NCBI GenBank assembly: GCA_017437785.1 | Contig: JAFRXH010000033.1 | Span: forward strand, 1-41,041 | Direction of reading: 5' to 3' | DNA: 41,041 nt | Source: Lachnospiraceae bacterium | GTDB taxonomy: Bacteria; Bacillota; Clostridia; Lachnospirales; Lachnospiraceae | Shown here: one piece after another, positions 1-41,041 of the stretch | How the letters are laid out: every line of letters begins with the position of its first letter | Numbering within the stretch: position 1 is the first letter of the stretch | Made by a program: the position numbers and the translations under genes | The notes under the pieces: model-generated | Databases searched by the model: none | What the model saw: only the letters and a program-made list of their open reading frames with translations | Told to the model about the DNA's origin: nothing

Positions 1-1
1 A

Positions 2-760
2 GTGCGCGTGACTGCGCAGCCGATCATTCCCGGAAATGATACGACTCTGCGTGGGATAAGGATGGATGTGGAGGTGGATGAAGCCGCCGGTCCGGAAGGT
101 GATGACAGCGTGGCCAATGTCTATGATATAGAACCACATACGAAGAGAGATCAGGATTTCCCGCGCCATAACCGCTTTTATCAGGCGAAGATAGACAGCA
201 GGCATCTGAAGAGCGGGGTAAAGGATTTTGCGAAGCTTCCCAATCTCTATATTATCACGATCACGAATTTTGACGTGTTCATGGAGGACTACATGATGTA
301 TACCTTCAGGAATTCCTGTGTAGAGCTTCCGCAATTGAAATATGATGATGGCCTTTGCTACGTGTATTTTAATACCACAGGTAAAAAAGGCGGTAGTCAG
401 TCGATAAAAAACATGCTAAACTATATCCAGAGGAGTGCGGAGGAAAGTGTTGCCGATGAGGCGACAGGAGAGATCGACGCTTATGTGAAACGTGTAAAAG
501 CAAACCCCGCGCTGCAGGAGGGCATTATGACTCTGGGAGATTATTTTGATCAGGAAAGGCAGGAAGAACATCAGGAAACAATGGTTCAGTGTATTGTTGA
601 ATTGCTGGAGGATATCGGGCCTGTGCCTGATGATCTGCTCAATAGACTGGAGCAGATAACTGATCTTGATGAATTGAGCCGTCTGCTTAAAGTGGCAGCC
701 CACGCCGGGAGCATAGCCGGCTTTGAAGAGGCCATGCAGAAGGAATCCGTAGTGGCATGA
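2..760 (+). CDS. Rpn family recombination-promoting nuclease / PD-(D/E)XK putative transposase, 5'-truncated by the window edge
   Basis: This is the C-terminal 252 residues of a protein of the Rpn / PD-(D/E)XK nuclease 'transposase' family, which is abundant in Lachnospiraceae and linked to DNA cleavage and RecA-independent recombination. What is visible is the second half of the nuclease core: a first acidic strand (RMDVEVDE, about residues 20-27), a second (VYDIEPHT, about 40-47), then YQAKIDSRHL and the hydrophobic strand LYIITITNFDVF. The C-terminus is helical and charged and ends in EEAMQKESVVA. The usual E-x-Q/K catalytic signature reads E-P-H here, so activity is uncertain. The reading frame runs off the left edge, so the GTG at position 2 is probably an internal valine codon. 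Two decayed relatives lie just downstream. Confidence 0.75.
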   Translation: MRVTAQPIIPGNDTTLRGIRMDVEVDEAAGPEGDDSVANVYDIEPHTKRDQDFPRHNRFYQAKIDSRHLKSGVKDFAKLPNLYIITITNFDVFMEDYMMYTFRNSCVELPQLKYDDGLCYVYFNTTGKKGGSQSIKNMLNYIQRSAEESVADEATGEIDAYVKRVKANPALQEGIMTLGDYFDQERQEEHQETMVQCIVELLEDIGPVPDDLLNRLEQITDLDELSRLLKVAAHAGSIAGFEEAMQKESVVA

Positions 761-1132
761 AAAGATCGTGATCGTAAATTGTGAACTTCCCAGATAATTA
801 ACTCTCATGAATCGAGATATCTGAGGGAGATGGCTGAAAAGCACTGATTGAGAAATAATAAGCATAAATAAAAATGCCTCTCTCGTCTGACCACGGGAGA
901 GGTGTCGCTCGATAAGAGCTTAAATCCATTTCTCGGGGGCATCCACTTAGGAGTGGATGCTTTCCTTCTTTAAATGTACCATCAGAACTTGATCATTTCA
1001 AGTACAAATTCTAGATTTTTAAAGGGACTAAAATCTTAACTTTCGTGCTGCAAAGGCTGCTTTACATCACCCGGGAAATGTGATAACATGACGTAACTCT
1101 GAGAAGGCATTTACCTTTTGGTAAGAGTCTCA
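761..1132. other. 372-nt intergenic stretch with hairpins, no gene
   Basis: I see no credible coding region here. The stretch holds a CCTCTC...GAGAGG hairpin near 881-902, a stronger terminator-like hairpin at 939-960 (listed separately), and AT-rich sequence up to the duplicated nuclease fragment that begins at 1133. The join at 1132/1133 is abrupt, which suggests the downstream copy arrived by duplication or recombination. Confidence 0.5.
939..971 (+). terminator. Probable rho-independent terminator after the Rpn-type gene
   Basis: A perfect 9-bp stem, GCATCCACT (939-947) with AGTGGATGC (952-960), has a 4-nt TAGG loop and is followed by the pyrimidine tract TTTCCTTCTTT. It lies 180 nt past the stop codon of the first gene. 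The T-tract is interrupted, so efficiency is uncertain. Confidence 0.5.
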
Positions 1133-1450
1133 AGGAGTGCGGAGGAAAGCGTTGCCGATGAGGCGACAGGAGAGATCGACGCTTATGTTAAACGCGTGAA
1201 AGCAAACCCCGCGCTGCAGGAGGGCATTATGACTCTAGGAGATTATTTTGATCAGGAAAGGCAGGAAACAATGGTTCAGTGTATTGTTGAATTGCTGGAG
1301 GATATCGGGCCTGTACCTGATGATCTGCGTCGCAGACTTGAGCAGATAACTGATCTTGATGAATTGAGACGCCTGCATAAAGTGGCTGCCCGTGCAGGGA
1401 GCATAGTCAGCTTTGAAGAGGCTATGCAGAAGGAATCCGTAGTGGCCTGA
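1133..1450 (+). pseudogene. Duplicated C-terminal fragment of the Rpn-type nuclease gene
   Basis: From 1133 the DNA is a near-copy of 431-760 in the first gene. It encodes the same C-terminal domain (SAEESVADEATGEI through EEAMQKESVVA) but carries no nuclease core. One 12-nt in-frame deletion removes the codons for a four-residue stretch in the QERQEE segment, and scattered substitutions are mostly conservative or synonymous. An open frame extends a few codons upstream into unrelated sequence (GTG at 1118), but no good ribosome binding site supports it. It is best read as a partial gene duplication, though a short stand-alone protein of about 110 residues cannot be excluded because the frame is intact. 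Confidence 0.65.
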
Positions 1451-1468
1451 AAAGATCGTGATCGTAAA
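1133..1468 (+). repeat. Direct duplication of 431-778
   Basis: Identity to the upstream copy starts sharply at AGGAGTGCGG (431 and 1133) and continues 18 nt past both stop codons, ending at ATCGTAAA (778 and 1468). The copy is 12 nt shorter through a single in-frame deletion. Both copies therefore share the gene end and its immediate 3' flank. Confidence 0.8.
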
Positions 1469-1494
1469 ATTCATTTGTAAATAACAAAGTATCA

Positions 1495-1519
1495 AAAATC
1501 CCCCGAAAAGGGGGATTTT
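1495..1519 (+). terminator. Strong intrinsic terminator hairpin
   Basis: AAAATCCCCC (1495-1504), loop GAAAA, GGGGGATTTT (1510-1519): a perfect 10-bp stem with A and T tracts at its base, so it can work on both strands. It follows the duplicated nuclease fragment and shields the methyltransferase gene from upstream transcription. Confidence 0.75.
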
Positions 1520-1565
1520 AAGTTTGAGGATAGTTCACAAAAATGGTCGCAGAATATGTGCGGTT

Positions 1566-1616
1566 AAGAAAGGCGGTAGTCATCCGGTCGAAAACGTGCT
1601 AAACTATCTGCTGAGG
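1566..1616 (+). pseudogene. Second, short remnant of the Rpn-type gene (middle segment)
   Basis: The sequence from AAAGGCGGTAGTCA to the GCTAAACTATCTG region matches 384-434 of the first gene with several substitutions and small changes. In the intact gene this segment lies directly upstream of the part copied at 1133. The fragments are thus out of order: the C-terminal copy first, the middle piece after it. It has no coding potential of its own. Confidence 0.55.
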
Positions 1617-1659
1617 AGATCAGAAAAGAGGAAGAGTTTGGAGGGCGTGATTTTAGAAG

Positions 1660-2553
1660 ATGTGGACAGCAGATAACTGGAAAGAATATACCTTATTGGA
1701 CACCGGAGACGGGGAGAAGCTGGAGCGCTGGGGGCGCTTTATACTGGTGCGCCCGGATCCGCAGGTCATCTGGCCCAGCGACCATAAACATCCGGGCTGG
1801 AAGAAAAAGAACGCCCATTACCACCGCAGCTCAAAAGGCGGCGGAGAATGGGAATTCATTGATCTGCCAAAGGAATGGAGCATAAGCTATGCCCTGCCGG
1901 ATAAAGACATACCGGAGCTTAAGTTTAACTTAAAGCCTTTTGCGTTTAAACATACCGGGCTCTTCCCGGAGCAGGCGGCCAACTGGGACTGGATGAGCGA
2001 AAAGGTCATCGAGGCAGTAAAGAGCGGCAGGCAGGTAAAGGCGCTTAATCTATTTGCGTATACGGGAGGCGCGACCTGTGCGCTGGCGGCATCGGGCGCG
2101 CATGTGACGCATGTGGATGCGGCAAAAGGCATGGTGGGCTGGGCAAAGGAAAATGCAGCTTCCTCCGGTATCCCCGCCGAGCGTACGCGCTGGCTGGTGG
2201 ACGACTGTCTTAAGTTTGTAGAGCGTGAGGCACGCCGCGGCAACCGCTATGATGCGATATTGATGGATCCGCCTTCCTACGGCAGAGGCCCGGGCGGAGA
2301 AGTATGGAAGCTGGAAGAGTGCGTATACAAGCTGATTGTTGAGGCGGCAGCGCTGCTTTCCGATGAACCGCTTTTCTTCCTTATAAATTCCTACACGACG
2401 GGACTGCAGCCCGCAGTGCTTAAATACATGCTTATTAAGGTGATATGTGAGAAGCGCGGCGGCCGCGTAGAGGCAGATGAGCTGGGGCTCAAACTGGAAA
2501 ATGACCGATATGTTCTGCCCTGCGGCGCCACCGGAAGATGGATCGCCGGATAG
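1660..2553 (+). CDS. Class I SAM-dependent methyltransferase, RlmI/RlmK-like (probable RNA cytosine C5 methyltransferase)
   Basis: The 297-residue protein is likely to methylate a nucleic-acid base using S-adenosylmethionine. The SAM-binding motif LNLFAYTGGAT (residues 129-139) and the catalytic-site motif DPPSYGRGPGG (from D203) match the RlmI/DUF890-like group whose best known member modifies 23S rRNA C1962. The N-terminal PUA domain of RlmI is absent; residues 1-110 are instead rich in Trp and aromatics. The ATG at 1660 is chosen because a TAG stop lies two codons upstream in frame; only a weak AGAAG precedes it, with a better GGAGGG about 15 nt away. The gene stands alone between mobile-element debris and an unrecognised gene. 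The exact substrate is not deducible. Confidence 0.8.
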   Translation: MWTADNWKEYTLLDTGDGEKLERWGRFILVRPDPQVIWPSDHKHPGWKKKNAHYHRSSKGGGEWEFIDLPKEWSISYALPDKDIPELKFNLKPFAFKHTGLFPEQAANWDWMSEKVIEAVKSGRQVKALNLFAYTGGATCALAASGAHVTHVDAAKGMVGWAKENAASSGIPAERTRWLVDDCLKFVEREARRGNRYDAILMDPPSYGRGPGGEVWKLEECVYKLIVEAAALLSDEPLFFLINSYTTGLQPAVLKYMLIKVICEKRGGRVEADELGLKLENDRYVLPCGATGRWIAG

Positions 2554-2714
2554 GAGTGGGCGATGCTCCGGCATTGCAGCCGGATCGCCGGGCACCGGTC
2601 TCAAAGCCGGGCTGCCGGCTAAAGAACGCGCCCCTTCGTACCGATATACAATAAAAGGGTGTTTGCCCTTAATATTATCGTGCAGTAAATAAATATCTTA
2701 TAGGGAGCCGGAAC

Positions 2715-3236
2715 TTGAACGTATCGGAATTATCCTCAGCTTTATACCGTCAGGCGGGTGTTGATGCAGCGGCCCTGCGCCGCTTAAACAGCACCAGGCG
2801 AAACGACGGCCCTGCCGCTCTTGGTGAAGACCACAGCGAAGGGCCTAAGTTCAGTGACGTTCTGGCGCAGCTTGCGGCAAAGCATATGCCGGCTGCAGCG
2901 GATACTGCCGCAGATACAGCGGCCGCACCGGCATTGAGTGAAAAGCAGATAGGCGCGGTTCTTAAAAATGCGCTCAGTTCCGATAATATCTCCTCCGATC
3001 TGGTCAACGCTTTAACGGATGATCCGGACCTGCTCGATAAGATATTCAGCATGTCTTCCGATGATGACGACGATAATGAGTATTTAAGCGATATGCTTAA
3101 AAATGATGATACTGACGGTTCTTTAAACAAGATGCTTACCGATATCAACACGGCCAGAGAGTATTTAAGCTCTTCATCCGGCCGCGAGCTTATGGTGGCT
3201 ATGGCGCAGCGCTCGCTCTCCGGGCTTGTAGAGTAG
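2715..3236 (+). CDS. Hypothetical Asp/Ala-rich protein, 173 aa
   Basis: I do not recognise this protein. It starts at TTG (2715), supported by AGGGAG seven nucleotides upstream; no ATG lies near. There is no signal peptide or membrane segment. The N-terminus (NVSELSSALYRQAGVDAAAL) is helical, residues 60-80 are an Ala/Thr-rich linker with ADTAADTAAA repeats, and the second half is predicted helical with a run of five aspartates near residue 115 (SSDDDDDNEYLSDML). The C-terminus SGRELMVAMAQRSLSGLVE looks amphipathic. The overall composition suggests an acidic cytosolic or secreted-by-other-route protein. It converges on the diguanylate cyclase gene with only 12 nt between stop codons. Codon use looks like that of the neighbours, so it is likely a real gene. 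Confidence 0.6.
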   Translation: MNVSELSSALYRQAGVDAAALRRLNSTRRNDGPAALGEDHSEGPKFSDVLAQLAAKHMPAAADTAADTAAAPALSEKQIGAVLKNALSSDNISSDLVNALTDDPDLLDKIFSMSSDDDDDNEYLSDMLKNDDTDGSLNKMLTDINTAREYLSSSSGRELMVAMAQRSLSGLVE

Positions 3237-3248
3237 CGTGCGTGTATC

Positions 3249-4313
3249 TTAATCCAGTATCCGGTTTTTCCCGCTCTGTTTTGCTTTATATAATAATTCA
3301 TCGGCCTTGGAAAGTGCCGATGTGATGTTTTCATGATCGGCTGCGTGTACCAGGCCTCCGCTTACCGATATGTTAAGGCCGGGATATTCTTCATATTCCG
3401 TCTTAAATACGCGGCTTCGGATCTCTTCGGCTCTTTTGGCTGCCCCTGCGGCATTGGCGCAGCGGATCACGGCTACGAACTCTTCACCGCCGTATCTTGC
3501 GGCAAACTCACCGTCTTTGGAGGCGTTATCCTTTAATACTCCTGCGACAGACTTAAGCGCCTTATCCCCGAAGAGATGACCGTAAGTATCGTTGATCTTT
3601 TTGAAATTATCTATATCGACCATGATAATATATACGTCGCTGCCTGCATCGGCCCCTTCCAGGCGCTCAAACAGCTCGCGTCTGTTATAAAGCCCGGTCA
3701 GGGCGTCCATCTTTGCCAGCGTCTCCATTTCTTTCAGCAGCTGCTCCCTGCCTTTGCGCTCGGTCTCGTATGCATCCACCACCAGTGTGGTGATGGCAAA
3801 TATGCCTGCGGCGCATACCGCCATGGCCATCATCACGTCAAGATACCATTCCCTGTCCGAAAGGGGAGTGATCAGGTTTGGGAAAACTATCGTGGATATG
3901 AACAGGATAGCCATGATCCAGATAAGCGAGACGGCAAACAATATGACTCTCTTTCTGGCTTCTACTATACATGGCACTATAAGGAAAAGACATCCCAGGA
4001 AATACAGCAGCATCCCGCTGTGTATGCCTCCGCAGAAAAACCAGGCCAGCGGCAGCAGGCCGAATATCGTTACGACCATGAGTGGCATATGAAGATGGCG
4101 CTCCATATCCTTTGCCACGGTCATGTACCAGAATACCGCCATGGTGGCAAAGCATAAGAAGGTGCTGAGTATTGCAGCAAATTCCAGCTTTTCAACGCAG
4201 GTGATGATGAACGATGCCAGATTGGCGAAAGTCCCCACGATAAGGACTATCATATACATCTTGGAATCCAGGGTCTTCCTGGAGGAGATCTGATCTTTTA
4301 TCCACTTTATCAT
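3249..4313 (-). CDS. Membrane-bound diguanylate cyclase (GGDEF domain)
   Basis: The protein (354 residues) makes cyclic di-GMP from two GTP. About six hydrophobic segments fill residues 15-190. They are followed by a GGDEF domain beginning at LTGLYNRRELFERL, with the metal-binding VDIDNFKKINDTYGH and the active-site loop RYGGEEF (GGEEF at residues 275-279). The product-inhibition I-site (RxxD) is not preserved: that position reads KDGE. The start is ATG at 4313 with GGAG six nucleotides upstream; a TTG four codons earlier lies within the Shine-Dalgarno region and is less likely. The membrane part has no recognised ligand-binding fold, so the input signal is unknown. It is divergent from the symporter gene and has its own promoter. 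Confidence 0.88.
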   Translation of the reverse strand: MIKWIKDQISSRKTLDSKMYMIVLIVGTFANLASFIITCVEKLEFAAILSTFLCFATMAVFWYMTVAKDMERHLHMPLMVVTIFGLLPLAWFFCGGIHSGMLLYFLGCLFLIVPCIVEARKRVILFAVSLIWIMAILFISTIVFPNLITPLSDREWYLDVMMAMAVCAAGIFAITTLVVDAYETERKGREQLLKEMETLAKMDALTGLYNRRELFERLEGADAGSDVYIIMVDIDNFKKINDTYGHLFGDKALKSVAGVLKDNASKDGEFAARYGGEEFVAVIRCANAAGAAKRAEEIRSRVFKTEYEEYPGLNISVSGGLVHAADHENITSALSKADELLYKAKQSGKNRILD

Positions 4314-4356
4314 TTTTGTCTCCAAACCGATCCTTTATATTGTATACCCAATGGTT

Positions 4357-4386
4357 ATTATACATATAATAATGATCGTTTGTAAA
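4357..4386 (-). promoter_or_regulatory. Probable SigA promoter of the diguanylate cyclase gene
   Basis: On the minus strand a TTTACA -35 (4386-4381) and a consensus TATAAT -10 (4362-4357) are separated by 18 nt. Transcription would start near 4350, giving a 5' leader of about 37 nt before the ATG at 4313. Confidence 0.5.
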
Positions 4387-4421
4387 CGGGGTGCCCACCC
4401 CCCGTTCGCTATTGCCAAACA

Positions 4422-4449
4422 GGTATGGTTTGTGATAAACTCAAACGGA
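4422..4449 (+). promoter_or_regulatory. Possible promoter of the symporter gene
   Basis: TTGCCA (4422-4427) and GATAAA (4444-4449) are 16 nt apart with a TG just before the -10. A hairpin AACGGGG/CCCCGTT lies immediately upstream at 4385-4406 and may insulate the two divergent genes. The match to consensus is only fair. Confidence 0.35.
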
Positions 4450-4485
4450 TTATTTTTCACAATAACAGTAAAGGAGTGGAAAAAG

Positions 4486-6003
4486 ATGAATATTTGGCTT
4501 TTGGTGGCCTTTATACTCTATCTGGTGATGATGGTGGGTATCGGGGCAGCTTACAGCAAAAAGAATGCTAATTCCGAGGATTATTTCCTTGGAGGCAGAT
4601 CGCTTGGAGGTTTTGTTGCAGCGCTTTCCGCACAGGCATCCGATATGAGCGGATGGCTGCTGATGGGCCTTCCCGGCGCGATATTTTTATCCGGTATATC
4701 CGGAGACGGCTGGGTGGCACTGGGCCTTCTGATAGGTACCGCGCTCAACTGGATCATCGTGGCATCACCGCTGCGCCGTTATACCATACTTGCGGGCAAT
4801 TCGGTGACGCTGCCCATGTTCTTTGAGCACCGCTTCGGCGATAAAAAGAAGATACTGATGACGATATCTTCTATAATAATCGCCTTCTTCTTTGTGGTGT
4901 ATACCGCATCGGCTTTTGCGGCGGGCGGCAAGCTCTTCAGCTCTGTGTTCGGTATAGATTACCTGACGGCTCTTACTATAGGAGCGGTGGTCATACTGGC
5001 CTATACCTTTATGGGAGGGTTCAAGGCTGTATGTACCACGGACTTTATCCAGGGAACGCTCATGATAGTGGCGCTGCTGGCAGTACCTATCGCGGCTTTT
5101 GCGATAATGAACTCCAATGGTATCGACTTTGCGAGGGCACTTACGGATAACGGCGTGGAAGATGTAGCTGCATATACCGGCCTCTTTACCGGCACCACAG
5201 CTACCAGTATCATATCCGGTCTGGCATGGGGGCTGGGATATTTCGGCATGCCGCATATCCTTGTGCGTTTCATGGCTGTCAAGGATGAGAAGGAGATGGC
5301 CAAGTCAAAGGTCGTAGCGATAAGCTGGGTTACCCTTTCACTGGTATTTGCCTGCGTGATCGGCGTTGTGGGCCGTGCGTTCATGAATTATGATGATATA
5401 ATGGCTGCAGGGACCGAGCGTATATTTATAGAAATGATCAAGAGGATCTTTGTTGAGGATATACATGCTTCGCTTATAGCCGGCATCTTCCTCTGCGGTA
5501 TCCTGGCAGCGATCATGAGTACCGCGGATTCGCAGCTTCTGGTCAGTGCATCCGCGATAGCGGAAGATATATACAAAGGCGTTATTAAAAAAGACGCCGA
5601 TGATAAGAAGGTGCTTACCTTAAGCCGTGTTGCTATCGTCGTTATAGCCGTAGTGGCATATGTGATCGCGATCGATCCCAATTCATCGGTCATGACGCTG
5701 GTGAGCGATGCCTGGGCAGGTCTGGGTGCGGCCTTCGGACCTCTGGTGCTGATGAGCCTCTTCTGGAAGAGGACCAATCTCAGCGGAGCTATCGCGGGAC
5801 TTGTGAGCGGAGCACTCACCGTAATAGTATGGGATTATCTGCCTTTGGCAGCGGGACATACCATGGGATCGGCTACGGGCCTTTATTCACTTGCACTTGG
5901 CTTCCCGATCAGCCTGGTGGCTATTATTATAGTAAGTCTTGCTACGGCAGCTCCCGATAAGGAGATAACGGACACCTTTGACAGGGTTCATAAAAAGGCA
6001 TAA
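4486..6003 (+). CDS. putP: Sodium/proline symporter (SSS family)
   Basis: This is a sodium:solute symporter of 505 residues with about 13 transmembrane helices, very close in pattern to PutP. Visible signatures are the first helix MNIWLLVAFILYLVMMVGIG, the EDYFLGGRSLGG loop, SAQASDMSGWLLMGLPGA, the PutP-type GLGYFGMPHILVRFMA and the sodium-site helix MSTADSQLLVSASA. It should import proline with Na+ across the cytoplasmic membrane. The start is ATG 4486, preceded by AAAGGAG with 7 nt spacing; the frame is open further upstream, but those codons are not conserved in type. The gene is single and followed by a strong terminator. Substrate specificity within the family cannot be proved from sequence. 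Confidence 0.88.
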   Translation: MNIWLLVAFILYLVMMVGIGAAYSKKNANSEDYFLGGRSLGGFVAALSAQASDMSGWLLMGLPGAIFLSGISGDGWVALGLLIGTALNWIIVASPLRRYTILAGNSVTLPMFFEHRFGDKKKILMTISSIIIAFFFVVYTASAFAAGGKLFSSVFGIDYLTALTIGAVVILAYTFMGGFKAVCTTDFIQGTLMIVALLAVPIAAFAIMNSNGIDFARALTDNGVEDVAAYTGLFTGTTATSIISGLAWGLGYFGMPHILVRFMAVKDEKEMAKSKVVAISWVTLSLVFACVIGVVGRAFMNYDDIMAAGTERIFIEMIKRIFVEDIHASLIAGIFLCGILAAIMSTADSQLLVSASAIAEDIYKGVIKKDADDKKVLTLSRVAIVVIAVVAYVIAIDPNSSVMTLVSDAWAGLGAAFGPLVLMSLFWKRTNLSGAIAGLVSGALTVIVWDYLPLAAGHTMGSATGLYSLALGFPISLVAIIIVSLATAAPDKEITDTFDRVHKKA

Positions 6004-6017
6004 ATATAAGGAAAAAT

Positions 6018-6045
6018 AACAGCGGGGGACACCCCGCTGTTGTTT
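6018..6045 (+). terminator. Intrinsic terminator of putP
   Basis: AACAGCGGGG (6018-6027), loop GACA, CCCCGCTGTT (6032-6041), then GTTTT. The perfect 10-bp stem begins 14 nt after the putP stop codon and separates it from the ribosomal protein operon. Confidence 0.85.
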
Positions 6046-6071
6046 TGCAAAAAAAAAATGTAAAAAAATAC

Positions 6072-6100
6072 TTGCATTAATTTTGGTAATAGTGTATACT
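6072..6100 (+). promoter_or_regulatory. Main promoter of the S10-spc ribosomal operon
   Basis: TTGCAT (6072-6077) and TATACT (6095-6100) are separated by exactly 17 nt. An A-rich tract (6049-6068) directly upstream could act as an UP element. It is the only convincing SigA site before rpsJ and would start transcription near 6107, giving a leader of roughly 260 nt. Confidence 0.75.
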
Positions 6101-6106
6101 ACCCCT

Positions 6107-6370
6107 TGCTGTGACATGATAGCTGTGAAGCGGAGGTTGCCGCCTGACCGAATGAATAAGGCACGGCGGGTTTTTCGCGGAGCGAATGTCAATCATCATG
6201 ACGACAAGTCACTGTACTTATAACAGTCTGCTTAAAGCAGAAACGACGTGTAGTGTTAAGGTGCGCAGCTCAGATAATGAGCTTTTACTTAAGAGAGAGC
6301 ATGACACACACGGGAGAGTGTACAGTCGCCGCTTGTAAGTTACTAATTACAAAGAGAGGAGACTTTTTTT
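6107..6370 (+). promoter_or_regulatory. Long structured 5' leader of the S10 operon
   Basis: About 260 non-coding nucleotides lie between the predicted start site and rpsJ. S10 operons are often autoregulated through such leaders, but no Rfam-type family is recognised here by eye. Near its start GCGG (6130-6133) can pair with CCGC (6140-6143), while the overlapping CCGCC (6140-6144) can instead pair with GGCGG (6165-6169) followed by GTTTTT. This resembles an antiterminator/terminator pair. The stems are short, so this is a suggestion only. The leader ends with AGAGAGGAG before the rpsJ start. Confidence 0.5.
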
Positions 6371-6685
6371 ATGGCAACAGGACAGAAGATGCGAGTTATT
6401 CTTAAGGCTTATGACCACCAGCTGGTGGATGCATCCGCAAAGAAGATCGTTGATACCGCAAAGAAGAGCGGTGCAGTGGTAAGCGGGCCGGTTCCCCTTC
6501 CTACCAAGAAGGAAGTAGTGACCATCCTGCGTGCGGTACATAAGTACAAGGACAGCCGTGAGCAGTTCGAGCAGCGCACACATAAGCGCCTGATCGATAT
6601 CCACAATGCCAGCCCCAAGATCGTTGAGGCTATGCAGAAGACGGATCTGCCTGCAGGTGTCTACGTAGACGTAAAGATGAAGTAA
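6371..6685 (+). CDS. rpsJ: 30S ribosomal protein S10
   Basis: S10 is a 30S head protein that also serves as NusE in transcription antitermination. The 104-residue product has the family length and landmarks [20 protein letters not shown] and [16 protein letters not shown], ending in DVKMK. The ATG follows AGAGAGGAG. It is the first gene of the operon, with a 76-nt structured spacer before rplC. Confidence 0.98.
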
Positions 6686-6698
6686 ATTATTAAAAACC

Positions 6699-6743
6699 TC
6701 TACTAACTTTATGTACGCGTAATGTGCGTACCGCTTTAGTAGA
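6699..6743 (+). promoter_or_regulatory. Two-tier hairpin in the rpsJ-rplC spacer
   Basis: TCTACTAA (6699-6706) pairs with TTAGTAGA (6736-6743), and inside it GTACGC (6713-6718) pairs with GCGTAC (6726-6731). There is no T-tract, so it is not an intrinsic terminator. It ends about 10 nt before the rplC Shine-Dalgarno sequence, where it could be an RNA-processing or translational control site. Confidence 0.55.
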
Positions 6744-6761
6744 AACAAAGGAGGGAATGAA

Positions 6762-7445
6762 ATGAAGAAAGCGATACTGGCAACAAAGATCGGTATGACA
6801 CAGATCTTTAAGGAAGACGGAAGTCTGATCCCTGTTACTGTTCTGGAAGCAGGCCCCTGCGTGGTCACCCAGGTCAAGACAGTGGAGAACGACGGATACT
6901 CTGCAGTTCAGGTGGGCTTCGGCGAGAAGAAGGAGCGTATCGTGAACAAGGATAAGGCCGGCAGCAAAGAGATAGTTCACCGTCACGGTGCTAACAAAGC
7001 TGAGCAGGGCCACTTCAAGAAAGCAGGAGTTTCCGCTAAGAGATATTTAAGAGAGTTCCGTTTCGAGAACGCAGAGGAATACAGCCTGGCTCAGGAGATC
7101 AAGGCTGATATCTTCGCAAACGGTGATAAGGTGGATGCTACCGCTATTACCAAGGGTAAGGGATTCCAGGGTGCGATCAAGCGCCACGGCCAGTCCAGAG
7201 GACCTATGGCTCACGGTTCCAAGTATCACCGCCATGCAGGCTCGAACGGTGCCTGCTCCTCACCTTCCAAGGTGTTCAAGGGCAAGAGAATGGCCGGACA
7301 CATGGGCAGCGTTCAGGTGACGGTTAAGAATCTGGAAGTAGTACGCGTGGACGCAGATAAGAACCTGCTGCTGGTCAAAGGTGCAGTGCCCGGAGCTAAG
7401 AAAGCTCTGATCACCATCAAAGAGACCTCCAAGGCAGAGGCTTAA
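6762..7445 (+). CDS. rplC: 50S ribosomal protein L3
   Basis: L3 is an early-assembling 50S protein near the peptidyl transferase centre. The 227-residue product begins [20 protein letters not shown] and carries the family motif [13 protein letters not shown] plus the long extension [13 protein letters not shown] that reaches the active site. AAGGAGGG precedes the ATG. A nearby ATG at 6757 reads M-K-stop out of frame and is not the start. It is 21 nt upstream of rplD. Confidence 0.98.
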
Positions 7446-7466
7446 GTGGAAGGAGGAAGTTAAAAG

Positions 7467-8087
7467 ATGGCTACAGTATCTGTTGTAAATATGGAAGGCA
7501 AGGAAGTTGGTACCATCGATCTTAATGATGCAGTGTTCGGTGTAGAGATCAATGAGCATCTGGTACACCTGGCAGTGGTACAGCAGCTTGCTAATTTAAG
7601 ACAGGGCACTCAGAAAGCAAAGACCCGTTCGGAGGTATCCGGCGGCGGCAAGAAGCCCTGGAGACAGAAGGGTACAGGACATGCCCGTCAGGGTTCGATC
7701 CGTGCTCCCCAGTGGAAAGGCGGCGGAGTTGTATTTGCTCCCGTTCCCAGAGATTATTCCTTCAAGCTCAACAAGAAGGAGAAGAGAGCAGCACTTAAGA
7801 GCGCTCTTACCAGCAAGGTTCAGGACAACAAGCTTATCGTTGTAGATGAACTTAAGATGGATGAAGTAAAGACAAAGAAGTTTGCCGAGGTGCTCGGAAA
7901 CATCAAAGCTGTTAAGGCTTTGGTAGTAACAGAGGAGAAGAACGATAACGTGATCCTCTCCGCACGTAACATCCCCGGGACCAAGACAACGGTTGCCGAT
8001 AACATGAACGTATATGATGTTATGAACGCAGGCACCGTGGTTCTTACCAAGGCAGCAGTAGCCAACATCGAGGAGGTGTACGCATAA
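7467..8087 (+). CDS. rplD: 50S ribosomal protein L4
   Basis: L4 lines the polypeptide exit tunnel and, in several bacteria, regulates the S10 operon. The 206-residue protein contains the tunnel-loop signature [20 protein letters not shown] followed by [22 protein letters not shown] precedes the ATG. Its stop codon overlaps the rplW start (TAATG), implying translational coupling. Confidence 0.98.
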
Positions 8088-8386
8088 TGGCAAGCTTATT
8101 ATACTATGATGTGATCCTTAAGCCCATGGTCACAGAAAAGAGCATGGATGGTATGGGCCTGAAGAAATATACCTTCCTTGTACATCCCGAAGCAAACAAG
8201 ACACAGATCAAGGATGCTGTTGAGAAGATGTTCGACGGCGTCAAGGTGGCAAAGGTAAACACCCAGAACAAAGAGGGCAAGTCCAGACGCCGCGGCCTTG
8301 TTACCGGAAAGACTGCACAGACAAAGAAAGCTATCGTGCAGCTTACCGCTGACAGCAAGGACATAGAGATCTTTGCGGGTCTGTAA
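8087..8386 (+). CDS. rplW: 50S ribosomal protein L23
   Basis: L23 sits at the tunnel exit and is the docking site for trigger factor and SRP. The 99-residue protein has the family pattern [13 protein letters not shown], the central [18 protein letters not shown] and the Arg/Lys-rich loop. Its ATG shares one base with the rplD stop, and the GAGGAGG binding site lies inside rplD. Confidence 0.97.
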
Positions 8387-8445
8387 GAAAGACCTCACGT
8401 ATACACAGAGAAGTGTGCGAATAAACCGGAAAAAGGAGAAGAGAA

Positions 8446-9288
8446 ATGGGTATTAAAAAGTATAATCCCTATACACCGTCAAGAAGAAACATGACCGGTT
8501 CTGATTTCTCAGAGATCACTAAGAAATCACCCGAGAAGTCACTTCTTGCGAAGAAGGACAAGACAGCCGGCCGTAACAATCAGGGTAAGATAACTGTACG
8601 TCATCACGGCGGCGGCAACAGACAGAAATACAGGATCGTTGATTTCAAGCGTCTTAAGGACGATGTACCTGCAAAGGTTATCGGTATCGAATACGATCCC
8701 AACCGTACCGCAAACATCGCACTGATCTGCTATGCAGACGGTGAGAAGGCCTACATCCTGGCTCCCGAAGGACTCAAGGATGGAATGAAGATAATGAACG
8801 GTGTTAACGCCGAGATCCGTCCCGGAAACTGCCTGCCTTTATCTGAGATCCCTGTAGGTACCATGGTACACAATATAGAGCTGCTTCCCGGCAAGGGCGG
8901 CCAGATGGTAAGGGCTGCCGGCAATGCTGCACAGCTCATGGCTAAGGAAGGCAAGTACGCAACACTGCGTCTTCCCTCCGGAGAAATGAGAATGGTTCCC
9001 ATCGCATGCCGTGCATCTATCGGTGTTATCGGCAACGGCGATCACAACCTGGTAAATATCGGTAAGGCAGGCCGTAAGCGCCACATGGGTGTCCGTCCTA
9101 CCGTTCGCGGTTCCGTAATGAACCCCAACGACCATCCTCATGGTGGTGGTGAAGGTAAGACCGGTATCGGCCGTCCCGGACCTTCAACTCCCTGGGGCAA
9201 GCCTGCACTGGGCTTAAAGACCAGAAAGAAGAAGAAACAGTCCAACAAGCTGATCGTGAGAAGACGCGACGGCAGAGCGATAAAGTAA
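8446..9288 (+). CDS. rplB: 50S ribosomal protein L2
   Basis: L2 is a core 50S protein needed for subunit joining and peptidyl transfer. The 280-residue product shows [18 protein letters not shown], the RNA-binding region [17 protein letters not shown] and the functional C-terminal segment [19 protein letters not shown] with its conserved histidine. The start ATG follows AAGGAGAAG. A 59-nt spacer from rplW holds nothing notable. Confidence 0.98.
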
Positions 9289-9306
9289 GGGGAGGAGGAA
9301 AAGACA

Positions 9307-9588
9307 ATGGCAAGATCATTAAAGAAAGGCCCTTTTGCAGATGCCAGCCTCTTAAAGGCAGTTGAGGCAATGAACGCGTCAGGTAAGAAGACAGCGATCA
9401 AGACCTGGTCCAGACGCTCCACGATCTTCCCCTCATTTGTGGGAAACACGATCGCGGTTCACGACGGACGCAAGCACGTGCCCGTATATGTTACTGAGGA
9501 TATGGTAGGACACAAGCTTGGAGAATTTGTTGCTACACGTACTTTCCGTGGACACGGCAAGGACGATAAGAAATCCAAGGTGAAGTAA
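9307..9588 (+). CDS. rpsS: 30S ribosomal protein S19
   Basis: S19 belongs to the 30S head and contacts A-site tRNA and the subunit bridge. The product (93 residues) starts [19 protein letters not shown] and contains the signature [20 protein letters not shown] and [23 protein letters not shown] precedes the ATG. It lies 18 nt after rplB. Confidence 0.98.
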
Positions 9589-9602
9589 GGAGGAGAGTTA
9601 CA

Positions 9603-10001
9603 ATGGCTAAGGGACACAGATCGCAGATAAAGCGACAGAGAAATGAAGAGAACAGAGAGAAAAGACCCTCCGCTAAGCTTTCTTACGCTAGGGTTTCTGT
9701 TCAGAAGGCATGCTTCGTTCTGGACGCGATCCGGGGCAAGGATGTGACCACCGCAAGAGCAATACTCAAGTACAATCCCAGATATGCTTCAGCCCTGATC
9801 GGCAAGCTTCTGGATTCGGCAATTGCCAATGCAGAGAACAACAACGGTATGAATCCCGAAGATCTGTACATCGCAGAGTGCTTCGCAAACAAGGGACCCA
9901 CGATGAAGAGGATCCACCCCAGAGCACAGGGAAGGGCATACCGCATTGAGAAGAGAGTAAGTCACATCACCATCGTTCTGGACAAGAAAGGAGCAGAGTA
10001 A
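9603..10001 (+). CDS. rplV: 50S ribosomal protein L22
   Basis: L22 lines the exit tunnel; changes in its beta-hairpin are a known route to macrolide resistance. The product is 132 residues, longer than the common 110-115 because of a basic N-terminal extension ([20 protein letters not shown]). The core has [20 protein letters not shown], and the tunnel hairpin is [31 protein letters not shown] precedes the ATG. Only 2 nt separate it from rpsC. Confidence 0.97.
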
Positions 10002-10003
10002 GT

Positions 10004-10696
10004 ATGGGTCAGAAAGTTAATCCGCACGGCTTAAGAGTCGGTGTTATAAAGGATTGGGATTCCAAGTGGTACTCAGAGGACAAGTTCGCTGATTACCTTG
10101 TAGAGGATTACAATATCAGAAAGTTCCTGAAGAAGAGGCTGTATGCAGCCGGCATCTCCAAGATCGATATCGCAAGAAAAGGTGATAAGGTTGAGGTAGT
10201 TGTTTACACCCAGAAGCCCGGTGTTGTTATCGGCAAGGGTGGTACAGGGATCGAGACAACCAAGAAGGCTCTTCAGAAAGAGATCGGCCGCAAGGATGTC
10301 AACCTGGATGTACAGGAAGTTAAGAAGCCCGATGCAGACGCTCAGCTGGTAGCTGAGAACATCGCACAGCAGCTGGAGAACCGTATCTCCTTCCGCCGTG
10401 CAGTAAAGAGCTGCATGAGCCGCACCATGAAGAAGGACAACCGCGGTAATTCACTTACCGGTGCCATGGGTATCAAGGCAGCAGTGAGCGGACGTCTGGG
10501 CGGTGCCGACATGGCAAGAACGGAATTCTACAGCGAGGGAACCATCCCCCTGCAGACACTCCGTGCAGATATTGACTACGGCTTTGCCGAGGCAGATACA
10601 ACCTACGGAAAGATCGGTGTTAAGGTTTGGATCTATCGCGGTGAAGTGCTTCCCACTAAGGGAAACAGTGAAGACAAGGCCCGCAAGGATGCCTAA
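10004..10696 (+). CDS. rpsC: 30S ribosomal protein S3
   Basis: S3 forms part of the mRNA entry channel and its helicase activity. The 230-residue protein begins [20 protein letters not shown], contains the KH-domain loop [11 protein letters not shown] and the C-terminal domain signature [27 protein letters not shown] at the end of rplV serves as the binding site, so the two genes are probably translated in tandem. Confidence 0.98.
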
Positions 10697-10715
10697 GGAA
10701 GGAGCGTAAGAAATC

Positions 10716-11174
10716 ATGTTAATGCCTAAGAGAGTAAAGCGCCGTAAGCAGTTCCGCGGTACCATGTCAGGCAAGGCCAGCCGCGGTAATGTGATCACCT
10801 ACGGTGAGTTTGGTATCATAGCAACCGAGCCCGCCTGGATCAAGTCAAACCAGATAGAGGCAGCCCGTGTGGCAATGACCCGTTACATCAAGCGTGGTGG
10901 TCGCGTATGGATAAAGATCTTCCCGGATAAGCCCGTTACCACAAAGCCCGCTGAGACCCGAATGGGTTCAGGAAAGGGTACTCTGGAGTACTGGGTAGCA
11001 GTTGTTAAGCCGGGACGCGTGATGTTCGAGATCGCAGGTGTGTCCGAGGAGATAGCAAGAGAGGCACTTCGTCTTGCAACTCACAAACTGCCCTGCAAGT
11101 GCAAGATAGTTTCCAAGGCTGAACTTGAGGCTGAGGTTGCTGATCAGGAAGGCGGTGTTGTAAATGGCGACTAA
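10716..11174 (+). CDS. rplP: 50S ribosomal protein L16
   Basis: L16 organises the A-site tRNA region of the 50S subunit. It starts [19 protein letters not shown], followed by [19 protein letters not shown] and [20 protein letters not shown]. At 152 residues it is longer than the usual 137-145 because of an acidic C-terminal tail ([18 protein letters not shown]). The last 11 nt of this tail overlap the start of rpmC. Confidence 0.97.
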
Positions 11175-11376
11175 GAAGAATAAGAAATATACAGACAGCC
11201 TGAGAGAGAAATCTCCGGCAGAGTTAAATCAGGCACTGGTGGATGCAAAGAAGGAGCTTTTCAACTTAAGATTCCAGAACGCCACCAACCAGCTTGATAA
11301 TACGGCCAGGATTGGCGAGGTCAAGAAGAACATAGCCCGCATTCAGACAGTTCTGAGTGCCAGCAGTCGAGCATAA
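11164..11376 (+). CDS. rpmC: 50S ribosomal protein L29
   Basis: L29 is a small helical hairpin next to L23 at the tunnel exit. The 70-residue product has the family pattern [20 protein letters not shown] and [18 protein letters not shown]. The ATG lies inside the rplP reading frame (11-nt overlap), with only a weak GGAAGG upstream, which suggests translational coupling to rplP. Confidence 0.96.
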
Positions 11377-11394
11377 GGCCGGGAGGGATAAAAA

Positions 11395-11652
11395 GTGGAA
11401 GAGAGAAATTTAAGAAAAACACGTACCGGAAAGGTTATAAGTGACAAGATGGACAAGACCATCACCGTGGCTGTTGAGGATCACGTACGTCACCCTCTTT
11501 ACAACAAGATCGTAAAGAAGACCTACAAGCTTAAGGCTCATGATGAGACCAATGATGCAAAGGCCGGCGACACCGTAAAGGTTATGGAGACCCGCCCTCT
11601 GTCAAAGGACAAGAGATGGAGACTCGTGGAAGTCGTTGAAAGAGCTAAGTAA
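11395..11652 (+). CDS. rpsQ: 30S ribosomal protein S17
   Basis: S17 is a primary 16S rRNA-binding protein of OB-fold type. The 85-residue protein starts at GTG, supported by GGGAGGG at 7 nt spacing; no ATG lies close. Landmarks are [34 protein letters not shown] and [19 protein letters not shown]. Confidence 0.97.
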
Positions 11653-11673
11653 GCGGATGAAAGGAGATAGATC

Positions 11674-12042
11674 ATGATACAGCAGGAAAGCAGACTTAAA
11701 GTCGCTGACAATACAGGTGCTAAAGAGATCCTGTGCATCCGCGTATCCGGCGGCTCCACCAGGAGATATGCCAATATCGGGGATGTGATCGTTGCTACGG
11801 TCAAGGATGCAACACCCGGCGGCGTTGTCAAGAAAGGTGATGTAGTAAAGGCTGTTGTAGTTCGTTCCGTAAAGGGCGCACACAGAAAAGACGGCTCATA
11901 CATCAAGTTTGATGAGAATGCAGCAGTTATCATCAAGGATGACAAGACACCCAGAGGAACCCGTATCTTCGGGCCTGTGGCGAGAGAGCTGAGAGAGAAG
12001 CAGTTTATGAAGATCGTTTCTCTGGCTCCCGAAGTATTATAA
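11674..12042 (+). CDS. rplN: 50S ribosomal protein L14
   Basis: L14 forms intersubunit bridges and is the site where RsfS silences the 50S subunit. The 122 residues match the family length exactly. Landmarks are [35 protein letters not shown] and [30 protein letters not shown] precedes the ATG. Confidence 0.98.
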
Positions 12043-12055
12043 GGAGGGTGCTAAG

Positions 12056-12373
12056 ATGACTAAGATCAAGACAGGTGATACCGTACGCGTTATGAGCGGC
12101 AGCACCGAGAAGGGCAAAGGAAAAGAAGGCAAGGTCCTGAAGGTTGACAGCAAGAAGGGCAAAGTTCTGGTAGAAGGTATTAACAAGGTTAAGCGTCACT
12201 CAAAGCCTTCAGCACAGAATCAGACCGGCGGCATAATCGAGAAGGAAGCTCCTATCGATATCTCCAACGTGATGTATGTTCACAAGGGAAAGCCCACCAG
12301 GATCGGTTTTAAAGTAACGGAGGATGGCAAGAAGGTTCGTGTTGCCAAGTCCACCGGTGATGTGATCGATTAA
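12056..12373 (+). CDS. rplX: 50S ribosomal protein L24
   Basis: L24 starts 50S assembly. The 105-residue protein contains the KOW motif [20 protein letters not shown], then [16 protein letters not shown] and the [15 protein letters not shown] strand. AAGGAGGG precedes the ATG. A 13-nt gap separates it from rplN. Confidence 0.97.
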
Positions 12374-12393
12374 TCGGGAGGAGGTTCTGAATA

Positions 12394-12942
12394 GTGAGCA
12401 GATTAAAAGATACTTATACAAACGAGATAGTAGCTGCACTTACTAAGAAGTTCGGTTACAAGAACATAATGGAAGTTCCCAAGATCGACAAGATCGTTGT
12501 GAACATGGGTGTAGGTGAGGCAAAGGATAATGCCAAGATCCTTGAGAGTGCTGTTTCCGATATGGAGACCATCACCGGCCAGAAGGCAGTTATCACCCGT
12601 GCAAAGAACTCCATTGCAAACTTTAAGATCAGGGAGAATCAGGCAATCGGCTGCAAGACCACTCTTCGTGGCGATAAGATGTACGAATTCCTTGATCGTC
12701 TGATCAACCTGGCGCTGCCCCGTGTGCGTGACTTCCGCGGTGTTAATCCCAATGCATTCGACGGCAGAGGCAACTACGCTCTGGGCATCAAGGAGCAGCT
12801 GATCTTCCCCGAGATCGAGTATGACAAGGTCGACAAGGTTCGCGGTATGGACGTTATCATCGTTACCACCGCTAAGACCGACGAGGAAGCAAGAGAGCTT
12901 TTGACACTGTTTAACATGCCCTTTGCAAAGGCTTCAGCCTGA
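12394..12942 (+). CDS. rplE: 50S ribosomal protein L5
   Basis: L5 binds 5S rRNA in the central protuberance. The 182-residue product has [40 protein letters not shown], the P-site loop and [20 protein letters not shown]. It starts at GTG, nine nucleotides after GGAGGAGG. Confidence 0.97.
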
Positions 12943-12963
12943 ATAAACGGAGGATAAAGAATC

Positions 12964-13149
12964 ATGGCAAAAACAGCAATGAAGATCAAGCAGGCACGCA
13001 AACCCAAGTTCTCAACACGGGCTTACACCCGTTGCAGAATCTGCGGACGCCCCCATTCAGTTCTGAGAAAATACGGCATCTGCCGCGTTTGCTTCAGAGA
13101 GCTGGCTTACAAGGGCCAGATACCGGGCGTAAAGAAATCCAGTTGGTAA
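12964..13149 (+). CDS. rpsZ: 30S ribosomal protein S14, zinc-binding (type Z)
   Basis: This short S14 has 61 residues and belongs to the zinc-binding form: C24-x2-C27 and C40-x2-C43 form a complete zinc ribbon. The C-terminus [11 protein letters not shown] is typical. It acts in the 30S head. CGGAGGATAAAG precedes the ATG. Many Firmicutes keep a second, zinc-free S14 elsewhere for zinc limitation; none is seen in this window. Confidence 0.97.
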
Positions 13150-13171
13150 GATAAGGAGGAGGAATAAGGAA

Positions 13172-13573
13172 ATGACTATGAGCGATCCTATCGCAGATAT
13201 GCTTACGAGAATTCGTAACGCAAATACTGCAAAGCATGATACGGTTGACGTTCCCTCATCCAAGATGAAGCTGGCTATCGCCCAGATACTGCAGGATGAA
13301 GGTTACATCAGAAAATATGAAGTGGTAGACGACGGGGCTTTCAAGTCCATCCACATCACTTTAAAGTACGGCGCAGATAAGACTGAGAAGATCATCACCG
13401 GTATTAAGAGGATCTCAAAGCCCGGTCTTCGTGTGTACGCAGGCAAGGACGAACTCCCCAGAGTACTTGGTGGTCTGGGAATCGCCATCATCTCTACTAA
13501 CCAGGGCATCATCACCGATAAGGAAGCCCGCAAGCAGGGAGTAGGCGGCGAAGTATTAGCATTTGTTTGGTAA
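13172..13573 (+). CDS. rpsH: 30S ribosomal protein S8
   Basis: S8 binds the 16S central domain and, in Escherichia coli, represses the spc operon. The 133-residue product begins [20 protein letters not shown] and ends with the family signature [20 protein letters not shown] then EVLAFVW. AAGGAGGAGG lies upstream. A second ATG two codons in is possible, but the first has better spacing. Confidence 0.97.
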
Positions 13574-13594
13574 AATAATTAAGGAGGTACGGGC

Positions 13595-14137
13595 ATGTCA
13601 CGAATCGGAAGAATGCCAATCGCGGTACCTGCCGGAGTAACGGTAGATATTGCAGAAAATAATAAAGTGACTGTAAAAGGTCCTAAGGGTACACTTGAGA
13701 GAGTGCTCCCCGCAGAGATGGAGATCAAACTTGAAGGAGCAGAGCTCACTGTATCAAGACCTAACGATTTAAAGAGAATGAAGTCTCTTCATGGTCTGAC
13801 CAGAACACTGATCAACAACATGGTCAACGGTGTTACAAACGGCTATGAGAAGAAGCTTGAGGTTAACGGTGTAGGTTACAGGGCTGCTAAGCAGGGCAAG
13901 AAGCTTGTGCTTTCACTGGGTTACTCACATCCCGTAGAGATGGAAGATCCCGAAGGTATCGAGACTGTCGTAGACGGCCAGAACATCATCATCGTTAAGG
14001 GTATCGATAAAGAAAAAGTCGGTCAGTTTGCCGCTGAGATCCGCGACAAGAGAAGACCTGAGCCTTATAAGGGCAAGGGTATCAAGTATGCGGATGAGAC
14101 CATCAGACGTAAAGTCGGCAAGACCGGTAAGAAGTAA
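13595..14137 (+). CDS. rplF: 50S ribosomal protein L6
   Basis: L6 lies near the factor-binding stalk base. The 180-residue protein has two repeated alpha/beta domains and the signature [39 protein letters not shown] and [34 protein letters not shown] precedes the ATG. Confidence 0.98.
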
Positions 14138-14152
14138 GGAGGGCCTTAGGAA

Positions 14153-14521
14153 ATGGTAAGCAAAGAATCAAGACAGAAAGTGCGTGAAAAGAAGCATTTA
14201 AAGATCCGCAACCGTTTCAGCGGCACAGCCACCAGGCCCCGCCTTGCGGTATACAGGAGCAACAACCATATGTATGCTCAGGTCATCGATGATGAGGCCG
14301 GCAATACTCTGGTAGCTGCATCCACAGTGGAGAAGGATGTAAAAGCGCAGCTTGAAAAGACCAACGACGTGGAGGCTGCAAAGGTGCTTGGAGGCATCAT
14401 TGCAAAGCGCGCACTGGACAAGGGCATCGAGACCGTCGTTTTTGACAGAGGCGGTTACATTTATCACGGTAAGGTAGCAGCATTAGCTGAGGCGGCAAGA
14501 GAAGCCGGCTTACAGTTCTAG
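14153..14521 (+). CDS. rplR: 50S ribosomal protein L18
   Basis: L18 binds 5S rRNA together with L5. The 122-residue protein shows the basic N-terminus [20 protein letters not shown], then [20 protein letters not shown] and the C-terminal [28 protein letters not shown] precedes the ATG; its stop codon is embedded in the next gene's TAGGAGG binding site. Confidence 0.98.
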
Positions 14522-14535
14522 GAGGAGATTAGAAT

Positions 14536-15048
14536 ATGAGACGTGAAAGAATAGATGCCAGTCAGTTAGGTGAATTAAACGATAAGGTCGTTACCATCAA
14601 GCGAGTTACCAAGGTTGTTAAGGGTGGTCGTAACTTCCGCTTCACAGCATTGGTAGTAGTAGGTGACGGCAACGGTCATGTGGGCGCAGGCCTTGGTAAG
14701 GCAAGCGAAATTCCCGAAGCCATCCGTAAAGGCAAGGAAGATGCAGCTAAGCATCTTGTAAGCGTTGCACGTGATGACAACGAGAGTATCACACACGATC
14801 AGATAGGTACATTCGGATCCGCCAGCGTGCTGCTTAAGCGTGCTCCCGGTGGTACCGGTGTCATTGCAGGCGGCCCCGCACGTATCGTCTGCGATATGGC
14901 AGGTATCAAGAACATCCGTACAAAGTCTTTGGGATCCAACAACAAGCAGAACGTAGTTCTGGCTACCATAGCAGGCCTTGAGGCTCTTAAGAGCCCCGAA
15001 GAGGTTGCTATCGCCAGAGGCAAGTCTGTGGATGAGATCCGCGCGTAA
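14536..15048 (+). CDS. rpsE: 30S ribosomal protein S5
   Basis: S5 shapes the mRNA entry pore and decoding fidelity. The 170-residue product has the double-stranded-RNA-binding-like N-terminus ([40 protein letters not shown]) and the C-terminal [27 protein letters not shown] overlapping the rplR stop is its binding site. Confidence 0.98.
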
Positions 15049-15065
15049 GTAAGGAGGAGAATATC

Positions 15066-15248
15066 ATGGCAGAGAAAACTTTAAAGATCACTTTGGTAAG
15101 ATCTCCCATAGGTGCCGTACCTAAGCACAGAAGGACCGTTGAGGCAATGGGTCTTACAAAGATGCACAAGACCGTGACCCTTCCGGACAACGCGGCCACC
15201 AGAGGACAGATTCAGCAGGTCGGTTATATGCTGAAGGTAGAAGAGTAA
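15066..15248 (+). CDS. rpmD: 50S ribosomal protein L30
   Basis: L30 is a 60-residue 50S protein present in most Firmicutes. The pattern LKITLVRSPIGAVPKHRRTV, MGLTKMHKTVTLPDNAATRG and QIQQVGYMLKVEE is diagnostic. AAGGAGGAG precedes the ATG. It sits between rpsE and rplO, as expected for the spc operon. Confidence 0.97.
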   Translation: MAEKTLKITLVRSPIGAVPKHRRTVEAMGLTKMHKTVTLPDNAATRGQIQQVGYMLKVEE

Positions 15249-15272
15249 GCCGGGATTAGGAGGATAATACAA

Positions 15273-15713
15273 ATGGATTTATCTAATTTAAGACCCGCGG
15301 ACGGGTCCAAACACAGCGATAACTTCAGACGCGGCCGCGGCCACGGTTCCGGAAACGGTAAGACCGCAGGTAAGGGTCACAAAGGTCAGAAGGCAAGAAG
15401 CGGTGCTCCCAGAATAGGATTCGAAGGTGGTCAGATGCCACTGTACCGTCGTATTCCCAAGAGGGGCTTCAAGAACCGCAACACTCTTGATATCGTAGCA
15501 ATCAATGTTAGCCGTCTTGAAGTATTCGAGAATGGTGATACCGTTACGATAGAGAGCCTGCTTGAGAAAGGCGTCATCAGCAACGCAAGAGATGGCGTTA
15601 AGCTTTTAGGCAACGGCGAGATCAGCAAGAAGCTTACTGTTAAGCTTAGTGCATGCTCCGCTACAGCTAAGGAAAAGATTGAAGCAGCAGGCGGCAGCGT
15701 AGAAGTAGAATAA
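15273..15713 (+). CDS. rplO: 50S ribosomal protein L15
   Basis: L15 is a late-assembly 50S protein. The N-terminal half is the usual glycine/basic extension ([20 protein letters not shown], then [18 protein letters not shown]), and the globular C-terminus follows. The length of 146 residues is normal. AGGAGGATAATAC precedes the ATG. It is the last ribosomal protein gene before secY. Confidence 0.98.
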
Positions 15714-15747
15714 TACTTGATACGCTCGATCTTTCGGAGGATACGAT

Positions 15748-17067
15748 ATGTTTCGGACTTTGGTTAACGCATTTAAGATCAAGGATATCCGTAAGCGGCT
15801 TTTCTACACGATAGCAGCACTGCTCATAGTAAGATTGGGCAGTCAGCTGCCTGTGCCGGGTACGAATCCTGAGTATTTCCAGCAGTGGTTTGCGTCACAG
15901 TCTGGAGATGCGTTCAGTTTCTTTGATGCATTCACGGGTGGTTCCTTTACCAGTATGTCCGTGTTTGCATTGGGTATCACACCTTACATTATGGCGTCCA
16001 TCATCGTTCAGATGCTCACGCTTTCCATACCAAAACTGGAAGAGATGAGCAGGGAAGAAGACGGACATACCAAGATTCAGGAAGCAACACGTTATGCCAC
16101 TGTCGGTCTTGCGCTTTTCGAGGCAATAGGTATGGCAGTAGGTTTCGGCCAGAAAGGTCTTTTGCGTGAGTTCAATGCACTTAACGTAGTAGCAACTGTT
16201 GCAGCTCTTACTGCAGGTTCAGCTTTCGTTATGTGGCTTGGCGAGCAGATTACCGAAAAGGGTATCGGAAACGGCTCATCCATCATACTGGTGTTTAATA
16301 TAGCATCACGTATACCTGCGGATATCAGTGGTCTGTTCACACAGTTTGTAACATCTGCAGGAAATGTAGGACGTGCCATATTAGCAGCCATCATCATCAT
16401 CGCCGTGATCCTTATAGTAATAATCCTCACGGTACTGCTCAATGACGGTGTGCGTAAGATCCCCGTACATTATAATGGCCGTAGCAACAACAGCCGTATA
16501 GCTGCAATGGGAAATACCAATCATATTCCCTTAAGGGTGAACACATCCGGCGTTATGCCCGTGATCTTTGCTTCATCCATCATGCAGTTCCCCGTGATCA
16601 TCTGGAGTATGTTCAACCTTGATCCGGGTACCGGCGTTTGGAGTCACATACTTAAGGCCCTTCAGTCTTCATACTGGTTTAAGGCTGAGACACCTTATTA
16701 TACTTTAGGTCTGTTGCTGTATGTAGTACTTGTGATATTCTTCGCATACTTCTATACCGCAATAACCTTCAATCCGGTTCTTATATCGGATAACCTGAAG
16801 AAGAGAGGCGGCTTTATTCCCGGTGTTCGTCCCGGAAGGCCCACTACAGAATATCTTAACAATATTCTGCAGTACATCATCTTCATCGGTGCCGTAGGTC
16901 TGTTCATAGTGGTTACCATTCCCATTGTGTTCAACGGTATATTCGGTGCCAGTGTTACATTTGCAGGTACATCCCTGATAATTATCGTAAGCGTAGTTCT
17001 TGAAGCTATCCGTCAGGTAGAGACCATGATGGTAGAGCGTAACTACAAGGGATTCCTCAATTCATAA
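15748..17067 (+). CDS. secY: Protein translocase subunit SecY
   Basis: SecY is the channel of the Sec translocon, with ten transmembrane helices. The 439-residue product begins MFRTLVNAFKIKDIRKRLFY and has the SecY signature segment GGSFTSMSVFALGITPYIMA followed by QMLTLSIPKLEEM. The cytosolic loop NNSRIAAMGNTNHIPLRVNT and the C-terminal NYKGFLNS are also typical. CGGAGGATACG precedes the ATG. It lies at the usual end of the spc operon; a terminator-like hairpin separates it from adk. Confidence 0.97.
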   Translation: MFRTLVNAFKIKDIRKRLFYTIAALLIVRLGSQLPVPGTNPEYFQQWFASQSGDAFSFFDAFTGGSFTSMSVFALGITPYIMASIIVQMLTLSIPKLEEMSREEDGHTKIQEATRYATVGLALFEAIGMAVGFGQKGLLREFNALNVVATVAALTAGSAFVMWLGEQITEKGIGNGSSIILVFNIASRIPADISGLFTQFVTSAGNVGRAILAAIIIIAVILIVIILTVLLNDGVRKIPVHYNGRSNNSRIAAMGNTNHIPLRVNTSGVMPVIFASSIMQFPVIIWSMFNLDPGTGVWSHILKALQSSYWFKAETPYYTLGLLLYVVLVIFFAYFYTAITFNPVLISDNLKKRGGFIPGVRPGRPTTEYLNNILQYIIFIGAVGLFIVVTIPIVFNGIFGASVTFAGTSLIIIVSVVLEAIRQVETMMVERNYKGFLNS

Positions 17068-17085
17068 GAAGTAATGAAGGTATTA

Positions 17086-17116
17086 CCGCGGGGCTTATTC
17101 AAGCCTCGCGGGTTTT
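17086..17116 (+). terminator. Intrinsic terminator or attenuator between secY and adk
   Basis: CCGCGGGGCTT (17086-17096), loop ATTC, AAGCCTCGCGG (17101-17111) with one G-U pair, then GTTTT. Only 27 nt separate the T-tract from the adk start and no promoter is visible there, so adk-map-infA are presumably expressed by readthrough. The hairpin would then set the ratio between ribosomal genes and the downstream genes. Confidence 0.7.
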
Positions 17117-17143
17117 ATCGTTAAAAAGAAAGGGGTTAGACAA

Positions 17144-17785
17144 ATGAAGATCGTTATGCTTGGCGCTCCCGGCGCCGGAAAAGGCACACAGGCAAAGATG
17201 ATAGCAGCAGGTTACGGACTGCCTCATGTATCCACGGGAGACATTTTCCGTGCAAATGTAAAGGGTGGTACGCCTCTTGGAATGGAGGCAAAGGCTTATA
17301 TGGATAAGGGCAAATTGGTTCCCGATGAACTTACTGTCCGTATCCTTTTAGACAGAGTGGCACAGGATGACTGCAAGAACGGCTATGTTCTGGACGGATT
17401 TCCCCGTACCATTCCCCAGGCAGAAGTCCTGGACGCAGAGCTTTCAAAGATGGGAGAGAAGATAGACTTCGCCATCGATGTGGAAGTTCCCGATGAGAAT
17501 ATAATCAGACGTATGAGCGGAAGACGCGCCTGTGTCAACTGCGGCGCAACGTATCATATAGTTCACATTCCTCCGAAAAAGGAAGGCATCTGCGATGCAT
17601 GCGGAAGTGAACTGATCCTGCGCGATGATGATAAAGAAGAGACAGTAAAGAACCGTCTTGAGATCTATCATAAGCAGACACAGCCGCTTATCGATTTTTA
17701 TAATAATAAAGGCGTGCTTAAAGAAGTAGACGGAACCAAGGATTCCGCTGCTGTTTTCGAAGATATTAAAAAAATACTAGGTTGA
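17144..17785 (+). CDS. adk: Adenylate kinase, zinc-type LID
   Basis: Adenylate kinase interconverts ATP + AMP with 2 ADP in the cytosol. The 213-residue long-form protein has the P-loop GAPGAGKGTQ (residues 7-16), the AMP site STGDIFRANV, DGFPRTIPQAE, and a LID domain with four zinc-binding cysteines C130, C133, C150 and C153. The binding site AAAGGGG is moderate. Its position after secY is standard in Firmicutes. Confidence 0.97.
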   Translation: MKIVMLGAPGAGKGTQAKMIAAGYGLPHVSTGDIFRANVKGGTPLGMEAKAYMDKGKLVPDELTVRILLDRVAQDDCKNGYVLDGFPRTIPQAEVLDAELSKMGEKIDFAIDVEVPDENIIRRMSGRRACVNCGATYHIVHIPPKKEGICDACGSELILRDDDKEETVKNRLEIYHKQTQPLIDFYNNKGVLKEVDGTKDSAAVFEDIKKILG

Positions 17786-17802
17786 GTTGAGGCTAAAATA
17801 CA

Positions 17803-18555
17803 ATGTCGATTTCGATTAAATCTCCCAGAGAGATAGAATTAATGCGCATATCGAATCATATGTTATGCGATATGCACAGGGAGCTTGAAAAAATAATCCG
17901 TCCCGGACTGCCTACCATAGAGCTGGACAAGCTGGCAGAAAGCTTTTTAAAGGAACACGGAGTCGTATCCAATTTCTATAACTACGAAGGATATCCTGCC
18001 CAGATCTGTGTATCCGTAAATGATGAGGTGGTGCACGGGATCCCGAGTAAGGAGAAGGTCCTGCATGAAGGCGATATAGTATCGATAGACGCCGGACTTA
18101 TCTACAAGGGCTATCATTCCGATGCGGCCCGTACTTATGCAGTAGGTAAGATATCCGCTGAGAAGCAGAAGCTTATAGATGAGACGAGAAACAGCTTCTT
18201 TGAAGGTATCAAGATGGCGCGCGCAGGCAACAGACTTTATGATATCTCAAAAGCCATTGATGATTATATATCGCAGTTCGGCTATGGTATAGTACGCGAT
18301 CTGGTGGGGCACGGTGTAGGTACCGAGCTTCACGAAGAGCCGCAGATACCAAACTTTAAGCAGGACAGAAGAGGCCCCAGGCTTCAGGCAGGAATGACAC
18401 TGGCTATCGAGCCCATGATCAATCTGGGCAGAGGCGATGTGGTCTGGGAAGAGGATGATTGGACTGTGGTATCCGAGGACGGTTCGCCTTCCGCACACTA
18501 CGAAAACACCATACTTATCACCGATGGCGATCCCGAGATATTAAGCCTGTATTGA
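17803..18555 (+). CDS. map: Type I methionine aminopeptidase
   Basis: This enzyme removes the N-terminal methionine from nascent proteins. The 250-residue protein carries all five dinuclear metal ligands of the family: D96, D107, H170, E203 and E234. The surrounding motifs are SIDAGL, HSDAART, GHGVGTELHEEP, IEPMI and HYENT. The start ATG has only a weak GAGG upstream. It lies 17 nt after adk. Confidence 0.97.
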   Translation: MSISIKSPREIELMRISNHMLCDMHRELEKIIRPGLPTIELDKLAESFLKEHGVVSNFYNYEGYPAQICVSVNDEVVHGIPSKEKVLHEGDIVSIDAGLIYKGYHSDAARTYAVGKISAEKQKLIDETRNSFFEGIKMARAGNRLYDISKAIDDYISQFGYGIVRDLVGHGVGTELHEEPQIPNFKQDRRGPRLQAGMTLAIEPMINLGRGDVVWEEDDWTVVSEDGSPSAHYENTILITDGDPEILSLY

Positions 18556-18564
18556 GGACTTTAG

Positions 18565-18852
18565 ATGAGCAGGGAAAAATACAGCGGCTTTCTGGTAAGG
18601 AGCCGTGCCGGACATGATCTGGGAGAGATCTATCTGGTGCTTTCCGAAGATGAGAGATATGCATATCTGTGCGACGGAAAGTACAGGAAAGCAGATAGAC
18701 CCAAAAAGAAAAATAAAAAACATCTGGCATTACTTGTAAACGGATATGAGAAAACAGATGCTGATGTAATACCGGATGATATAACGGTCATGAAGATGAT
18801 CAGGGAGTATAAAAAAGTTTTGCAAAACACCAAGGAGGAGGATAATGTCTAA
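18565..18852 (+). CDS. KOW-domain RNA-binding protein (L14e/L6e-like)
   Basis: The 95-residue basic protein is found between map and infA in many Clostridia and is annotated as a KOW-domain or ribosomal L14E/L6E/L27E-like protein. The KOW-type strand pattern is visible in [20 protein letters not shown], followed by a lysine-rich loop ([19 protein letters not shown]). The function is unproven; an RNA- or ribosome-binding role is inferred from the fold and position. GAGGAC lies before the ATG. Its last 8 nt overlap infA, and it contains the infA binding site. Confidence 0.8.
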
Positions 18853-19063
18853 AGCAGATGTTATTGAGATCGAGGGAACCGTAACCGAAAAGCTGCCTAA
18901 TACCATGTTTAAGGTGCAGCTTGAGAACGGACATGAAGTACTTGCGCATATAAGCGGCAAGTTAAGACAGAACTTCATCAAGATCCTTCCGGGGGATAAA
19001 GTTACTATGGAGCTTTCCCCGTATGATCTCTCTAAAGGACGTATCACCTGGAGAGATAAGTAG
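18845..19063 (+). CDS. infA: Translation initiation factor IF-1
   Basis: IF-1 occupies the 30S A site during initiation. The 72-residue OB-fold protein is full length: [40 protein letters not shown] and [24 protein letters not shown] inside the preceding gene drives it, and the two frames overlap by 8 nt. In most Firmicutes rpmJ and rpsM follow directly; here a cobalamin riboswitch follows instead. Confidence 0.97.
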
Positions 19064-19097
19064 GAAGCCGTAAAAGGCAGTAAAAAGAATATATGGC

Positions 19098-19290
19098 AGA
19101 CGGTGCCGGAGTAATGCCAAAGAGGTATTATAAGGGTTAAAAGGGAAACAGGTGTGAGGCCTGTGCGAACTCGTCACTGTGTAAGCGGAATGCATGAACA
19201 GGCGGTATTAAAATACCGCAGTCACTGGGAGACCGGGAAGGCGTTTAATGCATGATGATGCTAAAGCCAGGAGACCTGCCGTCGTGTCGG
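19098..19290 (+). promoter_or_regulatory. Cobalamin (B12) riboswitch
   Basis: The aptamer is recognised by its conserved core: GGTGCC near 19102, AAGGGAAACAGGTGTGAGGC (19141-19160), then CGTCACTGTGTAAGCGG, and the 3' B12-box segment GCCAGGAGACCTGCC (19266-19280). It should bind adenosylcobalamin and shut off downstream transcription through the terminator at 19346. The aptamer starts only about 35 nt after infA, so it is either cotranscribed with the ribosomal operon or driven by a promoter inside infA. The exact borders are approximate. Confidence 0.9.
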
Positions 19291-19345
19291 TACAAGAAAG
19301 AGATTTCGGGGCCACGAGTAAATGGTCGTACGGTATTTAATGGAA

Positions 19346-19387
19346 CATAAAGCCGCATCGGAGGCTTTATGGTTTCATTGTTTTTGT
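19346..19387 (+). terminator. Riboswitch expression-platform terminator
   Basis: CATAAAGCC (19346-19354), 8-nt loop, GGCTTTATG (19363-19371), then GTTTCATTGTTTTT. The 9-bp perfect stem lies about 55 nt after the B12 box, the expected place for a ligand-controlled terminator. Confidence 0.75.
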
Positions 19388-19396
19388 ATGGAAATT

Positions 19397-19426
19397 ACTC
19401 ACTTAAATATTTAAGTGAGTTTTTTT
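19397..19426 (+). terminator. Second terminator: 24-nt perfect palindrome plus T-run
   Basis: ACTCACTTAAAT is followed directly by its own reverse complement (19397-19420), then TTTTTT. It is AT-rich but perfect over 12 bp. With the riboswitch terminator just upstream, this makes two stops before the cobalamin genes, so readthrough to the gene at 19800 would have to pass both. Confidence 0.7.
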
Positions 19427-19437
19427 ATTACCTGTAT

Positions 19438-19489
19438 GTCATCCTGAGCGAAGCGTTCACATGTCATCCTGAGCGAAGCGAAGGATCTT
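19438..19489 (+). repeat. Two copies of dispersed palindromic repeat A
   Basis: The core TCCTGAGCGAAGCGAAGGA can fold with GATCCT pairing to AGGATC. A shorter copy (19438-19455) and a full copy (19463-19489) stand in tandem. Other copies or relatives lie at 25625, 27506, 30554 and 40496-40543, so this is a dispersed family in this genome. Confidence 0.8.
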
Positions 19490-19636
19490 ATGCGGGTTAA
19501 CAGTTTTAAGGAGAAAAGTTATGAAGTGAGCATCAGTTCCGTTACCGCAGCGCTCTTAGTCCCCGTGGTCATCACCATGCTGCTTAAACGCCACCAAAGC
19601 CTTCCCCATGAGGGACACAACCCGGCTTCCCCTTGA
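19490..19636 (+). other. Possible truncated permease remnant (low confidence)
   Basis: An open frame emerges from repeat A and ends at the TGA inside repeat B. Its hydrophobic part SSVTAALLVPVVITMLLKR faintly resembles the C-terminal helix of FecCD/BtuC permeases. GTG at 19526 could start a 36-residue peptide, but AAGGAG (19508-19513) is better spaced for the ATG at 19521, which reads M-K-stop. I cannot tell a decayed gene end from chance. Confidence 0.2.
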
Positions 19637-19688
19637 GGGCGCATGGCGTCCGGGTTGCTGCCCGTCCGGGGGACGGGCGTTTAGCAAC
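19619..19688 (+). repeat. Dispersed repeat B inside a compound hairpin region
   Basis: TTGAGGGCGCATGGCGTC (within 19631-19651) also occurs at 25579-25599. Here it forms the loop of a hairpin AACCCGG (19619-19625)/CCGGGTT (19650-19656). Directly after it, GTTGCT (19654-19659) and GCCCGTCC (19660-19667) pair with GGACGGGC (19671-19678) and AGCAAC (19683-19688). The two structures share three bases and so compete. Confidence 0.65.
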
Positions 19689-19736
19689 GACCGAAGTGGA
19701 ACGGAGACCGCCAGTTCTGCGCCGACCGGAGCGTAG

Positions 19737-19770
19737 AAAGCTGTCAGCCGAAGGCTGACTGATGAGGTGT
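19737..19770 (+). repeat. Dispersed palindromic repeat C
   Basis: GTCAGCC-GAA-GGCTGAC (19743-19759) followed by TGATGAGGTGT. The same unit, with GCA as loop, is at 22155-22188 directly before cobT. Both copies stand immediately upstream of a cob gene. Confidence 0.75.
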
Positions 19771-19799
19771 CTCAACAACATATTTTCAGGAGATAAAAA

Positions 19800-22085
19800 A
19801 TGTCCGCTACCCCGATCCTCTCAACAAAGTCCCTTTCTATCGGCTACAGTGCCGAGCTCATCAAAGATATCACCCTGCGTCTTGAGCCGGGCTGCATCAT
19901 GAGCCTTATCGGCCCTAACGGCAGCGGCAAGTCCACGCTCCTTAAGACCCTGACCGCGTCGCTTAAAAAGAAGGGGGGCACGATATACTTATGCTCCGAA
20001 GACATGGATGCGCTTAAGAGCTCTGATATCGCAAAGAACATGTCTATGGTAATGACGCACAGCAGGGTGCCGGAACTTATGAGCTGCCGCGAGATAGTAG
20101 AGATGGGCCGGTATCCCTACACCGGAATGCTAAATATCTTAAGTGATGAAGATAAAAAAAGCGTGGACAATGCTCTGGAGCTTACGGATACAAAGGATAT
20201 TGCAGACCGGCCGTTCAGCGCAGTGAGCGACGGACAGAGGCAGCGCATCATGCTGGCCAGGGCCATATGCCGGGAGCCGCAGGTAATGATCCTTGATGAA
20301 CCCACATCATTTCTGGATATACGTTTCCGCCTGCAGATACTGGACATAATCCGCAAACTCTCAAGAGAAAAGAACATGGCCGTACTGATGTCGCTTCATG
20401 AACTGGATCAGGCAATGCGTATATCCGATCAGGTAGTGGCCGTGGGAGATGAGGGTATCATGCGCATCGGCACGCCGCACGAAGTGTTTGAGGAAAGCTT
20501 TATCCGCAGGCTGTACGGTATCGAAGGCATGGATATGGAGCTGATAGGGGCGGTGCCGTGGTTTGCACAGACACATACGAAAAAAACACCCATAAAAAAG
20601 AATAAGGGTGTTATAATGATACAGGGCACCATGTCGGGAGCCGGAAAGAGCATGATAGCCGCCGGACTGTGCAGGGTGCTGACCAGGGCCGGGTATAAAG
20701 TGGCGCCGTTTAAATCACAGAACATGGCGCTTAATTCCTTTGTCACAAAGGAAGGACTTGAGATGGGAAGGGCCCAGGCCATGCAGGCCGAATGCTGCAG
20801 GCGTGAACCGCTGGTGTGCATGAATCCTGTGCTGCTAAAACCTACGGATGATAAGGGCTCACAGGTGATAGTAAACGGGCGCGTTGTAGGAAACATGCGC
20901 GCGGTGGAATACTTTAAATACAAGACAAAGCTTATCCCAGAGATACAAAAGGCCTTCGATATACTTCGTGAGACATCCGACGTGATCGTGATAGAAGGTG
21001 CCGGTTCGCCTGTAGAGATCAACTTAAAGAAAAATGATATCGTGAACATGGGCCTGGCAGAGATGACGGGAGCAACGGTACTTTTAGTCGGAGACATCGA
21101 CAGGGGCGGCGTCTTTGCCCAGCTGATAGGCACACTGGATCTGTTAGTGCCTGATGAGCGCGAGCGCGTTGGCGGCCTGATAGTCAATAAATTCCGCGGT
21201 GATATAAGCCTCTTTGAAAACGGCGTCAGAATGCTGGAGGAAAGAAGCGGTAAGAAGGTCCTGGGGGTAGTACCCTTTACGGATGTTGATCTTGAGGATG
21301 AGGACTCTTTATCGGACAGATTCAATAAACGCGCAAGCAGGGCATTTGACATAGCAGTTATACGTCTTCCGCATATTTCGAATTTTACGGACTTTGATGT
21401 GTTTGAGCAGTCGCAGGATATCTCGGTAAGATATGTGAGCGATCCCGCACAGCTAAATAAGCCGGATATACTGATGCTGCCGGGAACAAAGAATACGATC
21501 GGCGATCTTAATTGGCTTAAGGAAAAAGGCTTTGATGAAAAGATAAAACAGCTTAAGGATGAAGGCTGCGTGATAATAGGTATCTGCGGAGGATACCAGA
21601 TGCTCGGGCTTAAGGTGAGCGATCCGGACGGCTGCGAGACCGGCGGGGAAGAAGCAGGCCTGGGCTTGCTTCCCGTCAATACCGTTATGAGCGGTGCAAA
21701 GAAAAGGACGCAGTTTGAAGGAAAGATAGAATGCCCTGACGGAGTGCTTAAGAGCTTAAGCGGCAGGCAGATCACCGGATATGAGATACATATGGGAGTG
21801 TCCGTTTTATCGGACTCATTTAAAGGTGATGTATCCGTCTTTACATCACAGGGCAGCGGATACTGTCTGGGGAACGTATACGGCACTTATGTGCACGGCG
21901 TATTTGATGCAGATGATACGGCAGCAGCCGTAGTAAAGGCGGTGGCAGCCTCACAGGGCAGAAGTATAGATACCTCCGTAATCAAAGACTACCGCGAATA
22001 TAAAGAAATACAATACGAGAAGCTGGCTGATGTCCTTGAGCAGAGTCTCGACATCCCTGCGATCCTTAAAATGCTGAAGCTTTAA
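19800..22085 (+). CDS. cobQ: Fusion protein: cobalamin/iron-siderophore-type ABC transporter ATPase + cobyric acid synthase (CobQ/CbiP)
   Basis: This 761-residue protein joins two enzymes. Residues 1-255 are an ABC ATPase of the FepC/BtuD type: Walker A GPNGSGKST (38-46), signature VSDGQRQR, Walker B VMILDEPTS and H-loop LMSLHELD. Residues 273-761 are a complete cobyric acid synthase: the glutamine-dependent enzyme that amidates adenosylcobyrinate a,c-diamide at b, d, e and g. They show the P-loop-like MIQGTMSGAGKS and a class I amidotransferase-like C-terminus with C596 (GICGGYQMLG) and H699 (GTYVHGVFD). The linker QTHTKKTPIKKNKG joins them with no stop, and there is no good binding site before the internal ATG at 20616. 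AGGAG seven nucleotides before ATG 19800 sets the start. No permease or binding-protein gene is adjacent. Confidence 0.9.
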   Translation: MSATPILSTKSLSIGYSAELIKDITLRLEPGCIMSLIGPNGSGKSTLLKTLTASLKKKGGTIYLCSEDMDALKSSDIAKNMSMVMTHSRVPELMSCREIVEMGRYPYTGMLNILSDEDKKSVDNALELTDTKDIADRPFSAVSDGQRQRIMLARAICREPQVMILDEPTSFLDIRFRLQILDIIRKLSREKNMAVLMSLHELDQAMRISDQVVAVGDEGIMRIGTPHEVFEESFIRRLYGIEGMDMELIGAVPWFAQTHTKKTPIKKNKGVIMIQGTMSGAGKSMIAAGLCRVLTRAGYKVAPFKSQNMALNSFVTKEGLEMGRAQAMQAECCRREPLVCMNPVLLKPTDDKGSQVIVNGRVVGNMRAVEYFKYKTKLIPEIQKAFDILRETSDVIVIEGAGSPVEINLKKNDIVNMGLAEMTGATVLLVGDIDRGGVFAQLIGTLDLLVPDERERVGGLIVNKFRGDISLFENGVRMLEERSGKKVLGVVPFTDVDLEDEDSLSDRFNKRASRAFDIAVIRLPHISNFTDFDVFEQSQDISVRYVSDPAQLNKPDILMLPGTKNTIGDLNWLKEKGFDEKIKQLKDEGCVIIGICGGYQMLGLKVSDPDGCETGGEEAGLGLLPVNTVMSGAKKRTQFEGKIECPDGVLKSLSGRQITGYEIHMGVSVLSDSFKGDVSVFTSQGSGYCLGNVYGTYVHGVFDADDTAAAVVKAVAASQGRSIDTSVIKDYREYKEIQYEKLADVLEQSLDIPAILKMLKL

Positions 22086-22088
22086 CAC

Positions 22089-22188
22089 AGGCTTCTCCCC
22101 GGGAGAAACTACCAGCCAAAAAGCTAAATCTTTATATAGGCTTCTCCCCCCGGAGAAGCTGTCAGCCGCAGGCTGACTGATGAGGTGT
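22089..22188 (+). repeat. Repeat cluster between cobQ and cobT
   Basis: Two copies of AGGCTTCTCCCC followed by a GGAGAA arm (22089-22110 and 22138-22160) form self-complementary hairpins. The second runs into a full copy of repeat C (22155-22188), ending just before the cobT start region. There is no terminator T-run. Confidence 0.75.
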
Positions 22189-22212
22189 AAACACGAGGCA
22201 GAATACAACCCC

Positions 22213-23298
22213 ATGACCCTTACAGACTTATACAACCTATCCATCCCACCGATCCCGGGCACTTTTGCAGAGTCCGCAAAGCGCACCTGGGACAGCGTAG
22301 CCCATCCCTTAGACGGCCTGGGTGTATTTGAGGACGCCATCTGCCGTATAGCGGCAGCACAGCAGAGCGTAACGCCCGATATCTCAAAAAAGGCGCTTGT
22401 TATCTACTGCGCCGATAACGGAGTGGTGTGCGAAGGCGTATCCCAGTGCGGCAGCGATGTCACATATAAAGTAGCGCAGCTCATGGGCAAAAGAAAGAGC
22501 TCCGTGGGGATGATGACCAAGGATTATCCCATCGACATATTTACCGTAGATACCGGTATAGACAGTGACGATATCCCTGAAGGGGTATTGGATCGTAAGA
22601 TACGAAAAGGCAGCGGCAATATCGTAAAAGAAGCCGCCATGTCCGAAGAGGAATGTCTTAAGGGCATTGAATGCGGGATCGATATGGTACGCAGCCTCTC
22701 ACAAAAAGGATACGGCATGATAGCTACCGGAGAGATGGGAATAGGCAACACCACTACATCTACAGCCATGCTCTGCGCACTGCTTGGACTTGATCCCGAA
22801 AAGGTCACCGGAAGGGGAGCGGGGCTTTCGGATGAGGGCCTTGCTAAAAAGACAGGGGCCATAAAAAGAGCACTGGCATTGCATGTCCCGGACGGTACCC
22901 CCGGGGAGCTTTCAAAGGAATATGCCTTCAGGGTATTATGCTGTCTGGGAGGGCTTGATATCGCGGCGCTTACGGGAACATTCATCGGCGGTGCGATATA
23001 TAAAGTACCTGTTGTGATCGACGGGCTTATCAGCGCCGTTGCTGCTTTATGCGCAGAGTGTTTACTTCCCGGCTGCAGGGATCGCATGCTGGCTTCGCAT
23101 AACGGAAAGGAGCGGGGCTGCGCGGCCGTACTTGCCAGGCTTAAGCTGCATCCTGTGATAGATGCCGGTCTTGCCCTGGGAGAAGGCAGCGGCGCCGTAC
23201 TTCTGATGCCCATGCTCGATATGGCGATGAACCTGTATAAGACAGGAACGGCTTTTGGCAATACCGGTATAGAAAGCTATAAGAGGTTTGAACAGTGA
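22213..23298 (+). CDS. cobT: Nicotinate-nucleotide:dimethylbenzimidazole phosphoribosyltransferase
   Basis: CobT makes alpha-ribazole phosphate, the lower-ligand nucleotide of cobalamin. The 361-residue protein starts MTLTDLYNLSIPPIPG and contains GEMGIGNTTTSTAM, GRGAGLSDEGLAKK, GGAIYKVPVVIDGLISAVAA and the catalytic glutamate E324 in LGEGSGAVLLMPMLDMA. ATG 22213 is chosen because the family begins there. An in-frame ATG at 22180 would add 11 residues encoded by repeat C and has no binding site. A GAGG about 14 nt upstream is the only candidate Shine-Dalgarno sequence. The stop overlaps cobU (GTGA). Confidence 0.93.
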   Translation: MTLTDLYNLSIPPIPGTFAESAKRTWDSVAHPLDGLGVFEDAICRIAAAQQSVTPDISKKALVIYCADNGVVCEGVSQCGSDVTYKVAQLMGKRKSSVGMMTKDYPIDIFTVDTGIDSDDIPEGVLDRKIRKGSGNIVKEAAMSEEECLKGIECGIDMVRSLSQKGYGMIATGEMGIGNTTTSTAMLCALLGLDPEKVTGRGAGLSDEGLAKKTGAIKRALALHVPDGTPGELSKEYAFRVLCCLGGLDIAALTGTFIGGAIYKVPVVIDGLISAVAALCAECLLPGCRDRMLASHNGKERGCAAVLARLKLHPVIDAGLALGEGSGAVLLMPMLDMAMNLYKTGTAFGNTGIESYKRFEQ

Positions 23299-23816
23299 TA
23301 ACGCTTGTATGCGGAAGCCCAAACAGCGGAAAATCCGCGCGTGCGGAAGAGCTGTTTTCGGAAACAAAAGCAGAATACAAATACTACGTAGCCACGATGC
23401 AGGTATTTGATGAAGAAGGCAGAAAGCGTATAGAAAAGCACAGACGCGCCAGGGAAGGAAAGGGTTTTATCACGCTTGAGATCCCCACAAAAGCCGACAG
23501 TGCATTAAGCTGTATTAAGGATGGTGCGCACAGTGCTATCCTGCTTGAATGCCTGTCAAACCTTGCAGGCAATGAGATGCACGAAGCGGGAGACTTTGAT
23601 CCCGATGCATTTGAGGCAGGTTTTGATCAGCTGACAGAGCGTATCGTAAATGATATCGTAACGCTTTCCGAAGCTGTTACACAGCTGATCATAGTTGCCA
23701 ATATGTTTAAAGAAGATGATGAAATGTATGACGAAGAGACCAAAGCATACGTACGGCTGAACAATACATTGACACAGAAGATTCGCCATTTGGCAGATAA
23801 GGTGGTAGATATATGA
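23295..23816 (+). CDS. cobU: Adenosylcobinamide kinase / adenosylcobinamide-phosphate guanylyltransferase
   Basis: CobU phosphorylates adenosylcobinamide and then transfers GMP to give AdoCbi-GDP. The 173-residue protein has the P-loop GSPNSGKS (7-14) and the histidine that carries GMP (H49 in RIEKHRRAR), followed by the family's acidic MILLECL-like strand (SAILLECLSNL). It starts at GTG 23295, whose bases overlap the cobT stop, and its own stop overlaps cobS (ATGA). The three genes are therefore translationally coupled. Confidence 0.93.
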   Translation: MITLVCGSPNSGKSARAEELFSETKAEYKYYVATMQVFDEEGRKRIEKHRRAREGKGFITLEIPTKADSALSCIKDGAHSAILLECLSNLAGNEMHEAGDFDPDAFEAGFDQLTERIVNDIVTLSEAVTQLIIVANMFKEDDEMYDEETKAYVRLNNTLTQKIRHLADKVVDI

Positions 23817-24583
23817 GATTATTCAGACGCATAGCAGTGAGCCTTTCTCTTTACTCGCGCATACCCATGCCGCATTTTTCCTGGGAAGAAGATGATATGA
23901 AGGATAGCCTTATGTTCTTCCCACTGGTGGGAGTGATCATCGGCATAGTTGAAGTACTGGCATTTCATTTATGCAGATATTTCGAACTCCATCATATGGT
24001 ATCGGTTATCCTGATGATACTTATACCCATAACCATAACGGGCGGTTTTCATCTGGACGGATTCATGGATACTACTGATGCCATCAGATCCTACAGATCA
24101 AGGGAGGATAAGCTGAGAATCTTAAAGGATCCCCATGCAGGGGCCTTTGCGGTGATAGGACTGATATGTGCACTTCTGGCCTTTGCGGGGGCAGCCCTGG
24201 TGATATATGAAAAAGGCGACCATTTGATCATGCTCAATGTAGGCGTGTCATTTGTTTTCAGCCGGTCACTGAGCGGGCTTTTATCGGTGATACTGCCCAA
24301 AGCACGCAGGGAGGGCATGCTGCATAACGAGACAAAAGGCGCGGGGAGCCGTGTTATGGGGACTCTTCTGGTATGGTATATCCTGTCGCTCATAGCTGTA
24401 TTTGTCATCGATCCAGAAACGGCACTGCTGACCGTAGCCGTATATATGGCCTGCCTTATCAGATATAAGAACATGACGGAAAAGGAATTCGGCGGTGTTA
24501 CCGGAGATACAGCAGGCTATTTTGTGACAGTCAGCGAGATATGTAACATAGTGCTGCTGGCTCTGCTGTGCCAGGTAAGATGA
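23813..24583 (+). CDS. cobS: Adenosylcobinamide-GDP ribazoletransferase (cobalamin synthase)
   Basis: CobS joins AdoCbi-GDP with alpha-ribazole (phosphate) in the membrane, the last step of nucleotide-loop assembly. The 256-residue protein has about six transmembrane helices and the metal-binding signature GGFHLDGFMDTTDAI, then LKDPHAGAFAVIGL, RREGMLHNETKG and the C-terminal GVTGDTAGYFVTVSE. It overlaps cobU and cbiB by 4 nt each (ATGA). Confidence 0.94.
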   Translation: MRLFRRIAVSLSLYSRIPMPHFSWEEDDMKDSLMFFPLVGVIIGIVEVLAFHLCRYFELHHMVSVILMILIPITITGGFHLDGFMDTTDAIRSYRSREDKLRILKDPHAGAFAVIGLICALLAFAGAALVIYEKGDHLIMLNVGVSFVFSRSLSGLLSVILPKARREGMLHNETKGAGSRVMGTLLVWYILSLIAVFVIDPETALLTVAVYMACLIRYKNMTEKEFGGVTGDTAGYFVTVSEICNIVLLALLCQVR

Positions 24584-25584
24584 TGAGACAGTATCTGTTC
24601 TTACATTTTATCGCCTTTGCTGCTGGCTGTATGCTCGATCTGATCATAGGCGATCCATATAACATACCCCATCCGATAAAAGCCATAGGCAGACTTATAT
24701 CCGCGCTGGAAAAAAAGCTGTATATCAATGCCGGTGAGATCCCGGGAGATGAGCGTAACAGGGCGTTAAAACGCAGGGGAACGCAGCTTTGTATCATTGT
24801 CTTAGTGATTACATTTCTTTGCACAGCTACGGCCCTTATAGCGGCATACATGATACACCCTTATGCCGGAGCGGTGGCGGAAGCCATACTTACCTGCTAT
24901 ATCCTGGCGGGAAGATGCCTGTGTGATGAGAGTATGAAGGTGAGCCGTTATCTGAAGGAGGGAGATCTTGAAACAGCACGCATATTTCTTTCGATGATAG
25001 TGGGGCGCGATACGGATAAGCTGGATGAGAAGGGTGTGATAAGGGCAGCCGTTGAGACGGTGGCCGAGAATGCGTCCGACGGCGTGATAGCACCTTTGCT
25101 CTATACTTTTATAGGCGGTCCGGTCGCCGGTCTTTTGTATAAGGCGGTCAACACCATGGATTCGATGATCGCCTATCATAATGAACGCTACGAGTATTTC
25201 GGAAAGACTGCGGCAGCAGCGGATGATGCTTTAAATTATCTGCCGTCGCGTTTGTGCGCGCTGCTTTTTTGCGCCGCAGCATTCTTTGCGCCCTTTGCAA
25301 ATGTAACGGATGCTTATCACATTTGGAGGCGTGACAGACATAAGCATCAGAGCCCCAATTCCGCACAGAGCGAGAGTGCCTGCGCCGGAGCGCTTGGCAT
25401 AAGACTGGGCGGTCCCTGCAGCTATAAGGGCGTTCCCTCCATGCATCCTTACCTGGGTGATGAAAAACGCCCCATGTGCGTTAAGGACATCGCGCGCGCG
25501 AACATACTCATGTTCACCGCCTCCGCCCTCCTTGTGATACTGCTGTACATACCGTTATTGTTATCATTACTGCCCTTACCTTGA
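24580..25584 (+). CDS. cbiB: Adenosylcobinamide-phosphate synthase CbiB
   Basis: CbiB attaches aminopropanol (phosphate) to adenosylcobyric acid in the membrane. The 334-residue protein has family landmarks GCMLDLIIGDPYNIPHPIKA, AETVAENASDGVIAPLLYTF, NTMDSMIAYHNERYEYFGK and GGPCSYKGVPSMHPYLGDE. ATG 24580 overlaps the cobS stop; a GTG four codons upstream is less likely. The hydrophobic C-terminus LLYIPLLLSLLPLP ends at a TGA that belongs to repeat B, so the repeat may have shaped the gene end. Confidence 0.92.
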   Translation: MMRQYLFLHFIAFAAGCMLDLIIGDPYNIPHPIKAIGRLISALEKKLYINAGEIPGDERNRALKRRGTQLCIIVLVITFLCTATALIAAYMIHPYAGAVAEAILTCYILAGRCLCDESMKVSRYLKEGDLETARIFLSMIVGRDTDKLDEKGVIRAAVETVAENASDGVIAPLLYTFIGGPVAGLLYKAVNTMDSMIAYHNERYEYFGKTAAAADDALNYLPSRLCALLFCAAAFFAPFANVTDAYHIWRRDRHKHQSPNSAQSESACAGALGIRLGGPCSYKGVPSMHPYLGDEKRPMCVKDIARANILMFTASALLVILLYIPLLLSLLPLP

Positions 25585-25599
25585 GGGCGCATGGCGTCC
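25579..25599 (+). repeat. Copy of repeat B overlapping the cbiB stop codon
   Basis: The same 21 nt as at 19631-19651, with core TTGAGGGCGCATGGCGTC; GGGCGC can pair with GCGTCC around an ATG loop. The TGA of cbiB lies within it. Confidence 0.75.
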
Positions 25600-25624
25600 T
25601 CCTGATCAAAGCACCCCCGGTAAT

Positions 25625-25685
25625 GTCATCCTGAGCAAAGCGAAAAAGTGAGGCAGGAAATCTATGATTTCCGAAGCCGAACTTT
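25625..25685 (+). repeat. Repeat A copy followed by a long hairpin with tandem G-A mismatches
   Basis: A repeat A copy (ATCCTGAGCAAAGCG, from 25625) runs into a hairpin: AAAGT-GA-GGC-A-GGAAATC (25645-25662), loop TAT, GATTTCC-GAA-GCC-GA-ACTTT (25666-25685). The facing GA dinucleotides could form sheared pairs. No T-run follows, so it is not an intrinsic terminator. Confidence 0.6.
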
Positions 25686-25764
25686 CCTACTTGGGGATCC
25701 TGACAGTCTTCGCGCTACGTAAAACTACAGTATGTCTAATATCACCCCCATGGAGGTCACTATC

Positions 25765-26832
25765 ATGCCACACGGCGGCGACATATACAGAAATAAAGTA
25801 AATATCGACATGTCCGTCAACTTAAATCCTTATCCCATTCCGGACAGCATCTTTTTGGCTTTGAACATTGGCATTAAGGCTTCGAAAGCCTACCCGGATA
25901 TCGATCAGCAGAGCGTGCGTGGAGCTCTTTCTTCGATCGACGATATGGATAGTTCATGCTGCCTTGCAGGTAACGGCGCATCGGAACTTATCATGGCGGT
26001 AACGGCAGCCATAGCCCCGAAAAAGGCACTCATCATCGGTCCTGCGTTTTCCGGTTACAAAAGAGCACTCAGCCGTCTTGATGACTGTGAAGTGAGATAT
26101 ATCGGTTTAACTGAGAAAAACGGATTTGAATTTACTATAGATGCGGCCGGAAGTATCCCCGCAGATACTGATCTTATCTGTATCGCCGATCCCGTCAGCC
26201 ATACCGGAAAGAATATTGATGATGCTGTTTTGGATAAGATCCTGGATTATTCTAAAGAGCATGGTATCAGTTTGATCTTAGACGAGAGCTTTTTCTTTCT
26301 GTCCGAAAGGATGGGTGAATATGTCAGACGTGATACAGCAGCATATATAAAGCGCTGTCCCGCTCTGTATATCATACGTTCATTTACCAAGCTTTTTGCA
26401 CTGCCGGGTATAAGGATGGGATATCTGATATCGCAGCCTGAGAATATAGAGAGAGTTAAAAGGCAGCTTCCCGAGTGGAACTTAAATCTGCCGGCGCAGT
26501 ACTGCATTCAGGAGTGCGCGAAGCTGCTTAAGGAAGGCAGCTTTGTTTACGATTCGCTTAAGCTTATATCTAAGGGACGCAGCGTTCTTAAGCAGGGGAT
26601 CCTTGACGCGGGCTATACCGTATTTGACAGCGATACCGTATATCTTTGCTTTAAGGCAGATCCCGGGCTGTATGGATACATGCTTGGTCACGGCATACTG
26701 ATAAGGGATCTTAAGAATGAAGAATGCCTTGGTGATGGATACTACCGCATAGCTGTTAAAACTGAGGCAGAAAATGCGGAGTTTCTCAGGCTGCTAATGA
26801 ACAGGGCAGCCGGATCAACAGACGGTAAATGA
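25765..26832 (+). CDS. cobD: Threonine-phosphate decarboxylase-like PLP enzyme (CobD/HisC fold)
   Basis: The protein should convert L-threonine O-3-phosphate to (R)-1-amino-2-propanol phosphate, the linker precursor used by CbiB. The 355-residue fold-type I protein begins MPHGGDIYRNKVNIDMSVNL with the CobD-type HGG and NLNP pattern. It has the PLP lysine K209 in RSFTKLFALPG and the downstream GIRMGYLI. ATG 25765 is chosen because GGAGGT lies 7 nt upstream; an ATG 11 codons earlier has no binding site. A histidinol-phosphate aminotransferase is the alternative, but the cob context favours CobD. It is 14 nt upstream of cbiC. Confidence 0.82.
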   Translation: MPHGGDIYRNKVNIDMSVNLNPYPIPDSIFLALNIGIKASKAYPDIDQQSVRGALSSIDDMDSSCCLAGNGASELIMAVTAAIAPKKALIIGPAFSGYKRALSRLDDCEVRYIGLTEKNGFEFTIDAAGSIPADTDLICIADPVSHTGKNIDDAVLDKILDYSKEHGISLILDESFFFLSERMGEYVRRDTAAYIKRCPALYIIRSFTKLFALPGIRMGYLISQPENIERVKRQLPEWNLNLPAQYCIQECAKLLKEGSFVYDSLKLISKGRSVLKQGILDAGYTVFDSDTVYLCFKADPGLYGYMLGHGILIRDLKNEECLGDGYYRIAVKTEAENAEFLRLLMNRAAGSTDGK

Positions 26833-26846
26833 AAGGAGAGTGAGCC

Positions 26847-27479
26847 ATGCAGATATACGATCTGGGTCCGGCAGAGATAGAAGCGAAATCCTTTGAGATA
26901 CTGACCGAAGAACTGGCACAGAAGGGAGTAGTCCTTACGGGAAATACTGCGCCTGTGATAAAGCGCTGCATACATACCACGGCAGACTTTGAATATGCCC
27001 AAAGCCTGGTATTTTCCGAAGATGCCGTAGCGAAGTTTAAGGAGCTTATCCGCCGGGGGGCGGACATAATAACGGATACCAACATGGGGCTCTCCGGGAT
27101 AAATAAAAAGGAACTTGCTAAATACGGAGGAGAAGTCATCTGTTATATGGCGGATGAAGATGTGGCAAGGGAAGCTAAGGAACGCGGCATCACCCGTGCT
27201 TCGGTAAGTATGGAGCATGCCATGAAACATAAAAAGCCGCTTATCTTTGCGATAGGCAATGCACCCACTGCGCTCATCACACTTTATAATGCATATAAGG
27301 AAGGCAGATACAGCCCGGCCTTTGTAATTGGCGTGCCGGTCGGCTTTGTAAATGTAGAGGCGGCAAAGGAACTTATAATATCCACGGACATCCCGCATAT
27401 AGTAAACCGCGGCCGCAAGGGCGGCAGCAATGTGGCCGCGGCGATCTGCAACGCGGTATTATATACGATGAAAGATTGA
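26847..27479 (+). CDS. cbiC: Cobalt-precorrin-8 methylmutase
   Basis: CbiC moves the C-11 methyl group to C-12 to give cobyrinate. The 210-residue protein has the catalytic H43 in RCIHTTADFEYA, followed by GADIITDTNMGLSGI, CYMADEDV and NAPTALITLYN. GAAAGGAGAG gives a strong start. A 14-nt spacer joins it to the upstream decarboxylase gene, suggesting one transcript. Confidence 0.95.
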   Translation: MQIYDLGPAEIEAKSFEILTEELAQKGVVLTGNTAPVIKRCIHTTADFEYAQSLVFSEDAVAKFKELIRRGADIITDTNMGLSGINKKELAKYGGEVICYMADEDVAREAKERGITRASVSMEHAMKHKKPLIFAIGNAPTALITLYNAYKEGRYSPAFVIGVPVGFVNVEAAKELIISTDIPHIVNRGRKGGSNVAAAICNAVLYTMKD

Positions 27480-27505
27480 GCGGGCGGGCCCCTTCTTGTG
27501 ACTAA

Positions 27506-27532
27506 GTCATCCTGAGCGAAGCGAAGGATCTT
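27506..27532 (+). repeat. Repeat A copy between cbiC and cbiD
   Basis: Full-length copy with core TCCTGAGCGAAGCGAAGGA and the GATCCT-like/AGGATC arms. It fills most of the 81-nt spacer between the two ring-synthesis genes. Confidence 0.85.
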
Positions 27533-27560
27533 AATACACATATACTACAGGAGTAAAAAT

Positions 27561-28625
27561 ATGACCTACGGTTTTACCACAGGCAGCTGCGCTGCAGCGG
27601 CAGCAGGCGCCGCAGCGCGCATGCTTTTTGGCGGAAAAGAAACAGATAAGATCACCATAATGACACCTGCGGGTATCGAGTATCATGCCGATATCCTGGA
27701 TATCAGCGCCTCGCAGGAGAGTGTTTCCTGTGCCGTAAAAAAATTCTCCGGCGATGATCCGGATATTACAAACGGCACGCTGATATATGCATCTGTAAGG
27801 CCGGTAGCGGACGGCAGGGGAGAAGTATATATTAAAGGCGGAAAGGGAGTGGGCCGCGTCACACGCCCGGGGCTTGATCAGGCTGTGGGTGAATACGCCA
27901 TAAACTCCGTTCCCAGACAGCTGATAAAGGAAACGGTAAGCGATGCCATGGAGCAGTATGCTTTCACGGATTCCATAGAAGTCACCATATCCGTGCCCGA
28001 GGGAGAAGAGCTTGCAAAAAAGACTTTTAATCCAAGGCTTGGCATAGAAGGAGGCATATCCATAATAGGAACGTCCGGCATAGTGGAGCCGATGAGCACC
28101 AAGGCGCTCATCGATACCATCAGGGTGGAGCTTAATCAGCAGAAAGCCGAGGGGGCAGAGGAGGCGGTGGTGGCCCCCGGCAATTACGGCCTTGAATTTA
28201 TGCGTGATCATTACGGCTTTGATCTTGATAAAGCCGTCAAATGCAGCAACTTCATAGGCGATACCATAGACATCGTTAAAGAGCTGGGCTTTAAAAAGAT
28301 GCTGCTCTGCGGTCATATAGGAAAGCTTATCAAAGTATCGGGAGGCATTATGAACACGCACTCAAAGGAAGCGGACTGCCGCATGGAGTTTATGGCTGCA
28401 GCAGCGCTAAGGGCCGGAGCCGATGCGCACACAGCCCTTAAGATCCTTGATATGAACACCACGGATGAGGCTCTTGAATATCTCTATGAAGGCGGCCTTG
28501 GTGATAAAACCCTGTCTTATATCCACGAAAGGATATTATTCTATCTTAATAACCGCGCCGGCGGAGCCGTACAGATCGACTGCGTGGTTTTCTCAGGCAC
28601 GGGACGCTCATGCGGACACTTCTGA
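27561..28625 (+). CDS. cbiD: Cobalt-precorrin-5B (C1)-methyltransferase
   Basis: CbiD methylates C-1 of the corrin ring during the anaerobic pathway. The 354-residue protein starts MTYGFTTGSCAAAAAGAAAR and has GKGVGRVTRPGLDQAVGEYA, NPRLGIEGGISIIGTSGIVE and LLCGHIGKLIKVSGGIMNTH. CAGGAG precedes the ATG. It is the last cobalamin gene here; cbiE, cbiT, cbiF, cbiG, cbiH, cbiJ, cbiK and cbiL are not in the window. Confidence 0.95.
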   Translation: MTYGFTTGSCAAAAAGAAARMLFGGKETDKITIMTPAGIEYHADILDISASQESVSCAVKKFSGDDPDITNGTLIYASVRPVADGRGEVYIKGGKGVGRVTRPGLDQAVGEYAINSVPRQLIKETVSDAMEQYAFTDSIEVTISVPEGEELAKKTFNPRLGIEGGISIIGTSGIVEPMSTKALIDTIRVELNQQKAEGAEEAVVAPGNYGLEFMRDHYGFDLDKAVKCSNFIGDTIDIVKELGFKKMLLCGHIGKLIKVSGGIMNTHSKEADCRMEFMAAAALRAGADAHTALKILDMNTTDEALEYLYEGGLGDKTLSYIHERILFYLNNRAGGAVQIDCVVFSGTGRSCGHF

Positions 28626-28743
28626 GATCATGTGATTTTTTTTGTTACTATTCACAATAAAATAGAACATTAAAAAGTTCAAGACAAAAAAAATAATACC
28701 GTCCTCAAACCATTGAAAATATCGGGTTTGCAGCGTGTTGATG

Positions 28744-28786
28744 CAGCTATCACCTTTGCACAAGATGTTAGCTGTATTTTTGTTGG
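28744..28786 (+). terminator. Probable terminator after cbiD
   Basis: CAGCTA (28744-28749) pairs with TAGCTG (28769-28774), then TATTTTTGTT. The loop is 19 nt and the stem 6 bp, so strength is moderate. The remaining spacer sequence (28626-28743) is AT-rich with no gene. Confidence 0.45.
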
Positions 28787-28823
28787 TATTTATTTTAAGA
28801 TAGTACCATGACAGCGGGCATAC

Positions 28824-28853
28824 TTGATAAGAGGGCGGGGCTTATTGTATAAT
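28824..28853 (+). promoter_or_regulatory. SigA-type promoter of the Cys-rich protein/sensor operon
   Basis: TTGATA (28824-28829), 18-nt spacer, perfect TATAAT (28848-28853). The expected start point, about seven nucleotides after the -10, falls on or next to the A of the ATG at 28860, so the transcript may be leaderless. Confidence 0.7.
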
Positions 28854-28859
28854 CGTCCT

Positions 28860-29099
28860 ATGAAGAACTCAAGCCGTTTTTTTGCTAACAAGGAATGTGA
28901 ATACTATCCCTGTCACAAGTGCAGCGTGGATATCAACTGCCTTTTCTGCTATTGCCCTTTGTACGAATATGACTGTCCCGGTAATTATAAATATGTGGAA
29001 GTAAAGAGAAAGAAGATAAAAAGCTGTATGGACTGTGTATTTCCGCATGTGGCTGAAAACTACGATAAAGTGATAGAGATCCTTAAGCAGGGAAAGTGA
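28860..29099 (+). CDS. Cysteine-rich small metal-binding protein (PF04071-like)
   Basis: The 79-residue protein has nine cysteines (13, 18, 21, 27, 30, 32, 39, 56, 59) in the pattern CEYYPCHKCSVDINCLFCYC, then CPGNYKY and CMDCVFPH. This matches the 'cysteine-rich small domain' family, which often lies beside anaerobic cobalamin genes in Clostridia and archaea; its role is unknown and metal binding is inferred. No Shine-Dalgarno sequence precedes the ATG, and the promoter -10 ends only 6 nt upstream. TTG at 28824 is open in frame but lies in the -35 box, so it cannot be the start. It is 4 nt upstream of the sensor gene, which suggests cotranscription. Confidence 0.75.
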   Translation: MKNSSRFFANKECEYYPCHKCSVDINCLFCYCPLYEYDCPGNYKYVEVKRKKIKSCMDCVFPHVAENYDKVIEILKQGK

Positions 29100-29103
29100 T
29101 GCT

Positions 29104-30600
29104 ATGCTTATAAGCAAAAGGACAAGGCGTAATATAATCCTGTTTTTTCTGATAGCGGTTCTTATAAACCTTATCGATATGTTTTTACCGATAGATTTTC
29201 CGATCCACAGCATAGAGATCCTTAGCTGGGGAATGCTTATGATATACTGGGGCGCGAGCGTATGGATGAGAGTTACGGATAAGAGGATAAGGACCCTTCT
29301 TTTATGTATTATGGCAGGCTTTGTAGCCCTGTATTTATTTCAGCTTTTCAAGTATCAGTTTTTGTATGATATGGATACCTTAAGCAGGCACTTCTGGTAT
29401 GTTTATTATATTCCGCTTATCTTTATTCCTGTGTTTTCCTTTATGGTATCACGCTCAATAGGCAGCAGGAGGGTTTTGGATGATATAACTGACAGGGTCA
29501 TGCTTTCTCTGGCATCGGTTTTGTGTGTCTTTACTCTTTCAAACGATCTTCATGAGTGCGTATGGACATTTGCGCCGGGCTTTGCTAACTGGGGAACACA
29601 GTATTCACATGGCTGGGGATTTTATATTATCTGTGCCTGGATCATCTGTCTTATGCTTACATCTTTTTATGAGGCAGTTAAGAGAGGGGCTTTTGGAGAG
29701 AGCAGAAGATATATGTTTATTCCGTTGACAGTGCTTATTATTGGTGCGTTATTTGGGGGACTTGATACTTTTACGGATTTTTTTGTTGTTATGGGCAGGC
29801 ACATTTTTAAGTTTCAACAGCTCTATTCGCTTATCATGATCGTTTTCTGGGAAAGCTTTATACAGACCGGGGTTATAGCTTCTAACAGGGATCTGGATAT
29901 GATATTTGAAAGATCCGGTATTGATGCGTACGTGTGCGATAAGGCGGAGCCCCTACAGACCGACATCAAGCCGGATGGTGCCATAAGACTGCATTGCCGG
30001 GAAGTTTCCGGCGGATATGTCTACTGGAAGGATGATATCAGCAGGCTAAATGAATTAAAGAATGAGCTGTTTAGCGTACAGGAAAATCTCACGCAGGAGG
30101 GAGAGATACTGCGTTCGCAAAAAGCCTTTAAGGAAAAGGAACTTTCGGTAAAGACAAGAACAGAGATCTATGACAGGCTCAGTATTGCATTAAAGGATAA
30201 GACGGATATGATGGAGCAACTGCTGGAGTCTGATCTGACGCTTAGGGAAAAATTAAAGTCCATGGCGGTGATAGGGGCGTATATCAAAAGATACAGCAAT
30301 CTGGTGCTTTTGGCAGAAAGCGAAGCTGAAAGCCGGCAGCTTGACTACAGGCAGGTCTGTCTTTCGCTTGATGAGCTTAAGCTTTCGATGGAAGAATCCA
30401 TAAGGTATATGCGTCTTCCGGGTGCGGGATCGGATTACATGCCTGATGAAGATATATTAAAGGGTAAGGAAGAAAAGCTCCCCGCAGAGGAGATTTTAAG
30501 CCTTTATCACAGCTTCGAGGCCGGCCTTGAGAAAGCCATATTCTCCACTCTGGGCCATCCGGAGCAAAGCGAAGGGCATTTATCGGAGGTGCCGCAGTGA
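29104..30600 (+). CDS. 7TM histidine-kinase-like sensor without ATPase domain, C-terminus altered by a repeat (set 1, protein A)
   Basis: Residues 1-265 hold seven to eight hydrophobic helices of the HisKA_7TM type, including the family pattern TLSNDLHECVWTF. A linker and a coiled coil follow (about 310-360), then a DHp-like helical segment (EIYDRLSIALKDKTDMMEQL, then GAYIKRYSNLVLLAESEAES). There is no phosphoacceptor H-box and no ATP-binding motif, so the protein probably senses and passes a signal to the separate kinase encoded next. Compared with the paralogue at 37727, about 50 C-terminal residues are missing: the homology stops at HSFEAGLEKAIFSTL and is replaced by GHPEQSEGHLSEVPQ from repeat A. 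The stop overlaps the next start. Confidence 0.75.
   Translation: MLISKRTRRNIILFFLIAVLINLIDMFLPIDFPIHSIEILSWGMLMIYWGASVWMRVTDKRIRTLLLCIMAGFVALYLFQLFKYQFLYDMDTLSRHFWYVYYIPLIFIPVFSFMVSRSIGSRRVLDDITDRVMLSLASVLCVFTLSNDLHECVWTFAPGFANWGTQYSHGWGFYIICAWIICLMLTSFYEAVKRGAFGESRRYMFIPLTVLIIGALFGGLDTFTDFFVVMGRHIFKFQQLYSLIMIVFWESFIQTGVIASNRDLDMIFERSGIDAYVCDKAEPLQTDIKPDGAIRLHCREVSGGYVYWKDDISRLNELKNELFSVQENLTQEGEILRSQKAFKEKELSVKTRTEIYDRLSIALKDKTDMMEQLLESDLTLREKLKSMAVIGAYIKRYSNLVLLAESEAESRQLDYRQVCLSLDELKLSMEESIRYMRLPGAGSDYMPDEDILKGKEEKLPAEEILSLYHSFEAGLEKAIFSTLGHPEQSEGHLSEVPQ
30554..30580 (+). repeat. Diverged repeat A inside the 3' end of the set-1 sensor gene
   Basis: GCCATCCGGAGCAAAGCGAA, followed by GGGCATT, matches repeat A with several substitutions. 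It is read as HPEQSEG, a relative of the DPERSEG peptide encoded by the copy at 40516, and it supplies the protein's final residues. Confidence 0.65.
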
Positions 30601-31892
30601 ATACTGTCATGTCCATCCCCGCACTTCGCATACTCTTCGCGGCAGCATTCTTATCCCTTACCTGGGGGGCAGTGTTTCTTCTTCGTCTTCGTATCAGCAA
30701 CACACGTTTTGGAAAGTCACGGGAGCGTATAAAGGCGCTTGCTACCTTTCTTATATTTGCATGTTCATACTTTATGCTGGAGGTGATGATGAACATAAAC
30801 GGACGGAGAGAGCTAAGTACAGTCAGCTCAGTGGCGCTGTTTTTCGGAAGCTTTCCCTTGTGGATATGTACCGTGCTGCTCCTTATACTGGTCGTTGTTT
30901 TCATTTATCTTATGAAAGATTACAGACAGTGGAGTAATGACCATATAAGTAATCTGTCGATAAAAGAGAGTATCGATCTCTTAAGTGCCGGAGTAGCGGT
31001 ATATACTGAAAAAGGCCTGCCTGTTGTGATCAATCCCGTGATGGATAATATCGGCGTAGCGGCTTTTGGTGAAAATATGTACGGCAGCACAGGACTTTAT
31101 GAAAAACTGCTTGGTTATGATAAGGACGTGATCAGAGCGGGAGATGAATACTATACATTCAGAAAAAACAGATTTAACATCGACGGCGTAGAATGTGTTG
31201 AGTTTATCTGTGATAACGTGAGTGATGAATACAAAACTGCCGGTCTTCTTAAAGAAGAGAATGAAAGACTTAAGCGGATGAATGAGCATCTTAAGGAGCT
31301 GAACAGTACCATAGATTCTTATGTTATAGAAAATGAGATACTTAATGCCAAGGTAATGGTTCATGACAGACTGGGGCAGACACTGCTGGCCACGCAGAAG
31401 TATCTGCTTGACGGTGACAGCGTTGATGAAGAGCGATCAGGCGAGCTGCTTGATATGTGGAAAGAAAATATCGGTTTTATGAGTAATTCCATGGATGATC
31501 AGAAAAACGATGAGCTCATGGCGCTTCTTACAGCGGCGGAAGATGTGGGAGTGGGGCTTGTATTTAATGGAAAAGCTCTTACCGGGGACGACTTTTATGA
31601 CTGTTTCGGTACCGATACGTACCCGGCTCATATAGCGCTTACCGCTATTCATGAATGTATGACCAATACACTGCGGCATGCCAAGGGAGATGAGGTATAT
31701 ATTACAGCCGAAAGAAAAGACGGATCATGCAGCATGGTAATTACCAATAACGGCAGCAGAGTGTCACAGGTGGTGGAAAAAGGCGGTCTTAAATCCCTAA
31801 GGAGTCTGGTGGAAAACAGCGGGGGTCGTATGGAGATACTGACAGATGAAGGATTTATGCTGAGAATAAATATCCGGACAGGGAGAGAATAA
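30597..31892 (+). CDS. Membrane histidine kinase, NarL/HisKA_3-like (set 1, protein B)
   Basis: The 431-residue protein has three N-terminal membrane helices (about 8-110), a PAS-like region (about 120-215), a coiled coil (215-245), the phosphoacceptor box VHDRLGQTLL with H256, and a HATPase_c domain with N-box HECMTNTLRHA (N357). TNNGSRVSQVVEKGG and LKSLRSLVENSGG supply the glycine-rich part. It should autophosphorylate and pass phosphate to the regulator encoded next. The GTG start overlaps the sensor stop (GTGA), with GGAGGTG 6 nt upstream; ATG 30609 is an alternative. The stop shares a base with the regulator start (TAATG), so the three proteins are made together. Confidence 0.85.
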   Translation: MNTVMSIPALRILFAAAFLSLTWGAVFLLRLRISNTRFGKSRERIKALATFLIFACSYFMLEVMMNINGRRELSTVSSVALFFGSFPLWICTVLLLILVVVFIYLMKDYRQWSNDHISNLSIKESIDLLSAGVAVYTEKGLPVVINPVMDNIGVAAFGENMYGSTGLYEKLLGYDKDVIRAGDEYYTFRKNRFNIDGVECVEFICDNVSDEYKTAGLLKEENERLKRMNEHLKELNSTIDSYVIENEILNAKVMVHDRLGQTLLATQKYLLDGDSVDEERSGELLDMWKENIGFMSNSMDDQKNDELMALLTAAEDVGVGLVFNGKALTGDDFYDCFGTDTYPAHIALTAIHECMTNTLRHAKGDEVYITAERKDGSCSMVITNNGSRVSQVVEKGGLKSLRSLVENSGGRMEILTDEGFMLRINIRTGRE

Positions 31893-32518
31893 TGAAGAAG
31901 ACAAGAGCCCTTATAGTAGATGATCAGAAGATATCGCGCCAGCTTTTTGAAAATTTTGTGCGCAGCTCGGATAAATATGAACTCATCAGATCCATCGACA
32001 CGGCAAAGATGGTGGATATATACATGGCCAGATACAGTGTTGATCTGATAATCATGGATATAGTGATGGGGGATGGTTCAAACGGTCTGGATGCCTGTGA
32101 GTATGTTAAGAATAATTATCCTGATGTAAAGCTTATCGCGGTAACATCCATGGCCGAGGCTTCCTTTATAGAGCGGTCAAAGGCCATAGGCGTGGAGAGC
32201 TTCTGGTATAAGGAAGCAAGCCGCGAGCCGCTGTTGGATATCATGGAAAGGACGATAGCGGGAGAGAGTGTGTATCCCGACAGTGCGCCTGTCATAAAGA
32301 TAGGACTTACGGATTCCTCCGATTTTTCCAATGCGGAGATGGCTGTACTTCGTGAGCTTACCACAGGTGCAGAGAATACCGAGATAGCCGCAAGGCTTCA
32401 GATATCGGTAAATACGGTCAAGTCACACATACGGCACATGCTTGATAAAACAGGCTTTCAGAACCGTACAGAGCTTGCTATCGAGGCGCGCTTAAAGGGC
32501 ATAGTAGTGCCGCTGTAA
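31892..32518 (+). CDS. Response regulator, receiver + LuxR/NarL-type DNA-binding domain (set 1, protein R)
   Basis: The 208-residue regulator has a receiver domain with acidic pair VDDQ, phosphoacceptor D56 (LIIMDIVMGDG), the T of VTSMA and K of FWYKE. A LuxR helix-turn-helix follows (FSNAEMAVLRELTTGAENTE, then ISVNTVKSHIRHMLDKTGF). It should be phosphorylated by the kinase encoded upstream and bind promoter DNA; the nearby lipoprotein and surface-protein genes are natural candidate targets. It shares GVESFWYKE and overall layout with the regulator at 37078. Confidence 0.9.
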   Translation: MKKTRALIVDDQKISRQLFENFVRSSDKYELIRSIDTAKMVDIYMARYSVDLIIMDIVMGDGSNGLDACEYVKNNYPDVKLIAVTSMAEASFIERSKAIGVESFWYKEASREPLLDIMERTIAGESVYPDSAPVIKIGLTDSSDFSNAEMAVLRELTTGAENTEIAARLQISVNTVKSHIRHMLDKTGFQNRTELAIEARLKGIVVPL

Positions 32519-32574
32519 ATGAAAAATCATCCTTTTGGGTGATTAACATAAATACCTGATATGTTAAAATACAC

Positions 32575-32620
32575 CTCGGTAGAGCATGGACTGATATATC
32601 CGTGCTTTCCGGGTTTTTTT
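32575..32620 (+). terminator. Strong terminator hairpin within the leader of the lipoprotein gene
   Basis: CTCGG (32575-32579) and AGCATGGA (32583-32590) pair with TCCGTGCT (32599-32606) and CCGGG (32609-32613), with G-U pairs, then seven T. Only 26 nt separate the T-run from the ATG at 32647, leaving no room for a promoter. It therefore either ends the regulator transcript with leakage or acts as an attenuator. A weaker hairpin AATCATCC/GGGTGATT lies at 32525-32544. Confidence 0.7.
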
Positions 32621-32646
32621 ATTGAGAAAAAGGGAGGAAAAAGATT

Positions 32647-34008
32647 ATGAAAAAAGCAAGATTGTTTGCGCTTGTGCTTGGGGCTGGCCTTTCGCTTTGC
32701 GCATGCGGAAAAAATGAGCCGGCTGCGGAGCCGGAGACAGAAACGCAGGCAGTAGAAGAGGAGGAAACAACAGATCCGGCGGATATCTATACTGCAAATA
32801 TCGATCCCTCTGAGATACATCCCGGGTCGCTTAACAGTGATGAGGATACGTCCGACCGCTGGTATCCGAATGGTGACACATCATCGGAGATATCCTTCAC
32901 ACTTACACAGACCTCTAAGCAGGACGATTGCGTAGGACTCTCATTCTGCCAGTATCACACCACAGCCGACGGAACCGACGACGATATGATCGATATGCCG
33001 CTTCGCGATGGCGGAAACGGGCATGCCATCACGGGTGAGTTTACATTTATGGTCGATAAGTCCGTGACTTACGATTACGACTTTACTTTCCAGGATAACT
33101 TTACCTGCTACGATTTTAAGAACGGTGTGGAGTGGAAGAGAAGCCATCCCGATTACGGCTGCAAGGATCAGAGCTGGTATGATAAGGCATTTGCGGGACT
33201 GGTGGCATATCGAGACCTTTCAAGCACAAAGCATCAGCAGATCGTTTTTAATGAGGACGGTACTTTTGTGGAATCTGTAACAGATATGGATGACATGAAG
33301 GGTCACTGGGAAGTGCAGGCAGCCAATGTGCTGATGCTGATCTATGATGATCCCGAGGATGCCGGCGTACAGGTGGTAGATGCAGGCGGACTACTTGAAA
33401 GCGACGGAAAAGACGGTGAAGCCACCACGGTAAGCGACAGCTGGCAGCAGGAGTTTACTATCTCTGAGGACGGAAAGGTGACGGAGTTCGGTCTTTTCCC
33501 TGTATATGATGATGACATGAATCTGGCAGGATATAAGCCGGCATTTGAAGTGACTACGGTTGCAGAGATGGAAGCTGCTGAACAAGAAGCCAAAGATAAA
33601 GCAGCAGCTGAGGAAGCGGCAGCGGCTCAGGCAAAGGCTGACGCACTGGCAGCAGGCAGCCCTTACGAGCAGCCGGCAGATAAGAATGATCTTTCGGGAG
33701 TGAACCTTGATCAGGTACCGGATTTCGTTATGGACAATACACAGGATTATAATACATTCAACGATATCAAAAGTGCTATCGGAAAGAGCTTTGGCATGAT
33801 CTATGAGATCCATGGTGTGCTGGAAGATAAAGATCATGTCCGTATACAGAATGATACCGGACGTTTGACGCAGACATTTAAGGTAGTGATCGTGGATGGT
33901 GATGAATTTAACGGTATCGCAGAGGAAGGCGATAACGTTGTTGTTACGGGAGTTCTTTGGAATACCAGATTCCTGTATACCGATTCGGCACATGTAAAAG
34001 CTGAGTAA
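32647..34008 (+). CDS. Secreted lipoprotein of unknown function
   Basis: The 453-residue protein starts with a lipoprotein signal (MKKARLFALVLGAGLSLCAC) in which C20 is the likely lipidated residue (lipobox LCAC). Residues 25-50 are an acidic Glu/Thr linker typical of Gram-positive lipoproteins. The mature part is rich in Asp and aromatics (YDYDFTFQDNFTCYDFKNG, DFGC-like segments) and has two lipocalin-like or beta-rich blocks, an Ala/Lys-rich helix (about 310-338) and a C-terminal OB-like region (IYEIHGVLEDKDHVRIQ to GVLWNTRFLY). I do not recognise a family. AGGGAGG nine nucleotides upstream gives the start. It lies between the two signalling sets. Confidence 0.75.
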   Translation: MKKARLFALVLGAGLSLCACGKNEPAAEPETETQAVEEEETTDPADIYTANIDPSEIHPGSLNSDEDTSDRWYPNGDTSSEISFTLTQTSKQDDCVGLSFCQYHTTADGTDDDMIDMPLRDGGNGHAITGEFTFMVDKSVTYDYDFTFQDNFTCYDFKNGVEWKRSHPDYGCKDQSWYDKAFAGLVAYRDLSSTKHQQIVFNEDGTFVESVTDMDDMKGHWEVQAANVLMLIYDDPEDAGVQVVDAGGLLESDGKDGEATTVSDSWQQEFTISEDGKVTEFGLFPVYDDDMNLAGYKPAFEVTTVAEMEAAEQEAKDKAAAEEAAAAQAKADALAAGSPYEQPADKNDLSGVNLDQVPDFVMDNTQDYNTFNDIKSAIGKSFGMIYEIHGVLEDKDHVRIQNDTGRLTQTFKVVIVDGDEFNGIAEEGDNVVVTGVLWNTRFLYTDSAHVKAE

Positions 34009-34061
34009 ACAGAAACCACGGAATTTCATATATATATCAATGTGGATTTTGGAGGAAGATC

Positions 34062-36947
34062 ATGGAAAAAAGGAAAACATTAAACAGGCTGCTTGCCATG
34101 CTGCTGACGTTCGTTCTGTGCGCGGGAGAATTATCTTCAACAGGGATCAAGGTATTTGCGGCGGATGCGGCAGAGACAGCCGTATCCGGAAATGATACGG
34201 TGAGTGAGGACAGTATCAGCAAAGATGATACGGTGAGTGAGGACGGTATCAGCAAAGATGATACCGTAAGTGAAGATGAGAGCAAGGCACCTGTTGAGAA
34301 TGCAGGGATGAATGAGAGTGAAGATGATGAAGATGATATAGAGGCGGAAGAGGAGGAATTGCTTGCCGGAAATACGGTAAATCTTTATAGTCTGACAGGC
34401 GATTATATAGCACAGGATGGGGATGTTCTGCGTGGCAGGTTAGCGGGAAATCATAAGATATCAATAGCAGATGGTGCCACCGTGACTTTCAACGGTATAA
34501 CTATTGAGGGGGTTGATGATAATGCCTTCCAGTGGGCAGGAGTTACATGTGAGGGCGATGCAACTATCATTTTGAAGGGAAGTAACGTTGTACGCGGTTT
34601 TATGTACAGGGAACCCGGAATATTTGTTAAGAAAGGTAAAACACTAACCATTACGGGTGACGGCATCCTTGAGGCATCCAGTAACGGTCAGGGGTGTGGT
34701 ATAGGAAGCGCATTGACAAGAGCGGATTCGGGAAATGTGATCATAAAGAGTGGAACAGTATTTGCGTATGGAGGATCCGGTTGTGCCGCCATAGGGGCAG
34801 CAGATTGTACTTCATGCGGCGACATCACGATTGATGGTGGAACGGTATATGCATATGGAGGAATTTACGCTGCGGGTATAGGAAGTGGAGACACACTTAT
34901 ATCAAAAACAGATACCGAAACAATTGTAAAAGGATCCGAATGTGGAAATATTACTATTAACGGTGGGACTGTATATGCCTTTGGCGGATTGCGTGGTGCG
35001 GGTATAGGAAGCGGGTATGGAGACAAAGAGTATGAATGCAGTCGTTGTGGGGAAATATCCATAGGGGATGCAATTGAGTATATTTATGCAAAAAGGGGCA
35101 GTAAAGAAGCACTGTGTATCGGGGAAGGGTGGTATGGAACGGTTGAAAAAATAAGCATAGCCAATGTGCTGAAGGATAATACGTTTGAGAATGTACGTAT
35201 AATCTCCAAGGCTGATGCAGTTATTGCCACGGCAAAAGATGTATCGGTTAGGTATGATGGGAAACCTCATGGTATAGAGGTAGCTGTCGGGCGGCCTGAA
35301 AATGAGGCTAAAGTAATGTATGGAACTGTTTATGGAGAATATGATCTGGAGACCTCTCCAACATTTACGGATACAGGGGAGTATAAGGTATATTATGAGG
35401 TTACAGCGGATGGATATATAGCATGCAGAGGAGAAGCTGCGGTAGAGATTTTGAAAGGTTACCAAACAGCTCCATCTGCACCGACTGTTAATTCTGTTAC
35501 ATCTGACAGTGTTACTTTAAATCCGATTGAAAACGGAGAATACAAATATCTGATCTATCAGGATGTGTGGGGATGGGACGATGGATGCGCCTGGCAGGAT
35601 TCTCCTGTTTTCACGGGGCTTCAGGAGAATACAACATACCGGTTTGTGCAAAGTTTTAAAGCATTGCCGAATTATTATAGATCAGCTTATTCGGATTATA
35701 TTGAAGTAACGACAGGAGTTCAGGGATACAATGTAATTTTTAACCTCAATGGTCATGGAGAGCAAGCTCCTCCACCCCTTTACATTGAAAAGGGCAAAAC
35801 TGCTGCAAAGCCAGCCGATCCTGTTGATAACGACGGCTGGACTTTTGGCGGATGGTATACGGATGAAGCCTGTACTTCAGCTTATGATTTTACAACTCCG
35901 GTAACAACAGATATTACTCTTTATGCAAAGTGGAGCAAGATCGTTGTACCCGGACCGGTTCCAACGCACTCACCTCTTGATCCTGTACCGGAGATAAAGG
36001 ATGATACCACCAGGTTATATCTGGTGAAGGGGCAGAAGTTTACTCTGGGTGTTGACTGGAGCCTGGATGACAGCGATAAGGACAAGCTTAAGGCATATAA
36101 GAAGCTGTTTAGCATAAGTAAAAAGGGTAAGGTTACTGTAAAGAAGCCGGGTGAAGTGGTGATCGTTAAAAAGGATGCCGGTGGGAATGTGCTCCAAAGC
36201 ATTGCGGTAAATATTACAAAGCCCGAACTGACAGAAAAGAAGCTTAAACTGGAAGCCGGCGTAGTGGATAAGGATACAGGCAGCGTAGAACTTAAGAATG
36301 CTGAAAACATCAATGTGTATTACTACAGCTCTGCACCGGATGTGGCGACTGTCGACCAGACCGGTAGGGTAACGGCTGTGGCAAAAGGAAGCGCAAAGGT
36401 CACGGCTTATGCAAACGGAACGGCATATACCGCAAGCGTGAGCGTAAAGGAACCAAGTGCCGTAAAGGAGCGTACGCTGCACTTGTCTGTAAAAGGCTCC
36501 AAATCTGTTAAGTTAAGCGGTGTAAAGAAGACTGTCTGGGAATATGCGGAAGGAACTGCCGAAGAAGAGAAAGCTGTCGTAAGTATCAAAAACGCAAAGA
36601 TCACCGGTCTGAAGGCCGGAACCATTACCCTGATAGCTAAGGATGAAATGACAAGCTATAAGATGACGGTCAAGGTGGATGATCCTTCCATAACACCGGT
36701 ACATGAAGAGGATAAGTATGATCTGAAGTCTGCGGGCAAGAATAAGTATGCGCTGACTATGGCAGCCGGGCAGAAGCTTACGCTAAGCTATACGGATATA
36801 GACCAGCCGGTTATCTATAAGAGCTCAAAGCCGGAAACCGCCTTTATCGACGAAAAAGGAAATATAGAAGCGCGAAGCATAGGTAAGTGTAAGTTTACAG
36901 CCAAGGTTAATGGCAAGACGATAACGATAAGCGTAACAGTCAAATAA
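34062..36947 (+). CDS. Large secreted surface protein: beta-helix, InlB-type repeat and Ig-like domains
   Basis: The 961-residue protein has a signal peptide (1-33, MEKRKTLNRLLAMLLTFVLC ... VFAA). An acidic stalk follows with 11-residue repeats (DTVSEDSISKD), then a parallel beta-helix-like region (about 105-385) with repeats such as GNITINGGTVYAFGG and AGIGSG. Next come an MBG-like segment (VSVRYDGKPHGIEV) and a fibronectin-like part. About 557-626 is an InlB/Listeria-Bacteroides repeat (NVIFNLNGHG, WTFGGWYTDEAC, YAKWSK), followed by two or three Ig-like BIG2 domains to the end. No LPXTG motif, SLH domain or membrane anchor is seen, so it is secreted or held by other contacts. An adhesin or glycan-binding role is likely but unproven. 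GGAGGAAG precedes the ATG. No terminator separates it from the lipoprotein gene. Confidence 0.8.
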   Translation: MEKRKTLNRLLAMLLTFVLCAGELSSTGIKVFAADAAETAVSGNDTVSEDSISKDDTVSEDGISKDDTVSEDESKAPVENAGMNESEDDEDDIEAEEEELLAGNTVNLYSLTGDYIAQDGDVLRGRLAGNHKISIADGATVTFNGITIEGVDDNAFQWAGVTCEGDATIILKGSNVVRGFMYREPGIFVKKGKTLTITGDGILEASSNGQGCGIGSALTRADSGNVIIKSGTVFAYGGSGCAAIGAADCTSCGDITIDGGTVYAYGGIYAAGIGSGDTLISKTDTETIVKGSECGNITINGGTVYAFGGLRGAGIGSGYGDKEYECSRCGEISIGDAIEYIYAKRGSKEALCIGEGWYGTVEKISIANVLKDNTFENVRIISKADAVIATAKDVSVRYDGKPHGIEVAVGRPENEAKVMYGTVYGEYDLETSPTFTDTGEYKVYYEVTADGYIACRGEAAVEILKGYQTAPSAPTVNSVTSDSVTLNPIENGEYKYLIYQDVWGWDDGCAWQDSPVFTGLQENTTYRFVQSFKALPNYYRSAYSDYIEVTTGVQGYNVIFNLNGHGEQAPPPLYIEKGKTAAKPADPVDNDGWTFGGWYTDEACTSAYDFTTPVTTDITLYAKWSKIVVPGPVPTHSPLDPVPEIKDDTTRLYLVKGQKFTLGVDWSLDDSDKDKLKAYKKLFSISKKGKVTVKKPGEVVIVKKDAGGNVLQSIAVNITKPELTEKKLKLEAGVVDKDTGSVELKNAENINVYYYSSAPDVATVDQTGRVTAVAKGSAKVTAYANGTAYTASVSVKEPSAVKERTLHLSVKGSKSVKLSGVKKTVWEYAEGTAEEEKAVVSIKNAKITGLKAGTITLIAKDEMTSYKMTVKVDDPSITPVHEEDKYDLKSAGKNKYALTMAAGQKLTLSYTDIDQPVIYKSSKPETAFIDEKGNIEARSIGKCKFTAKVNGKTITISVTVK
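34194..34280 (+). repeat. 33-bp tandem repeat in the surface-protein stalk
   Basis: Two full units (34194-34226 and 34227-34259) and a partial third encode DTVSEDSISKD-type peptides. Unit length is a multiple of three, so copy-number change would lengthen or shorten the acidic stalk without breaking the frame. The first two units differ at one base, a sign of recent duplication. Confidence 0.85.
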
Positions 36948-36955
36948 TGATCATC

Positions 36956-36984
36956 AAGGGCCGCCGGTAAAAGGGCGGCCTTTT
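36956..36984 (+). terminator. Intrinsic terminator of the surface-protein gene
   Basis: GGCCGCC (36959-36965) pairs with GGCGGCC (36974-36980), extended by AAG/TTT at the base, then TTTTAAAA. It begins 9 nt after the stop codon. The second signalling set therefore probably has its own promoter in 36985-37060, where AT-rich sequence (TTTTGTATTATATATG) could hold a -10. Confidence 0.85.
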
Positions 36985-37077
36985 AAAAATGGTACAAATG
37001 GGTGATATACAATATCCTTTCTGTTTTGTATTATATATGCATGAGCAATTAATGCAGGCAGAAGGAAGGTGGATATC

Positions 37078-37734
37078 ATGAACAGGCAGGATGCGGTAAG
37101 AGTCATCGTATGTGATGATCAGAATATATCCCGCGGATTCTTTGAGATGTATGTCCGCGCAGCAGCGGGCTTTGAACTGATAGCAGGACTTCGAACGGCA
37201 AGGGAAGCTGTGGACTATCTTAAGGAGCATGAGGTCGATCTTCTGATACTTGATGTTATGATGCAGGATGGTATCGATGGTTTGAGCGCTGCGGCCCTGA
37301 TCAAAAAGGAACACCCGCAGCTTAAGATAATACTGACTACTTCGGCCGCAGAGACCGGCTGGGAGGATAAGGCACGTGCAATAGGCGTGGAGAGCTTCTG
37401 GTACAAAGAGTACGATGAGCATGGCATACAGGAGATAATGAACCGTACCATGGCGGGCGAATCGGTCTACCCCGGAGATGCACCGGATGTATCTTTCGGC
37501 AAGATCAAACGATCCGATCTGACAGACCGGGAGCTGGATGTCCTGCGTGAGCTTACCGGGAGCCTTACAAATGAGGAGATAGCCGAGAAGTTATGCATTT
37601 CTGTTAATACGGTCAAGCGGCACATCCAGAATATCATGGAAAAGACGGGTTATGAGAACCGCCTGGATGTGGCAATGAATGCCAAAGCACTTGGACTTGT
37701 GGTAAGTGACAAACAGCGCACTGGTAATGGCTAA
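37078..37734 (+). CDS. Response regulator, receiver + LuxR/NarL-type DNA-binding domain (set 2, protein R)
   Basis: The 218-residue regulator has the acidic pair CDDQ, phosphoacceptor D59 (LLILDVMMQDG), TTSAAE and the FWYKE lysine, then a LuxR helix-turn-helix (LTDRELDVLRELTGSLTNEE, ISVNTVKRHIQNIMEKTGYE). It is clearly paralogous to the regulator at 31892. ATG 37078 is preferred to GTG 37069 because GGAAGG lies 8 nt before it. In this set the regulator is the first gene, whereas in set 1 it is the last. Its end overlaps the next gene by 8 nt. Confidence 0.9.
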   Translation: MNRQDAVRVIVCDDQNISRGFFEMYVRAAAGFELIAGLRTAREAVDYLKEHEVDLLILDVMMQDGIDGLSAAALIKKEHPQLKIILTTSAAETGWEDKARAIGVESFWYKEYDEHGIQEIMNRTMAGESVYPGDAPDVSFGKIKRSDLTDRELDVLRELTGSLTNEEIAEKLCISVNTVKRHIQNIMEKTGYENRLDVAMNAKALGLVVSDKQRTGNG

Positions 37735-39373
37735 ACATACAAAGAGAAAGAAACTGTATATATTTATAGCGTTTTTCATACTGGCGGGGATCTGTAATGC
37801 CATCATGCGCGGAAATAACGCGCTGTTTGCATCGTTGATGTTCTCCCTTAATTTTTCCATATACGGCGGACTCCTGGTATACTGGATGGAGTCTGTCCGT
37901 GTGCGGCTGCTTCCGACCAGGTGCCGGGCATATATACTGACATCAGCGGTGCTGATGCTGTTTTTTTTGATATTAAAGATCTGTAAATACCGTGTGTTTT
38001 CAAATATCATAACTCCGTCACGGTATATAGAATACTTATACCTGATCCCGACACTTCTCATACCCACTCTGTTCCTGATGGCCTCGATATGTATAAGCAG
38101 AGGAGAAGATATTAATGATAAAGGCAGCGAAAAACTGCTTCTTATACCTTCGGTCCTTTTGTGTTTTCTTGCCATCACAAATGATCTGCATAAGCTTGTA
38201 TACATGCCGCGGGTGGATCTTTCCGAATTCTGTGTGAATACCGGCACATATACCACGGGGATAATACTATATCTGATCTATGTGTGGATCGCAGTCATGG
38301 CTTTATATGCTGCTGTTATATTGTTTCGTGTTACCAGAAAGCGCCCGGGAAAGATCGTTTTCTGGATGATAGCAGTACTGCTTATGTGGGCGGCGCTTGA
38401 GTGTGTCCGGATATTTATCCTGATACCTTTAGATCTGCCGCGTATGTACAATACTCCGGAGATACGCACGTTTTCGATGCTGGCGATACTTGAGATCTGT
38501 ATCCGCAGCCGCCTGATACCTCATAATGAGAATTACGCCGGTTTCTTATCCGGGCTTAAGCTTCCTGTACTGATGACCGACGGGAAGATGGCTCCGGTTT
38601 TTTGCAGTGCCGTTACTTTGAAGGCATCAGACGAAGAAATGCGATCTGCGCTTGATTTTCCGCTTTATACCGATGAATATACCAGGCTGAGCGGTATAAG
38701 GGTAGGGGCCGGTTATGTGTTCTGGAATGAAGACGAAAAAGAGCTTCACAAAGCGACAAGACGTCTTGAAGAGGCGAATGCTATCCTCAGTGAAGAAAAC
38801 GATCTGATCCGCGTGGAGAATGAGCTGAAGGAAAAGAAGGCAAGGCTTGATGCCGAGGCTAAAGTGTATGACAGGATAGCCTCTGTGATATACCCTAAAC
38901 AGAAGAGGATAGAGCAGCTTTTAGAGAGTATAGATCCGAAGGATACGGATTTTGGTGCAAGGCTTGGCGAGGCTTGTGTCCTTAATGCTTATTCAAAACG
39001 AAAGAGTAATCTTTTGCTGATATCACAGGATAATCTTCCAAAGAGTAACCGTGAGCTGTATCTGGCATTGCAGGAAACGGCGCGTTTTTTAAAATGCTGT
39101 GGGATCGAGGCGGCCGCTGTGGGAGAGGAATACACGGATTTTCCCTTATCTTATGTTCATGAGCTGTATGATGATTTTGAAACGCTTATCGAGGCATGGC
39201 TGCCCTATCTTAAGCGCCTTACGGTATCACTTACGGAAGAAGGGATACGTATTGCGGCAGAGCTGACAGAGGCAGCCAAATTTCCTGATATGGCGCTTTT
39301 TGTTAAAAGCACCGAGGCGGATGGTTTCACTTTCCTTACGATATACGGGAATAAGGGAGGTGAAGGAAAATGA
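37727..39373 (+). CDS. 7TM histidine-kinase-like sensor with degenerate catalytic region (set 2, protein A)
   Basis: The 548-residue paralogue of the protein at 29104 has a basic N-terminus (MAKHTKRKKLYIF), seven to eight membrane helices to about residue 265 with the family pattern ITNDLHKLVYMP, and a coiled coil (about 345-385). A DHp-like part follows (KVYDRIASVIYPKQKRIEQL, NAYSKRKSNLLLISQDN). The C-terminus FETLIEAWLPYLKRLTVSL to FTFLTIYGNKGGEGK looks like a shrunken ATPase fold with no N-box, so it is probably a pseudokinase. ATG 37727 lies within the regulator gene; GTG 37706 is also possible, and neither has a clear binding site. The stop overlaps the next start (ATGA). Confidence 0.75.
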   Translation: MAKHTKRKKLYIFIAFFILAGICNAIMRGNNALFASLMFSLNFSIYGGLLVYWMESVRVRLLPTRCRAYILTSAVLMLFFLILKICKYRVFSNIITPSRYIEYLYLIPTLLIPTLFLMASICISRGEDINDKGSEKLLLIPSVLLCFLAITNDLHKLVYMPRVDLSEFCVNTGTYTTGIILYLIYVWIAVMALYAAVILFRVTRKRPGKIVFWMIAVLLMWAALECVRIFILIPLDLPRMYNTPEIRTFSMLAILEICIRSRLIPHNENYAGFLSGLKLPVLMTDGKMAPVFCSAVTLKASDEEMRSALDFPLYTDEYTRLSGIRVGAGYVFWNEDEKELHKATRRLEEANAILSEENDLIRVENELKEKKARLDAEAKVYDRIASVIYPKQKRIEQLLESIDPKDTDFGARLGEACVLNAYSKRKSNLLLISQDNLPKSNRELYLALQETARFLKCCGIEAAAVGEEYTDFPLSYVHELYDDFETLIEAWLPYLKRLTVSLTEEGIRIAAELTEAAKFPDMALFVKSTEADGFTFLTIYGNKGGEGK

Positions 39374-40710
39374 GGGCTATAGACAGCTTATATGGTTCAC
39401 CAATCCTGCACACTTTATGTATATCAGCCATATTTATAATGGTATGGGCGATAGGAATGTTCATAAGGACTATCAGGGAAAAACGAAGTACGGGCCTTAT
39501 CATTTTTTCGTTTTTTATCATGTGTTCTTCCTTTGCGGTATTTGAGATACTTATGGACTGCAGTTTTTATTTTATCGCCAGGAATGGTAATGACCGGTAT
39601 ATACGGCTTCAGTATCTGTTGTTTTCAAGGCCGTGGCTTTTCTATGCCGGATCGGAGCTTTTGTGTGCTGCGCTCCTTGTATATATAGTGACCGAGAAGC
39701 TTACGTATGAAAAGAAGCATCTTACGGCCGATACCATCCGCCAGGCAGTAAACTATCTGCCCGAAGGGATAGCGATAGGCAGGAAGGACGGCACCGTGCT
39801 TTTAGCAAATCTTAAGATGGAAGAGCTCTACCGGAATATGACGGGCGGCGTACTCTCGGACATTAGGGAACTGACGGGGCAGATAAAAAAGAATGTTACG
39901 GGTGAGGATGAGCAGCAGCTTGTTTCGATGGAAGACGGCACTGTGTGGCAGTTTGAGGATGAGGCAGTCACTCTGGACGGGGAAGAATACATACAGATCG
40001 TTGCCGGGGATGTTACGGAGCGTTACCTGATCATTAAGGAGCTTAAAGATAAAAATGCGCATCTTACCGATATACGCAGGCGTATGAAGGCGGTATCGGA
40101 TCTGTCTGCAGATATGTTCATTGCGGAGGAACAGCAGAAGGCGCGTGCGGCGCTTCATAATCAGCTTGGGCAGGTGCTGCTTATGGGACGATACTTTCTT
40201 GACCATCGCGACAGTACGGACCCCGGACTGGTCTATACAGTAACTACGCAGATGAACCGCTTTCTTTTAGGTGAGGCGCCGGCCGATATCCCGGCGTCTG
40301 CGGATGCGCTTGCTGCCGCTGTAGCCATGGCCGGCAGTATCGGCGTTACCGTGCATTTTGAGGGCGATGAGCCTGCGGATGAAAAGATAAGGGAGGTCCT
40401 GGCAACAGCCATAAGCGAATGCGCCGCCAATACCGTAAAGCACGCCGACGGCGACAGCATAAGTGTATGCTGCCATCATGATGTGGCTACGCCCGGTCAT
40501 CCTGAGCTTACTTCCGGTGATCCTGAGCGAAGCGAAGGATCTTCCCCCGCCGCACTGCTCATTACTATCACCAATAACGGCATCCCTCCCAAGCGCCCTG
40601 TTGCAGAGAGCGGCGGCCTTTTATCTCTTCGTAAAAAAGTTGAGGCCATGGGCGGCCAAATGACAGTAGACAGCGTCCCCGTCTTCAGGCTCACAATCGT
40701 CTTCTCGTAA
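39370..40710 (+). CDS. Membrane histidine kinase with a repeat-encoded insert in the ATPase domain (set 2, protein B)
   Basis: The 446-residue kinase has three membrane helices (about 12-110), a PAS-like region (about 122-225), the phosphoacceptor box ALHNQLGQVLL with H263, and a HATPase_c domain with N-box SECAANTVKHA (N354). Residues about 376-393 (GHPELTSGDPERSEGSS) come from two repeat A copies and lie between the strand after the N-box and ITITNNG. The paralogue at 30597 runs straight through here with only a short ERKDGS turn. The insert replaces a surface loop, so the kinase may still work. GGAGGTG upstream supports ATG 39370, which overlaps the sensor stop. Confidence 0.85.
   Translation: MRAIDSLYGSPILHTLCISAIFIMVWAIGMFIRTIREKRSTGLIIFSFFIMCSSFAVFEILMDCSFYFIARNGNDRYIRLQYLLFSRPWLFYAGSELLCAALLVYIVTEKLTYEKKHLTADTIRQAVNYLPEGIAIGRKDGTVLLANLKMEELYRNMTGGVLSDIRELTGQIKKNVTGEDEQQLVSMEDGTVWQFEDEAVTLDGEEYIQIVAGDVTERYLIIKELKDKNAHLTDIRRRMKAVSDLSADMFIAEEQQKARAALHNQLGQVLLMGRYFLDHRDSTDPGLVYTVTTQMNRFLLGEAPADIPASADALAAAVAMAGSIGVTVHFEGDEPADEKIREVLATAISECAANTVKHADGDSISVCCHHDVATPGHPELTSGDPERSEGSSPAALLITITNNGIPPKRPVAESGGLLSLRKKVEAMGGQMTVDSVPVFRLTIVFS
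40496..40543 (+). repeat. Tandem repeat A copies inside a kinase gene
   Basis: A partial copy (TCATCCTGAGCTTA, from 40497) and a full copy with core TCCTGAGCGAAGCGAAGGA (within 40516-40543) stand in tandem, in frame. The full copy is identical in its core to the intergenic copies at 19463 and 27506, which implies recent spread. Confidence 0.9.
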
Positions 40711-40713
40711 CAC

Positions 40714-40737
40714 CCGTCCACCATCGGGGACGGTTTT
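40714..40737 (+). terminator. Intrinsic terminator of signalling set 2
   Basis: CCGTCC (40714-40719), 8-nt loop, GGACGG (40728-40733), then TTTT, starting 3 nt after the kinase stop codon. Confidence 0.7.
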
Positions 40738-40766
40738 CATTGGGGCTGCAAAAATCTTATGTAATC

Positions 40767-40795
40767 TTGCAAAGGATCATGGATTATGCTATGCT
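40767..40795 (+). promoter_or_regulatory. Promoter of the downstream Rpn-type gene
   Basis: TTGCAA (40767-40772), 17-nt spacer, TATGCT (40790-40795). This leaves a leader of about 155 nt before the ATG at 40960. The leader holds a CTATGC/GCATAG hairpin (40789-40813) and no convincing gene. Confidence 0.55.
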
Positions 40796-40959
40796 CCCCT
40801 GCAAGAAGCATAGCAAGGTTATAGTTCCGGAAATCTTTTTATCAAGATCATCTGAATCTCCTATGCTTTTATCCAATCAATTTTACAACGCAGGGGAGGA
40901 GGATGACCGTTTAGCAGGCATGCGATCCCTCTGCACAATATTTTTTAGGAGGAATTGCC

Positions 40960-41041
40960 ATGGGTAAAGCTAACAATGCCATTGTCAATTATCTGTCGGA
41001 TAAAAAACGTTTTGCCGATATGATAAATGCGGAAGTGTACG
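40960..41041 (+). CDS. Rpn-type nuclease / putative transposase, N-terminus only
   Basis: Only 27 codons are in the window: MGKANNAIVNYLSDKKRFAD then MINAEVY. This matches my recollection of the usual N-terminus of Lachnospiraceae PD-(D/E)XK 'transposase' proteins, the same family as the gene at the left edge. AGGAGGAATTGCC before the ATG is a strong start. The gene was not long enough here to show catalytic residues. Confidence 0.65.
   Translation, partial: MGKANNAIVNYLSDKKRFADMINAEVY

Follow-up and report, generated by a model that had tools for sequence, protein, structure and literature searches.

Why should a two-component system encode two histidine-kinase-like membrane proteins side by side? 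The question is raised twice by the window (the whole stretch of DNA that was analysed, 41,041 nt of a Lachnospiraceae bacterium contig), in which two gene sets each encode a 7TM protein (A), a separate kinase (B) and a NarL/LuxR-type response regulator (R). We consider it likely that each set works as a two-component system in which the sensor is split over two proteins, with A as a pseudokinase receptor, and that it controls surface proteins here and elsewhere. An earlier note on this DNA had come to a similar interpretation, of which the division of labour and the control of surface genes by the regulators are supported, whereas equimolar production, the restriction to the enclosed genes and the lack of precedent are not.

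Anatomy of the locus

The features of the locus are as follows.

29104-30600, + strand: A1, probable 7TM pseudokinase-like receptor of set 1, with a short C-terminus and without catalytic His/Asn
30597-31892, + strand: B1, 3TM histidine kinase (H256/N357); family profile matches DesK
31892-32518, + strand: R1, NarL/LuxR-type response regulator; recognition helix NTVKSHIRH
32522-32545, + strand: predicted operator 5' of the genes for the lipoprotein and the surface protein, with a -10-like box at 32565-32570
32647-34008, + strand: lipoprotein ORF, likely target; a homologue lies directly after A-B-R in locus L033
34062-36947, + strand: large exported surface protein, likely target, with beta-helix, InlB-type (Flg_new) and Big_2 domains
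36985-37008, + strand: predicted operator 5' of R2-A2-B2; -10-like box at 37029-37034
37069 (ATG 37078)-37734, + strand: R2, NarL/LuxR-type response regulator; recognition helix NTVKRHIQN
37706 (ATG 37727)-39373, + strand: A2, probable 7TM pseudokinase-like receptor; Y388 opposite the B His in a profile alignment
39370-40710, + strand: B2, 3TM histidine kinase (H263/N354); family profile matches DesK

The ORFs, all on the + strand, are those of the earlier note: two diverged A-B-R sets flanking a lipoprotein and a large surface protein. The sets are paralogous, with identities of 25% (A1/A2), 23% (B1/B2) and 47% (R1/R2). The gene overlaps that had been described within the sets were found in the sequence (A1/B1 GTGA, B1/R1 TAATG, A2/B2 ATGA, and 8 nt for R2/A2 if the A2 ATG at 37727 is taken). 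A simple hydropathy rule returned the expected seven membrane segments for A1 and A2 and three N-terminal ones for B1 and B2, plus an extra weak fourth peak at 310 within the cytoplasmic part of B2. The His and Asn residues assigned to B1 and B2 are both correct, and catalytic His and Asn are indeed missing from A in both sets. R1 and R2 matched Response_reg and GerE above the Pfam cut-offs, i.e., a receiver plus HTH of the NarL/LuxR type. The sole kinase-type Pfam match of B1 and B2 was a weak HATPase_c under the cut-off, and the best NCBIfam match of B1 was UhpB (E 7.7e-6; 24.9 bits vs. a cut-off of 408). A2 scored 28.1 bits for HisKA_7TM (Pfam cut-off 28.6); A1 had no relevant Pfam match.

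A lacks kinase residues and B carries them

For residue counts, only matches of more than 100 bits were used, with a minimum length of 400 aa for A and 280 aa for B; near-identical and odd loci were removed before alignment, which retained 61 of 73 A and 61 of 72 B proteins. The H-box position of A is still recognisable (YDRLS in A1, YDRIA in A2), and it is never occupied by His (0/72) and most commonly by Tyr (58/72). A Lys-Arg (KR) motif is invariant (72/72), and the hydropathy rule gave 5-9 membrane segments in all 73 A proteins. The N-terminal 7TM part of the HisKA_7TM sensor kinases (PF16927) was matched by 40 of 61 A proteins at E ≤ 0.01, but such kinases carry their own phospho-accepting His and HATPase_c, and HATPase_c matched none of the 61. 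A functional HATPase_c in A, which the earlier note had named as the finding that would overturn its reading, did not turn up in this profile search. The candidate explanation that A is an ordinary HisKA_7TM kinase with an overlooked HATPase was rejected, as no HATPase family reached E ≤ 0.01 in the 61 members. A PDB search with the A profile gave no histidine kinase among 17 weak matches.

The B proteins have the H-box His and the N-box Asn of DesK/NarX-type (HisKA_3) kinases without exception (71/71 each), and their family profile matches DesK with E 1.2e-18. The G1-box Asp of such kinases is mostly replaced (Asn 56, Ser 8, Asp 7 of 71; NNG in both B1 and B2), and the H-box reads HD in B1 and HN in B2, the latter being shared by 21 of 71 B proteins including B2. 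With these G1-box and H-box variants, B is itself an atypical histidine kinase. N-terminal membrane segments are absent from B in 10 of 72 sets, and 3 of the 10 long A proteins that were scanned have a solute-binding domain (SBP_bac_6, above cut-off); because of these two observations, which also back the division of labour, A is probably the receptor of the set.

Pairing and gene coupling

The earlier note had named a lack of co-conservation of A and B across genomes as a refutation; the two turned out to be co-conserved. Among 392 genomes of the order, 52 of 54 strong B rows follow an A and 54 of 61 A rows are followed by a strong B, counts from a search that scored 3-4 candidates per genome, so that solo A or B genes may have escaped. 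All 61 A rows were counted and, for B, only the 54 rows with E < 1e-40; the B row that comes after these is at E 2.4e-17, the remaining rows match chiefly the general kinase core, and B-profile matches at E ≤ 1e-4 occur in 171 of the 392 genomes. An intact A with no called B exists (locus L052). Gene calling followed a simple rule, longest ORF first, which masks some true genes (for example A of L050 and R of L035). This near-strict pairing, together with the absence of catalytic residues from A and the presence of both in B, supports the division of labour.

With the B start set to the codon closest to the A stop, 52 of 70 A-B pairs overlap by 1 or 4 nt, and the B-R distance spans -77 to +136 nt, with R sometimes upstream. 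No R was called after B in 14 of the 72 cases, in at least one of which (L035) a longer ORF on the opposite strand masked it. The proposed 1:1:1 production is too strong, given the variable B-R spacing.

Could A be a decaying former kinase, superseded by B and retained through linkage only? Remnants of A at loci L040-L042 and the C-terminus of A1, shorter than in 70 of 73 A proteins, are what decay would produce, but residues that are invariant or almost so over 61 diverse members, the conserved gene coupling and the presence of A in front of nearly every strong B leave this explanation hardly any credit.

A proteins were found in 40 of the 392 genomes of the order and in 14 of 398 sampled genomes of the phylum, 10 of the 14 outside the host's class. 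Titles of 12 of 21 named relatives name ruminant gut samples, in a search with the single protein A2 that covered close relatives only. In some Clostridia related to gut bacteria, a probable receptor that looks like a dead histidine kinase nearly always adjoins a separate kinase and regulator.

Relation of A to B

A and B profiles are similar across the cytoplasmic part (E 4.9e-8), a stretch that includes the coiled coil, which can inflate the score and for which column shuffling is no control. The two are co-linear along a PAS-like stretch, the coiled coil and the H-box position, where Y388 of A2 is aligned opposite H263 of B2. This could be read as a DivL-like tail with substituted His, but the DHp-CA parts of A and B compared alone showed no significant similarity (3.6% probability).

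That last result would suit an arrangement like UhpC, in which A would work as a membrane receptor of its own, its tail touching only the input region of B, with B an ordinary homodimeric kinase and no pseudo-DHp pairing. UhpC is described as detecting the signal and activating UhpB (PMC4790336), and 62 of 72 B proteins keep their membrane segments; the invariant motif of the A tail itself (KR) and the co-linearity with B argue against it, and we regard this arrangement as less likely than pairing. A could instead act on R, its tail binding the regulator and setting the output. DivL, as outlined in PMC4211667, carries Tyr where the His would be and is a binding partner of DivK~P, and Tyr is also the commonest residue in A; as the A-B junction is tighter than the variable B-R one, with R sometimes upstream, we consider action on R unlikely. 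Our preferred reading remains that of A pairing with B.

A predicted operator and its targets

A 24-bp predicted operator was spotted by eye among 36 upstream regions and tested afterwards; an exact search for 6-mer palindromes in the 36 regions yielded one palindrome common to two regions and no other shared. With four versions of the operator, 66 sites were found in the genus, spread over 35 genomes that all have A: 21 before set genes (partly by construction, the versions having first been read from set loci), 39 before exported proteins, 2 before remnants and 4 unclear. A -10-like box lies 19-20 nt from the operator in 30 of 38 sites. The predicted operator at 32522-32545 is the only match in its genome with ≤3 mismatches, and the version at 36985-37008 recurs on other contigs, where it lies upstream of a surface-protein gene and of a degraded copy. 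An operator before A1 was rejected (best score -1.2).

The operator version follows the R recognition helix in two well-sampled classes, TVKMHIS with GGTA-type sites (8 loci) and TVKRHIQ with ATGGT..GGGTGAT/GGGGGAT-type sites (8 loci). Of the 6 genomes with the A2-like clade, 5 have version AAATGGTAC, which also occurs in 2 genomes that lack the clade. Binding of R to the operator is a prediction from sequence, and the operator might belong to another regulator, the sets being mere members of its regulon; the match between version and local R helix, and the fact that all 24 A-negative genomes of the genus are free of the four versions, make this very unlikely.

A secreted-like protein of at least 600 aa lies directly downstream in 14 of 69 loci vs. 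4 of 219 far genes. The lipoprotein gene and R2 are each preceded by a predicted operator, in agreement with the proposal that the regulators control the enclosed surface genes. As a description of the regulon the proposal was too narrow, since the set 2 version recurs on other contigs, as noted above; the enclosed genes carry a different version, and this one fits R1. The set probably switches on large cell-surface proteins, and the predicted operator offers an immediately checkable regulon of such proteins in animal gut bacteria.

Proposed mechanism

Anatomy, co-conservation, operator distribution and covariation with R are observed; what follows about the signal, contact between A and B, phosphotransfer, binding by R and the sign of regulation is our inference. 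The sensor would be split between two proteins encoded by coupled genes in each set. A would be the membrane receptor, with a 7TM input part, sometimes plus a solute-binding one, and a histidine-kinase-like cytoplasmic tail from which the phospho-accepting His appears to have been lost, along with any ATP-binding motif that could be recognised. B belongs to the DesK/NarX type, has a PAS-like domain and would autophosphorylate and then phosphorylate R. A most likely pairs with B via the coiled coil and pseudo-DHp helices, and this pairing would set the kinase/phosphatase balance of B. R~P would bind the 24-bp operator overlapping the -35 region and activate the promoter of its own set and those of large exported surface proteins and lipoproteins, nearby and elsewhere. 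Several sets per genome would have separate operator versions, each matched to its R recognition helix. More tentatively, A may represent a class of pseudokinase receptors in obligate hetero-oligomers with a dedicated active kinase, several insulated copies per genome, with their own operator codes, forming parallel channels by which the cell chooses the large surface proteins it displays.

Comparison with known systems

The earlier note knew of no described system with this division of labour. We found no description of the A-B-R sets themselves in the open-access literature that was searched, but UhpC-UhpB-UhpA, RcsC/RcsD/RcsB and DivL are partial precedents. UhpC is transporter-like, whereas A combines a 7TM part with a tail that resembles a histidine kinase. 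In E. coli sugar-phosphate sensing, UhpC, UhpB and UhpA are a separate membrane sensor, kinase and DNA-binding response regulator (PMC4790336), an arrangement that A-B-R appears to share. The predicted targets of A-B-R, unlike those of the Uhp system, are surface proteins.

RcsB is LuxR-type, and the Rcs system resembles A-B-R in having a partner with an inactive HATPase beside an active kinase and a regulator. RcsD is described as the partner with the inactive HATPase domain, and it carries an HPt domain (PMC7418988). RcsD passes phosphate, whereas no HPt domain was matched by Pfam in 61 A proteins. DivL is not known to be encoded beside CckA. In Caulobacter, DivL has Tyr in place of the phospho-accepting His and is described as a pseudokinase acting through an active kinase (PMC4211667); A likewise mostly has Tyr at that position and would act via an active kinase. 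DivL keeps a histidine kinase module with DHp and CA, in contrast to the 7TM A with no recognisable CA. Kinase functions are split across two proteins in CheA3/CheA4 (PMC3591291) and Hik36-Hik43 (PMC7656254). CheA3/CheA4 have the phosphorylatable and the ATP-binding domain on different proteins, whereas B carries both and A neither; the sets are not split kinases in this sense. They would be a natural, repeated test of a dead kinase as receptor for a live one.

Organization of the two gene sets

The two sets, all on the + strand, flank a lipoprotein gene and an exported-protein gene in the orders A1-B1-R1 and R2-A2-B2, where A is a 7TM pseudokinase-like membrane protein, B a 3TM DesK-like histidine kinase, and R a NarL/LuxR-type regulator:

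29104-32518, + strand, set 1 (A1-B1-R1)
32522-32545, predicted operator before the lipoprotein gene
32647-34008, lipoprotein gene
34062-36947, + strand, exported protein of 961 aa with beta-helix, InlB-type (Flg_new), and Big_2 domains
36985-37008, predicted operator before R2
37069-40710, + strand, set 2 (R2-A2-B2)

The sets are paralogous, as the earlier note had it, with an identity between members of 25% for A, 23% for B, and 47% for R. A simple hydropathy rule gave seven segments for each A and three N-terminal segments for each B, the kinase residues are H256/N357 and H263/N354 as the earlier note had them, and the GTGA, TAATG, 8-nt, and ATGA junctions can all be read in the sequence. 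The window is contig C89 in a 3.2-Mb genome of 107 contigs. The 21 named relatives of A2 carry titles that are mostly Lachnospiraceae, Clostridia, or Oscillospiraceae MAGs, and 12 of them come from named ruminant gut samples.

Upstream of set 1 (27561-29099) are a CbiD gene (PF01888) and one encoding a small, cysteine-rich protein (PF04071), with 4 nt left to A1. A short repeat, CATCCTGAGCGAAGCGAAGGAT, has three copies in the window (19465-19486, 27508-27529, and 40519-40540; ≤3 mismatches; 0 expected), one of which sits within the B2 coding sequence; by eye, the end of the short A1 is a diverged piece of this repeat.

Catalytic residues and origin of the A proteins

That A has no kinase ATPase domain was put to a test set beforehand. 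When A and B proteins (61 each) were scanned singly against domain families at E ≤ 0.01, HATPase families were matched by 0/61 A proteins and HisKA_7TM by 40/61; HATPase_c was matched by 33/61 B proteins. A PDB search with the B profile led to DesK (E 1.2e-18), and the search with the A profile found no kinase. Residue counts cover 73 A and 72 B proteins, drawn from the window together with 75 fetched neighborhoods. The H-box His and the N-box Asn are each present in 71/71 aligned B rows (one broken row is gapped). At the H-box position, the A proteins have Tyr (58), Leu (5), Thr (3), Phe (3), or Ser, Ala, and Met (1 each), and His in 0/72 rows (one gap). Bearing on the competence of B itself, the G1-box Asp is present in 7/71 proteins and replaced by Asn in 56 and by Ser in 8, and HN is found instead of HD in 21/71, including B2. 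The A proteins have a motif of their own, Lys431-Arg432 (72/72) and Asn435 (69/72), and conserved residues in the membrane part, N159 (71/73) and H162 (70/73). Judging from these positions, A is under constraint of its own and not in simple decay.

Comparison of whole A and whole B alignments gave E 2.3e-13, and that of the cytoplasmic parts E 4.9e-8 (94.8%); the aligned region includes the coiled coil and a PAS-like stretch, with A Y388 aligned to B H263. The DHp-CA parts of A and B alone gave no significance (3.6%, E 0.012). For the coiled-coil-DHp-CA stretch the value was E 2.1e-5 and 20 column-shuffled controls all had E ≥ 0.21, though shuffling also breaks the coiled-coil pattern. The tail of A is likely of pseudokinase origin.

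Membrane segments (five to nine) are present in all 73/73 A proteins. In 10/72 sets B is without an N-terminal membrane segment, and A is the sole membrane protein of those ten sets. Some long A proteins have an extracytoplasmic solute-binding domain, with SBP_bac_6 above the cut-off in 3/10 scanned. In the long A proteins of loci L196, L202, and L203, SBP_bac_6 is fused to HisKA_7TM with no Pfam kinase domain, making them solute-binding pseudokinase-like receptors. Given the membrane segments and the solute-binding domains, A is probably the receptor of the set.

Co-conservation of A, B, and R

Co-conservation of A and B was also a test set beforehand, and it was borne out in 392 genomes of the order, 40 of which have A: a strong B match lies behind A on the same strand for 54/61 A matches. 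Forty-six of these pairs are within 175 nt of match ends, the wider ones being partial matches. An A match is found in front of 52/54 strong B matches; the two exceptions are the window's B1, whose A1 was outside the three candidates scored, and a B at the very edge of its contig (start at base 4). Seven A matches have no B: one is a partial match outside the fetched set, one is the first A in a tandem A-A-B-R, and the other five are weak and partial (23-90 bits). When the start codon nearest the A stop is used, A and B overlap by 4 nt in 42/70 pairs and by 1 nt in 10/70. A same-strand R was called behind B in 58/72, at -77 to +136 nt. In the phylum, A is present in 14/398 genomes. Of 11 loci outside the family, 8 (two weak) have B adjoining A, 2 have an A gene cut off by the end of the stretch, and 1 has a divergent A adjoined by a regulator only. 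The exceptions in the genus are an intact A with no B called (L052) and A remnants (L040-L042).

One clade has a second, longer response regulator behind R (L043 9934-11982, L050 12276-13683, and L054 2701-4185), and a copy of the operator lies at its start or close by; its recognition helix in L043 and L054 is TVKQNID, unlike that of R.

A predicted 24-bp operator near the sets

Under a simple hydropathy rule, the next gene downstream of a set counts as secreted-like at 31/69 loci vs. 38/219 genes at least 4 positions off (nominal Fisher p 8e-6), and as both secreted-like and ≥600 aa at 14/69 loci vs. 4/219 far genes (nominal Fisher p 9e-7), the loci in both comparisons being kin by descent. 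A 24-bp element is common to the upstream regions of sets and neighboring surface genes. A weight matrix built from 11 sites gave 51 matches (score ≥14; training sites included, some matches intragenic) in 1,087,678 nt of neighborhoods, compared with 2-9 (mean 5.6) for ten permuted-column matrices. The 21 named loci, among which L208 is the same contig as L045, gave 16 matches vs. a mean of 0.8; as called, 9 are before R, 1 is before an exported protein, 4 have another or no gene behind, and 2 are probably chance. No operator was found before A1, so set 1 may be transcribed from upstream. A -10-like box (≥5/6 matches) lies behind 35/38 sites of score ≥18, with 11/38 in shuffles, and begins 19 or 20 nt past the operator in 30/38, which would place the predicted operator over the -35 region. 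Class II activators have their sites over the -35 region, and the predicted operator resembles them in this.

Predicted operator sites across whole genomes

The genome to which the window belongs was searched for two versions of the operator, allowing ≤3 mismatches. Of the three sites of ATTACCCCCAAATGGCGGTAGT, two are at the set on contig C69, and the third precedes the gene for an exported protein of 1285 aa on C38. AAATGGTACAAATGGGTGATAT likewise has three: one upstream of R2, one upstream of an exported-protein gene on C98 (1531 aa), and one upstream of a degraded copy of that gene on C86. Reversed-pattern controls for both gave no sites in this genome, and the site before the lipoprotein gene is unique in it.

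Four versions searched in 35 genomes of the genus (≤2 or 3 mismatches) gave 8, 12, 30, and 16 sites (66), and their reversed-pattern controls 0, 0, 4, and 0, the 4 lying one each in four A-negative genomes. Assigned by reading, 21 sites are before A or R genes (one an A remnant), 39 before exported proteins, 2 before remnants, and 4 without clear target, including one before a TIR-domain gene and one before a channel-like gene. Proteins were called exported if they had a signal-like start, recognized with the hydropathy rule or, for L255, by eye; the majority of their ORFs extend past the end of the fetched stretch, and the one in L238 has just 145 aa. The 29 sites outside the fetched set neighborhoods comprise 24 before exported proteins, 2 before remnants, 1 before a regulator, and 2 without clear target. 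All 66 sites are in A-bearing genomes (10/11 A-positive vs. 0/24 A-negative; Fisher 6e-8). Set loci were where the versions had been defined, so the information lies in the outside sites and in the lack of sites elsewhere.

Operators persist before degraded pieces of surface-protein genes (L172 on G000:C86 and L178 on G031:C53), which suggests turnover of this protein family. At locus L058, a TIR-domain protein (2604-5177; TIR_2 E 6.6e-10) is encoded near an A-B-R set, behind an operator-like site with 3 mismatches.

Predicted operator versions and the R recognition helix

Regulators with the helix TVKMHIS (8 loci) go with sites that have GGTA in the right half and, mostly, TACC in the left, and those with TVKRHIQ (8 loci) with ATGGT...GGGTGAT or GGGGGAT sites. 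R1 (TVKSHIR), to which its window site was assigned by position as for R2, and two TVKTHI regulators (L146 and L157) go with TCAnCC...GGnTGA sites, a weak class since neither a gene nor a -10 box follows the L157 site. L139 and L152 are outside all classes. The AAAAATGGTTCTCGC version is present in all seven genomes that have the L043-like A clade and in no others; likewise, the two TACC versions are seen in the nine genomes that have the A1-like clade and in no others. For AAATGGTAC the correspondence is looser (5/6 genomes with the A2-like clade and 2/29 others). This agreement of helix and clade with version is the strongest evidence for R itself as the probable reader of the 24-bp element, and sets within one genome may be insulated from each other. 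The earlier proposal that the regulators control the enclosed surface genes is supported in part: the lipoprotein and surface-protein genes carry a predicted site fitting R1, and the R2 version precedes its own set and, on other contigs, surface genes.

Proposed mechanism and known systems

Alongside the observed anatomy, pairing, and operator distribution, we infer a pathway in which signal, A-B contact, phosphotransfer, R binding, and sign of regulation are all putative. An outside signal would be received by the membrane part of A, whose tail would pair with or press on B; B would phosphorylate R, and R~P would activate its own set and the surface-protein regulon. Among the open-access matches listed, at the level of titles and abstract openings, none describes A-B-R sets. 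UhpC-UhpB-UhpA is nearest to A-B-R in layout (PMC4790336), and RcsC/D/B (PMC7418988) and DivL (PMC4211667) are nearest for an inactive kinase partner. ChrS, which became a pseudokinase in laboratory evolution, heterodimerizes with HrrS (PMC9491836), and in CheA3/CheA4 functions are split otherwise than in A and B (PMC3591291).
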